Shown in pieces: positions 1 to 64,000 of a DNA stretch of 64,000 nucleotides. Below the pieces are notes generated by a model. The model saw only the letters and a list, made by a program, of their open reading frames with translations. It made no database searches and was not told where the DNA came from. Each line of letters begins with the position of its first letter. The stretch's first letter is position 1. The stretch lies in the NCBI GenBank assembly GCA_029688905.1, contig JARULB010000001.1, positions 434,001 to 498,000 of the forward strand, given 5' to 3'. Source of the DNA: Balneolales bacterium ANBcel1. Lineage in GTDB: Bacteria > Bacteroidota > Rhodothermia > Balneolales > Natronogracilivirgulaceae. A program made the translations under genes and the position numbers.

Positions 1-156
1 AGCCAAGCCCGAAAAGCGTGCAGGCCAAACCGGCAGTCGGGCCGGCCTCCGGGTTGGCAACTGAGCCCGAGGGTGGGTATATTCCGATCGGCGAGCCGCC
101 ACCGTGGACGACACTCTGTGCAGCCGCTGACATTTTCACCATCCAAAAAAAACGGC
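1..156. other. Window edge, no gene assigned
   Basis: No recognisable coding sequence. Short frames run through it, but the in-frame extension upstream of sucD does not resemble SucD, and nothing else here looks like a protein family I know. It probably holds the sucD leader. Confidence 0.4.
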
Positions 157-1026
157 ATGAGCGTATTAGTAGGAAAAGACACCCGCCTTGTAGTTCAGGG
201 ATTTACGGGCAAGGAAGGCACCTTTCACGCGGAACAGATGATCGCTTACGGAACCCGCGTCATCGGAGGGGTTACCCCCGGAAAGGGAGGCACCACTCAC
301 CTTGACCGGCCCGTCTTCAATACCGTTTCCGATGCGGTGAAGGAGGAAGAAGCCAATACTTCGGTCATTTTTGTGCCCCCGGCCTTTGCAGCCGATGCCA
401 TCTCCGAAGCCGCTCTTGCCGGCATCAAAACCATCGTCTGTATCACCGAAGGAATTCCGGTAAAGGATATGATTGCCGCGCGGGAGATTGTACGGCGTCA
501 TGACGCGGTACTGATCGGCCCTAATTGCCCGGGCGTGATTACCCCCGGTGAGGCGAAAGTGGGTATTATGCCGGGCAATGTGTTTGCACCGGGGCGCGTC
601 GGTGTCATTTCCAGGTCGGGGACCCTCACCTACGAGGCGGTCGATCAGCTAACCAAGGCGGGTCTCGGGCAGAGCACGGCCATCGGCATCGGGGGCGATC
701 CCGTTATCGGAACCAAGCACCGGGATGCCCTGGCACTGTTCAACGACGACCCCGATACCGACGCCATCGTACTGATCGGTGAGATCGGCGGAACGGATGA
801 AGAGGACGCGGCCGCATGGATCAGCGAGCATGTTCAAAAGCCCGTGGTGGCTTTCATCGCCGGGCGAACCGCGCCTCCGGGCCGCCGAATGGGTCACGCC
901 GGAGCGATCGTTTCCGGCGGAAAGGGGACGGCGGATGACAAGATAGCGGCACTGAAAGCAGCCGGCATCACCGTTTGCGAAAGTCCGGCTGTGATCGGCG
1001 ACACTGTGAAGCAGCTGCTCGGCTGA
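157..1026 (+). CDS. sucD: Succinyl-CoA ligase (ADP-forming) alpha subunit
   Basis: This is the CoA-binding and phosphohistidine-carrying subunit of the TCA-cycle enzyme that interconverts succinyl-CoA and succinate with substrate-level phosphorylation. The N-terminal CoA-binding Rossmann region has [10 protein letters not shown] near residue 15. The phosphohistidine loop [10 protein letters not shown] places the active His at about residue 247, as in SucD homologues. A longer frame opens at 73, but homology begins at [10 protein letters not shown], so the ATG at 157 is chosen; this gives 290 aa, the usual length. The beta subunit gene sucC is not in the window, so the two subunits are apparently unlinked here. 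Confidence 0.95.
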
Positions 1027-1041
1027 CTTCCCGGTCATCGG

Positions 1042-1121
1042 CCCTGATTCTCAGGCCATCGTTCTACTATCCCTGATTCTCCAACCATCGTTCCACTGTC
1101 CCTGAAGCTCCCGCCGAACGG
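1042..1121. repeat. 29-bp tandem repeat after sucD
   Basis: Two adjacent 29-bp units, 1042-1070 and 1071-1099, each begin CCCTGATTCTC and agree at about 24 of 29 positions by hand count. A weaker third unit starts at 1100. They lie just past the sucD stop. There is no clear hairpin with a T-tract, so this is a repeat and not an evident terminator. Confidence 0.6.
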
Positions 1122-1184
1122 TACACATCCGGTTTACGGATCTGGCCGAATCTCCTGTGCAAATCATCTCCCAAGTCCGGGCAT

Positions 1185-2228
1185 ATGAAGGCAACCCGAT
1201 TTTCCATGACGCTCTACATCTCGCTGCCGGTACTGGCATCGGCCTGTTCGATCGTCATGATTGCCCATTTCGTACTTCTTGCCGAAGAACGAATCGTCGC
1301 CGATGGCTTGTACGGCGACCTCTACACCTACATCGCCCTGGCGGAACGTTTTGATTTCTTCAACGAGGATATCCACTCCTTCCGAATGCTGATGCCCCTG
1401 ATAAGCGGATCCATTGCCGCATTGTTCAGCCTCACGGGCACGGAATCCCTCGGACTGCTCACCGGCTCGCTCAATTTTCTCTACATGCTCATCGGGTTCG
1501 GGGTGATGTACTACCTGTCGATGAAGGAGCGCTCGATCAACGCCCTCCAGGTGGCCCTCCCCCCCTTTCTGGTGCTTGCGCTTCCGGGTTTCTGGCAAGG
1601 CGTCTTTCTGCCGGTACCCGATGCGCTGATGTTCTGCATGTCGGGTCTCATTCTCGCCGGCATCCTTCTGCGGAGCCATGCCATACTGATTCCGGCAGCC
1701 ATTGCCGGCGTCTGGGTTTCCGAATGGCTGTTTCTCACGTTTTTTCTGATGCCGTTGATCGACGTGCTCCGTGGACGCAGATGGTCCGGCGGCTACGCGG
1801 CATTTGCATCAGCAGCGCTGATATACCTGGCCGCACCGGTGGTGGCCGGTATTCCCGACGGACACCTGATCTACCAATTCAGCGACTGGCTGAACAACAC
1901 CAGGGAACAATGGGCCGATCGGGAGTTCTCCACTGCAAGAGTCTTCTGGCGCAGCTTCACATTCGCTCTGCCTTTCTTCGCGTACCGTATATATGTATCG
2001 GGCCGGAACCGGGTGACGCTAACCCTGACCGCATGGTTCGTCATCATGTTCGGGCTTTCCCTCCTGATGGCCGGGGATACGGCGAACCGGGTTATGTTCC
2101 TGCTGATGCCCGCGCTGGTGCTCTGGCAGTATGAGTCCGACACCTTCTGCACCATGGAAAGACCGATTGAGCGGGAGCGCGATGAAGCCCCTTCATCAGA
2201 AATACAAACAGAAGAGACAGTCGCATAA
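1185..2228 (+). CDS. Polytopic membrane protein, function unknown
   Basis: A 347-aa protein with many hydrophobic segments. One lies at about residues 8-30, with several more between 70 and 215 and again between 260 and 315. A charged hydrophilic tail (ERERDEAPSSE) follows. The loop after the first segment carries GDLYTYIALAERFDFF, loosely reminiscent of membrane glycosyltransferase-type proteins whose first outer loop is acidic, but I cannot assign a family. It stands alone between sucD and an SDR gene, 158 bp after sucD. A membrane-enzyme role is a guess. Confidence 0.7.
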   Translation: MKATRFSMTLYISLPVLASACSIVMIAHFVLLAEERIVADGLYGDLYTYIALAERFDFFNEDIHSFRMLMPLISGSIAALFSLTGTESLGLLTGSLNFLYMLIGFGVMYYLSMKERSINALQVALPPFLVLALPGFWQGVFLPVPDALMFCMSGLILAGILLRSHAILIPAAIAGVWVSEWLFLTFFLMPLIDVLRGRRWSGGYAAFASAALIYLAAPVVAGIPDGHLIYQFSDWLNNTREQWADREFSTARVFWRSFTFALPFFAYRIYVSGRNRVTLTLTAWFVIMFGLSLLMAGDTANRVMFLLMPALVLWQYESDTFCTMERPIERERDEAPSSEIQTEETVA

Positions 2229-2304
2229 ATCAGAAAACGGATCGTAGCATTGAGGTGTTACATTACTTGCTTCAAACAATCACAACCACAGCTATCCAGA
2301 TACT

Positions 2305-3081
2305 ATGGATTACAAACTGACCGACCAGCATGTAATCGTAACAGGATGCAGTTCCGGGTTCGGCAAGGCCATTGCCCATGCTCTTTGCCGGGAAGGGGCG
2401 AATGTGACCGGCATAGCACGCCGGCAGGATCCGCTCGCCCGCCTGCATCATCGGTGGCCCGAACGTTTCACTCCGATTCAGGGCGACCTTGAAAGTGAGG
2501 AAACCCTCATCCGCCTTGAGATGGCAACAGCCGGGAAACCGCTGCACGGACTGGTACTCAACGCCGGAGGGCCTCCCGCCAAAACGGCATCCGAAACAAC
2601 CGTTACCGAGTGGGATCGCGCCTACCGGCAGGTCTTCCGATGGAAAGCGGACCTGACCCTACGGCTGCTGCCCCGAATGAGAAACGCCGGTTACGGACGC
2701 ATTCTCTTCATCGAGAGTCAGTCTGTCAAGCAGCCGATCCCCGCCCTCGCCCTCAGCAACGCCATGCGGGCCGGCATCGTCGGTTTCGCAAAGTCGCTTT
2801 CGCTGGATGTGGCCGCCGGTGGGATCACCGTTAATGTGCTGGCTCCGGGTCCGCATGACACTCCCGCCATCGAAAGAGTGATCGCCTACCGCTCCGAAAA
2901 AACTGGCCAGTCGATCCAGGAAGCCAGAAAATCAATGGAAGCGGGCATTCCGGCAGGCCGGTTCGGAACCGCCGACGAACTGGCGGGACTTGCGCTGTGG
3001 CTTCTCTCCTCACAGTCCAGCTACGTCACGGGTCAGACCATCAGTCACGCCGGCGGCAATATCCAGGGTTTGTTCGGCTGA
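2305..3081 (+). CDS. SDR-family protein without canonical Tyr/Lys
   Basis: A 258-aa short-chain dehydrogenase/reductase fold. It has the nucleotide-binding TGCSSGFGKAIA motif at about residues 13-24, NAGGPPA after beta-4, and a C-terminal SSYVTGQTISHAGG segment typical of FabG-like members. The region that normally carries YxxxK reads ALALSNAMRAGIVGFAKSL, so the catalytic Tyr and Lys are missing, while a Ser remains in ESQSVKQP. Such LSNxxRxG variants are known within annotated FabG-like SDRs, whose chemistry is unclear. The substrate cannot be inferred from the neighbours. Confidence 0.88.
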   Translation: MDYKLTDQHVIVTGCSSGFGKAIAHALCREGANVTGIARRQDPLARLHHRWPERFTPIQGDLESEETLIRLEMATAGKPLHGLVLNAGGPPAKTASETTVTEWDRAYRQVFRWKADLTLRLLPRMRNAGYGRILFIESQSVKQPIPALALSNAMRAGIVGFAKSLSLDVAAGGITVNVLAPGPHDTPAIERVIAYRSEKTGQSIQEARKSMEAGIPAGRFGTADELAGLALWLLSSQSSYVTGQTISHAGGNIQGLFG

Positions 3082-3173
3082 TGGAGCACCCGCCGTACTT
3101 CATCACCCGAAAACTGCCGGACCCGCCAAACGTTGTATTCAAACAGACACCTGATCACAAAAATATAACCACC

Positions 3174-3605
3174 ATGTCACCTATCTGGCACCAGCAAACA
3201 TTTCAACTCAGGTCGCGCCCGCGCGGATTTCATCTCGTAACCGATGAAATCACCTCGCAGCTTGAAAAACTCTCCGAACTGCGAATCGGGCTGGCGCACA
3301 TCCACATCCTGCACACCAGCGCCTCCCTGACCATCAATGAAAACGCCGACCCGACCGTCCGGGACGATTTTGAGATGCATTTTACCCGGACCGTTCCGGA
3401 AGATACTTCCATGTACCGGCACACCCTGGAGGGGCCGGACGATATGACGTCCCATATCAAAGCTTCACTGCTCGGCAGCTCTCTTGCCATACCGGTTTCC
3501 AATGGGCGCTTTGCACTGGGCACCTGGCAAGGCATTTACCTCTGTGAACACCGGAATCGCGGTGGGAGCCGCTCTGTTATCGTTACACTGAACGGAACCA
3601 CTTGA
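3174..3605 (+). CDS. YjbQ/UPF0047 family protein
   Basis: A 143-aa member of the YjbQ (UPF0047) family, compact trimeric proteins reported to have weak thiamine-phosphate synthase activity in E. coli. The family signature is clear: HTSASLTINENADPTVRDD near residues 45-65 and ALGTWQGIYLCEHR near the C-terminus. A longer frame begins at 2997 inside the SDR gene, but the family N-terminus (IWHQQTFQL) fits the ATG at 3174. It follows the SDR gene by about 90 bp in the same direction. The physiological role is unsettled for the whole family. Confidence 0.9.
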   Translation: MSPIWHQQTFQLRSRPRGFHLVTDEITSQLEKLSELRIGLAHIHILHTSASLTINENADPTVRDDFEMHFTRTVPEDTSMYRHTLEGPDDMTSHIKASLLGSSLAIPVSNGRFALGTWQGIYLCEHRNRGGSRSVIVTLNGTT

Positions 3606-3684
3606 CCGGAGCCGTTTGATCGGAGCCTCTTGACCGGAGCCACTTGATCGGAGCCGCTTGATCGGAACCGCTTGACCCCTGCCG
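3601..3684. repeat. Six 14-bp tandem repeats at the yjbQ stop
   Basis: Six consecutive 14-bp units, consensus CTTGATCGGAGCCG, run without spacers from 3601 to 3684. The first includes the yjbQ stop codon (TGA at 3603-3605). The units differ at one to three positions, except the last, which is more diverged. Without spacers this is not a CRISPR. The unit carries in-frame TGA triplets, so it is not coding in the yjbQ frame. Confidence 0.85.
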
Positions 3685-3968
3685 GGAACACCATCAACAC
3701 CCGGCCGCACTTTTAGCATCCCCGGCCGGGTATTCCTTCGCTTTCCAACGCCATTTCCTGCGTTCTACCGCCCGGTTGCATTATCTGCATTCCACTGCCC
3801 GACTGATTTTTCTGAACCCTCACCAGTGACCGCATCGCTGCCCGGCTGCACTTTTTAGCATCCCCGGCAAAATTTCTCCGATGCATTTGTCCCGGAATTT
3901 ATTTAGATTTAATCTTAATAAATCAAGCTTGCAACGTACTCAAAAAATAATTTCACATCAGCCTGGCA
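3606..3968. other. yjbQ-feoA intergenic region
   Basis: A 363-bp gap. It begins with the 14-bp tandem repeat. It then carries two near-identical 27-28-bp direct copies (3700-3726 and 3841-3868; core CCCGGC, then GCAC, then TTTTAGCATCCCCGGC), and ends in an A+T-rich stretch that holds the feoA operator candidate. No coding potential was recognised. Confidence 0.6.
3897..3923. promoter_or_regulatory. Palindromic operator candidate upstream of feoAB
   Basis: A 27-bp inverted repeat with 13-bp arms around a single central T at 3910. The arms match at 12 of 13 positions; the inner core is TTTAGATT-T-AATCTTAA. It lies 46 bp before the feoA start in an otherwise G+C-rich region. The position and symmetry suit a metal-responsive repressor site of the DtxR/MntR or Fur type. 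Which family binds is inference, since no regulator gene is adjacent. Confidence 0.65.
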
Positions 3969-4226
3969 ATGCAAAAAACTATTATTGATTTGAATCCGGA
4001 AGAATCGGCGGAGGTCATCTGCTTTCAGGGCTGCCAAACCCAGGGCAAGCGGCTTGAGGAGATGGGCATCCGTGAAGGAAAAATCATTTCCCGTGTCAGT
4101 TCCCAGTTCATCGGCGGACCGGTAATCGTCTCTGTTGATGGCCGGCAAACAGCAATGGGCAGAAAAATGGCTGCGAAAATCCTGGTAGAGCCTGTCGCAG
4201 TTTTTCAGTCAGCAGCTGCGCTTTAG
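3969..4226 (+). CDS. feoA: Ferrous iron transport protein A
   Basis: An 85-aa SH3-like small cytoplasmic protein that works with FeoB in Fe2+ uptake. Family features visible are the CFQGCQTQGKRLEEMGIREGK segment split around residues 20-40 and the closing beta strands with GGPVIVSVDGRQTAMGRKMAAKI in the second half. Length is typical. It starts 46 bp after the palindromic operator candidate and ends 19 bp before feoB, so the two are surely cotranscribed. Confidence 0.93.
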   Translation: MQKTIIDLNPEESAEVICFQGCQTQGKRLEEMGIREGKIISRVSSQFIGGPVIVSVDGRQTAMGRKMAAKILVEPVAVFQSAAAL

Positions 4227-4245
4227 CGCCAATCGAGGTTGATTC

Positions 4246-5964
4246 ATGCGTATTCTGTTGATGGGCAATCCCAACGTTGGGAAAAGCGCCATTTTTTCAC
4301 ATCTGACCGGTACTCATGTCAGTGTTTCCAACTACTCGGGAACAACGGTGGAATACGCTTCCGGCACGCTGGCGCTCGAACAGGGTACTGCGGAGCTGAT
4401 TGATACCCCCGGTACATTTTCCATGAATCCGGCCAACAAAGCCGAAGAGGCCGCGGTAGCCATGCTCGGTGATGCCGATGTGATCATCAACGTCACCGAT
4501 GCCGGAAACCTGGAGCGCAACCTGTATTTAACACTGCAGCTCCTGCAAACCGGCAAGCCGGTAATGGTTGTTCTGAATATGTGGGATGAGGCGCGGAAGA
4601 AGCGGATCAAAACCGACACCGAAAAGCTGGAGAAGAGGCTGGGAGTTCCGGTAATACCCACCAGCGCCATCAGCGGAGAGGGTATCGCGATGCTGAAAAG
4701 CCGGCTGCCCGAGGCCCGTCCAGGAACCTCCTCCACACTGCCCGGCAAAGATTTATGGAAAACCTCCGAGCAAATCCTCCGGGATACGCAACAATCGCCA
4801 CCGGAAAGCACATCGGCACGCATGAAACTGGACCACAGCACGGTACACCCGGTCTGGGGACCCGCCTGGGCTGCCCTGGTGATGCTGCTCAGCTTCCTGA
4901 TCGTTGCCGTGGCCGGTGACGCCTTGCATGACCTCCTGGGTGACCTGTTCGAATTTCTCTGGCTGCCGGTTGCCACCCTTGGCTCGAATCTGCTGGGCGG
5001 CTCCGGAATAGTGCATAACATCATCATCGGGGAGCTCATCGACGGCAAAATCGACTTTGATGAGTCGTTCGGCCTCATCACCACCGGACTGTACATCCCG
5101 CTTGCCGTGGTATTGCCGTTTATTTTCAGCTTTTACGTTGTATTGAGCATTCTTGAAGATGTCGGATATCTGCCGCGTCTCGGAGTGGTGGTTGATAATC
5201 TCATGCAGCGAATGGGAATACAGGGAGCTTCCGTAGTTCCAATGATGCTTGGCATCGGCTGCAATGTGCCGGGCGTGATGGCGGGCCGCATGCTGGAAAC
5301 CCGCAGGGAACGCCTGATCGTTGCCACGCTCATCGCAATTGTGGTGCCTTGCGTGGCGCAGCAGGCCATGGTAATCGGCCTTCTCGGAAAAGCCGGGGCA
5401 ATCGGCCTCGTCATCGTATATGCTACTCTGTTCCTCCTCTGGATCCTCCTTGGGTGGATGATGAACCTGTTTCTGAAGGGCGAGCCCAACGAACTGCTCA
5501 TTGACCTGCCGCCCTACCGACTACCCTACTGGCCCTCCCTGGTAAAAAAAAACTACATGAGAATGAGCGGATTCGTCCGTGGCGCGCTGCCTTATGTGCT
5601 GCTCGGAGTACTTGTGGTGAACCTGTTTTACACCCTGGGCCTGATCTCCTATATCAGTGACGCGTTCGCGCCGGTCATAACCGGCCTGTTCGGACTGCCC
5701 GGTGAAGCCGGTGCCGCACTCATCGTTGGTTTTCTGCGCAAGGATGTCGCCGTAGGCATGCTGGCGCCGCTCGGAATGGAGCTGCAGCAGCTGATCGTCG
5801 CCAGCGTCGTACTGATGGTCTATTTCCCCTGCGTGGCCACATTCGTGGTGCTTTTCAAGGAACTGGGCCTGCGTGACCTGCTGGTCCTCATCGGTATCAT
5901 GGTCGTTATTGTATTGATTACCGGCGGCGGACTAAACCTGCTGCTGCACTACTCAGGAATCTGA
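4246..5964 (+). CDS. feoB: Ferrous iron transporter FeoB (short form)
   Basis: Inner-membrane Fe2+ transporter with an N-terminal G domain. G1 is GNPNVGKS at residues 7-14, G3 DTPG near 53, G4 NMWD near 111, and a G5-like SAIS follows. The first Gate segment is GIGCNVPGVMAGRMLETRRE near 337 and the second contains LRKDVAVGML near 498. At 572 aa it is well short of the common 700-770 aa. The soluble part ends near residue 205, so the helical linker between G domain and membrane is reduced, and the C-terminal tail is minimal. No feoC is present. It lies in a same-strand run with feoA and the ferric-type ABC genes. Confidence 0.94.
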   Translation: MRILLMGNPNVGKSAIFSHLTGTHVSVSNYSGTTVEYASGTLALEQGTAELIDTPGTFSMNPANKAEEAAVAMLGDADVIINVTDAGNLERNLYLTLQLLQTGKPVMVVLNMWDEARKKRIKTDTEKLEKRLGVPVIPTSAISGEGIAMLKSRLPEARPGTSSTLPGKDLWKTSEQILRDTQQSPPESTSARMKLDHSTVHPVWGPAWAALVMLLSFLIVAVAGDALHDLLGDLFEFLWLPVATLGSNLLGGSGIVHNIIIGELIDGKIDFDESFGLITTGLYIPLAVVLPFIFSFYVVLSILEDVGYLPRLGVVVDNLMQRMGIQGASVVPMMLGIGCNVPGVMAGRMLETRRERLIVATLIAIVVPCVAQQAMVIGLLGKAGAIGLVIVYATLFLLWILLGWMMNLFLKGEPNELLIDLPPYRLPYWPSLVKKNYMRMSGFVRGALPYVLLGVLVVNLFYTLGLISYISDAFAPVITGLFGLPGEAGAALIVGFLRKDVAVGMLAPLGMELQQLIVASVVLMVYFPCVATFVVLFKELGLRDLLVLIGIMVVIVLITGGGLNLLLHYSGI

Positions 5965-6050
5965 ATAAAACCGCATACAGAATGAAAACCGCAAACTTGC
6001 TGTTTGATACACCGACCGACGCAAAAGTCATCTTCCCAAACGCTAACAAC

Positions 6051-7058
6051 ATGGTACGAAAACTTCTCTCAACAAAAATACTTCTGCTGGCGGCCGTCCT
6101 GCTGGTTGTTCCCGCTCTGTTACCTGCTCAATCCCTCACCATCTATTCCGGCCGCAGCAAGGCTCTGGTCGAACCGTTGATTCAAAAATTTGAGCAAGAG
6201 CACGGAGTACGTGTGAATGTGCGCTATGGAGGCTCCACACAGCTCGCCGTGGCCCTGCTGGAAGAGGGTCGCCGGACCCCGGCCGACATTTTCTGGGCAC
6301 AGGATGCGGGCGCTCTGGGCGCGGTTCACAGGGGTGAGATGTTTCAACAGCTCCCGGAGGAATTGCTCAACCTGTTGCCCGAACAGCTCCACAACTCCCG
6401 GGGCACCTGGTTGGCAACCAGCGGCCGCGCCAGAGTGATGGCCTATTCCAGCGCCAGGGTCGACACTGCCGCACTGCCCAATTCGGTGTTCGGCCTCACC
6501 GACGACAGATGGCAGAACCGGGTGGGATGGGCACCCAGCAACGGGTCGTTTCAGTCGTTCCTGACTTCCATGCGACTGCTGGAAGGGGATGAGACCACCC
6601 TGCAATGGCTTCGTGACATGAGGGATAACGGCGCTCAGAGCTACATCAACAACAGCGCCCTGCTGCAGGCCATCGCGGCCGGCGAAATCGACATCGCCCT
6701 CACCAACCACTACTACCTGTTCCGCTTTCGCGAAAGCAACCCGCGGTTTCCGGTGGATCAAACCTACTTCGCCCCCAACGACCCGGGGAATCTGGTGAAT
6801 GTCGCAGGTATCGGGATATTGAACACCGCCAGCAACCGGGAGACCGCCCTGGCATTCATCCATTTTCTTTTGGAGGTAGAAAATCAGCAGTGGGTCACCG
6901 ACGAGGTTTTTGAGTATCCGGTGCGGGAAGATATCAGTGCGGTTCCGGGGCAGACCACATTGCAGGACATCCGCGAGCTGAGTCCGGTTCTCGATCTGGA
7001 TGAGCTGAGTGATCTCAACCAGACATTGAATCTGCTTCGCAGAGCCGGATTGTTGTAA
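6051..7058 (+). CDS. fbpA: Iron(III) ABC transporter substrate-binding protein
   Basis: A 335-aa periplasmic binding protein of the FbpA/FutA group. A signal peptide covers about residues 1-25 (KILLLAAVLLVVPALLPAQS). The mature protein opens LTIYSGRSKALVEPLI, the standard start of ferric-binding proteins. NHYYLFRFRE carries the adjacent tyrosines that coordinate Fe3+ in this family. A longer frame opens at 5982, but its extra 23 residues would precede the signal peptide, so 6051 is chosen. It is 86 bp after feoB, linking Fe2+ and Fe3+ uptake in one gene row. Confidence 0.9.
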   Translation: MVRKLLSTKILLLAAVLLVVPALLPAQSLTIYSGRSKALVEPLIQKFEQEHGVRVNVRYGGSTQLAVALLEEGRRTPADIFWAQDAGALGAVHRGEMFQQLPEELLNLLPEQLHNSRGTWLATSGRARVMAYSSARVDTAALPNSVFGLTDDRWQNRVGWAPSNGSFQSFLTSMRLLEGDETTLQWLRDMRDNGAQSYINNSALLQAIAAGEIDIALTNHYYLFRFRESNPRFPVDQTYFAPNDPGNLVNVAGIGILNTASNRETALAFIHFLLEVENQQWVTDEVFEYPVREDISAVPGQTTLQDIRELSPVLDLDELSDLNQTLNLLRRAGLL

Positions 7059-7379
7059 AATCCGGGTGGATGAAGCCCTTGACCGGCAAACGAATCAAAC
7101 TACAGTGTACATGTCGCTTCAGGATCAGGGCGGAAGAGGCTCCCGGGTTTCTCCGTCAATGCGTCGTTTGATTCGATTGCTTGTCCCGCAGAACCTTTCC
7201 TCAGCGGCATCTGTTTTTTATGGCGTTACAAACAAGATCAATCCCTATTTTATACCGCCTTCCGGTTTTGTTCCCGATGGTTATTCCACCGGACGAGCGT
7301 TATCACCGGTTCCGACAGCAGGAATGTCGCTGCCGGACTGCCGGGAACCCGACATCGTAACAAGCTCCTACAACATCCC
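7059..7379. other. fbpA-fbpB spacer with long-range inverted repeat
   Basis: A 321-bp spacer inside the transporter gene row. A perfect 10-bp inverted repeat, CGAATCAAAC at 7091-7100 and GTTTGATTCG at 7166-7175, could form the base of an intercistronic RNA structure. A 105-codon frame from a GTG at 7066 ends in a TGA overlapping the fbpB start, but its composition resembles no known protein, so it is not called. Confidence 0.5.
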
Positions 7380-8969
7380 TTGATTTCCAGATTCTCAGGC
7401 ATTTTCAAAATCGATAACCTGCCCCGATGGTACTTCCTGGCACCTTCCGTACTGGTTGGTCTGTCGGTGTTGATACCACTCCTGTATCTGGTAGTACGAG
7501 CCCTGGATGCCGATCCGGAGCTGTCCATGGAGCTGGTGTTCCGGTATCGCAATCTCGAGCTGCTGTTCAACACGCTTCTGCTCGCGGTCTCGACACTGGT
7601 TGCGGGCACGCTCATAGCCCTGCCGCTTGCCTGGATTACCACACGCACCGACATAGCAGGCCGAAAACTTCTCACCCTGCTGGGAGTGCTGCCCCTGGCC
7701 ATCCCCGGTTATGTGATGGCCTACGCCCTGCTTGGCTTTTCCGGCGCCAACGGGACGCTTGCCGTCCTGTTCGGCATCGAGCTGCCCCGGCTTAGCGGCT
7801 TCAGCGGAGCACTGGCGGCCATCAGCCTCTACACCTTCCCCTATCTTTACCTGAATTTCCGATCGGCACTCGCCGGGCTGGACCCATCCCTTGAAGAAGC
7901 CTCCCGATCACTGGGCTACCGTCCCTTTGAAGTGTTTCTTCGGGTCATTCTCCCCCAGCTTCGTCCCGCTTACTATGCGGGAACGCTGATCATCTTCCTC
8001 TATGTGCTCGGCGACTTCGGAGCGGTTTCGCTGATGCGCTTTGAAACCTTCAGCTACGCCATTTTCCTGCAATATGCCGGTTCGTACGACAGGGTTTATG
8101 CCGCCTGGCTGGCGCTGATGCTGCTGGCACTGACCTCAACGGCGCTTATTGTGGAATACCGTCTGCTTCGCGGCCTGTTTTTTCATCGCATCGGCACCGG
8201 AAGCGAGAAAAAATCGGGACTGGTGGCACTGGGGCACTGGAAATGGCCGGCTTATATTTTTGTGACGGTCCTGGTGCTGGCATCGATCGTGCTTCCCGTA
8301 AGCACCATCGCGTACTGGATGATTGAGGCCTTTGATCCCGGCCAGCTCACCGGCCTGCGCCGGGCACTGACCGGCTCTGCGATGGCTTCGGCTCCCGCCG
8401 CGCTGCTGGCTACCGCATTGGCGATCCCACTGGCATACAACGGTGTACGCCATCCTTCGCGCCTGACCCGCGGCCTCGAACGAATCGCCTATCTGGGCTA
8501 CGCCACCCCGCCCCTGGCGTTCGCCCTCGCGCTTATTTTCTTCACCCTGAACGCCACGCCGGTACTCTATCAGACCCTTACCCTGCTGATTGTCGCCTAT
8601 GCGCTTCACTTTCTGGCCGAAGCTATCGGACCGGTTCGCAGCTCCCTGTACCAGGCTTCTCCGCGACTTGAAGAGGCCGCCCGCTCTCTGGGTTACGGCC
8701 GCCTGAAGGCGTTCTTTTTCGCCACATTCCCGGTAATGCGCAACGGTCTGGTCGTATCCGCCGCATTCGTATTCATGTCGGCAATGAAAGAACTGCCGAT
8801 AACGTTTCTCCTGGCACCGGTCGGTTTCGAGACACTGGCCGTGAATGTCTGGAGTTACACGGCCGAAGCCATGTTTGCGCAAGCCGCTCCCTATGCTCTT
8901 GTTATTTTATTATTTTCTGCTCTTTTTGTTGGACTGCTGTTCACCCGGGAATGGACAGCCCGCCGATAG
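7380..8969 (+). CDS. fbpB: Iron(III) ABC transporter permease (fused, two permease domains)
   Basis: A 529-aa inner-membrane permease made of two BPD_transp_1 halves, as in FbpB/SfuB. Each half carries an EAA-type loop: EEASRSLGYRPFEVFLRVIL near residue 178 and EEAARSLGYGRLKAFFFAT near 433. About 12 membrane segments are visible. No in-frame ATG or GTG lies near the N-terminus, so the TTG at 7380 is the likely start; homology begins within about 15 residues. It moves Fe3+ delivered by the upstream binding protein, powered by the ATPase 52 bp downstream. Confidence 0.92.
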   Translation: MISRFSGIFKIDNLPRWYFLAPSVLVGLSVLIPLLYLVVRALDADPELSMELVFRYRNLELLFNTLLLAVSTLVAGTLIALPLAWITTRTDIAGRKLLTLLGVLPLAIPGYVMAYALLGFSGANGTLAVLFGIELPRLSGFSGALAAISLYTFPYLYLNFRSALAGLDPSLEEASRSLGYRPFEVFLRVILPQLRPAYYAGTLIIFLYVLGDFGAVSLMRFETFSYAIFLQYAGSYDRVYAAWLALMLLALTSTALIVEYRLLRGLFFHRIGTGSEKKSGLVALGHWKWPAYIFVTVLVLASIVLPVSTIAYWMIEAFDPGQLTGLRRALTGSAMASAPAALLATALAIPLAYNGVRHPSRLTRGLERIAYLGYATPPLAFALALIFFTLNATPVLYQTLTLLIVAYALHFLAEAIGPVRSSLYQASPRLEEAARSLGYGRLKAFFFATFPVMRNGLVVSAAFVFMSAMKELPITFLLAPVGFETLAVNVWSYTAEAMFAQAAPYALVILLFSALFVGLLFTREWTARR

Positions 8970-9021
8970 CCGTTACTAAAGTCACCTATATCCGAATACC
9001 CGAACCGGTACCATTTCATCC

Positions 9022-10155
9022 ATGAACACACTGCTCCAGACAAGCGGACTCACCAAGGCCTTTACCGCGCAGGAAAACGTGGTCAACGATGTCTCTTTTT
9101 CGGCGAATCGTCACGAGATCTTTGCGCTTCTTGGTCCGAGCGGATGCGGTAAAACCACAACACTTCGCATGATTGCCGGTTTCGAACGTCCGGATCGCGG
9201 AGAGGTGATACTGAACAACCGCACCCTTGTCGGCGGATCCACTTTCGTGGAACCGGAAGAGCGGGGGATCGGATTCGTTTTTCAGGATTACGCGCTCTTT
9301 CCTCACCTTCCTGTAATAAGGAATGTGATGTTCGGACTCAAGAACGTGCCCCGCAAACACCGTGAAGAGCGGGCGCTGGAGATACTATGCATGATGGGCC
9401 TGCGCGAATTCCGCGACAGGAGTCCCTTTGAGCTATCCGGAGGCCAGCAGCAACGGGTGGCACTGGCCCGGGCCATTGCTCCGACACCCGAACTGATACT
9501 GCTGGATGAACCTTTTTCCAATCTGGACGCCGTTCTGCGGCAATCCACGCGCGATGAAGTTCGCGCATTGCTCAAGAAAGCCGGAATGAGTGCGCTGCTG
9601 GTGACCCATGACCAGGAAGAGGCGCTCTCTTTCGCCGATCGAATCGCCGTAATGAACGAAGGCCGGATCGAACAGATCGGTACCCCGGAAGAGGTCTATT
9701 ACCGGCCGCGTACCCGTTTCGTGGCCCAGTTTCTGGGAACGACCAATCTTATCAGCGCGGATGCCATCGGAGCCACGGCGCTCACCGAGTTCGGCAGGGT
9801 CAACCTCGATCAGCCGGCCAGCGGAAGAGTGACCCTCTCCATACGCCCGGAACACCTAACCATCGAAAAGCCGGATCGCAATCGCGACAACCACCTGGGC
9901 GAAGTGATCACAAAAGACTTCAAGGGTCACGATATCACCTACCGGGTGCGCATCAAGGCGCGAGAATGCCTGGTTCACACCGACAACCGGGTCAATTTCC
10001 ATCCCGGCGACCGGGTCCATGTCAGGCCGCTGGAAACGGCGGTGGTTCTTGAAGAGCCGATCGACCCGGAACCGTTTATGGATCGATCAAAACCGCAGCG
10101 TAGTCATCGATCTTCCGCTCATACTCCTCCTGAAGCAGCGGGGAAGATATCATAA
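9022..10155 (+). CDS. fbpC: Iron(III) ABC transporter ATP-binding protein
   Basis: A 377-aa ATPase of the FbpC/PotA class. Walker A is GPSGCGKTT near residue 39, the signature LSGGQQQRVALARA near 138, Walker B LILLDEPFSNLD near 160, and the switch His lies in LLVTHDQEEAL. A C-terminal TOBE-type regulatory region follows. The last ~27 residues are basic and low in complexity (MDRSKPQRSHRSSAHTPPEA). They overlap the 3' end of the convergent mgsA gene by 80 bp, which suggests the reading frame was extended into its neighbour. Confidence 0.94.
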   Translation: MNTLLQTSGLTKAFTAQENVVNDVSFSANRHEIFALLGPSGCGKTTTLRMIAGFERPDRGEVILNNRTLVGGSTFVEPEERGIGFVFQDYALFPHLPVIRNVMFGLKNVPRKHREERALEILCMMGLREFRDRSPFELSGGQQQRVALARAIAPTPELILLDEPFSNLDAVLRQSTRDEVRALLKKAGMSALLVTHDQEEALSFADRIAVMNEGRIEQIGTPEEVYYRPRTRFVAQFLGTTNLISADAIGATALTEFGRVNLDQPASGRVTLSIRPEHLTIEKPDRNRDNHLGEVITKDFKGHDITYRVRIKARECLVHTDNRVNFHPGDRVHVRPLETAVVLEEPIDPEPFMDRSKPQRSHRSSAHTPPEAAGKIS

Positions 10156-10573
10156 AGTCGGCAGATGAGCGGTTATTGGCCACCGGGATATTATAGACCA
10201 CTGCAAGTCTGAGCAGCGCCTTCACATCAACATCGTGAGGCTGGGCCGACATGGGATCCCAGAAAAAAATCATCAGGTCGATTTCTCCGTCGGAAATCCT
10301 TGAACCCACCTGCTGGTCACCTCCCAGCGGACCGCTTTTGAACAGATGCACATCCAGCCCCAACTCTTTGGATATGATGCCGCCGGTGGTACCGGTCCCG
10401 AACAACTGGTGCCGGCCCAGCAGCTTCTTGTTCCAGCGGGCCCATTCCAGCATCTGGGCCTTTCGGTTATCGTGGGCAATCAGCACAATACGCTTGCGCT
10501 TCGCCATCATAATGCTGCTCTGAAGCCGGGGCTTCACATTCGGTGTATCCGGTGTACTTTTCTCAGTGCCCAT
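10076..10573 (-). CDS. mgsA: Methylglyoxal synthase
   Basis: Converts dihydroxyacetone phosphate to methylglyoxal plus phosphate, a bypass of lower glycolysis. Core motifs are intact: IVLIAHDNRK, TGTTGGIISKELG, SGPLGGDQQVG (catalytic Asp), FFWDPMSAQPHDVDVKALLR and IPVANNRSSADFM. A TTG at 10579 precedes an ATG at 10573; the ATG is chosen, giving 165 aa, with an N-terminal extension of about 25 residues before the conserved core compared with the E. coli enzyme. It converges on and overlaps fbpC. Confidence 0.94.
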   Translation of the reverse strand: MGTEKSTPDTPNVKPRLQSSIMMAKRKRIVLIAHDNRKAQMLEWARWNKKLLGRHQLFGTGTTGGIISKELGLDVHLFKSGPLGGDQQVGSRISDGEIDLMIFFWDPMSAQPHDVDVKALLRLAVVYNIPVANNRSSADFMISSPLLQEEYERKIDDYAAVLIDP

Positions 10574-10848
10574 TATCAACTCCCTTGCGGTTATGTCGTA
10601 TCGATTTCATGGTGATAACCGGCACAATATATCCCTCTTTCTCAATCCGATCCAGTTATCAATGAAAACGGATAACCAACCGGCTGTTCGGTGAACGACG
10701 ATGTGAACTGAATCTATCCGGTTATCATTGAAAAACGGATAACTGCAGGGCTAGAATCGAAGCCGCATGTGTCTTTATGGCGCAGATTTTCGCCGGCCTG
10801 GTCCGGTTACAGGTTACATGGACTGCTTCCGGTGCGTGTGCCTCTTGC
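10574..10848. repeat. MCP-mgsA intergenic with duplicated hairpin unit
   Basis: Two similar ~28-bp units, 10650-10677 and 10716-10744, share ATCC-GTTATCA-TGAAAA-CGGATAAC. Each can fold through GTTATC pairing with GATAAC. They lie between the stop of the chemoreceptor gene and the start of mgsA on the minus strand. They could terminate the upstream transcript or regulate mgsA; the sequence alone does not decide. Confidence 0.5.
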
Positions 10849-12594
10849 CTAAAAATCGTCCAGATCGTCATCATCAAACGGGATGATGTTCTCCGGCTTC
10901 CCGTTTTTTGATTTGCCGTTGCCGGAATGGGCATATTCGGAATGACCGTTGCCGGAATGCGAACGTTTGTGCCCTGATTTTGCGGTATGGCCGTTGCCGT
11001 TACCGTTGCCATTGGTGACCCCGGCACCGGCAGGAATAGCGCCGCGACGCAAAGCCGTGCTGCTTCTTCCGTTACCGTTGCCCTGGAATTTTGATATGGC
11101 GGGCCCGCGATCGCGAGTGGTCGAGGCCTTATTCTCATCCTGGCTGCGACCGACAAGTACCAGCAGGTCCGTGATCATATGGTTCAGCTCCTGAGCCTGG
11201 GAAGAGAGCTCCTGGGCCGTGCTGGCCGACTCTTCCGAACTGGACGCGTTTTGCTGGACCACCTTGTCCATTTCATTCATCACCATGTTCAGTTCGCTGA
11301 TTCCCGTGGCTTGTTCTTTGGAGGCCGCCGAAATTTCCACCACCAGCGTGCTCACATCCGAAATACTGTTCTTGATCTTGTCCAGGTTTTCCGAAACCTC
11401 GGTGGCTACTTTCGTGCCGCTTTCGGTACTGCTCTGTGATTTTTGGATCAGATCCGAGGTGGTTCTTGCCGCTTCGGCGCTGCGTTGCGCCAGGCTGCGC
11501 ACCTCCTCGGCTACCACGGCAAATCCTTTCCCGGCTTCTCCCGCCCTGGCCGCCTCAACGGCCGCGTTCAACGCCAGCAGATTGGTCTGGAAAGCGATAT
11601 CATCGATGGTTTTGATAATTTTTGAGGTTTCATCGGAAGAGCTGTGGATTTCCTGCATCGCCTGGTTCATCCTCTGCATTGCATCCACTCCGCTGGCTAT
11701 GAGCGGATCCACATTGCGGACGGCGCGCTCGGCAAGGCTCGCATTTTCCGCCGTCTGATTGGTCTGTGAAGACATCTCCTCCAGTGATGAAGTCGTCTCT
11801 TCGATTCCCGCGGCCTGCTCATTGGCGCGTTCGGACAGCTCCTGGCTGGATCCCGACAGCTCATTCGAGGAAGCGTTCACCTGATCGGCCCCGCTTCTCA
11901 ACCCGTCTATAATCCGATTCAACACCTGGTTGATGCCGTTGCTGAAATACCACGCTCCCGCCGCTCCTACTGAAATAACTACAATCATTATGAGCGTGAG
12001 AAATCCGACCAGGCTCCTTCTGGCACTGGCGGCTTCGGTCATCGGTATTCCTGCAAACAGCACACCGATCACTTCATTTCGCTCACCAACCACCGGTTTG
12101 TAGATGGTCAGGTAGCGCTCGCCGAGTATGTGCGCCCGTCCGATGAATGTGGACCGCTGCATAACTGCAGCATGCGCTTCACCTGACGGATCCAGCCGGG
12201 TTCCGACTGCGCGCTGCCCGTTTTCGCGGATACTGGTTGCGATTCTTGTAAAATTTTCTCCGTCACGCTCAAATACCGTGGCATCCATGTTCAGCATCCG
12301 GGATATATCATCGATGACATCATTTCTGCCGGCTACCCGATTGCCTTCCTGATCAACCAGGCGTCCCTCCGCCTGGGCAAGCCGGCCAAATCGCAACTGA
12401 AGCTGTGATTCCATGGCCTGTGCTTTGGCCTCCAGGGTATAGGTAACCATATTGGTGGCACTTCGCCCTCCCACATATCCCGCCACAATGATATAAATGG
12501 CACCGGTGAATACCAGCAAACCCATAGTCATGACCAGCATACGGGTCTTGATAGTCCACGTGTCCGTCTTGTTCCAACTCGTTTTTGTTTTCAT
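10849..12594 (-). CDS. Methyl-accepting chemotaxis protein with Cache-type sensor
   Basis: A 581-codon transmembrane chemoreceptor. The first membrane span is near residues 19-41. A periplasmic single-Cache-like domain follows ([31 protein letters not shown]), then a second span ([20 protein letters not shown]). The cytoplasmic helical hairpin has the conserved tip [20 protein letters not shown]. No clear HAMP domain is seen. The C-terminus is unusual: about 75 residues of Gly/Asn/Ser/His-rich linker ending in [10 protein letters not shown]. The frame extends upstream to 12699, but the first span fits the ATG at 12594. No che genes are nearby, so it is an orphan receptor. Confidence 0.9.
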
Positions 12595-12799
12595 AGCAAC
12601 TTTGTAATAAGTGTTTTGGCATACCGGGTTGGATATCAAAGGGGAGACCTTGCCGTATGCAACTTTGCCTCTAACCGCCCGCTTTACAAACCGATCCAAT
12701 GGAACACCCGGCCGATACGCCCCCTGACAATACTACTGTTATCGCACGTGAGGCTGCAATCTTAAGCGGTACACTATTACAAATAACTATGAAACCCGC

Positions 12800-14260
12800 C
12801 TACACAAAATCCCCGCTTTCAATAAGCGCGGCATGCAGGCGCTTGACGGCCACCTCGCCGCTGCCCTCATCCACCAGAAAACAGAAATTGTGCTTGCTGG
12901 CACCCTGTCCGATCATCCTCACATTCATATCCGAAAGTGCCTTGAACACTACGCGGGCCAGTCCGGCGGTGTGATTGATGTTGTTTCCGATGACCGAAAC
13001 CAGCTCAAAACTCTTCTCGATATTCAGCTGGCCCAGCTTCTCGAGATCACCCAGCATCTTGCGATCGTCCAGGGTGGCGTCGTCAACGGTCATGGCCACA
13101 CTGATTTCACTGGTGGTGATACTGTCGACACTGACCTTGTGATCGTTGAAAACCTTGAATACCCGGTAAAGGAACCCATAGGTATTGAGCATGTCGGGGG
13201 TGGTGATTGTCAAAAGGCTTTGTTTCCGGCGTATCGTGAGCGCGCGAATGAGAGGCGCCTGCCCCACATTGCGGTAGATCCACGTACCGCCTTCGTCGGG
13301 GTTGATGCTGCTCCCCACATAGACGGGAATGTCGCGCCAAATGGCGGGGATCAGGGTGGACGGATGGAGAATCTTGGCGCCGAAGGTAGCCATCTCGGCT
13401 GCTTCCTGAAAACTAAGCTCACTGATGGGTTTTGCATTGGGTGCGATACGCGGATCGGTGGTCGCCACTCCCCCCACATCGGTCCATATTTCCAATACGT
13501 CTGCATTCAGAGCCCAGGCGAAAATCGCTGCGCTGTAGTCGCTTCCTCCGCGTCCGAGCGTCGTTCGGATACCCGATTCGGTGCTTCCGATAAAGCCTTG
13601 CGTAACGATCGTCGGCCGCTCATCACCGGCAATAAGCGGTTCGAGGTGGGCGCCGGCAAGTGGTTCAATCGCGCTGAAGTCGGGAGTCGCCCGTGAAAAC
13701 CTGTTATCGGTACGCAGGATGGTAGCCGCGTCAAAATAGCCGGCAGTGACACCAATAGAGCTCAGGCACTCCGTAAACAGTCGGCTCGACATCCGCTCAC
13801 CGATGCCGAAAAGCGAATCCTGCAGTTCGAGAATTTTCTCACGATCCGGGTTATCGCCCGACTCCTCATCGGAATAGGGTTTCCTGGATGGGTCGGATCC
13901 CGAACCCGGAAGCATCTCCCCGGCCGCCCGGCTTTTGCTGACCAGCAGCTCCAGCAACGTTCCCAGTTCCTCGTACAAGGCTTCCAGATCTTTTCGGGCT
14001 TCGTTTGAAATCTTCAGGTCGGCGGCTATGGCATTGTGTTTCTCAACAATCTGATCAATGATCGGGCGAATGACAGAAAAATCGCCCCCGCCAGATTTTT
14101 CGGCGGCTTCCACCAGCAGGTTGGTGGTTCCGTATGTAGCTGAGACCACAACCACGGAACTGTTTTGTTTGGCTACGATGGCGGCACTTCGGTGCATGGC
14201 TTCGGCATCGGCCATGGAGCTGCCCCCGAACTTGGAAACGATCCTTTTGGATGAACTCAT
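12800..14260 (-). CDS. lysC: Aspartate kinase (AK III type)
   Basis: A 486-aa monofunctional aspartokinase, the first step of Lys/Thr/Met synthesis from aspartate. It opens with the signature SKFGGSSMADAEAM. The kinase core has VTQGFIGST, TLGRGGSDYSAA, EIWTDVGGVATTDPR and AAEMATFGAKILHPST, all close to E. coli LysC. Two ACT domains follow (KVSVDSITTSE and MNVRMIGQGASKHNFCFLV), implying allosteric control by an end product. No homoserine dehydrogenase domain is fused. A strong terminator and a tRNA gene lie just upstream, so lysC probably has its own promoter in the short gap. Confidence 0.95.
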   Translation of the reverse strand: MSSSKRIVSKFGGSSMADAEAMHRSAAIVAKQNSSVVVVSATYGTTNLLVEAAEKSGGGDFSVIRPIIDQIVEKHNAIAADLKISNEARKDLEALYEELGTLLELLVSKSRAAGEMLPGSGSDPSRKPYSDEESGDNPDREKILELQDSLFGIGERMSSRLFTECLSSIGVTAGYFDAATILRTDNRFSRATPDFSAIEPLAGAHLEPLIAGDERPTIVTQGFIGSTESGIRTTLGRGGSDYSAAIFAWALNADVLEIWTDVGGVATTDPRIAPNAKPISELSFQEAAEMATFGAKILHPSTLIPAIWRDIPVYVGSSINPDEGGTWIYRNVGQAPLIRALTIRRKQSLLTITTPDMLNTYGFLYRVFKVFNDHKVSVDSITTSEISVAMTVDDATLDDRKMLGDLEKLGQLNIEKSFELVSVIGNNINHTAGLARVVFKALSDMNVRMIGQGASKHNFCFLVDEGSGEVAVKRLHAALIESGDFV

Positions 14261-14290
14261 GGATTTTCAACTTGTGGATTTGCCTGGAAA

Positions 14291-14333
14291 AGAAAAAAGC
14301 GGGACACCATATCGAAAATGATGCCCCGCTTTT
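14291..14333 (-). terminator. Intrinsic terminator after tRNA-Ser
   Basis: A 12-bp stem (14298-14309 with 14319-14330, two G-U pairs) closes a 9-nt loop. On the minus strand it is followed by a run of six T. It sits directly downstream of tRNA-Ser and 30-odd bp upstream of lysC, separating the two transcripts. Confidence 0.85.
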
Positions 14334-14335
14334 CG

Positions 14336-14424
14336 CGGAGAGAGTGGGATTCGAACCCACGGAGCCCCGTGAAGGGCTCAACACCTTAGCAGGGTGCCGC
14401 TTTCGACCACTCAGCCATCTCTCC
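14336..14424 (-). tRNA. tRNA-Ser (anticodon GCT)
   Basis: An 89-nt class II tRNA. The 7-bp acceptor stem is GGAGAGA/TCTCTCC with discriminator G, and the D-arm region has GCTGAGTGG. The anticodon loop CTGCTAA is closed by GCACC/GGTGT. The long variable arm is GAGCCC-TTCAC-GGGGCTC, and the T arm is GTGGG-TTCGAAT-CCCAC. It reads AGC/AGU serine codons. The CCA end is not encoded (the next bases are CGA). A terminator follows immediately. Confidence 0.96.
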
Positions 14425-14723
14425 GTTGTTCCAGAACTATTCTGCGAAATGACTTTTTGGAGTGGGTAAAGATACGGCATTCACAACCGGATTTCAATGC
14501 CTTCGGGAAAGATATTCTGCCCGCTGTAACCGCCGGGGAGAAACTTCCATAGCCGCTTGAGCCACTACCGGTTCATCTCTTTCGAGGTGGGTAAACGAAC
14601 AGCGAAGTATGCTTCTAAGTCTATGGCTGTGCCGCCAGATTCAACTCCTCCGAGACGCGTAACCAGGCCCGGCATGGTGCGGCAAGCCGCCACCCTTACA
14701 AATCCTCAAAGTTGCCTGTCGGT
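14425..14723. other. Gap between tRNA-Ser and the PspB-like gene
   Basis: A 299-bp gap with no recognised gene or RNA. It should contain the tRNA-Ser promoter (minus strand) and the 3' region of the small membrane protein gene. A 70-codon plus-strand frame at 14557 shows no protein-like features. Confidence 0.4.
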
Positions 14724-15014
14724 TCACCTCAGGTTATTCGACAGTTTTCCAGCCTGTTGTTCAGACTGACGATTGTCACTTTTGTTTTCAGCTGAATCCG
14801 TCGACCGGTCCGTGTATCGGTCATCGGAGACCACAGCCTCCAGATTGCCGATTCTGCGTTCCAGCAACGCTACTTTTTCCTGCAACACTTCCGTGGCCCT
14901 GTGCCCGGATTCAGCGCGTTCTATCGTTTTTGCCTTGGTGCGGGATTGGACTATTTCCACAATCCCCCACACAATTACGGCAATGGTCACAAACATCCAG
15001 AGATTGAAATCCAT
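14724..15014 (-). CDS. PspB-like small membrane protein
   Basis: A 96-aa protein with one N-terminal membrane span (residues about 4-22, WMFVTIAVIVWGIVEIV). A coiled-coil follows (VLQEKVALLERRIGNLEAVVSDDRY), then a polar tail. The layout and the LEAVVSDDRY segment resemble phage-shock protein B, an inner-membrane envelope-stress component, but no pspA, pspC or pspF lies nearby. It is monocistronic on the minus strand. Assignment to the PspB family is by layout and short motif only. Confidence 0.65.
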   Translation of the reverse strand: MDFNLWMFVTIAVIVWGIVEIVQSRTKAKTIERAESGHRATEVLQEKVALLERRIGNLEAVVSDDRYTDRSTDSAENKSDNRQSEQQAGKLSNNLR

Positions 15015-15305
15015 TGGTCAATTATTACCGTTAGTCATATGGCCGTAAGGTATTGCCCCACTCCGGGGACGGCCGCGATTTTCTCTATTACTGGCGTATA
15101 ATCCACTTTTTTTTCGTATTCAGCAATTGTTCACTTAATCAATCAAATTCGGTCTTGCAAATGGCTGATCCTGTTCCAGTTGCTTTCACATGCCAACGCT
15201 TTCATACGTCATCGGCCAACAAAAGGTTTCTCGCATCCGGTTTTCCCCGGATGCTCCGCCGCAACGAACCCGTTCACTCTCTTCCTGGCACCCTGCCCCT
15301 CATAC
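15015..15305. other. Gap between luxR-type gene and PspB-like gene
   Basis: A 291-bp gap between two minus-strand genes with no recognised gene. It probably holds the promoter for the small membrane protein and the 3' end of the regulator transcript. I see no strong hairpin with a T-tract. Confidence 0.35.
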
Positions 15306-16049
15306 TCAGAAGCCATGCCGGAAGAAATAGGCCATTAGTCCGGCGCTGTTCTTCACCCCGGCCTTGTGGAGGATGTTCTTCCGATGGGTATTGACCGTCT
15401 GAATGGAAATAAACAGTTTTTTTGCGATCGCTTCACTGCTCAACCCTTCACCCATAAGTGCGACAATCTCTCTCTCCCTCCTGGTGAAATGGGCTCCGGA
15501 TGGGATCGGGCCATTAGAAAAATTGAAGTTCGGGATACCGGGCCCGGTCATATAAGCCCGGACCTCATCGGATCCGTGAAGCAAACTCACATCGGTAAAA
15601 ATTCCAAAAGACGAAACAATGGCATGGTTGGCGTCGTGGGTCAGCATCCCCGTCTGCAACTGAACACGAATGTACCGCCCGTCCTGTCTCCGCAGCCGGT
15701 AGACGATATGAAAAACATGTTTCAGGGGCTCGAGACGGATATTACCGCAAAAAACACTCAGAAACCGGATCGTAAGCGCCTTGACCGCTTCAAGGTCATC
15801 AGGATGCGTAATATCATAGAAAAAAGAGAGGTCATCCACTTCATCGACATCATATCCCAGCATCTCTGAAATACCGTCCGAGATATATGGTATCCGGCAT
15901 TCATCATAATTCACCGCAAACACAAACTGATTACCGACCGGAAAGAAGCTTTTTATCCGTTCCTCCGTTTCCTTCCGTTCCATTTCCGGATCACCCACGG
16001 AAAAACGGTGCTGTTTGATGCCATCAATACTGTCATATAACCAATCCAT
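15306..16049 (-). CDS. PAS-domain LuxR-type transcriptional regulator
   Basis: A 247-aa regulator. The N-terminal half is a PAS-like sensor (FVFAVNYDECRIPYISDGIS, MLGYDVDEV, THPDDLEAV, YRLRRQDGRYIRVQ). The C-terminal half is a GerE/LuxR helix-turn-helix (FTRREREIVALMGEGLSSEA, then IQTVNTHRKNILHKAGVKN). No receiver domain is present, so it probably senses a ligand or redox cue itself and not through a kinase. It is divergent from the outer-membrane protein gene at 16252 across a 202-bp region, so it may regulate that gene, which is inference from position. Confidence 0.88.
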   Translation of the reverse strand: MDWLYDSIDGIKQHRFSVGDPEMERKETEERIKSFFPVGNQFVFAVNYDECRIPYISDGISEMLGYDVDEVDDLSFFYDITHPDDLEAVKALTIRFLSVFCGNIRLEPLKHVFHIVYRLRRQDGRYIRVQLQTGMLTHDANHAIVSSFGIFTDVSLLHGSDEVRAYMTGPGIPNFNFSNGPIPSGAHFTRREREIVALMGEGLSSEAIAKKLFISIQTVNTHRKNILHKAGVKNSAGLMAYFFRHGF

Positions 16050-16251
16050 AAAAAATACCCATAAATAGGGATGTCATGTAACTTAATAAATAACAATACT
16101 TGTGCGCAAGGTGCGGCATTTATTCAACATAGACACTCAAATGCTGTATCACATCAAGGTTGGCAGCTTTTCCGAACTGATTCATGTCACTGCTGCTGGT
16201 TTTTCATCCCAAAAAAAGCCATCAGATAACGATACTTAAAAAAGTCAGGTT

Positions 16252-16944
16252 ATGAAAGAAAACTATCTTAATAAATACAGGTGTGTTCTGTTCACAGCGA
16301 CAATCCTGTTTACAGGCATCATACTTAGCGCAGACAGTTCCCATGCAGTGGATAGAAAGTTTGCCGTTGGTGTGCATGCGGGTACGGCCGGAATCGGCCT
16401 GGATGCCTCCGGTACAGTTATCCGGAATCTGAATGCCAGGGTGAATGTATCCATGTTCTCCTACTCAACAAACGGCACGTATGAGGACGATGAGCCCAAT
16501 CTCGACTATTCCGTCGATGGAAGTACGGCTTCCGGCTCTCTGGTATTCGACTACTTTCCTACAGGCCGAATTTTCAAGCTGTCTGCCGGTCTGTACTATA
16601 TGGATTTTTCTGTGGATGGATTCGCCACCCCGAATGAGGCCTACGAATTGAACAACAAGGTCTTTCAGCCTGAAAGAATGGGCAGCCTCGCGGCCAAGGT
16701 CGATTACGGTTCCAAAATCATGCCCTATGCCGGACTCGGTTTCGGCAATCCGCTGTCCCCCGGCAGCCGCCTGACTTTCAATTTTGACCTGGGGGTCCTC
16801 TACGCGGGCTCTCCCCGTTTTCGTATGGAAGGAGAAGGGCTGATCTCAGCAACTGCCCGGCAGGACCGCAATATTCAAAACGGTCTGAGTGCTTTCAATT
16901 TCTATCCAATCCTGAGAACCGGGTTCACCTACCGGATCAATTGA
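16252..16944 (+). CDS. Outer-membrane beta-barrel protein
   Basis: A 230-aa exported protein. A signal peptide spans about residues 1-32 (hydrophobic FTATILFTGIILSADSSHA). Alternating aromatic strands follow: FAVGVHAGTAGIGLDASG, VFDYFPTG, LSAGLYYMDFSVDG, YAGLGFGNPL, LTFNFDLGVLYAGSP and a final YPILRTGFTYRI strand. The pattern matches a family of small barrels annotated only as outer-membrane protein in Proteobacteria and Bacteroidota. The ligand is unknown. It lies 66 bp before a lipoprotein gene on the same strand, so the two may be a unit. Confidence 0.78.
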   Translation: MKENYLNKYRCVLFTATILFTGIILSADSSHAVDRKFAVGVHAGTAGIGLDASGTVIRNLNARVNVSMFSYSTNGTYEDDEPNLDYSVDGSTASGSLVFDYFPTGRIFKLSAGLYYMDFSVDGFATPNEAYELNNKVFQPERMGSLAAKVDYGSKIMPYAGLGFGNPLSPGSRLTFNFDLGVLYAGSPRFRMEGEGLISATARQDRNIQNGLSAFNFYPILRTGFTYRIN

Positions 16945-17010
16945 ACACCACCCCCGATCTATGCCCCCATCTGAACACCTCATTCATCCATCCTGACCAA
17001 TTGCACATAT

Positions 17011-18666
17011 ATGAAACGTTCTACAAAAAAAACTTTTTTTACCGCCGTATTGGCTGCAATGTTTTTAGTTTCCTGCGATCTGAGCGATCTGAATGATGCC
17101 TTCGACGATTTTGGAGTCATCGTTCAGCTCGATGCGATCGAAACCACCAACTCCATCCTTCTTCTGGACAGCTCCACCGGCCAACTTATCACCGAGGAGC
17201 TGGAAATCCAGTTCACCGGACCCAATGCCGATGACGTGATCGACATGTACAGTGATCCTGTCAGCAGCGCGAGAGTAAGGAGCGGCATCCTCAACCTGAA
17301 CCTATCCAATGACCTGAGTCCGACCGATGACGATCCGGCCGTTGTCACCCTGGTGCTTCGCAACCCGAACTATCTCACAACTACCCGTACGGTGACCATT
17401 AATGAAACCGGCTTCGGCTCCAATGTAATTCGGGTCATGAGAAGGGATGCCGAGGTTTCCGGAGTATATTCAGCCGTTGACAACTCTGGTGTTTCGGATG
17501 CCCAGGGTTCTGTAAGCACACCTATCGGTGTGCAAAGTTCGGATAATCCGGATGAAGCATATGCTGCCAGATTTTCTGTATCCGAAGGCACCGTGATTGC
17601 GGATGCATCCGGCAATCCGCTTACCGGGCAGATCAGCACCGAGCTGACCTATTTCAGTCCGGATGATCCGGATGCGCTTAATGCTCTTCCGATAGATAAT
17701 CTCACTTTGAACGGGGATATTCTGGTTAGTGCCGGGCTTGTTACTTTATCAATGCGAGACCAGAACAACCGGGAAGCGGCCACGTTGTCCGGAGATGATG
17801 GAGGTGCACTTTTAGAGTTAACGATTGACGATAATTTCGAACATCCTGGATCTGGAGAACCCCTTAGGGCTGGTGATGAACTGATCATTGCAGTGCTCAA
17901 TGAGCAGAACGAGATAGCCGGATATGAAACCATTACTATCGGTGAGGCTGCCGGCAAACAAAAGGCTAACAAGCAGCCCGGATATGAATCCGCGGGGTTG
18001 CCAATCTCGGTCCCTCGGATCATATTCAGTGGGTTCAGTGGTCCAACAGGCATTACTCCTTTAGGCAATATGCTTATAGTTGTTACCGCTGCATCTATTC
18101 CCACCACTATGCAAGTCGGCATAAACCGAAATGGTAATACCGGCAGCATTTTGGTGAACCTGCGCCGTACCGGATTTAATCGCGATGTCACGATACCGGC
18201 AGGTAATTCAAGTCATACCGTACCACGAATACCTTGCGGGACGTATACGTATACGGCCGAACTTCCCGGAGGCACTGTAATCGGGACGTTCAATCCGTGC
18301 GACAACAGCTCGATCAACATCACGCTCCCGCCCCCGCCCGCGAACCTTATCGATGCCAATGTAAACGTGACCTTGCAGTGCCGAAACGCAGGTGACAAGC
18401 TCCGGGTCACCGACATACCCGGCTCCAGTGTCTCCTTCCGGAAAGCCGACGGTAGCGGCTCATGGAGAACGACCCGTCCCACATGGAATTTTGATGAAGA
18501 CAATAACGAGCTGATCGGCGGATCCGCACTGGTCGCAGGTGTAGAGAGTGGTGAAGATTACACTTTCAGCATCAATTATGATGACGATCAGTACACAAGT
18601 ACCATAAACATGTCAGGAATCTCAGTGGAGCATACTGAAATCATCGACGATGACGTGTGCAACTAA
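17011..18666 (+). CDS. Large lipoprotein of unknown function
   Basis: A 551-aa lipoprotein. The signal peptide ends in the lipobox LVSC (Cys at about residue 22), followed by an acidic DLSDLNDAFDDFG segment. The rest is beta-rich and low in basic residues, resembling stacked Ig-like or carboxypeptidase-regulatory-like modules (for example SGVYSAVDNSGVSDAQGSVS and GTYTYTAELPGGTVIGTF). A Lys/Gln-rich linker lies near 315-325, and Cys residues are concentrated in the C-terminal third. No catalytic motif was recognised. It follows the barrel protein gene by 66 bp and may be a surface or periplasmic partner. Confidence 0.72.
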   Translation: MKRSTKKTFFTAVLAAMFLVSCDLSDLNDAFDDFGVIVQLDAIETTNSILLLDSSTGQLITEELEIQFTGPNADDVIDMYSDPVSSARVRSGILNLNLSNDLSPTDDDPAVVTLVLRNPNYLTTTRTVTINETGFGSNVIRVMRRDAEVSGVYSAVDNSGVSDAQGSVSTPIGVQSSDNPDEAYAARFSVSEGTVIADASGNPLTGQISTELTYFSPDDPDALNALPIDNLTLNGDILVSAGLVTLSMRDQNNREAATLSGDDGGALLELTIDDNFEHPGSGEPLRAGDELIIAVLNEQNEIAGYETITIGEAAGKQKANKQPGYESAGLPISVPRIIFSGFSGPTGITPLGNMLIVVTAASIPTTMQVGINRNGNTGSILVNLRRTGFNRDVTIPAGNSSHTVPRIPCGTYTYTAELPGGTVIGTFNPCDNSSINITLPPPPANLIDANVNVTLQCRNAGDKLRVTDIPGSSVSFRKADGSGSWRTTRPTWNFDEDNNELIGGSALVAGVESGEDYTFSINYDDDQYTSTINMSGISVEHTEIIDDDVCN

Positions 18667-18736
18667 CAGAGAACCGTTGTTCAGGCTCAGGCATTGGGAA
18701 ACCGGAAGGAGTAGTTTTGCAGTTTTGCGCTCCAAA

Positions 18737-18880
18737 AGCGGGAAAAATCCCGCATTCGGTGTTCGGTTTTTGAAGCAAGTCATGTGCAGGCAACAAGCGG
18801 CGTGGTTGGCGTCGGATCGGTAACGGCCGCACATTCAGTGGTATGACAGGCCCGGATACTCCATCCGGGTCTGTTTTACC
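18737..18880 (+). terminator. Hairpins after the lipoprotein gene
   Basis: Two hairpins lie between the lipoprotein and hpt genes: GCGGGA-AAAA-TCCCGC at 18738-18753, and CCCGGAT-ACTCC-ATCCGGG at 18851-18869 followed by TCTGTTTT. The second is the more terminator-like for plus-strand transcription. Confidence 0.55.
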
Positions 18881-18909
18881 GTTAATGCAATCCCAATCCG
18901 GAAAGGTGC

Positions 18910-19485
18910 CTACCCGTTCTCTTCTCCGGCTTCTTCATCAATCACGTAAATTTGAGCCAGGTTTCGGCCTTCCTGGGCGTAATCCATCCCATAACCCAGA
19001 ACAAAAAGAGTGGGAATCTGAAACCCGACATACTCCACATCCACATAGTGGCGGGTCGCGTCGGGTTTGTGCAGGAGGGTCATCACCTTGACCGATGCCG
19101 GATTCTTCTCAAGGATGCGATCCACCATATACTTCATGGAGAGTCCGGTATCCACAATATCCTCAATCAAGACGATATGGCGGCCTTCGACATCGGCATC
19201 CAGATCTTTTCTCTCGGTGACATGGCCCGATGAAACTTTTTCATCGCCGTAGCTGCTCAGCTTGAAAAAGTCGACCTCGCAGGGAACACTTACATGCCTC
19301 ATCAAATCGGCAAGAAAAATAAATGCGCCGTTCAGAATTCCGATAAAAATCGGCTTCTTATCCTTGTAATCCCTGTTGATTTCTTCGCCCAGTTCGGCAA
19401 TCCGTTTGTCTATTTGCTCCTTGCTGATAAAAAGTCGAAATAGCGATCCGTTGCAGACAACGGTTTCCGGTTCATAAAAACTCAT
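18910..19485 (-). CDS. hpt: Hypoxanthine phosphoribosyltransferase
   Basis: A 191-aa purine salvage enzyme that makes IMP/GMP from hypoxanthine/guanine and PRPP. The PRPP loop IVLIEDIVDTGLSMKYMVD lies near residue 103. Family segments ILNGAFIFLADL, VDFFKLSSYG and GYGMDYAQEGRNL are present. It overlaps the upstream tilS stop by 4 bp (ATGA), a tight tilS-hpt pair common in bacteria and pointing to translational coupling. Confidence 0.93.
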   Translation of the reverse strand: MSFYEPETVVCNGSLFRLFISKEQIDKRIAELGEEINRDYKDKKPIFIGILNGAFIFLADLMRHVSVPCEVDFFKLSSYGDEKVSSGHVTERKDLDADVEGRHIVLIEDIVDTGLSMKYMVDRILEKNPASVKVMTLLHKPDATRHYVDVEYVGFQIPTLFVLGYGMDYAQEGRNLAQIYVIDEEAGEENG

Positions 19486-21104
19486 GAAGGATGATCCTGT
19501 TTTTGGATTAAGAGGACATGTTCTCCCTCAGTGTGACACCGGGCGTGCTCTGCTATGGTACCCACTTCACCACTTTTCAGGGATTGTGGGAATATAACGG
19601 CATGAACTGTTTCATCAAAAGAAACCAGGACCAAAGTTTCGTTTTTTTGGGTGGATGGGATCTTGCGATTGACAAGATGGTCGGAGATCAACTGACTGCC
19701 GTTCATTCCAAGCGGCTGCAGCCGGTCACCTGCCCTCCATCGCCGCAGAATGAGTGTTTCCGGAAGTGAATCCAGCCGCAACTGCAGCCTGAAGGCATGG
19801 TGATCCGGACGATAGCGGCCGGCGGATATAACACATCCGCAGATAGTGAGCGGCTGTTGGACAAGCTCCCGCGAACGCAGTTCATATCCGGCATTCTCCT
19901 TTTGAACGGCCTCTTGAGCGGATTCGGAACCGGAAGCAGTGGAAGTCTCCGCATCCGTCCTGCGACCGGCTCGTTGAAGTGTGCTGCCCTCGGCTGTACC
20001 GGAAAATCGGCCGGCAGCTTCATCCGCCTTGGGGACTATCACTTCCGGTTCCACTAGAACAAAGCAGTCCCTGTCGCGGATAATGTGCAGCCGTTCTGTG
20101 ACAGAAATTCGGGCCCCGGTCTGAATCTGTCCCAGGTCGGACAGACGGTCTACCAGGCCATGGCTCCACCCTGTGAAGCCGGCAGCTTCCCGGACCCAGT
20201 GACGCGCAACCGGCAGACGAAGCGGTTCCGGCAGGGCAAACCATTGCTTACGATTCAGGCGCATGGATCTGTAGTGCGCACTCCCGGAATCTGCCCCTCC
20301 GCCGGCGTTCCCGCCGCAAACCACACCGGACAGGAGGTAATCCAGCATTTCCCGGTGCAGCGATCCGAATCCGGCAATACGTTCCAGATTGGACCTCCAC
20401 CCTGGAAAATGGTTTTCCAGCTCGGGGAACACACGATTCCGCAGCAGATTGCGGGCATAATCCGAAGTCAGGTTGGTGCGATCAATTCGATAGGGAACGC
20501 GGTGATGCTCCGCATAGGCCAACAGATCGCTCCTCGAAAACCCAAGCAGCGGTCGAAGCCAGGGGGGATCATATCCACGCATCCCGGCCCAGTGTTCCGG
20601 AGCGGACCCCCGAAGAATCTTTTGAAAAACGGTCTCCATCTGATCGTCGCTGTGGTGGGCCATGGCAACCGCAGCGGCAGAATGCCGTTTCATCACATCA
20701 AGAAAAAAAGTCCGTCTGACCCTGCGGGCATAATCCTGAAAATTTCCGGCCGGTGCCTCGCATTGCTTAGACTCCTCCACCTGATATTCTTCGGACTTGT
20801 GAGCTTCCGCCGTTATCCGTTCGCCGATGTCGTGAACCCGCACATCCTTAATCTCCAGAGGGACGTTCCATTGGCGGCAACTTTCCGCAACCAGGTGCTG
20901 GTCGCTATCCGACTCGGCGCCTCGCTTTCCGTAATTGACATGGGCTGCAACCAGTGATCGACCGTATGACCGGGCCAGCACATGAAGCAGAGCCATGGAA
21001 TCGGGTCCACCGCTCACACCCACAACCAGCTTCTCTTCGCCTGCAAAGCCGATGCGTTCGAGAAACTCATGAACATGTTGAGAAATATGGGCTTCGATAT
21101 GCAT
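19482..21104 (-). CDS. tilS: tRNA(Ile)-lysidine synthetase
   Basis: Modifies C34 of the CAU-anticodon tRNA-Ile to lysidine so that it reads AUA. The PP-loop ATPase motif VVGVSGGPDSMALLHVL lies near residue 28. Further motifs are MAHHSDDQMETVFQKILRGS, MRGYDPPWLRPLLGFSRSD and, near the C-terminus, WRAGDRLQPLGMNGSQLISD. At 540 aa it is longer than the common 430-460. The excess lies in a low-complexity Ser/Ala/Glu-rich insert around residues 360-410 (GTAEGSTLQRAGRRTDAET). It is coupled to hpt by a 4-bp overlap and lies 9 bp after birA. Confidence 0.93.
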   Translation of the reverse strand: MHIEAHISQHVHEFLERIGFAGEEKLVVGVSGGPDSMALLHVLARSYGRSLVAAHVNYGKRGAESDSDQHLVAESCRQWNVPLEIKDVRVHDIGERITAEAHKSEEYQVEESKQCEAPAGNFQDYARRVRRTFFLDVMKRHSAAAVAMAHHSDDQMETVFQKILRGSAPEHWAGMRGYDPPWLRPLLGFSRSDLLAYAEHHRVPYRIDRTNLTSDYARNLLRNRVFPELENHFPGWRSNLERIAGFGSLHREMLDYLLSGVVCGGNAGGGADSGSAHYRSMRLNRKQWFALPEPLRLPVARHWVREAAGFTGWSHGLVDRLSDLGQIQTGARISVTERLHIIRDRDCFVLVEPEVIVPKADEAAGRFSGTAEGSTLQRAGRRTDAETSTASGSESAQEAVQKENAGYELRSRELVQQPLTICGCVISAGRYRPDHHAFRLQLRLDSLPETLILRRWRAGDRLQPLGMNGSQLISDHLVNRKIPSTQKNETLVLVSFDETVHAVIFPQSLKSGEVGTIAEHARCHTEGEHVLLIQKQDHPS

Positions 21105-21113
21105 TACACGAGA

Positions 21114-21911
21114 TTACTCTGCTGAAGAACCGGTTTCAAAACGCACCTGCTGATGGGTGTAGGTTTTGACATCATCATTGGCCGTAAGCACAAGCAGGTA
21201 TCCGAATTCATTGATGCCAAGCACCTTGACCGGAGTCTGCTCACGAACGCCATCCACATGGACGGATACCCACTGACCATATCCCCGAATATTCCGGTTT
21301 ATGGCTCGCAGAAGATCACGATCGCCGTCCAGTGCCGCTGACAGATACGGTTCCAGACGGTTGAAAAATGCAGCCAGCAGCAGAGACCTGTCAATTGTCC
21401 CGCCTCCCGCCTGAAGCCTGAGCGATGTCGCCTTGCTGTTCAGTTCTCCAGAAAAAGTCGTTCGATTGACATTAATGCCGAGTCCCATTGCCACCCGATC
21501 CAGATTCCGTCCGTTAAACCGGCACTCTGTCAACATGCCGGCGACTTTCTTTCCGGTAATCAGGAGGTCATTCGGCCATTTGATTTCGGCCTTGCAGCCG
21601 GTCACACTCTCGCAGGTTTTACTCAATACCAGCATCGCGGTGAGTGTAACCAACTGAATGGGAATATTGGACCGGGGTTTCAGGACCAGGGTAAAGGCGA
21701 GGTCCTGCCCGTCGGAATGGTCCCAGGTTCGGCCGAACTGGCCTTTTCCGGCAGTCTGATGTTCAGTCAGGCAGACGAGACCGTCGGTCAGGCGATAACC
21801 GGCCAGATCCTGGACATACCGGTTGGTCGATTCCAGGCTTCGGAAATACCAAAATCTTCGGCCAAGCCTGCCTGTCTGCAGCCATTTAATATAGGAGGAG
21901 ATATCAAACAA
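21114..21911 (-). CDS. birA: Biotin-[acetyl-CoA-carboxylase] ligase (no HTH domain)
   Basis: Attaches biotin to carboxylase carrier proteins. Motifs are FRSLESTNRYVQDLAG, the biotin/ATP loop TAGKGQFGRTWDHSDGQD (the family GRGRxGR loop, altered to GKGQFGR), IKWPNDLLI and KVAGMLTE. The frame is open to 22097, but a strong terminator at 21949-21975 lies inside that extension. Downstream of it the only plausible in-frame start is the TTG at 21911, just before homology starts (LFDISSYIKWL). That gives 265 aa with no DNA-binding domain, so it is an enzyme only. It is followed by tilS and hpt. Confidence 0.86.
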   Translation of the reverse strand: MFDISSYIKWLQTGRLGRRFWYFRSLESTNRYVQDLAGYRLTDGLVCLTEHQTAGKGQFGRTWDHSDGQDLAFTLVLKPRSNIPIQLVTLTAMLVLSKTCESVTGCKAEIKWPNDLLITGKKVAGMLTECRFNGRNLDRVAMGLGINVNRTTFSGELNSKATSLRLQAGGGTIDRSLLLAAFFNRLEPYLSAALDGDRDLLRAINRNIRGYGQWVSVHVDGVREQTPVKVLGINEFGYLLVLTANDDVKTYTHQQVRFETGSSAE

Positions 21912-21948
21912 TGCCGTCGCGTGCTTTGTGTCAACACCTCCATTATAC

Positions 21949-21975
21949 AAAAAAGGCCTCAATAATGAGGCCTTT
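21949..21975 (-). terminator. Intrinsic terminator after the CBM48 gene
   Basis: A perfect 10-bp stem, AAAGGCCTCA (21952-21961) with TGAGGCCTTT (21966-21975), closes a 4-nt loop. On the minus strand it is followed by TTTTTT. It ends the transcript of the CBM48 gene and rules out the longer birA reading frame. TATAAT follows on the minus strand at 21942-21947, a possible -10 element for birA. Confidence 0.9.
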
Positions 21976-22008
21976 GTCGTACTGCTTTTGCCGGATTTTC
22001 GGTTACCG

Positions 22009-22308
22009 TCAGTTTCCAATAACCAGCAGGGAGTCTTCGGTTCCGTAAGGATTGGACGCGTATCCGTCTGCCGAGTCGTCATTGGCCCAACGCTCACCGT
22101 CCAGCAGATAGCGGAATCGGTACTCGGTGCCCGGAGTCAGTCTCAGGGTTGTTTCCCATGAGCCGTTTTTGGCTTCAAGCTTGTTGGCTTCGGTGTCCCA
22201 TTCGTTAAAATCTCCAACTACCGAAACCTCTTTGCCTGCCCAGTCTTCCGGAACCCGGAACGTGACTTTGCATATCGTTCTTTTTGGGGTGAATTTTTTC
22301 TCAATCAT
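22009..22308 (-). CDS. Stand-alone glycogen-binding (CBM48/AMPK-type) protein
   Basis: A 99-aa protein that is almost entirely one early-set/CBM48 domain: VTFRVPEDWAGKEVSVVGDF, NEWDTEANKLE, WETTLRLTPGTEYRFRYLLD and the closing Asn-Pro-Tyr-Gly segment (YASNPYGTEDSLLVI). The Trp residues at the usual starch/glycogen-contact positions are present. No catalytic domain or signal peptide is attached, so it is cytoplasmic and probably binds glycogen or modulates an enzyme. It has its own terminator and an A+T-rich upstream region, so it is a single-gene unit. Small isolated proteins of this kind occur in related phyla without a proven role. Confidence 0.82.
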   Translation of the reverse strand: MIEKKFTPKRTICKVTFRVPEDWAGKEVSVVGDFNEWDTEANKLEAKNGSWETTLRLTPGTEYRFRYLLDGERWANDDSADGYASNPYGTEDSLLVIGN

Positions 22309-22595
22309 GTCTCTACCGTTGTTTTGGGTGTATTATGAATGCAAAAGATACCAACTAACAGACATACTTTCCAATACCGGTGTTAAAAATATTTACTTGA
22401 AATATTCTAATAATTAATTATTTAATGCAAATACGATTAGTTGTATTAATAATTTAGCTTTTTTACCGTTTTTGCTCATTTATAGCGTCTGACCCCGAAC
22501 TGCAGTTAAATAGATTTGTTCTTATATGCTCTATTTTATAGAGTTTTATTATAAACGTTTTTTACTGGTTAGTAACTGAGTTTTTTCGGTCAGAA
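22309..22595. promoter_or_regulatory. A+T-rich region upstream of the CBM48 gene
   Basis: A 287-bp gap much richer in A+T than the rest of the window, especially 22370-22570. It contains a perfect 7-bp inverted repeat AATATTT-ACTTG-AAATATT at 22388-22406, about 80 bp from the CBM48 start, and CTCTA-TTTTA-TAGAG near 22529-22543. It presumably holds the CBM48 promoter and the end of the pts transcript. No gene was seen. Confidence 0.5.
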
Positions 22596-24383
22596 TCAGG
22601 ATCCCGGCCGGGTTCGTTCTTTCTTGAGTTTTTGCTGGTAGCTTTTCTTCCAATCCGCCTTAAGCTGCCGGGATTGCTCCAACGTGGACGCGTTCTGCAT
22701 GGCCTTCGCCAGCTCCTTCATCTCATCCATTGAATGCAATCGAACGGCCTGCTTAACCGAAGGAATCAGCCGTGGAGTCATACTCAGCTCATTCACACCA
22801 AGTCCGATAAGCACAAGCGCAGCAAACGGATCCGAAGAAAGCTCACCGCATACAGCCACTGGCTTGTCGTGTTTAGTTCCGGCTTCCACGCTCATGGCAA
22901 TGAAGGTAAGCACCGCCGGATGAAGCGGCTGGTAAAGCGAGGAAATAAGGTTGTTTCCACGGTCAACAGCAAGCGTATACTGGGTCAGGTCGTTGGTACC
23001 GATGCTCAGAAAATCGGCGTGTTGGGCGAACAGATCGGCAAGCAGCGCCACACTCGGAACCTCCACCATCACCCCGAGCTGTATGTGATTGTCGACAGGC
23101 ACTCCCTTCTTCTGCACCCGCTCCTGGGTTTCGTCCAGAACGTGTTTCACTTCGAGAAACTCATCCAGTGTCGAAATCATGGGCACAAGAATACGCGTCC
23201 GACCCGGATACTGTCCGGCCACCCGGCAGATAGCCTCCAGCTGACTCCGCAGCAGCTCTTTGCGATCCAGCAGAATACGAATTCCACGCCAACCCAGAAA
23301 AGGATTGGCCTCCCTGGTCTTGATATCAAGAACCTTGTCTCCACCCACATCCAGCAGGCGAATGGTAACCGGCGACGAGCCGCTGCCCGAATAGGCGGTC
23401 TGGCAAAACTCTTCCTGCCGCTTCCGGTCCATGGTAACGGGTCCTGCGTTCATCAGCAGTGTGTCGGTGCGAAGCAGTCCGATTCCTTCGGCCCGGTACT
23501 TCTCGATATTCAGCACCTCATCTTCGAAATCGATATTGGCCTGCAGGGTCACTTTATGTCCACATAGGGTTTCCGCCGGCTTGTCGACAACGTGCCGAAG
23601 CTGCTTTTCCTCCTCCTTGTGACGCTTGATCGCCCGGATGTAGAGGCCGGCCGTCTCCTCATCCGGCCTCAGGATGGCATTTTTGTTATATCCATCGAGA
23701 ATAACCGTGTCGCCGTCCCGGATCTGTCGGGTTGCCGTTTTCGTATCAATGAGCATGGGGATGCCCATGGCGTTGGCGATAATCGAGGCATGCGATGTGA
23801 GTCCGCCTGCATTGCAGATAATCCCTTTCACTCCGTTCCGGGCGAAGGTCACCACTTCCAGCGGCGTCACTTCCGCCGTTACCATCACCGTATCCTTTCC
23901 GAAGCTGGCGATAACGGCAAGCTGCTGAATATTGCGCACCAGCCGGTCGCGGACATCCCGCAAATCCGAGAGGCGTGAAACCAGAAACGATTTGTCAGAT
24001 GACTTGATCAGGTCGATGTATTGCTGAAAAGAGTCATAGACCGCTTTTTCGGCCCTCATATTCTGGTTATCTATCAGACCGTTGACAGAAGTGATCAGGT
24101 CGGGATCCTGTAAAATCTGAAGTTGCGCATTGAGGATGTCCCTGGTCTGCTGATCCTCCCGCGAATCCGCAAAATCCGTGAGGCGTTTCACCTCGACCGA
24201 AACGCTCTGTCTGGCCTGTTCAAACTTGCGAATTTCTTCGGGCTTCTGATCCTCCTCAATCGGCTCGGCGTCAATATTAATATTCCCCTTGGAATAGAGC
24301 CTGGCAACTCCCATCACCAGACCCGAAACTGCCGTAAGCCCGTTTATTTTTTCGTTGGATTCATAAGATCGTTGATCTTCCAT
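22596..24383 (-). CDS. ptsI: PTS enzyme I (PEP-protein phosphotransferase)
   Basis: Transfers phosphate from PEP to HPr. The phosphohistidine segment is GGLTSHASIIANAMGIPMLI. The PEP-binding barrel has LLRTDTLLMN, RLLDVGGDK, FLGWRGIRILLDR, LGVMVEVPSVALL, SIGTNDLTQYTLAVDR and the Cys-containing VAVCGELSSDP. The frame has a GTG at 24404 and an ATG at 24383; the ATG is preferred (595 aa), close to where homology begins. ptsH lies just upstream, 5-26 bp away. No EIIA/B/C gene, HPr kinase or sugar transporter is adjacent, so the pair may serve regulation or a distant EII. Confidence 0.93.
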   Translation of the reverse strand: MEDQRSYESNEKINGLTAVSGLVMGVARLYSKGNINIDAEPIEEDQKPEEIRKFEQARQSVSVEVKRLTDFADSREDQQTRDILNAQLQILQDPDLITSVNGLIDNQNMRAEKAVYDSFQQYIDLIKSSDKSFLVSRLSDLRDVRDRLVRNIQQLAVIASFGKDTVMVTAEVTPLEVVTFARNGVKGIICNAGGLTSHASIIANAMGIPMLIDTKTATRQIRDGDTVILDGYNKNAILRPDEETAGLYIRAIKRHKEEEKQLRHVVDKPAETLCGHKVTLQANIDFEDEVLNIEKYRAEGIGLLRTDTLLMNAGPVTMDRKRQEEFCQTAYSGSGSSPVTIRLLDVGGDKVLDIKTREANPFLGWRGIRILLDRKELLRSQLEAICRVAGQYPGRTRILVPMISTLDEFLEVKHVLDETQERVQKKGVPVDNHIQLGVMVEVPSVALLADLFAQHADFLSIGTNDLTQYTLAVDRGNNLISSLYQPLHPAVLTFIAMSVEAGTKHDKPVAVCGELSSDPFAALVLIGLGVNELSMTPRLIPSVKQAVRLHSMDEMKELAKAMQNASTLEQSRQLKADWKKSYQQKLKKERTRPGS

Positions 24384-24409
24384 AGCGTCCGCTTTGCGGT
24401 TCACGGTTT

Positions 24410-24679
24410 CTATTCTTCAACCTTGAAGCCATTGTTAAACAAGGTAACCATCGCCTCCATCGCCTGCTCTTCATCGGGGCCGTCCATCTCCAGTTCCAGT
24501 TCGGCACCCTGCTCTGCCGCGAGTGTCAGTAACCCCAAAATACTTTTGCCGTTAATACGATATCCATACATATGTATGTGAAAATCCGACTTGAACCGGG
24601 TAATTTCCTGAACTATGACCGATGCCGGACGTGCGTGTATACCCGCCGGATTTTTCACCGTTACCGTTTTTTTTATCAT
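24410..24679 (-). CDS. ptsH: Phosphocarrier protein HPr
   Basis: An 89-aa HPr. The active-site motif NPAGIHARPAS carries the phosphoryl His at about residue 15. NGKSILGLLTLAAEQG holds the Ser near position 46-47 that HPr kinase phosphorylates in some bacteria. It is the first gene of a ptsH-ptsI unit transcribed away from gatC. Whether the Ser is regulatory here depends on an HPr kinase elsewhere. Confidence 0.94.
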   Translation of the reverse strand: MIKKTVTVKNPAGIHARPASVIVQEITRFKSDFHIHMYGYRINGKSILGLLTLAAEQGAELELEMDGPDEEQAMEAMVTLFNNGFKVEE

Positions 24680-24805
24680 TTATTACATTCTGCCTTGCCG
24701 TGTTATTGTTTCTGCATCCCCGGGGATGCGCTCAAAGTTACACTTTGCCTGCACTTTTTGTAACTTCGAATTCTGTAATCAATAAACAAAAAAAAAATTA
24801 TCAAT

Positions 24806-25093
24806 ATGTCTGTTTCTCTGGATGATGTTAAATATATGGCAAATCTTGCCCGACTTCAGCTTTCAGATTCTGAAGCCCGTTCCCTGTTGAAGGACATGAA
24901 CGATATTCTGGGGTATATGGATCACCTGGGCAAAATCGACTCCTCCGATGTTCCCCCGCTGGAACACGTCACAGACGAAAAAACCGGCTTCCGGCCCGAC
25001 CGGGCTCTGCCGCCCCTGGATCACGAACTGGCACTCAAAAATGCACCCGATGCCGACACGGACCACTTTCGTGTACCCAAGGTGATCGATTGA
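24806..25093 (+). CDS. gatC: Asp/Glu-tRNA amidotransferase subunit C
   Basis: A 95-aa small subunit of GatCAB, which converts Glu-tRNA(Gln) or Asp-tRNA(Asn) to the amide form. Family features are VKYMANLARLQLSDSEARSL, DMNDILGYMDHLGKIDSSDV and the extended C-terminal part with RPDRALPPL and the final FRVPKVID. gatA and gatB are not in the window. It diverges from ptsH over a 126-bp promoter region. Confidence 0.94.
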   Translation: MSVSLDDVKYMANLARLQLSDSEARSLLKDMNDILGYMDHLGKIDSSDVPPLEHVTDEKTGFRPDRALPPLDHELALKNAPDADTDHFRVPKVID

Positions 25094-25275
25094 GAATTGT
25101 TCGCACGAAGCCGAGAGGCTTGTCCGCTGCTGACGGTGCAGCCATCTGACCCACCTGTTCGGTGCCTTAAAGGTGGTGCCCGTTGGATGCAAGCTGCCGC
25201 ATCGGCGCCTTCAGCCATCAACCCTTCTCCCTGTTTCCAATTCACGCAGATCCCTCCAACCCACCTCAGCCTCAA

Positions 25276-27825
25276 ATGACCCAGAAAAGTCGCGAGCCAA
25301 AGCCGGATAAAAAAGCCTCCCGCCGATCACGCAGAAATCTGAAACCTGCCGAAAGCATCCACGATTACTGGGAATCGCTCCCCCTGAAATACCGGCACCT
25401 GATTGTGCTGCTGTTTCTGTTCATCGCACCCTCGTTCCTGTTCAGCGAAGTCTATTTCGGCGGCCGGCAGTTCGTCGCCCACGATATCGAACAGTTCCGC
25501 GCCACGGCCCAGTCCGTTATCGAGTACCGCGAGGAAACCGGCGAAAACGCCCTTTGGGCCACCAATATCTTCAGCGGAATGCCCTCCTACACCGTCATCG
25601 GCACCAAGGCGGTCTATCACATCGACACCCTGCTCAGACGGACCTTCAACTCCCTGTTCATCCCCGTTTTCCCGTTTATGATCTGTGCCGGAGGGGTCTA
25701 TTTCTTTTTCTGGCTGATGGGGTACCGGCCGCTGCCCTCGGCACTCGCCGCCCTGGCGATTACGCTGACAACCTACATCCCCATCATTGTGGGGGCAGGC
25801 CACAACTCCAAACTGATCGCCTATTCCTTTATTCCATGGGTGATGGCCGGTTACTGGATGCTGTCACGAAGTGACCGAAAACTGGCCGGGCTCTTCCTCT
25901 TTGCCATCGCGCTCAATTTCACGCTGCGTGCGGAACATGTCCAGGTGCTGTACTATTTCCTGTTTGTCCTGCTCATCTGGTTTGTATACGACGGATTCAC
26001 TGCATGGAAAGAGCAGGTCTGGCCGGCCTGGCTTCGTCGCGCTTCCCTGATGGTACTCGGAGGCCTGCTCGCCCTGGCCGCCAACATCCAGCCGTACTGG
26101 AGCCTGTACGAGTATTCCGCGCACAGCATCCGGGGCGGTTCGGAGATGCGAAGCGAGATGGCTGGCCGTGACGGTCTCGATGTCGACTATGCTTTCGCCT
26201 GGTCGCAGGGCCGGGGCGAGTTGCTTACCCTCATCATACCGGCAAGTTACGGAGGATCCTCGGCGGAAGGCACGTACTGGGGACCAAAATCGTTTACCAG
26301 CGGTCCGCATTACCTCGGCGCCATCGTCTTTCTGATGTTTCTGGTTGGACTGATGAGAGCTCCCGGACGACTCAAATATGTTTTTCTGGGCTCCGGAGGC
26401 CTCGCGCTGCTTTTCTCTCTCGGCGAGAACCTGTACCGCTTTAACTATCTGGCGTTTCAATACCTGCCCTTTTTCGACAAATTTCGCACCCCGGAAATGT
26501 GGCTGATTGTGACGGTCTTCAGCTTTGCCGTCATAGCCGCCATGGGCATGAAATGGTTTCACGACTCCTGGAAAGACGGCTCTCTTACCCTCAAACAGCT
26601 CTATCTGCCCGCAGGGACGGCCCTGGTCATCGCACTCTTCTTTACCGCTTTTTCCGGAACCATCCTCAATTTCGAAAAACCGGGCGAGCACCGCCAGCTG
26701 GCACAGCAGGTCGCCTCACAGCAAAATGTCTCCCCGGACGATCCCCAGGTCCGCCAGTTTGTCAACCGCTACATCGACCAGGAAATCAAGCCCGAACGCC
26801 GGGAGATGGCGGCCTCCGACAGCCGGCGCCTGCTGCTGTACCTCGTGCTGGCATCCGGGCTGCTTGCCGCCACCGCGCGTTTCAACCTGCCGGCCAACTA
26901 TGCGCTTGCAGGTCTCGTACTACTCACAGCCGTTGACCTGGTGCAGGTCGGCGGCCGATATGCCGACAAAAGCGGCCTCGTCCCTTCCGACATGTCGGCC
27001 TATGACGTAATCAACAACAAGGTGCGTTCCGTGGACCGGTTCATTGAGGAGAACAAGCAAGTGGATCAGGCCTGGCCGTGGCGGACACTCCCGCTCTCCG
27101 ACAATCCGTTCAACAACGCCGTACCGGCGGCTTTTGTCTATCCCTCCATCGGCGGCTATTCGGGGGCGAAACTGAGCATTTATCAGGATGTGCTGGACCA
27201 CGCCCTGTATACTGGTCAGGCCGGACTGAACACCGAGCTGCTCAACATGCTCAACACCCGCTTCCTGATCTTCTCCAACCCCATCTCCCTGCCGGGCTGG
27301 GAGGTCGCATACGAAGGACGTGAGGGGGTGGTCATGGAGAACCGGAACGCCCTGCCCAAAGCCTGGTTCGTCGATGAGCTGCTCACCGAAGACCGGCCGG
27401 AGGATGTGATGGCGCAACTCAATCGCTTTGACGCCTCCTCTACTGCCATACTTCTGGCCGATGGCCGCTCCGGCGCGGATGCCGTCCCCGACATCACCCC
27501 TATCGATAACCGAAGCGCCGAGGTAACCGAATACGGTCCGCGGCAGATCCGGCTGCACGTCGAAACCGATGCCCCGTCGTTTCTGGTGATGAGCGAGATC
27601 TACTACCCGGCCGGGTGGTATGCAACGCTGAACGATGAGCCTGTCACAATTCGTCGCACCAACTACATCCTGCGCGGATTTGAAATCCCGCCGGGGCAGC
27701 ATGAGCTTGAGCTTCGCTTCGAGCCCCGCTCCCACATCCTGGGAAGCCGCCTCTCCTGGGTCTTCAACATCGCTATTCTGCTGATCGGTGTCGCCGCACT
27801 CGGCCTTTGGTACCGGAAATCATGA
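25276..27825 (+). CDS. YfhO-family membrane protein
   Basis: An 849-aa polytopic protein. After a basic N-terminal stretch (REPKPDKKASRRSRRN) come about a dozen membrane spans, starting near residue 42. The periplasmic-side loop VAHDIEQFRATAQSVIEYR and IFSGMPSYT match the YfhO family, whose Bacillus and Listeria members glycosylate teichoic acids and which has a GT-C-like fold. A soluble C-terminal domain with beta strands (FLVMSEIYYPAGWYATLNDE) precedes a last span. The frame opens at 25183 but MTQKSREPK at 25276 fits the homology start. The next gene overlaps its stop (ATGA), making this the head of the glycan cluster. Confidence 0.85.
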   Translation: MTQKSREPKPDKKASRRSRRNLKPAESIHDYWESLPLKYRHLIVLLFLFIAPSFLFSEVYFGGRQFVAHDIEQFRATAQSVIEYREETGENALWATNIFSGMPSYTVIGTKAVYHIDTLLRRTFNSLFIPVFPFMICAGGVYFFFWLMGYRPLPSALAALAITLTTYIPIIVGAGHNSKLIAYSFIPWVMAGYWMLSRSDRKLAGLFLFAIALNFTLRAEHVQVLYYFLFVLLIWFVYDGFTAWKEQVWPAWLRRASLMVLGGLLALAANIQPYWSLYEYSAHSIRGGSEMRSEMAGRDGLDVDYAFAWSQGRGELLTLIIPASYGGSSAEGTYWGPKSFTSGPHYLGAIVFLMFLVGLMRAPGRLKYVFLGSGGLALLFSLGENLYRFNYLAFQYLPFFDKFRTPEMWLIVTVFSFAVIAAMGMKWFHDSWKDGSLTLKQLYLPAGTALVIALFFTAFSGTILNFEKPGEHRQLAQQVASQQNVSPDDPQVRQFVNRYIDQEIKPERREMAASDSRRLLLYLVLASGLLAATARFNLPANYALAGLVLLTAVDLVQVGGRYADKSGLVPSDMSAYDVINNKVRSVDRFIEENKQVDQAWPWRTLPLSDNPFNNAVPAAFVYPSIGGYSGAKLSIYQDVLDHALYTGQAGLNTELLNMLNTRFLIFSNPISLPGWEVAYEGREGVVMENRNALPKAWFVDELLTEDRPEDVMAQLNRFDASSTAILLADGRSGADAVPDITPIDNRSAEVTEYGPRQIRLHVETDAPSFLVMSEIYYPAGWYATLNDEPVTIRRTNYILRGFEIPPGQHELELRFEPRSHILGSRLSWVFNIAILLIGVAALGLWYRKS

Positions 27826-29267
27826 CCCCGGCCAAGGACATATCACCACCTACCCATCCACAAAAACAGGAGACGTCCCCCGACGTACTGATTATCACAT
27901 ACTACTGGCCGCCCAGCGGGGGAGCAGGTGTTCAGCGTTTTTTGAAATTCGTGAAATACTTCCGGGAATTCGGCGTCAACCCGATCGTCCTCACCTGCGC
28001 CAACCCGACCTATCCGATCACGGATCACACTTTGGCCGACGATATTCCGGAGGATGTTGCGGTCTTCCGGGCCCGGTCGATTGAGCCTTTCCGGATCTAC
28101 AGCCTGTTCACCGGCACCACACCGGAGAAAGCGGCCAATCCATCCACCGTACTCGGCTCCGGCAAACTCGGACCGGCCTCCAGGCTGGTACGCTGGATCC
28201 GGGCCAATGTGTTCGTTCCCGATGCCCGGCTCGGATGGCTTCCCTTCGCCAAGCGCCGGGCGCTCCGGCTTGTAAAAGAATACGACATCACTACTGTCAT
28301 CACCACGGGGCCGCCCCACTCCACCCATTTTGCAGGAAAATGGCTTCGCCGGAAGGCCGGGGTTCGCTGGATCGCCGATTTCCGGGATCCATGGACCGAC
28401 ATTCACTATAACCGGATGCTGCCAAGAACCGCCTGGATCCGAAGCCGGGACGAACGGCTGGAACGCTCCGTCTTAAACAGCGCGGATGAAGTAACCGTGA
28501 CCGCTCCAGGCACTGCCCGCTATTTTCAGCAGAAAGTGAGCCGTACCTATCACACCATCACCAATGGTTTTGATCCCGATGACTTTGCGGACGCTCCCGC
28601 TGAAAAAGGTGCACCCCGGCCTGTCCGCCAGGACTCCGCCGCATCCGCCGCATCCGCCGCGTCCGCCGCGTCCGCCGCGTCCGATAAACAGACCGTCGCG
28701 GATCCGTTTGTGATACGGCATGTCGGCACCATATCGGAATCATCCGTTCCTTCCCGCCTGCTGGAGGCGCTCGCACAACTGCCCGCAACCCCATACCGGA
28801 TGGAATTTATCGGACCGGTACATGCCGAGCTTGAAAGGCAGATCGCCGATCTCGGGCTGGATGACCGGGTCGCCATCCTCCCTCATGTTCCGCACAGGGA
28901 AGCCACGGCACTGATGCAGCACGCCGACCTGAATGTGGTAGTGGTGCAGCGATCGGATGACAGCCGGATTCTGATTCCCGGAAAACTGTACGATTATCTC
29001 GCGGCAGGCAAACCCGTCCTGGCCATCGGTCCGGTGGACGGCGATACCGCCTCGATCATCCGGGATTGCCGGATCGGGAAAACCTTCGATTATGACGATG
29101 CGGACGGGCCCGGGCAATGGATCCGCACACTGCAGCAGGAAAAACAAAACCCGGGAAGGAACCCTTCGTTTAGCCCGGATGAGCATGCCATCGCACGGTA
29201 CTCACGAAAGGAGCTCACCCGCGCGCTTTGCAACATCATCCATCCACCAAAAAACGTCCAATCATAA
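27822..29267 (+). CDS. Glycosyltransferase family 4
   Basis: A 481-aa cytoplasmic GT-B glycosyltransferase. The N-terminal domain has YYWPPSGGAGVQRFLKFVKY, and the family's central block WIADFRDPWTDIHYNRM is present. The C-terminal nucleotide-sugar domain includes DSRILIPGKLYDYLAAGKPVL. Between the two lies an Ala/Ser linker made by a 9-bp DNA repeat (SAA repeated five times). The ATG at 27822 overlaps the YfhO-like stop, and this fits better than the TTG at 27807. The donor and acceptor are unknown; the context suggests a surface polysaccharide. Confidence 0.88.
   Translation: MTPAKDISPPTHPQKQETSPDVLIITYYWPPSGGAGVQRFLKFVKYFREFGVNPIVLTCANPTYPITDHTLADDIPEDVAVFRARSIEPFRIYSLFTGTTPEKAANPSTVLGSGKLGPASRLVRWIRANVFVPDARLGWLPFAKRRALRLVKEYDITTVITTGPPHSTHFAGKWLRRKAGVRWIADFRDPWTDIHYNRMLPRTAWIRSRDERLERSVLNSADEVTVTAPGTARYFQQKVSRTYHTITNGFDPDDFADAPAEKGAPRPVRQDSAASAASAASAASAASDKQTVADPFVIRHVGTISESSVPSRLLEALAQLPATPYRMEFIGPVHAELERQIADLGLDDRVAILPHVPHREATALMQHADLNVVVVQRSDDSRILIPGKLYDYLAAGKPVLAIGPVDGDTASIIRDCRIGKTFDYDDADGPGQWIRTLQQEKQNPGRNPSFSPDEHAIARYSRKELTRALCNIIHPPKNVQS
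28635..28682 (+). repeat. 9-bp in-frame tandem repeat in the GT4 gene
   Basis: Five copies of TCCGCCGCR run from 28635 to 28679, then a partial TCC. They encode Ser-Ala-Ala repeats in the linker between the two glycosyltransferase lobes. Because the unit is a multiple of three, slippage would change linker length without a frameshift. Confidence 0.85.
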
Positions 29268-29345
29268 CCGGCCAAACCCGAATCAAACATCATCACCCGC
29301 CTGTGACACTCACTGAAATTTCGTGTAGTTCATCGGCAATTTGTT

Positions 29346-32066
29346 ATGACTTATTCTGTACCCGCCATTGTATTTCCCGTTCTTTTTCTGATCGGCAGCT
29401 CTGCAGCCACGTTCGCGTCCGATACGATACCTCCGAACGGGCCGAATCACCCCGAAAAAAATCGGCAGACCGAATCCCCACCGCTTTTCCTCAATGAGAT
29501 CATGGCCTCCAACGGTTCTTCCATTGAGGATGAAGACGGCGACAGCTCCGACTGGATCGAACTGTACTACGACGGGGAGGAACCTCTCTCCCTGCACTAT
29601 GTCGGCCTCACCGACGACCCCTCCAAACGATTTCAGTGGATGTTCCCGGACACCGTCATCCACCCGGGAGAATACCTGCTTGTTTGGGCTTCCGGCAAGG
29701 ACCGTGCGACTCCGGGCGAACCCCTGCACACCAATTTCAGAATCGCGCAGGATGGGGAGGATATCATGCTTTCCCACCCGGTCGAAGGGTTGCTGGATCA
29801 TTTCGAGGCTCGGAGAATCCCGACCGATATTTCGGCCGGCAGAGTGCCCGACGGCTACGGGGACTGGTTCTTTTTCAATCTGCCCACCCCCGGACGCAGC
29901 AACGAAACCCCTGCCTTCGAAGGCATCACCGAACCCGCACTCTTCTCCCACGAAGCCGGATTCTACACAGAAGATTTTCAGCTGGAGGTGGTCCCCAGGG
30001 ACACAAACAGCACTATCCATTTTACACTGGACGGCTCCCGCCCAACCAGCAACTCACCGGTTTTTGACGGTCCGCTGACCGTCCACGACCGATCCGGCGA
30101 AGCCAATGTTTTTTCCACCATTCGCACCAGTGCCAGAACGTTCGACTGGCGGCAATGGCACGAGCCCGACGGTCCCGTTGCCAAGGCTACCATAATCAGA
30201 ACCGTCACCCTCAGGGAAAACCACCTGCCGGTTTATGACAAGCGAACCTACTTTGTGATGAGTGAGGGCGCGGACCGTTATGAGGTGCCGGTAATCTCCA
30301 TCACCACCGACAGCCTGAATCTGTTCGACTACCGTACGGGCATCTACATCCCGGGCATTCACCGCTCGGGGGGCGGTACGGGCAATGAGTTTCAGCGCGG
30401 AAGCGCATGGGAGCGCGAAGCGACTATGGAGTACTTCGATGAAACCGGGGAGCGTGTCCTTCACCAGGATATCGGAATCCGGATACACGGCGGCTTTTCC
30501 CGCGAACTGGCCCAGAAAAGCCTCCGGCTCTATGCGCGTAACGAATATGGCGACAACCGTTTCCGTCATCGCTTCTTCCCCGACCTGGAAGACAGCGTCT
30601 TCAACCGGCTGATTCTTCGCAATGCGGGCAATACCTGGGGCGAGGATATGTTCATGGACGCCGCGGCCCAGTCGCTGGTCAGGCACTTCAACATGGATAC
30701 CCAGGCATACCAGCCGGCCGTGCTTTTCCTGAACGGGGAATACTGGGGAATACACAACATCCGCGAACGCTACGACAAACACTACCTGGAGCGGGTTTAC
30801 GGGATCGATCCGGAGAATATCGATCTGCTGACAAGAGACTGGCAGGTCAAGGAAGGTGACTCGCTCCACTATGTTCAGATGCTGGATTTTGTGCGATCCG
30901 CCGATTTGGGTGATGACGAGGCGATGGCGAAGCTCTCGACCATGATCGACCTGGATAACCTGCTCGATTATTACAGTGCACAGATCTATTTCGGAAACAA
31001 TGACTGGCCCCACAACAACATCGACTTCTGGAGGTCACGCGTGGCCTATGACCCCGATGCGGATCCCGGGCACGACGGACGCTGGCGCTGGCTGATGTTC
31101 GACGTGGACCGTTCGCTGGGGCATGCTACCGGTCCGGAGTTCGACATGATCGCCTGGATGATGCAGCCCGTCATCCGGGAGGAAACCTGGCCCACCGAGC
31201 TTTTTTTGAATCTGATGGAGAACGAGCAGTTCGTCGGAGATTTCATCAACCGGATTGCGGATCATCTCAATACCGCATTCCGCTGCGAACGTGTGGAGCA
31301 GGTCATAGACAGTCTGAAATCCCCCGTAGCCGGCCTCATCGGCGAACATATCCATCGATGGAGCCTTCCCGAGAGTGTCCATGCATGGGAAGGATACGTC
31401 CAGGAGATGTATCGTTACGCCTGCCAACGTCCCGCCTACCTCCGGGATCACCTCAGGGAACATTTCGATATTCCGGATATGCACGTGCTGCGCCTGGAGA
31501 ATTTGGATAGCGGTCATGGCCATATCATCGTAAACAGCATTCCGGTTGCCGGCGATATCCCGGGAATTGCCGATGATCCGGAGGAATGGGCCGGTATCTA
31601 TTTTGACGGCATCCCCATAGAGGTTGCCGCGAGCCCCCGGGACGGGATGCTGTTTGAGGGATGGGTGATCAACGGCGAGTTATCCCCGGTCACCGACACC
31701 CTCATCACCCTTCTCCCGGAAGAGGATCTGCACATTGAGGCGCTGTTTTCGGAACCGACTTCCGCCGACCCCGGCCCGCAGCCCAATCAGATCGCACTGC
31801 ACCAAAACTATCCGAACCCGTTCAACCCTTCCACGACAATCTCTTACGAGCTTTCGGAAAGCAGCGAAGTCCAGCTTGAGGTGTACGACATTCTCGGGCA
31901 AAGGGTGGCGCTGCTGACCGACGAAATACGCAGCGCAGGGACGCATTCCGTCAACTGGGACGCCTCCGGCCTTGCCAGCGGTGTTTACATCATGCAGCTC
32001 ACCGTTTCGGGAGTAGAAGGCGCCGCTGAAGAACAGCACACCGGAAAAATGACGCTGGTCAGATAA
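29346..32066 (+). CDS. Secreted CotH-kinase protein with lamin-tail and T9SS sorting domains
   Basis: A 906-aa T9SS cargo protein. A signal peptide covers residues 1-25. A lamin-tail domain starts near 40 (LFLNEIMASNGSSIEDEDGD), and a chitobiase-type beta module near 205-240 (IHFTLDGSRPTSNS). The CotH-like kinase domain has HGGFSRELAQKSLRLYARNE near 381, YWGIHNIRERYDKHYL, YFGNNDWPHNNIDFW and GRWRWLMFDVDRSLG near 578. The C-terminal sorting domain begins LHQNYPNPFNPSTTI near 818. Bacillus CotH phosphorylates spore-coat proteins; the target here is unknown. It lies between GT4 and the asparagine-synthase-like gene, only 29 bp before the latter, so it belongs to the glycan transcript. Confidence 0.88.
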   Translation: MTYSVPAIVFPVLFLIGSSAATFASDTIPPNGPNHPEKNRQTESPPLFLNEIMASNGSSIEDEDGDSSDWIELYYDGEEPLSLHYVGLTDDPSKRFQWMFPDTVIHPGEYLLVWASGKDRATPGEPLHTNFRIAQDGEDIMLSHPVEGLLDHFEARRIPTDISAGRVPDGYGDWFFFNLPTPGRSNETPAFEGITEPALFSHEAGFYTEDFQLEVVPRDTNSTIHFTLDGSRPTSNSPVFDGPLTVHDRSGEANVFSTIRTSARTFDWRQWHEPDGPVAKATIIRTVTLRENHLPVYDKRTYFVMSEGADRYEVPVISITTDSLNLFDYRTGIYIPGIHRSGGGTGNEFQRGSAWEREATMEYFDETGERVLHQDIGIRIHGGFSRELAQKSLRLYARNEYGDNRFRHRFFPDLEDSVFNRLILRNAGNTWGEDMFMDAAAQSLVRHFNMDTQAYQPAVLFLNGEYWGIHNIRERYDKHYLERVYGIDPENIDLLTRDWQVKEGDSLHYVQMLDFVRSADLGDDEAMAKLSTMIDLDNLLDYYSAQIYFGNNDWPHNNIDFWRSRVAYDPDADPGHDGRWRWLMFDVDRSLGHATGPEFDMIAWMMQPVIREETWPTELFLNLMENEQFVGDFINRIADHLNTAFRCERVEQVIDSLKSPVAGLIGEHIHRWSLPESVHAWEGYVQEMYRYACQRPAYLRDHLREHFDIPDMHVLRLENLDSGHGHIIVNSIPVAGDIPGIADDPEEWAGIYFDGIPIEVAASPRDGMLFEGWVINGELSPVTDTLITLLPEEDLHIEALFSEPTSADPGPQPNQIALHQNYPNPFNPSTTISYELSESSEVQLEVYDILGQRVALLTDEIRSAGTHSVNWDASGLASGVYIMQLTVSGVEGAAEEQHTGKMTLVR

Positions 32067-32095
32067 CCGCAACCTGCAGATAACCCGCCTGCCCC

Positions 32096-33832
32096 ATGAA
32101 GGTTCATATCATTCTTGACGATTCGGCCCGATGGAACCACGAAACAGGTCAACAGCCGCAAAGCCGGGTCTGGTGCCGGTCGGAAGGCGGGCGCGATTCC
32201 GGCCTGACCGGAAAAGTCCGTCGGATTGCGGATGATGACGAGGCAGCGGACCTGTGCAATGGGCTGAAGGGACGATTTGCCTGGATCCGGGAGATGCAGG
32301 ATATCCAGCATCCGGGCGCAAAGGCACAAGTGCGCATTGCCGTCGACTTTCATCGTTCCATTCCCCTTTTCTACGCTATCAACGGCCGGGATGTCTACAT
32401 TGGCGATCAGCCCGACCTCATCCGCCGAAGCCTTCCGGGTTCGGAACCTGACCGTGGGACGGCATCGGAATATCTGGTCCTTGGGTACCTGACCGGATCG
32501 GACACCTTGTTCCGGGGGATCAAACAGGTGGAAGCCGGATCCATCGTGACCATAACAGACGGGGATGATGGGCCGGCAGCCGAAACCACCGGCTATTTCA
32601 CATACCGACACCATTACCGGAATGCGGACCGGAACACCTTGCTCAAGGATCTCGATGATGTGGCTTTACAAACGATGCAGCGGTCCATTGACCATGCGGA
32701 CGGCAGGCCGGTCATTCTCCCCCTCAGCGGCGGCCATGATTCCCGCCTGATCGCCCTTCTGCTTCACCGGCTCAACTACCGGGATGTCATCTGCTATTCC
32801 TATGGCAAGCAGGGGAGTCCGGAAATGAAGCTGAGCCGGGAGATTGCGGAGGCCCTGGGTTACCGGTGGATCGGCGTACCCTATACCCGGAAAAAATGGC
32901 GTGACTGGTTCAACCGGCCGGAACGCAAGAGATATTACAAGAAAGCGGCGCGGCCGGCCGGTATCCCGAATATCCAGGAATGGGTTGCCGTCGGTGAGCT
33001 GAGATCCGGCGGCACCGTACCCGACGACAGCCTGTTCATGTCGGGCCACTTTGGCGACGCCCTGGTCGGGGGCAAGGGGATCTACGACACCTACACCTAT
33101 CGGGAACACCCTGAAACCCATCCGGATACGATTCTTCGCCACATCTTCCACTACCATTACTATCTCTGGGACTGGTCCGCTTACCGGGATGTTCTGGAGC
33201 CTTTTTTCCGGGATCGTATCCTCCGGTTGCTGCAGCCGATCGATGCCTATCCCGACAGCCCCAGCGCATGCGAAGCCTGGAATATCCGTGAACGGCAATC
33301 CAAGTTCATTATCAACAGCGGGCGTATCTACGATTTTTTCGGCTACGATTGGCTGATGCCCTACTGTGACCCGGACTACATGCGGTTCTGGCTGGAAATC
33401 CCGCTTGCCTTCCGACACGACAAAAACCTCTATACCAGCTACATCGACCGGCTTTCGCCCTTCAACACTCCCACCCACAACCCGGGCAAGGCGATCATCG
33501 CCGTGAGGGAGACTATCCGGAAAACCCCTCTTTTCCGGCCGTCGCGAGCCCTGTACAACAAATGGGCCGCCCGAAGGCGCCGTAAAAAAGAGTACGAAAC
33601 CCATCCGATGGCCTGGTACGGAATGATGAGGGAAACCGATTTCAGAAAACTGTACACCGGCAGTGAAAACATCAATTCGTTTCAGTCACTGGAATTGCTG
33701 CGCACGATATTTGAAAACGGTTATCTTTCTGTGGATGACATCCTGCACCAAAGCTATAAAGCCCTTGCCAGGAGTCCTTTGAAGCAACCGGACGGTGAAC
33801 GGCCGTCCGACGATTCCCGAATACCTTCATGA
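32096..33832 (+). CDS. Asparagine-synthase-like amidotransferase protein
   Basis: A 578-aa protein with the C-terminal ATP-pyrophosphatase domain of AsnB (PP-loop ILPLSGGHDSRLIALLLHRL near residue 208). A degenerate N-terminal glutaminase-like domain begins MKVHIILDDS; the N-terminal nucleophilic Cys2 of true glutamine-hydrolysing enzymes is absent. Such AsnB-like proteins are frequent in polysaccharide and secondary-metabolite clusters, where they may amidate sugars or act on other carboxylates with free ammonia. Its stop overlaps the next gene start by 4 bp. The exact reaction is unknown. Confidence 0.85.
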   Translation: MKVHIILDDSARWNHETGQQPQSRVWCRSEGGRDSGLTGKVRRIADDDEAADLCNGLKGRFAWIREMQDIQHPGAKAQVRIAVDFHRSIPLFYAINGRDVYIGDQPDLIRRSLPGSEPDRGTASEYLVLGYLTGSDTLFRGIKQVEAGSIVTITDGDDGPAAETTGYFTYRHHYRNADRNTLLKDLDDVALQTMQRSIDHADGRPVILPLSGGHDSRLIALLLHRLNYRDVICYSYGKQGSPEMKLSREIAEALGYRWIGVPYTRKKWRDWFNRPERKRYYKKAARPAGIPNIQEWVAVGELRSGGTVPDDSLFMSGHFGDALVGGKGIYDTYTYREHPETHPDTILRHIFHYHYYLWDWSAYRDVLEPFFRDRILRLLQPIDAYPDSPSACEAWNIRERQSKFIINSGRIYDFFGYDWLMPYCDPDYMRFWLEIPLAFRHDKNLYTSYIDRLSPFNTPTHNPGKAIIAVRETIRKTPLFRPSRALYNKWAARRRRKKEYETHPMAWYGMMRETDFRKLYTGSENINSFQSLELLRTIFENGYLSVDDILHQSYKALARSPLKQPDGERPSDDSRIPS

Positions 33833-34710
33833 AATACCTCATTATCACACCGGCCTTCAATGAAGCCGGCAACATCGCCGGATTCATCCGGTCGGTTGCG
33901 GCTCAGACCCGCAAGCCGGTGGAGCTGGTTATCGTTAATGACAACTCGACGGACGACACCCTCGCCGTTGCCGAAGAAGCGGCCGGCGGGCACTCCTGGA
34001 TCCGCGTGGTCAACCGCCGGTCGCGGCCGGAACATATCACCGGATCGAAAGTGGCCGAAGCTTTCCTCTACGGAATAGCGCAAATAACAGATCCTTTGCC
34101 TGATGTGATAGTGAAGCTGGACGCCGACCTGGTGCTGCCCCCCCATTATTTCGAAACTGTCCTGCGACAGTTTGAACAAAACCCCAAAACCGGCATTTGC
34201 GGCGGGGTCTGTGCCATCCGTAAGGGAGAGCTTCTCAAGCCGGAAATCCTGACCGACCGCTTTCATGTGCGGGGAGCGCTTAAGGCGTATCGAAGAGAAT
34301 GTTACGAACAGATCGGCGGCATTCGTCCGGTGTACGGCTGGGATACCCTTGACGAGCTGCTGGCGGCCTGCCATGGTTGGGATACGGTGGTACTGCCCGA
34401 TCTCTGTGTGGAGCACCGGGCGCCCACCGGTAACCGGACCCGCTCCCTGAAGCTCCATATGATGACCGGCGAGCTGTTCTACCGGCTCGGTTACGGACCG
34501 GTTATTTCGCTGCTCGCCTCGGCCAAGCGCTGCACCATGCACCCCTTCGGCATTTCAGCACTTATCAGCTGGATTGGTTACCTTTGGGCTTCACTCGGCA
34601 GGCCTTCCCGGTATGTTGACCGCTCACAGGCAAAATGTATCCGCCGGCTTCGGTACCGCCGCATTCTGAAAAAAATCACCGGTTCCACCCCAACGCACGG
34701 AAGCACGTAA
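33829..34710 (+). CDS. Glycosyltransferase family 2
   Basis: A 293-aa GT-A glycosyltransferase. It opens YLIITPAFNEAGNIAGFIRS, has VIVNDNSTDDT, and the metal-binding DxD-type VIVKLDADLVLP near residue 92. FHVRGALKAYRRECYEQIGG and YGWDTLDELLA follow, the latter with the acidic catalytic pair position. A short hydrophobic C-terminal segment (ALISWIGYLWASLG) may anchor it. Translationally coupled to the asparagine-synthase-like gene by ATGA, and 7 bp from the flippase. Confidence 0.9.
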   Translation: MKYLIITPAFNEAGNIAGFIRSVAAQTRKPVELVIVNDNSTDDTLAVAEEAAGGHSWIRVVNRRSRPEHITGSKVAEAFLYGIAQITDPLPDVIVKLDADLVLPPHYFETVLRQFEQNPKTGICGGVCAIRKGELLKPEILTDRFHVRGALKAYRRECYEQIGGIRPVYGWDTLDELLAACHGWDTVVLPDLCVEHRAPTGNRTRSLKLHMMTGELFYRLGYGPVISLLASAKRCTMHPFGISALISWIGYLWASLGRPSRYVDRSQAKCIRRLRYRRILKKITGSTPTHGST

Positions 34711-34717
34711 CCATACA

Positions 34718-36199
34718 ATGGGCATCATCCTGCGACAAAGTTTCACCAACACCATCTACTCCTTCATTGGAGCCGCGATCGGTTTTGTCAATGTCATATG
34801 GCTGTTTCCCTTTGTGCTGGAAGCCGGGCAGTTCGGTCTCACGCGCATCCTCGTCTCCATCAGCATCATCGGCACCCAGGTGGCCAGCCTGGGGATGGGA
34901 AATATCACTTTGCGGTTTTTCCCGCAATTCCGCGACCAGGGCAGGCAGCACCACGGGTTCCTGCTGGTTGCCGTTACCGTGCCGCTGATCGGGTTTCTGC
35001 TGCTGTCGCTGGCCGGTTGGCTGTTTCAGTCGCCGATAATCCGGTTCTATGCCGACGACAGCGCCCTGTTCGGCGACTACTATTTTCTGCTCTTCCCGCT
35101 GCTTTTTTTCATGCTCTACTTTCACATCCTGGAGAGCTACATCCGCTCCCTGTACGACACGGTGGTGGCCACTTTTTTCCAGGACGTGCTGCTCCGTCTG
35201 CTTCAAACAGCGGCAGTACTCTTCTACTTCTTCAATCTGGTCAGTTTCGGGACCTTTATGTGGCTCTTTGTGCTAACCTACGCTCTTCAGGCGCTGTTGC
35301 TGCTCCTTTATACCGGCCTGCAAAGGCAGCTTTACCTCAAGCCCGATCTCCGGGCGTTCACCCGGGAGCGCATACGCAGCATGGGCAGCTATGGTGCCTA
35401 TGCACTGCTGGGAAGTGTCGCCGCCATGGCTCTTGGTAACATCGACATGATAATGGTCGGCGGCATGACCACCCTGGCCGAGACCGCTGTCTATGCCGTG
35501 AGCTTCTATCTTGCCACACTTATAAAAATCCCTTCGCGGAACCTGCTCAAGATCTCGCAGCCCGTCATCGCAGAAGCGCATTACAATAACGACCTGGATA
35601 CCATCTCGCAGATTTACAGAAAAAGCTCGATCAATCAGCTGCTGGTGGGCGGTACCCTCTTCCTCCTGATCTGGGCGAACATTGACCACATCTTCCGTTT
35701 TCTCCCGGACGAGTACCATGCCGGCATCCCCGTGTTCCTGTTTATCGGCCTGTCGAAAATGATAGATATGACCTCCGGGTTCAATGCCGCCATTATCCGA
35801 ACCTCAAAATGGTACCGGTTCGATCTCTATGCGACCGTGCTTCTGGTGCTGCTAACCGTCATCACCAACCTGATTTTCATCCCGCTGTACGGAATCACCG
35901 GGGCGGCAATGGCAACCGTGCTTTCGGTATTTATTCATAACGCGACCTGCTTTCTGTACATACGATACCGCTTCGGCATTCAGCCCTTCAGCCGGAAAAC
36001 CGCCGGTGCGCTTCTCCTGCTGCTTCTGGCCCTGGCAGCGGCTACCCTGCTGCCCGCTGCCGGGTTCTGGGTACTTGACTTCGCTATTCGCACACTCGTC
36101 ACAACAGCGTTCATCCTGTTTGGAATCGTGCTGTTCCGTCTCTCTTCCGATCTTGAAGAGCTCATTCGTGCCGTCCATGCCCGAATTTTCAAAAAATAG
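34718..36199 (+). CDS. Polysaccharide flippase (Wzx/MATE-like)
   Basis: A 493-aa protein with about 14 membrane spans of the MVF/Wzx superfamily. It starts with the family pattern RQSFTNTIYSFIGAAIGFVN and includes LGMGNITLRFFPQFRDQG and LGNIDMIMVGGMTTLAETAVY. It should flip an undecaprenyl-linked glycan made by the neighbouring glycosyltransferases across the inner membrane. It is the last gene of the cluster; no Wzy polymerase or initiating transferase is seen between 25 and 36 kb, so either these lie elsewhere or the YfhO-like protein fills a role. Confidence 0.87.
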   Translation: MGIILRQSFTNTIYSFIGAAIGFVNVIWLFPFVLEAGQFGLTRILVSISIIGTQVASLGMGNITLRFFPQFRDQGRQHHGFLLVAVTVPLIGFLLLSLAGWLFQSPIIRFYADDSALFGDYYFLLFPLLFFMLYFHILESYIRSLYDTVVATFFQDVLLRLLQTAAVLFYFFNLVSFGTFMWLFVLTYALQALLLLLYTGLQRQLYLKPDLRAFTRERIRSMGSYGAYALLGSVAAMALGNIDMIMVGGMTTLAETAVYAVSFYLATLIKIPSRNLLKISQPVIAEAHYNNDLDTISQIYRKSSINQLLVGGTLFLLIWANIDHIFRFLPDEYHAGIPVFLFIGLSKMIDMTSGFNAAIIRTSKWYRFDLYATVLLVLLTVITNLIFIPLYGITGAAMATVLSVFIHNATCFLYIRYRFGIQPFSRKTAGALLLLLLALAAATLLPAAGFWVLDFAIRTLVTTAFILFGIVLFRLSSDLEELIRAVHARIFKK

Positions 36200-36335
36200 C
36201 ATTTGAGAAACCTGCCGCAGAAAGCATAACCGGAAGAAATCGGAGGCAAGATGGAAAACAGCCGGGATACTCTTATCTTTCCTGCCGGTTCCCCGGACGG
36301 GGTTTTGCGATCGTATTCACAATTTTCAGCTATCC

Positions 36336-37595
36336 ATGAGCAAACAAACCTTCAGCACGCACCACGGAATGGCGGATCTGCTGCCCGGAGAAATCGAGCA
36401 GTGGCAGGCGCTTGAATCCATTATCAGGGAGACGGCCCGGCGATTTCACTTCCAGGAGATCCGTACACCGGTACTGGAGCAGACCGAACTGATTGCCAGG
36501 GGAGTGGGCCAGCTCACCGACATCGTCAGCAAGGAGATGTTCGCCTTCGACCGCGGTGAGGACCGGTACGTGCTTCGGCCGGAAGGGACTGCTCCGGTTG
36601 CCAGGGCCTATGTACAGCATCACCTCTCCCAGCGCGGCGGACCGCAGCGTCTGTTCTACATCGGACCCTTCTTCCGTGCCGAGCGTCCACAGAAAGGGCG
36701 TCAGCGCCAATTTCATCAATTCGGAGCCGAACTCATCGGTGCTTCCGGCGCCATCGCCGACGCGGAAGTTATCGCCTTCATGATGGCCATATACCGGCAG
36801 ATCGGCATCCGAAATATCACCCTGAAACTGAATACCGTCGGTGACCCCGCCTCCCGCGATGCCTACCGCAAAGCGCTCGGCGACTACTTCCATCCGCTCC
36901 GCGACAAACTCAGTGACATTTCTGTGAAGCGGCTTGAGACCAACCCGATGCGCATCCTCGACTCCAAAGAGCCGGAAGACCAGCCGCTGAAAGCTGATGC
37001 GCCGAAAATCATCGATTATCTGAGCGAATCGTCACGGGCGCATTACGAGGCGGTCTGCGGCCATCTGAATCGCCTGGCCATTCCCTTTGAGCATGATCCG
37101 TTTCTGGTTCGCGGACTCGATTACTATACCGAAACCGCATTTGAACTGATCAGCCCCGACCTCGGTTCCCAGGACGCGCTCGGCGGCGGCGGACGCTATG
37201 ATCTGCTGATTGAAGAGATCGGCGGACTTCCCACACCTTCCGTCGGTTTTGCCTGTGGAATTGAGCGTCTGATGATCGCCTGCGAGGCTTTGGATATCCG
37301 GCTCGGTGAACCAGCCATACCCGATCTCTATTTTGTGACCCGCGGGGAGGCCGCCGCACAATGGGCGTTGGAACAGATGCCGGCATTGCGTGAGAAAGGG
37401 ATCGTTTGTACTATGGATTATTCCGGCCGCTCGCTGAAGGCGCAGATGAAAGACGCCAACCGCCAGCAGGCCCGGTTCGCCCTGATTGTCGGAGAGCAGG
37501 AGCTGGCGGATAACCGTTTCACCCTCCGCCATATGGCCGAAAGTACGGAACAAGCCGTTTCTCCCGAAAGTCTGGCCGATCACCTGATCTCCTGA
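36336..37595 (+). CDS. hisS: Histidyl-tRNA synthetase
   Basis: A 419-aa class II synthetase charging tRNA-His. Class II motif 2 region is RLFYIGPFFRAERPQKGRQRQ split around residue 110, and the histidine-specific motifs are VRGLDYYTETAFEL and LGGGGRYDLL. The anticodon-binding domain is C-terminal (FTLRHMAESTEQ). Length is normal. It stands alone, with 136 bp before and about 80 bp after. Confidence 0.96.
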   Translation: MSKQTFSTHHGMADLLPGEIEQWQALESIIRETARRFHFQEIRTPVLEQTELIARGVGQLTDIVSKEMFAFDRGEDRYVLRPEGTAPVARAYVQHHLSQRGGPQRLFYIGPFFRAERPQKGRQRQFHQFGAELIGASGAIADAEVIAFMMAIYRQIGIRNITLKLNTVGDPASRDAYRKALGDYFHPLRDKLSDISVKRLETNPMRILDSKEPEDQPLKADAPKIIDYLSESSRAHYEAVCGHLNRLAIPFEHDPFLVRGLDYYTETAFELISPDLGSQDALGGGGRYDLLIEEIGGLPTPSVGFACGIERLMIACEALDIRLGEPAIPDLYFVTRGEAAAQWALEQMPALREKGIVCTMDYSGRSLKAQMKDANRQQARFALIVGEQELADNRFTLRHMAESTEQAVSPESLADHLIS

Positions 37596-37676
37596 ATAAT
37601 GCACGATCCGGCAGGCCACCTGCAATGCATTCAATGAGCTTCTGCTCTGAACCCAAGTACCAAGCACCCGGACCAC

Positions 37677-39038
37677 ATGAGAACCAAACTGATCCTCATT
37701 GCCGTTCTGCTCGCCGGCATGGTTGTTCTGGCCAACTGGCTGACCGGGCGTTATCTCGCATCCATCGTTGATGGCCATCTGCAGCATCTCGCTGATGCCA
37801 ATGAACAGGCAGCGCTGGATTACGGATCACTGCGCATCAACCCGGCTCTCGGCTCTCTTACACTCCATAACCTCGCTTTCCGGAACGAACATGGCCTGCT
37901 TCAATCGGAAAAGATACGGGGATCGCTGCCCTATGCCGACATCTGGAGGGCGCTGCGACATGGTGGCTCCTCCCCGGAAGAGCAGATCCGTTCATTCCAG
38001 CTCAATATTGAGAACCTGTCATACCGTTCTGCCGGGTCGAATGAGGCTGGACGTGATACCACAGGCGAAACGGCAGGCAGCACAAATACAAGCGCGGCTC
38101 TTAAGATTGAAACCACTCCACTCACTGTGGATTTCGCAAGCATCGTCTACAACGGCCACCTGGAAGAGTTGTTCACCCTGTTTGCCACCAACACCCCTCC
38201 CCGATGGAACCACAGGATTACACTGAACTTCCGGCGAATTGACTCCGATGGCACCCTGCCTGCGGAAGCCCTGTTTCTGTCCGCGTTGTCCGGGTACCAC
38301 CTGCCGCAGGAAATAGACCGCTTCGGTCTGCAGATCCGATATCTGGCCGGTGAACGTTCCGCGAATATCACCAATTTCCGGATTGCGGCACCGAAATTTT
38401 CTTTCCATGGCGTCGGTGACTTCAGCTACACAGACAATGGCTGGCCGGACGCACCCGCTTCTTTCAGTACACGCTACGAACTTAGCGCAGTGACCCAAGA
38501 TCTTGCCCGTATTCCTCTCTCGGAAACTCTTGGCGGTTTTTCCATGGACTCGCTCTCCATCAGCAGCTCTGTTACCGTGGATGACGGCGACGCTGTAACC
38601 GGGCGACATCCGCTTGTATTGCCGGGAGAGACCTCTTTCCGGATGTCCGGCCTGTACTGGTATCCTTCGGAAGTGCTCACCGACCGGTACGGCATGCTTC
38701 TGGGGATGGTCGGTATCACAGATCAACGGCTGCCCGTGCGCGCGCTCTCGGCAGATTATCGCAACTACAGGGATACCCTGTTCGTGGATGAGGCGATGCT
38801 GATGACCGACCCGTTTGACGCGCTCTTGCAAGCGATCGTGGCCACCCCCGACGACGGCCGGCCGGATGTTACCCTGGGATCGGTCACCTTTGTGCGTACC
38901 AGTGCTGCGTTTAATGATTTCATTGACGGCATCGAAGGGCTGTTCCTAATTGAGCTTCCCCGACGTGACGGCCGCCTCCACCTGGAGTTTTCCGGAGATC
39001 CCCGCGCGCCTGATTTCGACCTGGAGCTGCCGGGCTGA
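37677..39038 (+). CDS. AsmA/DUF748-like envelope protein, function unknown
   Basis: A 453-aa protein anchored by one N-terminal membrane span (LILIAVLLAGMVVLANWLTG) with a periplasmic remainder. The first mature region, ALDYGSLRINPALGSLTLHNLAFRNEHGLLQ, has the repeated beta-strand character of AsmA/DUF748 proteins, which are linked to envelope lipid transport or stability. A linker rich in Gly/Thr/Asn/Ser lies near 120-140. I see no catalytic motif. The family call is tentative and rests on layout and the strand pattern. Confidence 0.6.
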   Translation: MRTKLILIAVLLAGMVVLANWLTGRYLASIVDGHLQHLADANEQAALDYGSLRINPALGSLTLHNLAFRNEHGLLQSEKIRGSLPYADIWRALRHGGSSPEEQIRSFQLNIENLSYRSAGSNEAGRDTTGETAGSTNTSAALKIETTPLTVDFASIVYNGHLEELFTLFATNTPPRWNHRITLNFRRIDSDGTLPAEALFLSALSGYHLPQEIDRFGLQIRYLAGERSANITNFRIAAPKFSFHGVGDFSYTDNGWPDAPASFSTRYELSAVTQDLARIPLSETLGGFSMDSLSISSSVTVDDGDAVTGRHPLVLPGETSFRMSGLYWYPSEVLTDRYGMLLGMVGITDQRLPVRALSADYRNYRDTLFVDEAMLMTDPFDALLQAIVATPDDGRPDVTLGSVTFVRTSAAFNDFIDGIEGLFLIELPRRDGRLHLEFSGDPRAPDFDLELPG

Positions 39039-39310
39039 TAAACTCAGAACAGCATCGATATGCCCTGTTCAGATACGACATTGCCGGGCACGGATCCGCC
39101 GGGCTCCCATCTGCCCTTGCCCCTGCTCGAAAGATGGCACTCTGATCCACCACAAGACATAATTCTTCCCATCTGATCTTGCCCTTGCCACTGCCCCGGA
39201 TTCCGGACACTGTTGGACTCCTTCCGGGTCTGCTGTTCAGCGAAACCTTGTCGACTCCGGTATGGGATTCCGGACACGGTCGGATTCATTTCGGGACTGT
39301 TTCAAACGCT
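39039..39310. repeat. Convergent intergenic with imperfect direct repeats
   Basis: Between convergent genes. Two 35-bp imperfect direct copies, 39198-39232 and 39265-39299, both start GGATTCCGGACAC and agree at 29 of 35 positions by hand count. A second repeated block, CCCATCTG-CTTGCCC, occurs near 39106 and 39168. No T-tract hairpin was seen. It might be decayed sequence or a repeat family of this genome. Confidence 0.5.
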
Positions 39311-41161
39311 TCAATCCACCGGAATACTCTTTTTTTTCACTTTGCCGGTGCTCACTCCGTGCGATTCAAGGAAAGAGACAAGTCCCTCATCACCCATATA
39401 ACGTTTCAGGATATTCGGATCGGTTTTGGTCAGGTCAACCAGAATCAGCCCGTCCAGCACATCGCTGAACTCAGGATCCACATTAAAACCGAGCAACTTC
39501 CCGCCCAGTTTCAGGTACTGCTTGAGCAGAATCGGCACCCCCTTGTTATCGTCCTCGAACTCCGAAACCAGTTCGGAGACATCCTCCAGGCTTCGGATCA
39601 TGGTCCGGTTTTTGGTATCCAGCCCTTTCATCCGCCGGCCCCGGTATGGTGTCTTTGGCCGTACCTTTCTGGCCATATCCGGCAGATAATTGTGCAGCTT
39701 CAGAAACGTGACCATCAGGTGCCGAGACATGGAGTGATATTCGCTGCTGATGCTTACCGGTCCGAACAGCACTTTGTACTTGGGATATTTCACAACATAA
39801 TGGCCGATACCCTTCCAAAGCAGCATCAGCGGGGCGAAACTGCGCTGGTATTCCGGCCGGATGAACGAACGCCCCATCTCCAGCGCCGGACTGATCTGGT
39901 CAAACAGCGAGCTCTTTATGTTGAACAGTGTTGTGGTATAGAGCCCTTTCTTGCCGAACCGTTTGATGATGTTGTCGGTCCGTCCGATCCGGTAGGCTCC
40001 GACCAGTTCGCGCTTCTCCTTGTTCCAAACGAACAGGTGCACGTAATACTCATCGAATCCGTCCAGGTCAATCGCCTTGCCGGTCCCTTCGTGGGTTCCG
40101 CGGAACGTCACCTCCCGCAACCGGCCGATTTCACGCACAATATTCGGAATCTGCTTTTTAACCGCGTGGAAAACCTGAAACTCGCCGCTATCCAGCAGGC
40201 GCTGGGACGGTGCCAGGGCTCGAATTTCATCCTCAAGGTGTTCCACCGGAACAGGATCAATAATAGGTTCTACTTTCGACTCCGTTACCCGGACAGGTTC
40301 GGGAGTCTCGTCCTCCGTTTCACGTCCGCTGCGATTCTGCAGCATGGAGGTTCTTTGCCGCAGATAGTGGGTCATTTCCACATCACTCTCAAACGATTTG
40401 AGTTTGTTGTAGCTGATGACCTTCCCGATGCAAATGTCGATGTCGCGGTCTTTCTTGTTCACGAATTCGGTGGGCAGCATGGCGGTGCGAAGGCGCGGGT
40501 GGATGAGGCCCAGCATTTGAAACAGCGGTCCGTTTCTGCCGTCAAAAAAGACCGGCAATACCGGCGCTTCCGTTTTCCGGATGATACCTGCGATGGATTT
40601 ACTCCACTGTGGTTCAACAATTTTTCGCTTGCTCATGGAGAAGTGCGCCACTTCACCGGCGGGAAAAACCCCCAGTACGTGATCGTCACGCAGCCACTGC
40701 ATGGACTCCTTCATCGATTTGAGATTGGCCCTGGCGGCATCCCTTCCACCGAACGGATCCACAAAAAAGAACACTTCCCGCAATTCGGGAATACGTTCCA
40801 GAATGTAGTTGGCCATAATTTTGGAATCGCTGCGAACAGAGCGCAGCAGTGAGGCCAGAATCACCCCTTCAATTCCGCCGAACGGATGATTGGCCACAAC
40901 GACAACTTTGCCCTCCTTCGGAATACGCTCCATATCCCTCGGTGAGACATGGTAGTTGACATTCATGCGTTCCAGAAGTCTGTCATAGAACGGCAGATTC
41001 GTGTCATATTCCAGGGCATCGTAGTAAATCCTGTTCAGTCCGCCGAAAGCGAGCATCGCTTCGAGCGGCTTTCGGGCAACCTTGAACAGACTGTTGCGCA
41101 CCGGACCTTCGATTTCAAAATCAAGGTTGAAAATATTACTTTCGTTATCTTTAGTACCCAT
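39311..41161 (-). CDS. OlsF-like fused acyltransferase (aminolipid synthesis)
   Basis: A 616-aa two-domain protein. The N-terminal PlsC-like domain has ANHPFGGIEG at residues 90-99 (acyltransferase His92) and GVFPAGEVAHFS near 165. The C-terminal half is a GNAT-like N-acyltransferase of the OlsB/hemolysin-associated type: FDEYYVHLFVWNKEKRELVG, YRIGRTDNI, LEMGRSFIRPEYQRSFAPLM, LFGPVSIS. This order matches OlsF, described in Serratia and Flavobacterium, which makes ornithine-type lipids in one polypeptide. An acidic linker lies near 285-305. It diverges from clpS over 256 bp. Confidence 0.84.
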   Translation of the reverse strand: MGTKDNESNIFNLDFEIEGPVRNSLFKVARKPLEAMLAFGGLNRIYYDALEYDTNLPFYDRLLERMNVNYHVSPRDMERIPKEGKVVVVANHPFGGIEGVILASLLRSVRSDSKIMANYILERIPELREVFFFVDPFGGRDAARANLKSMKESMQWLRDDHVLGVFPAGEVAHFSMSKRKIVEPQWSKSIAGIIRKTEAPVLPVFFDGRNGPLFQMLGLIHPRLRTAMLPTEFVNKKDRDIDICIGKVISYNKLKSFESDVEMTHYLRQRTSMLQNRSGRETEDETPEPVRVTESKVEPIIDPVPVEHLEDEIRALAPSQRLLDSGEFQVFHAVKKQIPNIVREIGRLREVTFRGTHEGTGKAIDLDGFDEYYVHLFVWNKEKRELVGAYRIGRTDNIIKRFGKKGLYTTTLFNIKSSLFDQISPALEMGRSFIRPEYQRSFAPLMLLWKGIGHYVVKYPKYKVLFGPVSISSEYHSMSRHLMVTFLKLHNYLPDMARKVRPKTPYRGRRMKGLDTKNRTMIRSLEDVSELVSEFEDDNKGVPILLKQYLKLGGKLLGFNVDPEFSDVLDGLILVDLTKTDPNILKRYMGDEGLVSFLESHGVSTGKVKKKSIPVD

Positions 41162-41417
41162 ATATTTAAATAATTACATCACTATCATATCGCAGTGGAA
41201 TATGCTTTTGTTTGAACATTGCGTTCATCGACCCCGATGGCGCGAAATATCGGGTGAAGACCGGTGACATCCATAACCGAAAATACGCGTTTTCACGGGA
41301 GTTGCAACACGGCACCTTAAGCCATAATTTTTACGTAACATTTGAGAACCTGGCTTCGGGCCCACTAAAACCCCGCATAACGCGTAATATACCAATCACC
41401 GAATTTTCAATCCATCC

Positions 41418-41732
41418 ATGTCTGACACTGCATCCGATCATCAGACCAGGACTCGGAAAAAGTCCAAAACCGATCAAGACGAACCGCCGTTGTACAAGGT
41501 GTTGTTGATTAACGATGATTATACAACGTTTGATTTCGTCGTTAGCGTACTTACTGGAATATTTGGCAAATCGGTGCCTGAAGCAGTTCAGATCACCAAT
41601 GACGTGCACCGTAAAGGATCCGGCCTCTGCGGTGTCTATACAAGAGACATCGCGGAAACCAAGGTCGACCTGGTGGCCCGAAGCAGCAAAAAGGCGGGAT
41701 TTCCCCTTCGTTGCACGATGGAGCAAGCGTGA
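41418..41732 (+). CDS. clpS: ClpA adaptor protein ClpS
   Basis: A 104-aa N-degron adaptor that hands N-end-rule substrates to ClpA-ClpP. After a polar N-terminal tail come YKVLLINDDYTTFDFVVSVL and the core helices (DVHRKGSGLCGVYTRDIAETK). The Asn-Asp-Asp pair and His that hold the substrate N-terminus in ClpS are present (INDDYT, VHRKG). It ends 31 bp before clpA, so the two form one unit. Confidence 0.93.
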   Translation: MSDTASDHQTRTRKKSKTDQDEPPLYKVLLINDDYTTFDFVVSVLTGIFGKSVPEAVQITNDVHRKGSGLCGVYTRDIAETKVDLVARSSKKAGFPLRCTMEQA

Positions 41733-41763
41733 GTTTTTTTCAACCTCTATTTAACACAGTACA

Positions 41764-44100
41764 ATGATCAGCAAAGCCCTGGACCAGGTTCTTAAAAATT
41801 CGTACCTGATAGCCAGACACATGCAGCACGAGATGGTCAGTCTGGAACATTTGTTGCACAGTTTAGCCGAAGATCCGGACGGTGCGCGCATCCTCCGCAA
41901 CTCCGGAACGGATCTGAATCAGCTGAATGACGATCTGGAACAGTTTTATTCATCCATGCCGCAGCGCAGCAACCCTGACCAGGATCCCATCCACACTCTG
42001 GGTTTTCGGCGAACCCTCCAGCGCGCGCTTATGCACAGCCGGGCCGCCGAGCAGGAAGAGACCGATGTGGGCGATTTGCTGATCTCTCTGTTTGCCGAGG
42101 AGGAGAGCCATGCCCGTTACTTTTTGGAGAAACAGGATGTCAGCCGCCTCGATATTCTGAACTATGTATCCCACCGCATCTCCAAGCCCGGTTTTGAAGA
42201 TCCCGATGACCTTGATGGCCACGATGATGACAATCCGTTTTCCGGTGAGGATCAGGATGCCCTGGATGCCGACAGTGAGGCGCAGGAAAACGAAGAGGGA
42301 CTGAGACGGGAGACCGAAAGGAAGTCCGGCCGAAGTTCCGGCAAAACCGATCCGCTCTCCCTCTATACCGAAGAATGGACCGCCCGTGCGAGCGAGGGGA
42401 AATTTGACAAGGTAATCGGCCGGGATATGGAGATCGGCCGAAGTATCGAAATTCTCTGCCGACGTCAAAAAAACAACCCGATCTATGTCGGGGATCCCGG
42501 CGTGGGAAAAACGGCCATCACCCAGGGCCTGGCTCAGAAAATTGTGGCGGATGAAGTTCCCGAACGAATACGCGGCTTCAAAATTTACGCACTCGACCTC
42601 GGGGCGCTCCTGGCCGGCACCAAGTTCCGGGGCGATTTCGAGGCACGGCTCAAGGGAGTGCTCAAGGCGCTTCAGAACAGGAACGATGTAATTCTGTTTA
42701 TTGATGAAATCCACAACATCATCGGGGCCGGCGCGGCGGGCTCAAGCACTCTGGACGCGTCCAATATGCTTAAACCCCTGCTGGCCGACGGACGCATCCG
42801 CTGTATCGGAGCCACCACTTTCGAGGAGTATAAAAACCACTTTGAAAAGGACCGGGCCCTCTCCCGTCGGTTTCAGAAGATCGAAATCGAAGAACCGGAT
42901 GTGGACACTACCATTGACATCCTGAAGGGCTTGAAGGGGGTTTATGAAGAGTATCACGGACTCAAAATCACACCCGCCGCTCTGGAGTCGGCCGCCCGGC
43001 TGTCGGCCAAATACCTGAACGACCGGCGCCTGCCCGACAAGGCCATTGATGTGATTGATGAAGCCTGCTCCCAGGTCTCCCTGCAATCAGGAACCCGGAA
43101 GCAGCTCTCGCCGCGCGATGTGGAGAAACTCATCTCCAAAATGGCCCGTGTGCCGGTGCAACAGGTCGGCGGAGCGGAAAAAGAGGGCCTGCGTGACCTC
43201 GAGTCCGCGTTGAATCATAAAGTATATGGACAGGAACCGGCGGTCAAATCGCTGGTTACGGCCGTAAAACGAAGCCGCGCCGGCCTGGGCAACGAAACCC
43301 GGCCCATAGGCTCGTTCCTGTTTTCCGGTCCGACCGGCGTCGGAAAAACCGAGCTCTGCCGGCAGGTAGCCGAACAGCTTGGCATACCGCTGATTCGCTT
43401 CGACATGAGCGAGTACATGGAGAAACATACGGTTTCGCGATTGATCGGTGCCCCGGCAGGCTATGTCGGTTTTGAGCAGGGCGGACTGCTTACCGACGCG
43501 ATCCGCCGGCAGCCCAACGCCGTACTGCTGCTCGACGAAATCGAGAAAGCTCACCCCGATATTTTCAACATCCTGCTGCAGATCATGGATTACGCCACGG
43601 CTACCGACAACACCGGACGCAAGGCGGATTTTCGCAATGTGCTGATGATAATGACCTCCAATGTGGGATCGCGCGAAATGGCCGGGAACGAGATCGGATT
43701 CGGCGGCGGATCGGGCAGCGGCCCCAAAGGCAATCCCCGCAAGGCGATCGAAAAACAGTTCAGCCCGGAGTTTCGGAACAGGCTCGACGATATCGTGATT
43801 TTCAGGCACCTCGACCGGAACGTGGTCGAAAGCATTGTCTACAAATTTGTCCGGGAACTGGAGGAACAGCTGCGCGGGAAAAAGGTGCGGATTCACCTCA
43901 CCCGCAAAGCGGTCGATTGGCTGGCCGACAAGGGGTATGAACCCGCCTACGGAGCGCGGCCCATGGCCAGGGTGATTCAGGAGAATATCAAGGATCGGCT
44001 GGTGGATGAACTTCTGTTCGGAAAACTTCAGTCGGGCGGCGAGGTAACCCTCTCTGAAAAAGACGGGGAACTGACGTTCCGTTTTAAAACCGTCACATAA
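41764..44100 (+). CDS. clpA: ATP-dependent Clp protease ATPase subunit ClpA
   Basis: A 778-aa AAA+ unfoldase. An N-terminal Clp-N domain (residues 1-140, with HMQHEMVSLEHLLHSL) is followed by an acidic linker (DDLDGHDDDNPFSGEDQD). The first AAA module has Walker A GDPGVGKTA near 244, the second GPTGVGKTE near 523. NEIGFGG near 641 supplies the IGF-type loop that docks on ClpP, so it is a protease partner and not a ClpB-type disaggregase; the long middle coiled coil of ClpB is absent. clpP is not in the window. It is paired with its adaptor gene clpS. Confidence 0.94.
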   Translation: MISKALDQVLKNSYLIARHMQHEMVSLEHLLHSLAEDPDGARILRNSGTDLNQLNDDLEQFYSSMPQRSNPDQDPIHTLGFRRTLQRALMHSRAAEQEETDVGDLLISLFAEEESHARYFLEKQDVSRLDILNYVSHRISKPGFEDPDDLDGHDDDNPFSGEDQDALDADSEAQENEEGLRRETERKSGRSSGKTDPLSLYTEEWTARASEGKFDKVIGRDMEIGRSIEILCRRQKNNPIYVGDPGVGKTAITQGLAQKIVADEVPERIRGFKIYALDLGALLAGTKFRGDFEARLKGVLKALQNRNDVILFIDEIHNIIGAGAAGSSTLDASNMLKPLLADGRIRCIGATTFEEYKNHFEKDRALSRRFQKIEIEEPDVDTTIDILKGLKGVYEEYHGLKITPAALESAARLSAKYLNDRRLPDKAIDVIDEACSQVSLQSGTRKQLSPRDVEKLISKMARVPVQQVGGAEKEGLRDLESALNHKVYGQEPAVKSLVTAVKRSRAGLGNETRPIGSFLFSGPTGVGKTELCRQVAEQLGIPLIRFDMSEYMEKHTVSRLIGAPAGYVGFEQGGLLTDAIRRQPNAVLLLDEIEKAHPDIFNILLQIMDYATATDNTGRKADFRNVLMIMTSNVGSREMAGNEIGFGGGSGSGPKGNPRKAIEKQFSPEFRNRLDDIVIFRHLDRNVVESIVYKFVRELEEQLRGKKVRIHLTRKAVDWLADKGYEPAYGARPMARVIQENIKDRLVDELLFGKLQSGGEVTLSEKDGELTFRFKTVT

Positions 44101-44299
44101 GCATTTGCAGCCGCGAACTGAACTGCCGCATGGCGGATGCCGCAACACTCCGCAATGCGTATGGGGCATCGGTCGGATGATACTCCCTGTCGAACCGACG
44201 GGATATGCCATTTCGTTTTGATGCGATTATTTCGGCAATAAGGCCGCATTTGTGGCCCGCCCGGCCGGACGCACCGCAACCCACCGCAATTCACCGGAT

Positions 44300-44324
44300 C
44301 AGGCCGTACTTTTTGTACGGCCTG
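44300..44324. terminator. Perfect hairpin between convergent clpA and tricorn genes
   Basis: A 10-bp perfect stem, CAGGCCGTAC (44300-44309) with GTACGGCCTG (44315-44324), around a TTTTT loop. It sits between two converging stop codons, so it could end or protect transcripts in both directions. No T-tract follows, so classical intrinsic termination is uncertain. Confidence 0.5.
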
Positions 44325-44355
44325 CCGGCAATGGCATCAGTCCGACTGGAAGTTG

Positions 44356-47300
44356 TCAGTTTTTCTCGGGGTATGGCGGAGGTTCGGGCAAGCCGGTTTC
44401 AACTTCCTCCATCCGCTCAAGCAGATGGTCGATTGCCGCGTTGAGCTGCTCATCAATACCCGCGTACTCTTTCGCCGGATCGTTATCTACATAAATATCC
44501 GGTTCCACGCCATGCCCTTCAATAATCCATTCGGTGCCTTCGGTATCATAAGAAGCAAATTCGGGCCGGTTCAGGTATCCGCCATCCACAAACGGCAGGG
44601 TTTGCCGGATGCCGACCACCCCTCCCCAGGTCCGTTTACCGATGAGCTTGCCGAGGCCGTGCTTGCGGAAGCGATAGGGAAACAGGTCACCGTCGGAAGC
44701 GGAAAACTCGTCGATGAGGGTTACCATGGGGCCCAGCATCATCGCGCTCGGGTCCGGCGACGGAACCGCGTTGCGGGGCTTGTCCACCATGGCCAGCTCC
44801 CGCCGCAGCCGCTCGATAATCATTGGAGACACATTCCCGCCGCCGTTGCCGCGCACATCAATTATCAACGCCTCCTTGCGCAGTTGCGGGTAGAAATGCT
44901 TGACGAACTCATTCAATCCGCCCGGACCCATATCGGGTATATGGATGTAGCCGACACTCCCGTCGGTCGCTTCGCTCACTTTGCGGATATTTTCCTGAAC
45001 CCAGTTGTAATAGTAGAGCCCGGACTCATCCGCAATCGGCCTGACCACCACTTCCCGGGCTCCATCGAGCGACGGCTTATCGTTGATTGCAAGCAGCACC
45101 GGTTTTTCGGCTTTGTCGATCAGTGATTTATAGATATTGACCATATCCGCGGTGGAGGCGCCGTCCACGCGTACAATGTAGTTCCCTTCCCGAACAGCCA
45201 GGCCGACTTCCAGCAGGGGCGAGCGGCGGGAGTCCACCCAGTTTTCGCCCTTGAGGATACGGTCGATCCGGTAGAAGCCGGTGTCGGAGTCACGTGACAG
45301 TTCGGCGCCCAGCCTTCCCATGGGCACCCGTTCCGGCTGCGGCCGGTCACCGTCGCCCACATAGGCATGGCCCACATTCAGTTCGCCGATCATTTCACCG
45401 ATGATGTAGGTGAGGTCATTGCGATGTGCCACGTGATCCACCAGCGGCCGGTAGCTCTCCCGCACCGCTTCCCAGTCGACCCCGTGCATATTCGGCGCAT
45501 ACAGAAAGTCTCGCATCTGCCGCCACGATTCATCAAAAATCTGAACCCATTCGGCGGTACGATCCAGCCGGATTTTCATATCCGAAAGATTCAGTTTCGG
45601 ATCCATTTGGACCTCCCTGGAGGGCAGGTCCACAATCGCGTACTCGCCGGCCCTGGAGATCATCATCTTTTGTCCGTTGGCCGAAATCCTGTAGGAGGCG
45701 GCCGGACCCAGTTCCTGCTCCTCCTTCTCCTCCAGATCGTAGTAAAGCAGCACGGTCTGCCGGTCGGTCATGCCGTTCCGCTGATAGTACAGGCGATTGC
45801 CGACAGCCTGCAGGTTACCGTAGTTCGATGCCTGCACCGGCAGGGCCACGATACGGTTGGAGAGGCCTTCGGTATCCACGGGGATGCTTTCGGCGGGATC
45901 AAACGCGTCTTCATTCTCCCCTTCATCCTCGTCGTTCAGAGAAACCTCATCATTTCCAGGCTTGAATGGTGACGGCGTATCCGACTGGAGGGTTACGAAA
46001 TAGATGCGCTGCATGTCGGTATACGCGTGATTCCACTCAGTCTGGCTGTAAATGGGATTGAAGTCGCGGTTGGAAACAAAAAACAAATATTTACCGTCGG
46101 GGCTGAACACCGCATTACCGGACGAGTACCACCCATCGGTGACCTTGAAGTGCTCATCGCGCTCAACAGAATAGAGCCAGACGCGGTTCATCGTTTCCAC
46201 TTCCGGCAGGGTATAGGCGATCCACCGGCTGTCCGGCGACCAGATGTATTGCGACATTTCCCAGGCCTCGGCCTGACGTACCAGGGTGACCTCTCCGGAT
46301 TCCACATCCACCATATTGAGCCGCAGTTTCTTGTCGGCCCAGAGGATTTTCTTGCTGTCGGGTGACCAGCTGATCCGGTACTTGTAGGTATCGGCGCCGG
46401 TGGTGATTTGACGCGGCTCTCCGGATCCGTCCTGGGGCATCACATAGATTTCATCCTCGCCGGACCGGTCGGATATGAACGCGATGGAGGCACCGTCCGG
46501 CGACCAGACCGGGTTGCGGTCATGCACCCCTGAAGAGCGGGTCAGGTTCCGGGTGATGCCGCTGCGGGCGGGCACGGAAAACACATCGCCGCGCGCGCCG
46601 AACAGGGCGCGGTTTCCGTCGGGTGAGACATCCCACGTGTGGATAAACTCACCGGCATCCACCAGCCCATCACGACCGGTGAGCCGGTCATCACGAATTT
46701 TTACCGGAACTCTGGTCAGTTCTTCATTCGCCAGATGGAAACGGTAGAGATATCCGCCGTTCTCAAAAACGATATGCCGGGTTCCGATGGAAGGAAACTT
46801 GATGTCGAACTCGGTAAAATCGGTCAGTTTCCTGGTTTCATCGGAATCAAGGTCATGGACATACAGGTTCATTCGGCCGTTCTCGTCCCTGTCGGAGATG
46901 AAAAAGATCCGGTTCTCATGCCACATGGGGATGATGTCCTGGGAGTTGCTGTCGGTAACCCGGATCGTCTCTTTGGTCTCAAAATCATAAATCCAGATAT
47001 CATCGGCCATTCCGCCCCGGTACCGTTTCCAGGTTCGGAATTCCCGGAAAACCCGATTATAGGCAAGTTTGGAGCCGTCAGGTGAAAAAGAGGCGAATCC
47101 GCCCCTGGGCAAGGGAAGCTGCACGGGCTGGTCGCGGTCGGGATCGGTCAGGAAAAGATGTCCCTTGAAAGAGTTGAATTCACGCATGCGTGAGCGGAAG
47201 AGAACCTGTTCGCCATCCGGGGTCCAGCCCATCACCAGGTTGTTGGGTCCCATTCTGTCGGCTACATCATCCCGGCCAAGGGTGGGTGTGAATGTCATGC

Positions 47301-47661
47301 GTTCGGGTTCGCCGCCGGCGGACGGAATTCGGTACACTTCGGTATTGCCATCGTATTGTCCCGTAAATGCGATGTATTTTCCGTCAGGAGAGTATCTGGG
47401 AAAAATTTCATACCCGTTGTGTCCGGTAAGGCGCCGCGCCGTGCCGCCGTGAATCGGTACGGTATAGAGGTTTCCGGCGTAGGAAAAGACAATCCGGTTG
47501 TCATGAATATCCGGGAATCTCAGCAAGCGGGTTTCGTCGGCGGGTTGGGCGTTTGTGCTTTGGAAACCGAATACCAGCAGCGATATCAGCACAAGCAGGC
47601 TTGGCAGCCTCAAACGGGTAGCGTTCTTCGTAAATCGATTCAAACAAGGTAATGGTATCAT
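44356..47661 (-). CDS. Tricorn-type S41 protease
   Basis: A 1101-aa exported protease. A signal peptide ends near residue 39. A TolB/WD40-like propeller with many SPDG-type blades follows (FPRYSPDGKYIAFTGQYDGN, NPVWSPDGASIAFISDRSGE). Then come a tricorn C1 region, a PDZ-like segment and an S41 peptidase domain. The nucleophile region VTLIDEFSASDGDLFPYRF is near residue 988, followed by GKRTWGGVVGI. Family members degrade peptides; the signal peptide points to periplasm or cell surface, unlike archaeal cytosolic tricorn. It has no sorting domain. It is transcribed away from the lacI-type gene. Confidence 0.93.
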   Translation of the reverse strand: MIPLPCLNRFTKNATRLRLPSLLVLISLLVFGFQSTNAQPADETRLLRFPDIHDNRIVFSYAGNLYTVPIHGGTARRLTGHNGYEIFPRYSPDGKYIAFTGQYDGNTEVYRIPSAGGEPERMTFTPTLGRDDVADRMGPNNLVMGWTPDGEQVLFRSRMREFNSFKGHLFLTDPDRDQPVQLPLPRGGFASFSPDGSKLAYNRVFREFRTWKRYRGGMADDIWIYDFETKETIRVTDSNSQDIIPMWHENRIFFISDRDENGRMNLYVHDLDSDETRKLTDFTEFDIKFPSIGTRHIVFENGGYLYRFHLANEELTRVPVKIRDDRLTGRDGLVDAGEFIHTWDVSPDGNRALFGARGDVFSVPARSGITRNLTRSSGVHDRNPVWSPDGASIAFISDRSGEDEIYVMPQDGSGEPRQITTGADTYKYRISWSPDSKKILWADKKLRLNMVDVESGEVTLVRQAEAWEMSQYIWSPDSRWIAYTLPEVETMNRVWLYSVERDEHFKVTDGWYSSGNAVFSPDGKYLFFVSNRDFNPIYSQTEWNHAYTDMQRIYFVTLQSDTPSPFKPGNDEVSLNDEDEGENEDAFDPAESIPVDTEGLSNRIVALPVQASNYGNLQAVGNRLYYQRNGMTDRQTVLLYYDLEEKEEQELGPAASYRISANGQKMMISRAGEYAIVDLPSREVQMDPKLNLSDMKIRLDRTAEWVQIFDESWRQMRDFLYAPNMHGVDWEAVRESYRPLVDHVAHRNDLTYIIGEMIGELNVGHAYVGDGDRPQPERVPMGRLGAELSRDSDTGFYRIDRILKGENWVDSRRSPLLEVGLAVREGNYIVRVDGASTADMVNIYKSLIDKAEKPVLLAINDKPSLDGAREVVVRPIADESGLYYYNWVQENIRKVSEATDGSVGYIHIPDMGPGGLNEFVKHFYPQLRKEALIIDVRGNGGGNVSPMIIERLRRELAMVDKPRNAVPSPDPSAMMLGPMVTLIDEFSASDGDLFPYRFRKHGLGKLIGKRTWGGVVGIRQTLPFVDGGYLNRPEFASYDTEGTEWIIEGHGVEPDIYVDNDPAKEYAGIDEQLNAAIDHLLERMEEVETGLPEPPPYPEKN

Positions 47662-47853
47662 GGCTTGGGACTATTGGTTTTGATTCAGAAAAAAACACCG
47701 CACGGCCTCCCCTCTGGTGCCGGCGACACCGGTTCACGTCCGACTACCGGCAGAAAGCCGATCATTTGGATAACAGAATATGGAAGATGCAAAAAAGCGG
47801 CGATTCTCTCCCAAAAAAAAATGCCGATCGGCGCAACCATGTACGGGGCCTGC

Positions 47854-47865
47854 GTTAACGTTAAC
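47854..47865. promoter_or_regulatory. 12-bp palindrome, possible LacI-family site
   Basis: GTTAACGTTAAC is a perfect palindrome with a central CG, the symmetry typical of LacI/GalR operators. It is 190 bp from the tricorn start and 390 bp from the lacI-type start. Binding is inferred only. Confidence 0.4.
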
Positions 47866-48167
47866 ATAAGGAGGGGAGAATTGGCGCAGCGGAAACGCAA
47901 AAAACCAAAGCCCCGGTTCATAATTGATCCTCTCAGTATCAGAAAGTGCCATGTAAAACAGGCTGTATTTCGGATTTATTTTATTTTTTTATTAGAAGTT
48001 ATATTATTTTATTTGAAAATAGTTGCGCAGATTTTCTCTGAAGTACCTGCAGGGTATGTCGTATTTTGCTGAAGTCACATTACTCTATTTCAACCGGATC
48101 TCCTTTTCCGGACGTTGATCGATAATTACGGAACTTGCAGGATTTGCAGTGACAAAAAACATATCCA

Positions 48168-48179
48168 GAAAGCGCTTCC
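48168..48179. promoter_or_regulatory. Candidate operator upstream of the lacI-type gene
   Basis: GAAAGCGCTTCC has a perfect AAGCGCTT core and a central CG, close to the CcpA/LacI-family operator pattern. It ends 75 bp before the regulator start. A related AAASCGCTT element precedes the GH115 gene at 49494, which supports a shared operator. Confidence 0.5.
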
Positions 48180-48254
48180 TTACTGTAAGCGACACGGGGA
48201 AACACTCAACCATGAGGGGATGAGCGCATTTTATCGGACACTAAATCAAATCAG

Positions 48255-49322
48255 ATGAAAGTAACCCTTCGGGATATCGCGGAAGCTACAGGCTTCTCCA
48301 TCTCAACAGTTTCCCGCGCTCTGCGGGGTGAGGGACGGATATCGGAAGAGCACCGTCACCAGATTCTGGCAAAAGCTCATGAAATGGGCTACGAACTTCC
48401 AACCGGCCGTCGTAACATACCGGCAAATCAGTTGCCCCATGTCGCGATTATCACTCAATTTGAAACCGGCGAGTTTTACGCCTCCTTTTTTGAAGGGTTC
48501 GCAAATGCCGCAATCCACAAGAAAGTACAGGTGAGTCTGTTCAGCGTTGCCAACGATTACAATCAGGTGGACACGCTCACCAACAATCTGCGGGCACTGG
48601 GTTATTCCGCCGCAGTCATCTTTGTGCCGGAACTCAAAGAGAAGCAGTATCGCCGGATACTTCACGCCATACCCAAGGATTTTCCGGTCATATCCTGTTC
48701 CAACATCAACAACCCTGTCCTCGACACCGTTACGTTCGATGCCTATCGAGGCGCTTCGCTTATTGCGGAACATTTCAAGCTTCAGGGCTACACCAGGCTC
48801 GGAATGATTGAAGGTCCCCAGGAAAAACCCGAAGCCCGTTTCCGTACGAACGGGTTTTCCGACATGACCAAGAACAATCCTGATGCCGAAATCGTCTGGA
48901 CCTATGCCGGCGACTATACTCACGAATCGGGTATCAAGGCCTACGAGGATTTTAAAAAACAGAGAGAGCAGCCGCGCGCTGTTTTTGCCGCCAACGACGC
49001 AATGGCGTTCGGCTTCATGGAATCGGCGAGAGCCGACGGCTGGCGCTTTCCCGAGGATCTGGCCATCGCCGGTTATGACAACCTGCCGCTTTGCCGCTTC
49101 CATTACCCGCAACTGACCTCCGTCAATACCAACTATACACTGCTTGCCAAAAACACTCTGGACAACCTCCTGGCGCGACTTGGAAAAACCGTTTCCCACC
49201 AGGGTATTGTCAGCCTGGTCCCCATCAGTCTGAGTGTCCGGCTGTCCAGCATGAACAGCCAAAAGCAAGTGACACCGTCAGTACAGGATTCCCGGCCGGC
49301 AGCCGCAAGTGTTCCCGACTGA
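48255..49322 (+). CDS. LacI-family transcriptional regulator
   Basis: A 355-aa repressor-type protein. The N-terminal HTH and hinge are VTLRDIAEATGFSISTVSRA and EEHRHQILAKAHEMGYE. The periplasmic-binding-like sensor domain has AIITQFETGEFYASFFEGFA, YTRLGMIEGPQEKPEARFRT, FAANDAMAFGFMESAR and LAIAGYDNLPLCRFHYPQLT. It lies 277 bp before the GH115 gene on the same strand and is the likely regulator of the whole glucuronidase-TRAP-esterase row. The effector would be expected to be a uronic acid or its derivative. Confidence 0.93.
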   Translation: MKVTLRDIAEATGFSISTVSRALRGEGRISEEHRHQILAKAHEMGYELPTGRRNIPANQLPHVAIITQFETGEFYASFFEGFANAAIHKKVQVSLFSVANDYNQVDTLTNNLRALGYSAAVIFVPELKEKQYRRILHAIPKDFPVISCSNINNPVLDTVTFDAYRGASLIAEHFKLQGYTRLGMIEGPQEKPEARFRTNGFSDMTKNNPDAEIVWTYAGDYTHESGIKAYEDFKKQREQPRAVFAANDAMAFGFMESARADGWRFPEDLAIAGYDNLPLCRFHYPQLTSVNTNYTLLAKNTLDNLLARLGKTVSHQGIVSLVPISLSVRLSSMNSQKQVTPSVQDSRPAAASVPD

Positions 49323-49599
49323 GCCACCCCTTTTCCCTCAGTTTTTTGCGCATCTGTTTCCCCCGCCTCCGGTGGCTGATTTTCTTCGGTCCTGAAAAGA
49401 GAGTGAATGCCCGGGATACTTTCAAATTTCCCTTGTTTTTTGAGAGAAGTTTGCCTTATTTCAAGGACACAATTTTTCCGGATATCGCGTGCCAAAAACC
49501 GCTTTTACGACAGGAAGTTTCCGCACCGAAATACCGTAAACCTGCGGCACTGTTCCTCTATCGGCAAACCCGCTTTTCTAAAAATTTGAATTTATTGTT
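49323..49599. promoter_or_regulatory. lacI-GH115 gap with a second operator candidate
   Basis: A 277-bp gap. AAAAACCGCTTTTA at 49494-49507 is centred on CG about 100 bp before the GH115 start and resembles the site at 48168 (shared AAA-S-CGCTT). It is the natural place for the promoter of the catabolic genes. No gene was seen. Confidence 0.45.
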
Positions 49600-52500
49600 A
49601 TGGTTAACATTTCCAACAATTCCCCGGATAATCCTGTTTCATTTGCTCTGCCCGTACCCGGAAGAGCGATCCGTATAAGCGGCGCGATGGGCCGGATCAT
49701 ACCGGTGCTGATCATCCTTCTGACCCTGGGCTGCTCTACGTATAATAATGCGCAGTCACATCGTTCACATTCGGAAATTACCCCACCGGGAGAATCCATC
49801 GTAAAATTCTCACCTGAAAGCGGCTATTTCCCGTTGGCAGGCAACGGCACTCCGGTTTCGCTTCACATCAATGAATCGGACGATGCCGGAGTTATTCGGG
49901 CCATGGGTGACCTTCAGGCCGACCTGGAGCGGGTCACCGGAAACCTTCCTGAGCTGACTACCCGGACCCTTCCCCAGGCAGAACACATCCTCATCGCCGG
50001 AACCATCGGCAAGAATCCTCTCATCGACCAGCTGGTTGCCGACGGCCAGATCGACGGGGCTCAACTCGACGGGAAATGGGAGAAATTCATCATACAACGG
50101 ATCGACAACCCTGTGGATGGAGTCGGATCCGCACTCGTTATCGCCGGCAGCGACCGCCGTGGCACCATCTTCGGTATTTATGAAATGTCCCGCCAGATCG
50201 GGGTCTCCCCATGGTACTGGTGGGCGGATGTCCCCGTAAAGCAACGAACCGATCTGTACGTCAATCCAGGTCCGTATACCAAAGGCGAGCCCGGAGTGCA
50301 ATACCGCGGTATCTTCATCAACAATGAAAACCCGGGACTGCTGGGATGGGTCGTAACCCGCTACGGCTGGTTCACCCACGAGTTTTACGAGCACGTATTT
50401 GAGCTGATCCTCAGGATGCAGGGCAACTACCTCTGGCCGGCCATGTGGGGCAAGGCGTTCCATGACGACGACCCGATGAATCCCAAACTGGCGGATGAAT
50501 ACGGTGTCGTGATCGGCTATTCCCACCACGAACCGATGATGCGCTCCCACATCGAATGGAGTCGTTACGGTGAAGGTCCCTGGGACTATTCCCGGAACGA
50601 AGAGCGCCTGCGCGAATTCTGGACCGAAGGCATCGAGCGTATCCACGATTATGAAACCACGGTCACCCTCGGGATGCGCGGCGACGGCGACATGCCGCTC
50701 AGCGACGACCGCAATATTGAACTTTTGGAGCGTATCATCGCAGATCAGCGCGAGATGATTCGCGAACACGCGCAGGATACTTCCAAAATCATCGAGTACT
50801 GGGCGCTCTATAAGGAGGTACAGGAATATTACGAGATGGGCATGACCGTTCCGGATGATGTGATGATTCTTCTGGCCAATGACAACTGGGGCAACATCCG
50901 TCTGCTGCCCGATCCCGAAACCGCTCATGAGCGGGAAGGAGGATGGGGGATGTACTACCACTTCGACTATGTAGGCGGTCCACGTACCTACAAAACCCTC
51001 AACACCACCCAGATCGCCAGAATCTGGGAACAGATGGGCCTGACCTGGAACCATGGCGTCGACCGTCTGTGGCTGGTTAATGTAGGAGACATCAAACCAC
51101 ACGAATTCCCCATCTCCTTTTTCCTGGACTATGCCTGGAACCCTGATGAAATAACCCGGGAAGTCATGGATGCCTATCCGGTTACCTGGGCCAGCCAGCA
51201 ATTTGGCCGGGAGTACGCCGAAGAGATCGGCCACATCCTCACCGAGTACACCCGCATCAACTCCCGTAGAAAACCGGAATTGCTGGATGAAAACACCTAC
51301 AGCCTCCACCATTTCCGCGAAGCACAGCGGGTGATGGAAGAGTGGGAAGAGCTTCGCGAGATTACCGCAAAGGTGAAAGCCGGTCTGCCCGAAGCATACT
51401 ACGACGCCTTTTATCAGCTGGTGGAATACAAGGTGGACGCGGGCTCAAGCCTCCATGAAATGTACCTGGCCACGGCCAAAAACCGTGCCTACGCCCGGCA
51501 GGTCCGCAATACTACCAATGAAATGGCCGGCCGTGTGCGGGAGCTTTTCGATCGCGCCGATGAAATCCGGGAGCAGTATCACAGTGTAGCCGACGGCAAA
51601 TGGCGTCATCAGGCGGACCAGACCTACATCGGCTATACCTCATGGGCACAGCCGTATGCCGACCGCATGCCGTTCGTGCATATCATTCACACCCCTTACG
51701 ATCGCGGTGTGATGGCCATATCGGCGGAAAACTCGTTGACTCCCTGGCCCGGACCGTTCTCCTATCCCGGTCCCACAGCCGCCGACATACCCAGGCTGCC
51801 GGTGTTCGACAAATACAATCAGCAGGAGTACTATTTCGAGGTATTCAACCAGGGCAGTGAGCCTTTTGAATATGATGTGGAGGTGAGTGCGCCGTGGGTG
51901 CAGCTCTCCGGTGTCACCGGCTCCATCGAAACCCAGGAAAAAGTATGGGTGAGTATCGACTGGGAGAATGTGCCATCCGGTACTCAGACGGCCACGATAT
52001 CGGTCACCGGCCCGAACGCGGAGTGGGGCATGCACACGGCTGACATCGCCGTAGAGGTGTTCAATCCGGCATCCCCGTCGCGGGATGCGATTCAAGGTTT
52101 TGTGGAAAGCAACGGCTTCGTCTCCATCGAGGCCGAAAACTTCACGCGGAATATCACCAACGATGACGTGCAGTGGAAAAAGATCCCGCAGCTGGGGCGT
52201 ACGAAATCGGCCATGTCACCCTGGCCCATGGTCGCCGAAGTTCAGGAACCGGGTCACCCCGATACGCCCCGCCTGGAATACGACATGCACATCTTCAACC
52301 CCGGAGAAGTGACCGTGCGCGTCTATCTGTCACCTACCAAGAACTACAGCAAAAACTTCCGTAATCTGGACGGCATCCGCTATGCGCTCTCGTTTAACGA
52401 CGATGCGCCGGTGGTAGTGAACATGCACGACGAAATGCCCGAAGGCGGCGGCTTTAGCAACAACGTGTGGTATCAATGGACCAGCAACAACGCCATTATC

Positions 52501-52656
52501 AAGGAAACCACGCTGGAAATTTCCGAAGAGGGACTGAATACCCTGAAATTCTGGCTGGTGGATACCGGCGTGGTACTCCAGAAAATCGTTGTGGAGACCG
52601 ACGACATCGGAGCGACCTACCTCGGTCCTCCGCAAAGTTATATTAACCATGACTGA
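49600..52656 (+). CDS. GH115 xylan alpha-glucuronidase, lipoprotein
   Basis: A 1018-aa glycoside hydrolase of family 115, which removes (4-O-methyl)glucuronic acid from internal or terminal xylose of glucuronoxylan. Family segments are GIYEMSRQIGVSPWYWWADV, PGVQYRGIFINNENPGLLGW, RMQGNYLWPAMWGKAFHDDD, LGMRGDGDMPL and the C-terminal GH115_C domain (IEAENFTRNITNDDVQWKKI). The lipobox LTLGC places it on a membrane. Residues before MGRIIPVLIILLTLGC may not be translated; the ATG at 49687 is an alternative. Its stop overlaps the next gene start by 8 bp, coupling hydrolase and transporter. Confidence 0.93.
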   Translation: MVNISNNSPDNPVSFALPVPGRAIRISGAMGRIIPVLIILLTLGCSTYNNAQSHRSHSEITPPGESIVKFSPESGYFPLAGNGTPVSLHINESDDAGVIRAMGDLQADLERVTGNLPELTTRTLPQAEHILIAGTIGKNPLIDQLVADGQIDGAQLDGKWEKFIIQRIDNPVDGVGSALVIAGSDRRGTIFGIYEMSRQIGVSPWYWWADVPVKQRTDLYVNPGPYTKGEPGVQYRGIFINNENPGLLGWVVTRYGWFTHEFYEHVFELILRMQGNYLWPAMWGKAFHDDDPMNPKLADEYGVVIGYSHHEPMMRSHIEWSRYGEGPWDYSRNEERLREFWTEGIERIHDYETTVTLGMRGDGDMPLSDDRNIELLERIIADQREMIREHAQDTSKIIEYWALYKEVQEYYEMGMTVPDDVMILLANDNWGNIRLLPDPETAHEREGGWGMYYHFDYVGGPRTYKTLNTTQIARIWEQMGLTWNHGVDRLWLVNVGDIKPHEFPISFFLDYAWNPDEITREVMDAYPVTWASQQFGREYAEEIGHILTEYTRINSRRKPELLDENTYSLHHFREAQRVMEEWEELREITAKVKAGLPEAYYDAFYQLVEYKVDAGSSLHEMYLATAKNRAYARQVRNTTNEMAGRVRELFDRADEIREQYHSVADGKWRHQADQTYIGYTSWAQPYADRMPFVHIIHTPYDRGVMAISAENSLTPWPGPFSYPGPTAADIPRLPVFDKYNQQEYYFEVFNQGSEPFEYDVEVSAPWVQLSGVTGSIETQEKVWVSIDWENVPSGTQTATISVTGPNAEWGMHTADIAVEVFNPASPSRDAIQGFVESNGFVSIEAENFTRNITNDDVQWKKIPQLGRTKSAMSPWPMVAEVQEPGHPDTPRLEYDMHIFNPGEVTVRVYLSPTKNYSKNFRNLDGIRYALSFNDDAPVVVNMHDEMPEGGGFSNNVWYQWTSNNAIIKETTLEISEEGLNTLKFWLVDTGVVLQKIVVETDDIGATYLGPPQSYINHD

Positions 52657-53785
52657 CCCGACATCTCTTCGCAAAGCCGCCGATACCTTTCCGGATCAGG
52701 CATCCCGCCCCGTAACAGCCGGGGAATCTGACAGGAAAACATCCGCCGGGAAGACAGGCCGACCGGGCTCCCGGCCAGCGGGATTGCTCATCGGCTTTCT
52801 TATGCTGTCCCTGACGGTTTCCGCCCTTACCTCCTGTGGTGATGGCGATCGCGAAGAGGCCGCTGACCATGATCAGCCGGTGGAAATCATCCTGGCACAC
52901 GCCATGCACCTCACCCATCCGGTATCGGTGGCGATGGATCGAATGGCCGATAACGTTGAGGAGTATTCCGGCGGACAGGTAACTATGACCATCTATCCGG
53001 CAGGACAGCTCGGCGGCGAGCGCAAACTGCTGGAACTGATTCAAATCGGTGCCATCGGCATGACGAAAGTCTCCACCGCTACTCTGGAGAACATCGTTCC
53101 GGCCATGCGTGTATTCAGTATGCCCTATCTGTTCCGCGACAAGGAACACTCCTTCAACGTTTTGTTTGGACCACTGGGCGAAGAACTGCTGCTGGAAGGC
53201 GAGCGCTACCGGTTGCGGGGCGTAGGCTATTACGATGCCGGCAGCCGCAGCCTGTACACCACAAACCGGCCGGTACACACCCCCGAAGACCTTCAGGGGC
53301 AAAAAATCCGGGTCATGGAAAGCGTGATCGCCATGCAGCTTATGCGCACACTTGGCGGCTCGCCCACACCGCTCTCGTATGGCGAGCTCTATACCGCGTT
53401 TCAGGGGGGCATCGTCGATGGAGCGGAAAACAACCCTCCCAGCTTCTACACTTCACGCCACTATGAGGTGTGCAACTACTACACCCTGAATGAGCACACC
53501 ACCATACCCGACATCCTTGTCATGGACAGCAGGCTTTGGGAGCGTCTGACCGATCAGCAACAGGAGTGGCTGCAGAGGGCGGTCGACGAGTCCATCGAAT
53601 TTCAGATCGAACTGTGGCGGGAGTCGGAGGAGGAATCGATGCAGGCCTTCCGGGATGCCGGTGTGGAAATTATCCATCCCGACAAGGAACCTTTCCGGCA
53701 GGCGGTCCAGCCCCTGTATGACGATGTGCGCCGCCGCAATCCTGAATTGTACAACTGGGTGGAGCGAATCCGAAACGTGGAATAA
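52649..53785 (+). CDS. TRAP transporter substrate-binding protein (DctP type), lipoprotein
   Basis: A 378-aa TRAP solute receptor. A long polar N-terminus leads into a hydrophobic segment ending in the lipobox SALTSC (Cys63), so the receptor is probably membrane-tethered. The mature part shows IILAHAMHLTHPVSVAMDRM, YPAGQLGGERKLLELIQIGA, MPYLFRDKEH, GQKIRVMESVIAMQLMRTLG with the Arg that binds the substrate carboxylate, and YGELYTAFQGGIVDGAENNP. Related receptors bind uronates and other sugar acids, matching the upstream GH115 product. An in-frame extension to 52589 is inside GH115 and is ignored. Confidence 0.92.
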   Translation: MTDPTSLRKAADTFPDQASRPVTAGESDRKTSAGKTGRPGSRPAGLLIGFLMLSLTVSALTSCGDGDREEAADHDQPVEIILAHAMHLTHPVSVAMDRMADNVEEYSGGQVTMTIYPAGQLGGERKLLELIQIGAIGMTKVSTATLENIVPAMRVFSMPYLFRDKEHSFNVLFGPLGEELLLEGERYRLRGVGYYDAGSRSLYTTNRPVHTPEDLQGQKIRVMESVIAMQLMRTLGGSPTPLSYGELYTAFQGGIVDGAENNPPSFYTSRHYEVCNYYTLNEHTTIPDILVMDSRLWERLTDQQQEWLQRAVDESIEFQIELWRESEEESMQAFRDAGVEIIHPDKEPFRQAVQPLYDDVRRRNPELYNWVERIRNVE

Positions 53786-53796
53786 ACCGACGAACT

Positions 53797-54309
53797 ATGC
53801 GGGAAAAAATCGATAAGGTAACGAGGGTGGTACTGGTTGTTCTGATGGCGCTGCTGGTGCTGGATGTGGTTTGGCAGGTATTCACCCGGTATGTGATCCA
53901 GTCACCCAGCACGTTCACTGATGAGCTTGCCCGGTTTCTGCTGATCTGGGTGAGCCTTCTCGGAGCCGCCTACTTCTCCGGACAGAACCTGCATGTGGCG
54001 ATAGACATGTTCCCGAGAAGCCTGAATCCCCGGAACCGTTTCCGCCTCACCATTTTTATCAAAGTTCTGATAGCGCTTTTCGTGCTAATTGTTTTCGTTA
54101 TCGGTGGAGGAATACTGGTATACACCACCTGGACCTACCTGCAGGTCACCCCGGCCCTTCAGATTCCCATGGCGCTGGTCTACCTGATCGGCCCGATCAG
54201 CGGACTGCTGATCATCTATTACAAAATAGATGATATCTACCGGTTAATTCGAAAGGGCCCCGATCACGATATCCGAACGGCAGATGCCGAACCATCTGCA
54301 ACCGCATGA
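53797..54309 (+). CDS. TRAP transporter small permease (DctQ type)
   Basis: A 170-aa protein with four membrane spans. The DctQ signature FTDELARFLLIWVSLLGAAY is at about residues 45-64. It pairs with DctM to form the inner-membrane TRAP complex. It starts 11 bp after the receptor gene. The polar C-terminus (IRTADAEPSATA) is cytoplasmic. Confidence 0.92.
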   Translation: MREKIDKVTRVVLVVLMALLVLDVVWQVFTRYVIQSPSTFTDELARFLLIWVSLLGAAYFSGQNLHVAIDMFPRSLNPRNRFRLTIFIKVLIALFVLIVFVIGGGILVYTTWTYLQVTPALQIPMALVYLIGPISGLLIIYYKIDDIYRLIRKGPDHDIRTADAEPSATA

Positions 54310-54472
54310 ATCCCGTCATCCTGCCCATATCGACTCTTTTTCCGACCACCCTTGTGATCTGCTCCCAAATCTGCATCCATATCGCTTTCCTGTCCATGCA
54401 AACCCCGAAGCTGCCGAACAGAACACTCCCACGCGGCCCCGTGTCTCTGTAACGCTATTAACAGACTGACCC

Positions 54473-55771
54473 ATGGAATTAACCGAAATTCTGATTCTTG
54501 TCTTCAGCTTTCTGATTTTACTCGCTATCGGCGTTCCGATTGGATGGACCCTCGGTATCGCGGCCCTGCTCACCCTGCTGATGAGCATGGAATCGATAAC
54601 GGCGGTCACCACCCTCGCCCAGCAGTTCCTCACCAGCCTCGACAGCTTCACGCTTCTGGCAATCCCGTTTTTCATCCTGGCCGGCCAGATGATGAACAAA
54701 GGTGGCATCGCCACACGGCTCATCCGTTTTGCCAAAAACCTGGTTGGATCGCTTCCCGGCGGACTCGCTCACATAAACGTGGTGGCAGCCATGCTGTTCG
54801 GCGCCATCGCCGGATCCTCGGTTGCCGCAGCCTCCGCGATCGGAAGCATCCTGGGTCCGCGGATGGAGAAAGAGGGCTACTCCAGAGAGTTCGGCGCGGC
54901 GGTTAACGTCTCATCGGCATCCATCGGATTGGTAATCCCCCCTTCCAATGTTCTTATCGTCTATTCGCTGGCCAGCGGCGGAACCTCCATCGCCGCGCTG
55001 TTTATCGCCGGATATATTCCCGGCATCCTCACCGGCCTGATGCTGATGGGACTGGCCACTGTCTGGGCCATCCGCAAAAAATATCCCACCGGAGAAAGAA
55101 CCTCCATGGGCGAGCTTGGCCGCTCGTTTGGAGCCGCCCTTCCCAGCCTGCTATTGCTGATTATCGTCATCGGCGGTATTGTTGTCGGCATCTTCACCGC
55201 CACCGAAGCGGCCGCCATCGCGGTAGTCTACACCCTGGTACTCGGCTTTATCTACCGCGAGATTACCATCACCTCCATCCCCGAAATCCTGATGGGGGCC
55301 ATACGCACCACCTCTATCGTCATGCTGCTGATCGCCGCCTCTATCAGCCTCTCGTGGGTGATGTCGTTCGGCCATCTGCCCCAGTCGGTGAGCGAAGCCA
55401 TGCTCTCGATCAGCGACAACAAAATCGTCATCCTCCTGATCATCAACTTGCTGCTGCTGTTTGTCGGAATGTTCATGGACATGACCCCGGCCGTGTTGAT
55501 TTTCACCCCGATATTCCTGCCCGTGGTCGTAGAGCTGGGCATCGACCCGGTTCACTTCGGAATTATTATGGTGATGAACCTCAGCATCGGCATCTGTACC
55601 CCTCCGGTAGGTACCCTGCTTTTCGTGGGCATCAGCGTTGTCAACACCACGATCGAGAAAATCATCCGTCCGTTGCTGCCCATGTTTATCGCCATGATCG
55701 TGGCATTGCTGCTGGTGACATTCTGGGAGGATCTGAGCCTGTGGCTGCCGCGTCTGTTCGGACTGATGTGA
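54473..55771 (+). CDS. TRAP transporter large permease (DctM type)
   Basis: A 432-aa Na+-coupled permease with about 12 spans. Typical segments are FTLLAIPFFILAGQMMNKGG, AAMLFGAIAGSSVAAASAIG, IPPSNVLIVYSLASGGTSIA and the second repeat MDMTPAVLIFTPIFLPVVVE with MNLSIGICTPPVGTLLFVG. It imports the acid delivered by the DctP-type lipoprotein. A 163-bp gap separates it from the small permease gene, longer than other gaps in the row, but no terminator was seen there. Confidence 0.94.
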   Translation: MELTEILILVFSFLILLAIGVPIGWTLGIAALLTLLMSMESITAVTTLAQQFLTSLDSFTLLAIPFFILAGQMMNKGGIATRLIRFAKNLVGSLPGGLAHINVVAAMLFGAIAGSSVAAASAIGSILGPRMEKEGYSREFGAAVNVSSASIGLVIPPSNVLIVYSLASGGTSIAALFIAGYIPGILTGLMLMGLATVWAIRKKYPTGERTSMGELGRSFGAALPSLLLLIIVIGGIVVGIFTATEAAAIAVVYTLVLGFIYREITITSIPEILMGAIRTTSIVMLLIAASISLSWVMSFGHLPQSVSEAMLSISDNKIVILLIINLLLLFVGMFMDMTPAVLIFTPIFLPVVVELGIDPVHFGIIMVMNLSIGICTPPVGTLLFVGISVVNTTIEKIIRPLLPMFIAMIVALLLVTFWEDLSLWLPRLFGLM

Positions 55772-55871
55772 TCCGAAATAGCCCCTCCCGCCGCAAAAAA
55801 ATTTACGATATTCTCAACGGTCAACCTTGAGACCTGCTCATCAGCATAACTATCCATACACCCATTAGCCC

Positions 55872-57434
55872 ATGAATAAAGTTACACGATTCATCTCTGT
55901 CTGTTTGTTGTTTGGCGCCATTATTTTCAACAGCTGCTCCTCTGATACAATCCATGATACCACGCCCCTCGTTGAGACCACCTCCGGCACCATTGCCGGC
56001 TATATGGATGGAGGGGTTTTCGCCTTTAAAGGCATTCCGTATGCCAGAGCCGACAGATTCATGCCTCCGGAAGATCCCGAGCCCTGGGACGGTGTCCGAG
56101 AAAGCACCGAATTTGGCCCGACTGCCATGCAGGTTAACACCTGGTCGGATGAATCGGATATGGATGAAGACGAGCTGTTTACGGTAAATGTGTGGACACA
56201 GGGTGTGAACGACGACAAAAAAAGGCCGGTCATGTTCTGGCTGCATGGTGGCGGATTTCACGTCGGAGGCAGTGACGACCCGATCTCCGATGGCCACATG
56301 CTTGCCCTGACGGGCGACGTCGTCGTGGTTTCGGTAAATCACCGGCTCAATATTCTCGGGTTTCTTGATTTATCCGATTTTGGAGATGAATATGCCCATT
56401 CTGCTAATGTCGGCATGCTGGATGTGGTAGCCGCGCTCCAGTGGGTCAACAGAAACATTGAAAGATTTGGCGGCGACCCCGAGAATATCACCATATTCGG
56501 TGAATCGGGAGGCGGCGGAAAGGTGGCAACACTGATGTGCATGCCGGAAGCAGCGGGGCTGTTTCACAAAGCGATCATCCAGAGCGGCACGCTCGTCAAC
56601 GTGATGGATAAAGAGAAATCAACGGCCATTGGCCGGGCCGTTGTGGAAAACCTCGGAATTAGCGGGGAACAGGTGAGTAGCCTGGATACCATCCCCTATA
56701 GCAGGCTTGTTGAAATCGGCAATCAGGCCCTGGAGCAAACCGTGGGTATGAGAACTCCCGGATCCAGAGAAATATTCGGGTTCGGGCCGGTTCCGGATGG
56801 GATCAATTTGCTTCAGCAGCCATTTACGCCGGGGTTTTCGGACATATCAAAGGATGTTCCATTGCTCATTGGAACAACGTTAAACGAGATGGAGCGCACC
56901 GCCTATGCCGATAAGGACCTTACCCCGGAAGAGGCGATAGCGCGATTGGAGGACCGGTACGGTGATAAAACAGACGAATATGTCGCGCTCTACGAGAAAG
57001 CCTATCCGGAATACACCCCACAGGATCTGCTATCCATCGATACCGTATTTCGACCATATACCATTATGGTGGCCGATGCCTGGTCGGAAACAAGCGAGGC
57101 GCCCGTCTATTCATACCTGCTAACGTGGAAAAGTCCCGTTGATGACGGGGCAAGGGGCTCGTTTCACGGCCTTGATATCCCGCTGGTGTTTAATAACATT
57201 GAATTGGGAAAGCATTGGACCGGCGACGAAGACGATGCCCGTCAGGTTGCGGATGTGATGAGCGCGTCCTGGATTCAATTTGCACGAACCGGCGATCCCA
57301 ATGTTCCGAATCGGCTGCCCGACTGGAAACCCTATTCGCAGGAAAATGGCGAGACCATGATTTTTGACACGGAACCCGAAGTTGTCAATAACCACGACCG
57401 GGCATTGATGAACCTGATTTATCCGATACCGTAA
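55872..57434 (+). CDS. Type-B carboxylesterase, lipoprotein
   Basis: A 520-aa esterase of the carboxylesterase/pNB-esterase family. The lipobox NSCSSD follows a short signal. Conserved parts are GIPYARADRFMPPEDPEPWD, the oxyanion loop MFWLHGGGFHVGG, the nucleophile elbow FGESGGGGK (Ser212), the acidic residue in TTLNEMERTAY and the catalytic His in GSFHGLDIPLVFN (His432). It is the last gene of the LacI-GH115-TRAP row, 100 bp after dctM. A role in removing ester decorations (acetyl, feruloyl or glucuronate methyl ester) from xylan is inferred from context only. Confidence 0.9.
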   Translation: MNKVTRFISVCLLFGAIIFNSCSSDTIHDTTPLVETTSGTIAGYMDGGVFAFKGIPYARADRFMPPEDPEPWDGVRESTEFGPTAMQVNTWSDESDMDEDELFTVNVWTQGVNDDKKRPVMFWLHGGGFHVGGSDDPISDGHMLALTGDVVVVSVNHRLNILGFLDLSDFGDEYAHSANVGMLDVVAALQWVNRNIERFGGDPENITIFGESGGGGKVATLMCMPEAAGLFHKAIIQSGTLVNVMDKEKSTAIGRAVVENLGISGEQVSSLDTIPYSRLVEIGNQALEQTVGMRTPGSREIFGFGPVPDGINLLQQPFTPGFSDISKDVPLLIGTTLNEMERTAYADKDLTPEEAIARLEDRYGDKTDEYVALYEKAYPEYTPQDLLSIDTVFRPYTIMVADAWSETSEAPVYSYLLTWKSPVDDGARGSFHGLDIPLVFNNIELGKHWTGDEDDARQVADVMSASWIQFARTGDPNVPNRLPDWKPYSQENGETMIFDTEPEVVNNHDRALMNLIYPIP

Positions 57435-57805
57435 CGACACCCCGCAGGGCAACGTCGGTATCCGGCACAGATCCAGCTGTTTCGCGGGATCTGTGAAACT
57501 GTCCAAAAGTCCTGCCGGCCTAAATAAGAAACTGCAGGCCAAATAAATAAACATTTCAATGTTGCATCTATTGCGCTACTTGCGTAATTAAACGTCATAG
57601 AAACACTTAAATTCTTTGATGCAACTGTAACCAATTGTGGTTAAGTTATTTACAGGACAGAATCGATTGAGAATTGAGTCCGGTCTTGCGGCATCGGGTT
57701 TGTCTCATGATTGATCATGATCACTGAACCATCCGGTTGATTGAGCTTACCGATTGAATCTGCCCGGGGGAATCAATTTCCGTCTTCATAAAAAACTTCA
57801 ACTCC
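57435..57805. other. Gap before the tandem CotH genes
   Basis: A 371-bp gap with an A+T-rich middle (57530-57660). It contains the perfect 12-bp palindrome TGATCATGATCA at 57712-57723 and CCAATTGTGG near 57631. It probably carries the promoter of the first tandem CotH gene. No gene was seen. Confidence 0.45.
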
Positions 57806-60800
57806 ATGAGATATTGTTATCGCAGCACACTTCACAAAAGCGTCACCTCAGCAGTCCTTTTTCCGGCGATTATATTCATACTGTTATTAATCGTCACACC
57901 GGTATCGGGTCAACAGCTTTATCTGAATGAAATCATGGCCTCCAACGGCGCAACGATTGCCGATGAGGACGGCGACAACGAAGACTGGGTCGAGATTTAT
58001 TATGCCGGCGAGGAGCCGCTGAACCTCGAAGGCTTCGGGCTGTCCGACGACTACGACCGTCCCTTCCGCTGGGAATTCCCCGACATCACCATTCAGCCCG
58101 GCGAATTTCTGCTGGTATGGGCCTCGAACAAGGACCGCCGCGACCCCGACGGCGAACTGCACACCAATTTCGCGATCTCTTCTGCCGGCGAGGAGGTTAT
58201 CCTCACCGCCCCCGACGGTCAGCGGCTGGATGAACTTCCGCCGACCGAAATCCCGACCGACATCAGTATCGGACGGTATCCCGACGGCATCGGTGACTGG
58301 TATTTCTATGCCCATCCGACTCCCGGCGAACCCAACGGCGACGACGGCTATCAGGAGATGCTCGAGCCGGTTTCGTATTCACACCAGGGCGGCTTTTATA
58401 CCGGCGATTTCCAGCTCGAACTATCGCACCCCGATCCGGACGTCACCATCATCTACACACTGGACGGCTCCGAGCCCGATCCGAACAACCTGGACGGAAC
58501 GACCTGGCTACATATGGATCGATATCGTACCTGGGGGCAGCAGTTGCTTGAACATACTTATGCTTCCCGCCAGTATAATCCATCGGCACCCATCGAAATC
58601 CGGAACCGTACAAGCGATCCGAATCACGTAACACACATGCAAACCCGCTTCGAGGACTCCCCGAACCCCGATTATTTCCCCAATAACCCCATATTCAAAG
58701 GAACGGTGGTTCGCGCAAAAGCGGTAAGAGACGGAGCCGTTTCAGATGGTGTTCAAACGCATTCCTACTTTGTGACACCCGACGGGCGGAACCGGTTTTC
58801 ACTGCCGGTCATTTCTTTTGCTATTCAGGAAGATCACTTGTTCGATTATGAAACCGGTATTTACGTACCAGGCAAGTTATATGACGAGTATGGAAATAAT
58901 GAAACCACGGGTCATGCTACGGCTAATTATACGCAACGCGGCATTGAGTGGGAACGTCCCGCGTCCATGGAACTGTTTGAGCCGGACTCCGACCGCGCCG
59001 GTCTTCAGCAGGATATGGGGGTGCGTCTTCACGGTGGATGGAGCCGCTCCTTTTCTTTGAAGTCGTTCCGTCTGTACGCCCGTAATCAATACGGAGACAA
59101 CCGGTTCTACTACCGGATGTTTCCGGATCAGCCCTATGAGGAGTTTAACCGTCTGATGCTCCGGAGTTCAGGTAACGATTTTGAGCAGACCATGTTTCGG
59201 GATGCGATGATGCAGCGCGTGGTCGGCCACATGAACTTCGACACCCAGGCCTACCGGCCGTTCATCACCCTGATTAATGGGGAGTACTGGGGCATGCTGA
59301 ACCTTCGGGAGCGGTATGACAAACACTACCTGGCCAGAGTTCACGGTGTGGATCCGGAAAACATCGACTTGCTGGAGCATGACGAGCAGGATCACGTGGT
59401 TGCCAAAGAGGGCTCTGCCGATCATTATCTTGCGATGATGAATTATATCGCCGACAATGATATCACACTTCAGGAGCATTATGACGAAGTGAATACCCGC
59501 ATGGATATCGAAAATTATATCGACTATCAGGTAGCCCAGATTTTTGTCGGTAACGCCGACTGGCCGAACACCAATCTGGATATGTGGCGGCTTCGCACTG
59601 ATGAGTATGCTCCGGACGCTCCTGCCCAGCACGACGGCCGCTGGCGATGGCTGGTTTATGACCTGGACTTCGGATTCTGGCTTTATAGCGAGGATCCGGA
59701 TTATAATACGCTCCAACACGCCCTCTTTCTCATTGAGCATGCGCACGGGAACTCGGAATGGTCGACCGAACTGTTCCGGTCGTTGCTGGAGAATGAGCAG
59801 TTCCGAAACGATTTCATCAACCGGTTTCTGGATCAGTTGAACACCGCATTCAGAAGTTCCAGAGTTATCGAAATTATTAATGAAATGGCCGGTCATATCG
59901 AGCCTGATATCGCCGAACACATTCAGCGCTGGAACAGGCCGACAGGCGGTTGGGGCAGTTCCGGTTTTGACAACTGGCATAATATCATCAACAATGAACT
60001 CATTCCTTTCGCACTACAACGCCCCGGGAATGTCCGGAATCATTTGAGAGAACATTTCAATATTGATGGACAACTGAATCTGACTGTAGACATTTCTGAT
60101 GAAGCTGCCGGACACATCCGAGTGAATACTATCGATATCACTCCGGAAACGGCCGGCGTCAACAACAATCCATATCCCTGGACCGGCTCTTATTTCCGGG
60201 GTGTTCCGGTAACCGTGAAGGCCAAACCGGCTCCCGGCTTCGCATTTGTCCGGTGGGAAGGCGTTCCTGATAGCCTGCAGTATGACCCGAACGTTGAACT
60301 GACACTCAGAACCAGTACCAGGGTTACCGCTGTTTTCGAGGAAGATATAGACTCCGACGCATTCCCGGAGGCCTTCCGCCTCCAGTCCGGTAGTGAGACT
60401 ATCTCTTTTAGCCATTGGGCTCATGACGCTACCCCCGGTAGTTTTCCCAACCATATGGGCTTTGTCTATATGGACACCCGCGATCCCGGCCTCGAGGCCG
60501 ATATTTCCGGATTTACCAGTGGCAGTTACTCACTCGAGAGCCGGACCCGTATTAACGGCTTTGGCGATGACGGCTTCGCTTTCATCAACACGGGTAACGA
60601 AGACGGCAACCCCGGTTATCCCGGTACCCGGCTCGGCGGAGCCATATTAGCCCTGGATACCCGCAACGCGCAAAACATGCAAATCAGCTGGGAAGGCATG
60701 ACAGTCACACCGAATTCCAGAGTGTATCATCTCAGACTCCAGTTCCGATTCGGTGACCAGGGCCCGTTCACCGATCTGCTTGACAGCGAGGGGAATCCGG

Positions 60801-61291
60801 TCGAATACCGGCGCAATGAAGAAGCCGGACATACCGAGTGGATCGGACCGATAACCCTTCCCGAACAACTGGAGAACAGAGGCTATGTGCAGCTGCTTTG
60901 GCGCTACTACTTCACCGGCCAGCGGCTGGATGACGACAGCGGCGCGCGTGACCAGCTGTCGGTACGCAATATCGTGGTGGAAGCGGGGAATGTTGTCAGC
61001 ACAGGTGAAGAGCCCCCGGACCTGCCCGCTTCATACGCCCTTGGACAAAACTACCCCAATCCGTTCAACCCGTCGACGTCAATCCGGTTCGACCTTCCGG
61101 AAAGCGGTGAAGTCAGACTGGAGGTGTACGACCTGACCGGCCGTCGCATCACTACCCTTGTGGAAGGAATCCGGCAGGCCGGTACCCACCATGTTCACTG
61201 GGATGCCACCGGCCACGCCTCCGGTATATATCTCTACCGTCTCGAAGCGGGTAACCATACCGAAACGCGCAAAATGACGTTGATTAAATAG
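57806..61291 (+). CDS. Large secreted CotH-kinase protein, tandem copy 1
   Basis: A 1161-aa T9SS cargo protein. Signal peptide, residues 1-35. Lamin-tail domain from about 38 (LYLNEIMASNGATIADEDGD). Chitobiase-like module near 190-235 (IIYTLDGSEPDPNN). CotH-like kinase domain with LHGGWSRSFSLKSFRLYARN near 408, GEYWGMLNLRERYDKHYL, NADWPNTNLDMW and GRWRWLVYDLDFGFWL near 610. Then a beta-repeat with VRWEGVPD, an extra beta-sandwich region (about 850-1060) absent from the 29-kb homologue, and the sorting domain from LGQNYPNPFNPSTSI near 1079. The substrate of the predicted kinase is unknown. Its 5' part is nearly identical to the next gene. Confidence 0.88.
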   Translation: MRYCYRSTLHKSVTSAVLFPAIIFILLLIVTPVSGQQLYLNEIMASNGATIADEDGDNEDWVEIYYAGEEPLNLEGFGLSDDYDRPFRWEFPDITIQPGEFLLVWASNKDRRDPDGELHTNFAISSAGEEVILTAPDGQRLDELPPTEIPTDISIGRYPDGIGDWYFYAHPTPGEPNGDDGYQEMLEPVSYSHQGGFYTGDFQLELSHPDPDVTIIYTLDGSEPDPNNLDGTTWLHMDRYRTWGQQLLEHTYASRQYNPSAPIEIRNRTSDPNHVTHMQTRFEDSPNPDYFPNNPIFKGTVVRAKAVRDGAVSDGVQTHSYFVTPDGRNRFSLPVISFAIQEDHLFDYETGIYVPGKLYDEYGNNETTGHATANYTQRGIEWERPASMELFEPDSDRAGLQQDMGVRLHGGWSRSFSLKSFRLYARNQYGDNRFYYRMFPDQPYEEFNRLMLRSSGNDFEQTMFRDAMMQRVVGHMNFDTQAYRPFITLINGEYWGMLNLRERYDKHYLARVHGVDPENIDLLEHDEQDHVVAKEGSADHYLAMMNYIADNDITLQEHYDEVNTRMDIENYIDYQVAQIFVGNADWPNTNLDMWRLRTDEYAPDAPAQHDGRWRWLVYDLDFGFWLYSEDPDYNTLQHALFLIEHAHGNSEWSTELFRSLLENEQFRNDFINRFLDQLNTAFRSSRVIEIINEMAGHIEPDIAEHIQRWNRPTGGWGSSGFDNWHNIINNELIPFALQRPGNVRNHLREHFNIDGQLNLTVDISDEAAGHIRVNTIDITPETAGVNNNPYPWTGSYFRGVPVTVKAKPAPGFAFVRWEGVPDSLQYDPNVELTLRTSTRVTAVFEEDIDSDAFPEAFRLQSGSETISFSHWAHDATPGSFPNHMGFVYMDTRDPGLEADISGFTSGSYSLESRTRINGFGDDGFAFINTGNEDGNPGYPGTRLGGAILALDTRNAQNMQISWEGMTVTPNSRVYHLRLQFRFGDQGPFTDLLDSEGNPVEYRRNEEAGHTEWIGPITLPEQLENRGYVQLLWRYYFTGQRLDDDSGARDQLSVRNIVVEAGNVVSTGEEPPDLPASYALGQNYPNPFNPSTSIRFDLPESGEVRLEVYDLTGRRITTLVEGIRQAGTHHVHWDATGHASGIYLYRLEAGNHTETRKMTLIK
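57897..58552 (+). repeat. Long direct repeat, copy 1 (5' part of CotH gene)
   Basis: This ~656-bp block matches 61691-62346 without gaps at a constant offset of 3794 bp. I count about 40 differences in the first ~600 bp, so identity is roughly 93-94%. It encodes the lamin-tail domain and the start of the chitobiase-like module. Similarity drops clearly after it. Confidence 0.85.
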
Positions 61292-61623
61292 ATGATTTTG
61301 ATATACTGATGTACATTACATGATGTGCATCACAAACGCGCTGCTTTCGTTGCGCCTGCCGGCTGATATTGCCGGTTGCTGTTTCGAGGCCGGGTGAATT
61401 GCTACATTTTCCGGCATGATCCTTGTGCGGTGTTCATACTCATAACACAAAATCGGACTTTCGGGTGGTGCCTATGGTTGCGGGCACAGACGAAACGCGT
61501 CGATAACAACCTTGCCATTTATCGGTCTTCGAGGCTGCGTCTTTTTCGCCTGTACTTCGAATCCGTCAATTACCGATCCGATCGCAAACATTCGGGGATA
61601 TCCGACCTAACCAGACTTTCTGT
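61292..61623. other. Gap between tandem CotH genes
   Basis: A 332-bp gap with no recognised gene. It is not similar to the gap before the first copy, so the duplication did not carry its promoter unchanged. A near-palindromic ACATTACATGATGTGCATCA stretch lies at 61313-61332. No T-tract terminator was seen. Confidence 0.4.
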
Positions 61624-64000
61624 ATGGCTTTTTCTTCTCATTACCGCTTTCTCGCTCTGTTGACATTTCTCCTCATTCTCGCGGTGGCCGCACCGGTATC
61701 GGGTCAGCAGCTTTATCTGAATGAAATCATGGCCTCCAACGGCGCGACGATTGCCGATGAGGACGGCGACAATGAAGACTGGGTCGAAATTTATTATGCC
61801 GGCGAGGAGCCGCTGAACCTGGAAGGCTTCGGGCTGTCCGACGACTACGACCGCCCCTTCCGCTGGGAATTCCCCGACATCACCATCCAGCCCGGTGAAT
61901 TTCTGCTGGTCTGGGCCTCGAACAAGGACCGTCGCGACCCCGCCGGCGAACTGCACACCAATTTCGCGATCTCTTCTGCAGGCGAAGAGGTGATCCTCAC
62001 CGCTCCGGACGGCGAGCGGCTCGACGAGCTTCCGCCCACCGAGATCCCGACCGACATCAGTATCGGACGCTATCCCGACGGGATCGGCGACTGGTACTTC
62101 TACACCAACCCGACTCCCGGCGAACCCAACGGCGACGACGGCTACCAGGAGATGCTCGAGCCGGTTTCGTTTTCACACCAGGGCGGCTTTTATACCGGCG
62201 ATTTCCAGCTAGAACTGTCGCACCCCGACCCGGACGTCACCATCATCTACACCCTGGATGGCTCCGAGCCCGATCCGAACAACCTGGACGGAACGACATA
62301 CCAGCATATGGACCGGTATCGAACCTGGGAGCAGCAGTTGTTGGAAAAGACCTTCACTTCTCATGTGTACAATCCGTCACAACCGCTCACCATACGGGAC
62401 CGCACTGACGAACCGAACTATTTCAGCCGTATGCAGACAGCGTTTGAGCAAACACCAACCCCTTATTACTTCCCGAATCATCCAATTTTTAAAGGAACGG
62501 TAGTCCGTGTCAAAGCATTAAAAGATGGCTCAATATCTGATGGCATCCAGACACAATCCTATTTTGTAACCGGGGAGGGACGTGATCGCTATACCCTTCC
62601 GGTTATCTCCTTCGCTATCCAGGAAGACCATCTGTTTAGCTATGACAACGGAATTTATGTTCCGGGCATGATATACGATCAGGACGGTGACCCAAGTACC
62701 GCCGGAAATGCTCCTGCCAACTACACCCAGCGTGGTATCGAATGGGAGCGGCCAGCTTCCATGGAGCTGTTTGAACCGGAATCCGCACATCCGAATTTTT
62801 CACAAAATATCGGAGTACGTATTCATGGTGGCTGGAGTCGAGCACATCCGCAGAAATCACTCCGGCTCTATGCCCGAAACCAGTACGGAGATAACCGGTT
62901 TTATTATCGGATGTTTCCGGACCAGCCTTATGGGGAGTTCAACCGGTTGATGTTACGGGCCTCCGGGAACGACTGGACCGAGACCATGTTGCGCGATGCC
63001 GCAATGCAGGCCATGATAGGCCACATGAAGTTCGACACCCAGGCTTATCGGCCGTTTATCACCTTCATTAACGGCGAATACTGGGGGCTGATCAACATGC
63101 GGGAGCGGTACGACAAGCATTATTTGGCTCGTGTACACGGCGTAGATCCGGAGAACATCGATTTACTTACATACAATGCCACTGTAAAAGAGGGAAGCAA
63201 TGATCATTACCTGGCGATGATGGATTACATCGATGATAATGATATCCGTGACAGCGCACACTACGCCGAGATACAAACCCGCATGGATATCGAAAACTAC
63301 ATCGATTACCAGATCGGTCAGATCTTTGTCGGCAATACCGACTGGCCGGGCAACAACATCGACTTCTGGCGCTACCGAACTGACCAATATGAGCCGGATG
63401 CCCCGCCACAGCACGACGGACGCTGGCGCTGGCTTGCTTATGATCTTGATTTTGGGCTCTGGCTGTACGGACGCGGCCCGGATTACGATGTATTAAGGCA
63501 TGCACTTGGTGAGAAAGATCATCCACATGGAAACCCATCGTGGTCCACAGTACTATTCAGCAGCCTCATAGAAAACGAGCAATTCCGGCAGGATTTCATC
63601 ACCAGATATCTGGATCAACTGAACACGGCATTTCAAACTGACCGAACACGGCGCATCATCAACGAAATGGCTGCGCAAATAGAGCCGGAATTCAATGAAC
63701 ACAGAAACCGGTGGAGCCGTGGCAACTTTGGAATTATCAACAGTCAACTTATTCCCTATGTTGAACAAAGACCTGAATACGCCCGTCAGCATCTGCGCGA
63801 TCGCTTCAATATCGCCGGTGAGCATAACCTGACCGTCGATCTCTCCGACAAGGCCGCCGGCTACGTTCGCGTGAACACCGTCGACATCCACGCCGAAACA
63901 CCCGGTGTGAGCGCAGATCCGTGGCCCTGGACCGGTGTCTATTTCCAGGATATACCGGTGACGCTGAAAGCGCAGGCCCTTCCAGGTTTTGAATTTTCCC
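61624..64000 (+). CDS. Large secreted CotH-kinase protein, tandem copy 2 (partial)
   Basis: An ATG at 61624 opens a frame that stays open to the window end, at least 792 codons; the 3' part, including any sorting domain, lies beyond. A signal peptide (RFLALLTFLLILAVAAPVSG) leads into LYLNEIMASNGATIADEDGD. The domain order matches the upstream copy: lamin-tail, chitobiase-like (IIYTLDGSEPDPNN), CotH-like kinase with IHGGWSRAHPQKSLRLYARN near residue 400, GEYWGLINMRERYDKHYL, NTDWPGNNIDFW and GRWRWLAYDLDFGLWL near 598, then the beta-repeat with VTLKAQALPGFEF. It is a paralogue of the 57806 gene. Confidence 0.88.
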   Translation, partial: MAFSSHYRFLALLTFLLILAVAAPVSGQQLYLNEIMASNGATIADEDGDNEDWVEIYYAGEEPLNLEGFGLSDDYDRPFRWEFPDITIQPGEFLLVWASNKDRRDPAGELHTNFAISSAGEEVILTAPDGERLDELPPTEIPTDISIGRYPDGIGDWYFYTNPTPGEPNGDDGYQEMLEPVSFSHQGGFYTGDFQLELSHPDPDVTIIYTLDGSEPDPNNLDGTTYQHMDRYRTWEQQLLEKTFTSHVYNPSQPLTIRDRTDEPNYFSRMQTAFEQTPTPYYFPNHPIFKGTVVRVKALKDGSISDGIQTQSYFVTGEGRDRYTLPVISFAIQEDHLFSYDNGIYVPGMIYDQDGDPSTAGNAPANYTQRGIEWERPASMELFEPESAHPNFSQNIGVRIHGGWSRAHPQKSLRLYARNQYGDNRFYYRMFPDQPYGEFNRLMLRASGNDWTETMLRDAAMQAMIGHMKFDTQAYRPFITFINGEYWGLINMRERYDKHYLARVHGVDPENIDLLTYNATVKEGSNDHYLAMMDYIDDNDIRDSAHYAEIQTRMDIENYIDYQIGQIFVGNTDWPGNNIDFWRYRTDQYEPDAPPQHDGRWRWLAYDLDFGLWLYGRGPDYDVLRHALGEKDHPHGNPSWSTVLFSSLIENEQFRQDFITRYLDQLNTAFQTDRTRRIINEMAAQIEPEFNEHRNRWSRGNFGIINSQLIPYVEQRPEYARQHLRDRFNIAGEHNLTVDLSDKAAGYVRVNTVDIHAETPGVSADPWPWTGVYFQDIPVTLKAQALPGFEFS
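61691..62346 (+). repeat. Long direct repeat, copy 2 (5' part of CotH gene)
   Basis: Partner of 57897-58552. The two blocks differ mostly by single silent or conservative changes with no indels, while the following ~1.6 kb of the two genes shows many substitutions and short length differences. Confidence 0.85.

Follow-up and report, generated by a model that had tools for sequence, protein, structure and literature searches.

Gene organization of the locus

The window, that is, the whole 64-kb stretch of DNA analyzed here, carries a gene for a CotH-type protein that is inserted among genes of a putative glycan assembly locus. Hereafter, the stretch between the GT4 glycosyltransferase gene and the flippase gene wzx is referred to as the slot, and the CotH encoded in it as the slot CotH. 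The genes and features of the region are as follows.

24806..25093, plus strand: gatC, first gene of the conserved block, adjoining yfhO in relatives (TIGR00135, 82.7 bits)
25183..27825, plus strand: YfhO-type membrane protein, a presumed GT-C glycosyltransferase (PF09586, 33.6 bits, C-terminal part)
27807..29267, plus strand: GT4 glycosyltransferase, upstream border of the slot, adjoining yfhO in relatives (four Pfam glycosyltransferase models)
29346..32066, plus strand: slot CotH with T9SS tail, 906 aa (PF08757 and TIGR04183)
31002..31004, plus strand: codon of Asp553 (NNDWPHNN); the residue aligns to the NFD aspartate in B. cereus CotH and, by spacing, to B. subtilis D228
31101..31103, plus strand: codon of Asp586 (FDVDRSLG); the residue aligns to the first WDYD aspartate in B. 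cereus CotH and, by spacing, to B. subtilis D251
31809..32009, plus strand: T9SS type A sorting domain, residues 822-888 (PF18962 and TIGR04183)
32096..33832, plus strand: AsnB-like enzyme with PP-loop SGGHDS (PF00733, 36.4 bits)
33829..34710, plus strand: GT2 glycosyltransferase (PF00535, 80.4 bits)
34718..36199, plus strand: Wzx-type flippase, downstream border of the slot (PF01943, 21.6 bits, under the cut-off of 28.2)
36336..37595, plus strand: hisS, right anchor of the locus (TIGR00442, 467 bits)

The coordinates agree with the original prediction in that the CotH-type gene lies between the GT4 gene and the gene for the AsnB-like enzyme, 29 bp before the latter (32067-32095), and in the close succession of the genes that follow, with a 4-bp overlap between the AsnB-like and GT2 genes and 7 bp between GT2 and wzx. 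The gene had been described as the third of its type but, by coordinate, it is the first of the three CotH domains inside the window; the source genome contains nine. Upstream, yfhO and the GT4 gene overlap by 19 bp (TTG start), and the gap between GT4 and CotH (29268-29345) measures 78 bp in the source genome (G000), 31 bp in G017, 46 bp in G013, 47 bp in G014, 10 bp in G018, and about 103 bp in G010, with gene starts picked by hand. Downstream, wzx and hisS are 136 bp apart. A scan of 24300-36500 listed no plus-strand terminator-like site between 27580 and 33183, and its lone plus-strand promoter-like site lies before gatC (24652-24679); the scan is weak, since shuffled sequence gives on average 6.1 promoter-like and 12.5 terminator-like sites where 4 and 22 were counted, and promoters of Bacteroidota type fall outside its model. 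We infer that the slot CotH is co-transcribed with the glycan genes.

Among the flanking proteins, YfhO is 39-73% identical to its orthologues in the compared loci, and a Wzx match at E<=1e-60 is found in 88 of 128 genomes of the order. A cysteine at residue 2 is the glutaminase nucleophile of AsnB; the AsnB-like enzyme of the window has no cysteine at this position, according to a comparison of N-termini and PP-loops in seven sequences, and no Pfam match to a glutaminase domain was obtained for it. Within the GT4 gene, at 28635-28683, a 9-bp unit is repeated 5.4 times in frame, giving a Ser-Ala-Ala repeat that could differ in length among strains. Beyond hisS, an acyltransferase and GNAT (Acetyltransf_5) protein is encoded on the minus strand (39311-41161), and is conserved next to the locus in the family.

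Predicted export of the slot CotH

The protein starts with a hydrophobic N-terminus that resembles a signal peptide, as judged by eye. It is followed by a weak LTD match (31.2, below the Pfam cut-off of 34.3), a CHB_HEX/Fn3-like region (CHB_HEX_C_1 and Fn3_assoc, both over the Pfam cut-off), the CotH kinase domain (PF08757, residues 378-699, 160.8 bits against a Pfam cut-off of 23.8), and a T9SS type A tail. The tail scores 41.4 bits with TIGR04183 (NCBIfam cut-off 23) and 41.5 bits with PF18962, Por_Secre_tail (Pfam cut-off 27). Two components of the T9SS machinery, SprA at 1582 bits and the sortase PorU at 1018 bits over its parts, are encoded in the source genome, together with dozens of T9SS-tailed proteins; a sortase model that includes the tail gives 43 matches, two of which are PorU itself. 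The slot CotH is probably secreted by the T9SS, and would reside at the cell surface.

The tail and the presence of PorU are also compatible with CotH being the recipient of the glycan, as had been proposed alongside its role as a modifying enzyme. The glycan of the locus would be attached to CotH through D[ST] motifs that are O-glycosylated in the periplasm, or would form part of the CotH anchor, and co-expression would explain the placement of the gene. The five slot CotHs compared contain 26 D[ST][AILVMT] motifs where about 15 are expected, against 150 and about 150 in 46 other CotHs, and motif positions 102, 322, and 655 are common to all five. However, this excess is not an independent count, since the five sequences are related, and positions 322 and 655 recur in at least one of the two non-slot sequences aligned with them, which leaves 102 as the only one of the three missing from both. 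Moreover, N[ST] motifs, the control, are likewise elevated, 1.69-fold in slot CotHs and 1.53-fold in the others, and the presumed cytoplasmic GT2 shows an excess (3 against 0.58, P 0.016) as strong as that of the window CotH (7 against 3.06, P 0.032). Dozens of other T9SS-tailed proteins in the genome need no gene in this locus. The O-glycosylation motif excess may thus be taken as a weak and confounded hint, and we consider it unlikely that CotH serves as a carrier of the glycan.

A related arrangement is known from P. gingivalis where, according to the available part of PMC7468200, the C-termini of T9SS cargo are joined to the linking sugar of A-LPS, amidated by the AsnB-like WbpS. This would favor a cargo role for CotH, and the Wbp/Vim system, in which an AsnB-like enzyme adjoins wzx and a surface glycan is linked to T9SS cargo, has likenesses to the present locus. 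It differs in that no CotH is described for it in that part of the publication, and in the AsnB-like enzyme itself, which here does not have Cys at position 2 and scores no more than 22.4 bits with the WbpS-type model, eps_aminotran_1 (TIGR03108), against a cut-off of 816.9; WbpS and WbqG are assigned to this family in that publication. The assignment of the AsnB-like enzyme as a WbpS-type uronamide synthase was rejected on this score, which also counts against the attachment of the glycan to CotH.

Predicted kinase fold and key aspartates

Residues 201-705 of the slot CotH were modeled on a 73-row alignment with a pLDDT of 95.3; an earlier model from seven sequences was poor (pLDDT 46) and was set aside. 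The best solved structures for the model are those of B. cereus CotH, 5jd9 (Z 30.5, rmsd 2.2 with 326 residues aligned) and 5jda (Z 30.3). After the CotH entries, the next rows of the fold search are PI4K (Z 11.8); these, together with PI3K, HipA, and similar rows, were dismissed as reflecting the general kinase-like fold (best Z 11.8 against 30.5 for CotH). Asp553 and Asp586 are invariant in all 73 sequences of the alignment. The corresponding NFD and WDYD aspartates of 5jd9 have a spacing of 23 residues, equal to that between D228 and D251 of B. subtilis CotH (counted by hand), whose D228Q and D251A forms are catalytically inactive as stated in the portion of PMC7821199 at hand. The slot CotH is comparable to Bacillus CotH (B. 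cereus and B. subtilis) in the fold of the kinase domain and in both aspartates. The Bacillus protein is a protein kinase of the spore coat that acts on CotB and CotG (same portion of PMC7821199), unlike the glycan-locus setting of the slot CotH, and the solved 5jd9 chain, of 359 residues, is without the T9SS tail and the accessory domains. By homology and modeling, the slot CotH appears to be a CotH-family kinase with its key aspartates intact, and is predicted to be active.

The accessory CHB_HEX_C_1 and Fn3-like domains and the weak LTD match would also suit a non-catalytic surface adhesin or glycan-binding protein, in which these domains and the CotH fold hold the glycan. ATP is scarce at the cell surface and outside the cell, which would again fit a protein of this kind. 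Nevertheless, the aspartates needed in B. subtilis CotH are those found to be invariant in the 73 sequences, and a binding role would not require them. A purely structural function for the slot CotH is, in our view, very unlikely.

A variable slot in a conserved locus

The gatC-yfhO-GT4 ... wzx-hisS block recurs across the order and the stretch between GT4 and wzx varies, so that the slot CotH sits in the variable part of a locus that is conserved as gatC-yfhO-GT4-[slot]-wzx-hisS. We tested 34 proteins of this locus in relatives that are not orthologues of window proteins, a selection from the open frames. Twenty-five of them are of glycan type: 8 methyltransferases (4 slightly below the Pfam cut-off), 7 glycosyltransferases (2 on the opposite strand), 4 sulfotransferases, and 2 each of pyruvyltransferases, epimerases, and flippases. 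The remaining nine, some of which sit outside the GT4-wzx stretch proper, comprise a gamma-glutamyltranspeptidase, a nitroreductase, FrhB-like, FKBP, PhzF-like, and DUF7033 proteins, and three without a match. In G018, a gamma-glutamyltranspeptidase gene lies on the minus strand between wzx and hisS (L065:770-2473). The slot is predominantly occupied by glycan-tailoring enzymes, among which an exported CotH fits as one acting after export. When the window and 54 loci were searched with the T9SS-tail profile (E<=0.01), the only matches within GT4-wzx slots were CotHs; the others were CotHs elsewhere and one T9SS-tailed protein upstream of a GT4 homologue (L168). Among 20 Wzx loci from the phylum (2 from the order), 6 contain both yfhO and GT4 homologues (1 from the order). 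In three phylum Wzx loci of one family, yfhO, GT4, and wzx are consecutive, with the GT4 and wzx matches 26-60 bp apart, which corresponds to an empty slot.

Within the family, 20 genomes were searched, and the position after GT4 could be assessed in 14. In the other six (G005, G007, G011, G015, G016, G019), the locus meets a contig end, is rearranged, or lacks a GT4 match at the cut-off used. A CotH follows GT4 directly in 6 of the 14, from four genera (G000, G017, G010, G013, G014, G018); in G017 and G018 two contigs each carry a part of the gene, whose continuity is inferred. It is missing in the other eight (G012, G006, G002, G004, G008, G009, G001, G003), the absence in G006 being read from one of two versions of the locus, as the other stops at AsnB. 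In this bin, the AsnB-GT2-Wzx part is present in two versions (L061 and L063), perhaps from two strains. Outside the family, none of 11 loci has a CotH in the slot; eight of these have GT4 and wzx (G092, G093, G090, G089, G041, G027, G111, G102), one stops before wzx (G119), and two are without a GT4 match (G028, G123).

The slot CotHs form a single lineage. Of the six, five were of sufficient length for a tree of 51 CotH segments, where a branch with SH-aLRT 100 separates them from the 46 others; none of 500 shuffles scored as low for this grouping. Over the common segment, the slot sequences are 66-75% identical to the window CotH and 68 other sequences at most 56%. The splits {G010,G013} and {G000,G017} are common to the CotH tree and to the flank-gene tree cut to the five shared genomes. 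One CotH lineage at one position in six genomes rules out an insertion unique to this strain, which, if it also had its own promoter and terminators, had been named as fatal to the proposal. The unit YfhO-GT4-CotH-AsnB-GT2-Wzx, whose synteny had been proposed as a check, recurs as regards the position of CotH but is not fixed: in G014 AsnB is missing and GT2 comes directly after CotH, G018 has a methyltransferase between CotH and AsnB, and CotH itself is absent in the eight genomes listed above. As CotH holds its place while its neighbors change, its tie is probably to the locus rather than to AsnB. The slot CotH is under purifying selection as strong as that on its neighbors, with dN/dS values between G010 and G013 of 0.12 for CotH, 0.13 for AsnB, and 0.13 for GT2; dS in this pair is high (1.6-1.8), and the G000-G017 pair gave no computable value for CotH or GT2.

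These data bear on whether CotH is a mere passenger, which entered the slot once in the family ancestor and was kept by the conservation of the block, with a job unrelated to the glycan. Its absence from 8 of the 14 assessable genomes, the abundance of CotH paralogues in varied places of these genomes, and a block order that is conserved anyway all speak for it. Mapped on the 22-row flank-gene tree, the presence of CotH needs four changes (34 of 500 shuffles do equally well), and losses or slot exchange must have occurred. Against it, the slot turns over and yet CotH stays between GT4 and whatever comes next, selection on CotH matches that on its neighbors, and no copy of the slot lineage was found outside the slot, either among the matches listed or in the tree with its 46 other CotHs. 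We regard an unrelated function as doubtful.

Other CotH genes in the source genome

Six of the eight other CotHs, in five loci, were examined for their surroundings, and none of the 10 neighbors tested is a glycosyltransferase or a flippase; a CotH as such is thus no marker of glycan assembly. The neighbors include his genes, a phosphatase-like protein, VTC-DUF4956-HlyD, a GH16 glycosidase, and T9SS-tailed proteins. One of these loci (L193, G000:C3:225000-241000, minus strand) has the order VTC-DUF4956-HlyD-CotH followed by another T9SS-tailed protein, hence Pel-type partner genes, with no pel gene among the neighbors tested. The window also contains tandem CotH genes, the first (57806-61291) T9SS-tailed and the second (CotH match 62815-63780) running off the window; in the tree the two are closest to each other, at a great distance from the slot clade.

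Discussion

The conserved position, the single clade, the purifying selection, and the short intergenic distances support the linkage of a T9SS-tailed CotH to glycan assembly, which was part of the original prediction, and CotH may modify or anchor to the glycan; the suggestion that the glycan decorates this cargo fared less well, for the reasons given above. We propose, with a probability of roughly 40%, that the slot CotH is a T9SS-secreted kinase acting as an optional surface tailoring enzyme of the glycan made by the same operon. CotH would be expressed from an operon that assembles and tailors one surface glycan; once this glycan, or a protein bearing it, has reached the surface, CotH would phosphorylate it, being the surface counterpart of the methyl-, sulfo-, and pyruvyltransferases that fill the same slot in relatives. 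The substrate may be the glycan, a glycan-bearing protein, or another molecule. Several observations count against such a tailoring role. CotH is missing in 8 of 14 assessable family genomes and in all 11 outside loci, its presence on the flank-gene tree takes four changes, a number that 34 of 500 shuffles match, none of the tested neighbors of six other CotHs is a glycosyltransferase or flippase, the scarcity of ATP at the surface is unfavorable to a kinase, and the other slot enzymes are presumed to be cytoplasmic, so that an exported CotH is in odd company.

A more specific version, in which the slot CotH is an extracellular glycan kinase working at the outer membrane on the finished surface polysaccharide or O-glycan, as an interchangeable module for anionic decoration beside the sulfo- and pyruvyltransferases, is quite improbable. 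If true, it would be a bacterial parallel to the secretory glycan kinases.

A secreted CotH in a polysaccharide operon has a precedent, by analogy, in the Pel clusters. In streptococci, clostridia, and bifidobacteria, cotH is contiguous with pel clusters that also include a polyphosphate polymerase and DUF4956 (PMC7112168, from the text accessible to us). For S. intermedius, the accessible sections of PMC12345266 report that deletion of SIR_1594, a secreted CotH of the pel operon, lowers Pel on slot blots and more than halves aggregation in artificial sputum medium; the drop seen in aggregation buffer was slight, and for that condition significance is claimed only for a different mutant. The Gram-positive clusters, as far as these sources go, thus share with the slot locus a CotH gene contiguous with polysaccharide genes and, for SIR_1594, secretion. 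They differ in having Pel synthase, polyphosphate polymerase, and DUF4956 and no T9SS, in place of YfhO-GT4-Wzx. A Pel-type partner set (VTC and DUF4956) was considered for the slot CotH and discarded, its neighbors being GT4, the AsnB-like enzyme, GT2, and Wzx.

The architecture of the locus is similar to that of the Bacteroides LFG O-glycosylation locus, with a tRNA-synthetase gene, wzx, a variable middle, and conserved glycosyltransferases at the far end (PMC12871550, in part). The likeness is one of architecture alone: the synthetase gene is metG in LFG and hisS here, and the part of that publication consulted describes no CotH. An attempt to link the locus to LFG was unsuccessful: none of the 20 Wzx loci could be identified as LFG, and a crude motif-based screen of these loci for frames of class I synthetases yielded none. 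In the excerpts consulted from work on Zetaproteobacteria stalks, Sfz6 has a CotH domain and lies away from the stalk cluster in two genomes. Among the publications listed for CotH with type IX secretion or polysaccharide operons, we noted none that describes a T9SS CotH within a YfhO-GT4-Wzx locus, which is not proof of absence; the search joining CotH and type IX secretion matched work on fungal peptides, judged by its title.

Substrates of CotH kinases are named for spore coats only in the literature found (PMC7821199, in the portion cited above), and the role of the secreted Pel-operon CotH is left open in the sections of PMC12345266 available. A CotH lineage fixed in one slot of a glycan locus offers a concrete place for the search of a substrate, namely the glycan of the locus or the proteins that bear it, and the existence of relatives with and without the slot CotH makes the question testable by measuring the phosphate content of the glycan. 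Together with the Pel clusters, the slot CotH suggests that secreted CotH kinases may serve surface polysaccharides more widely.
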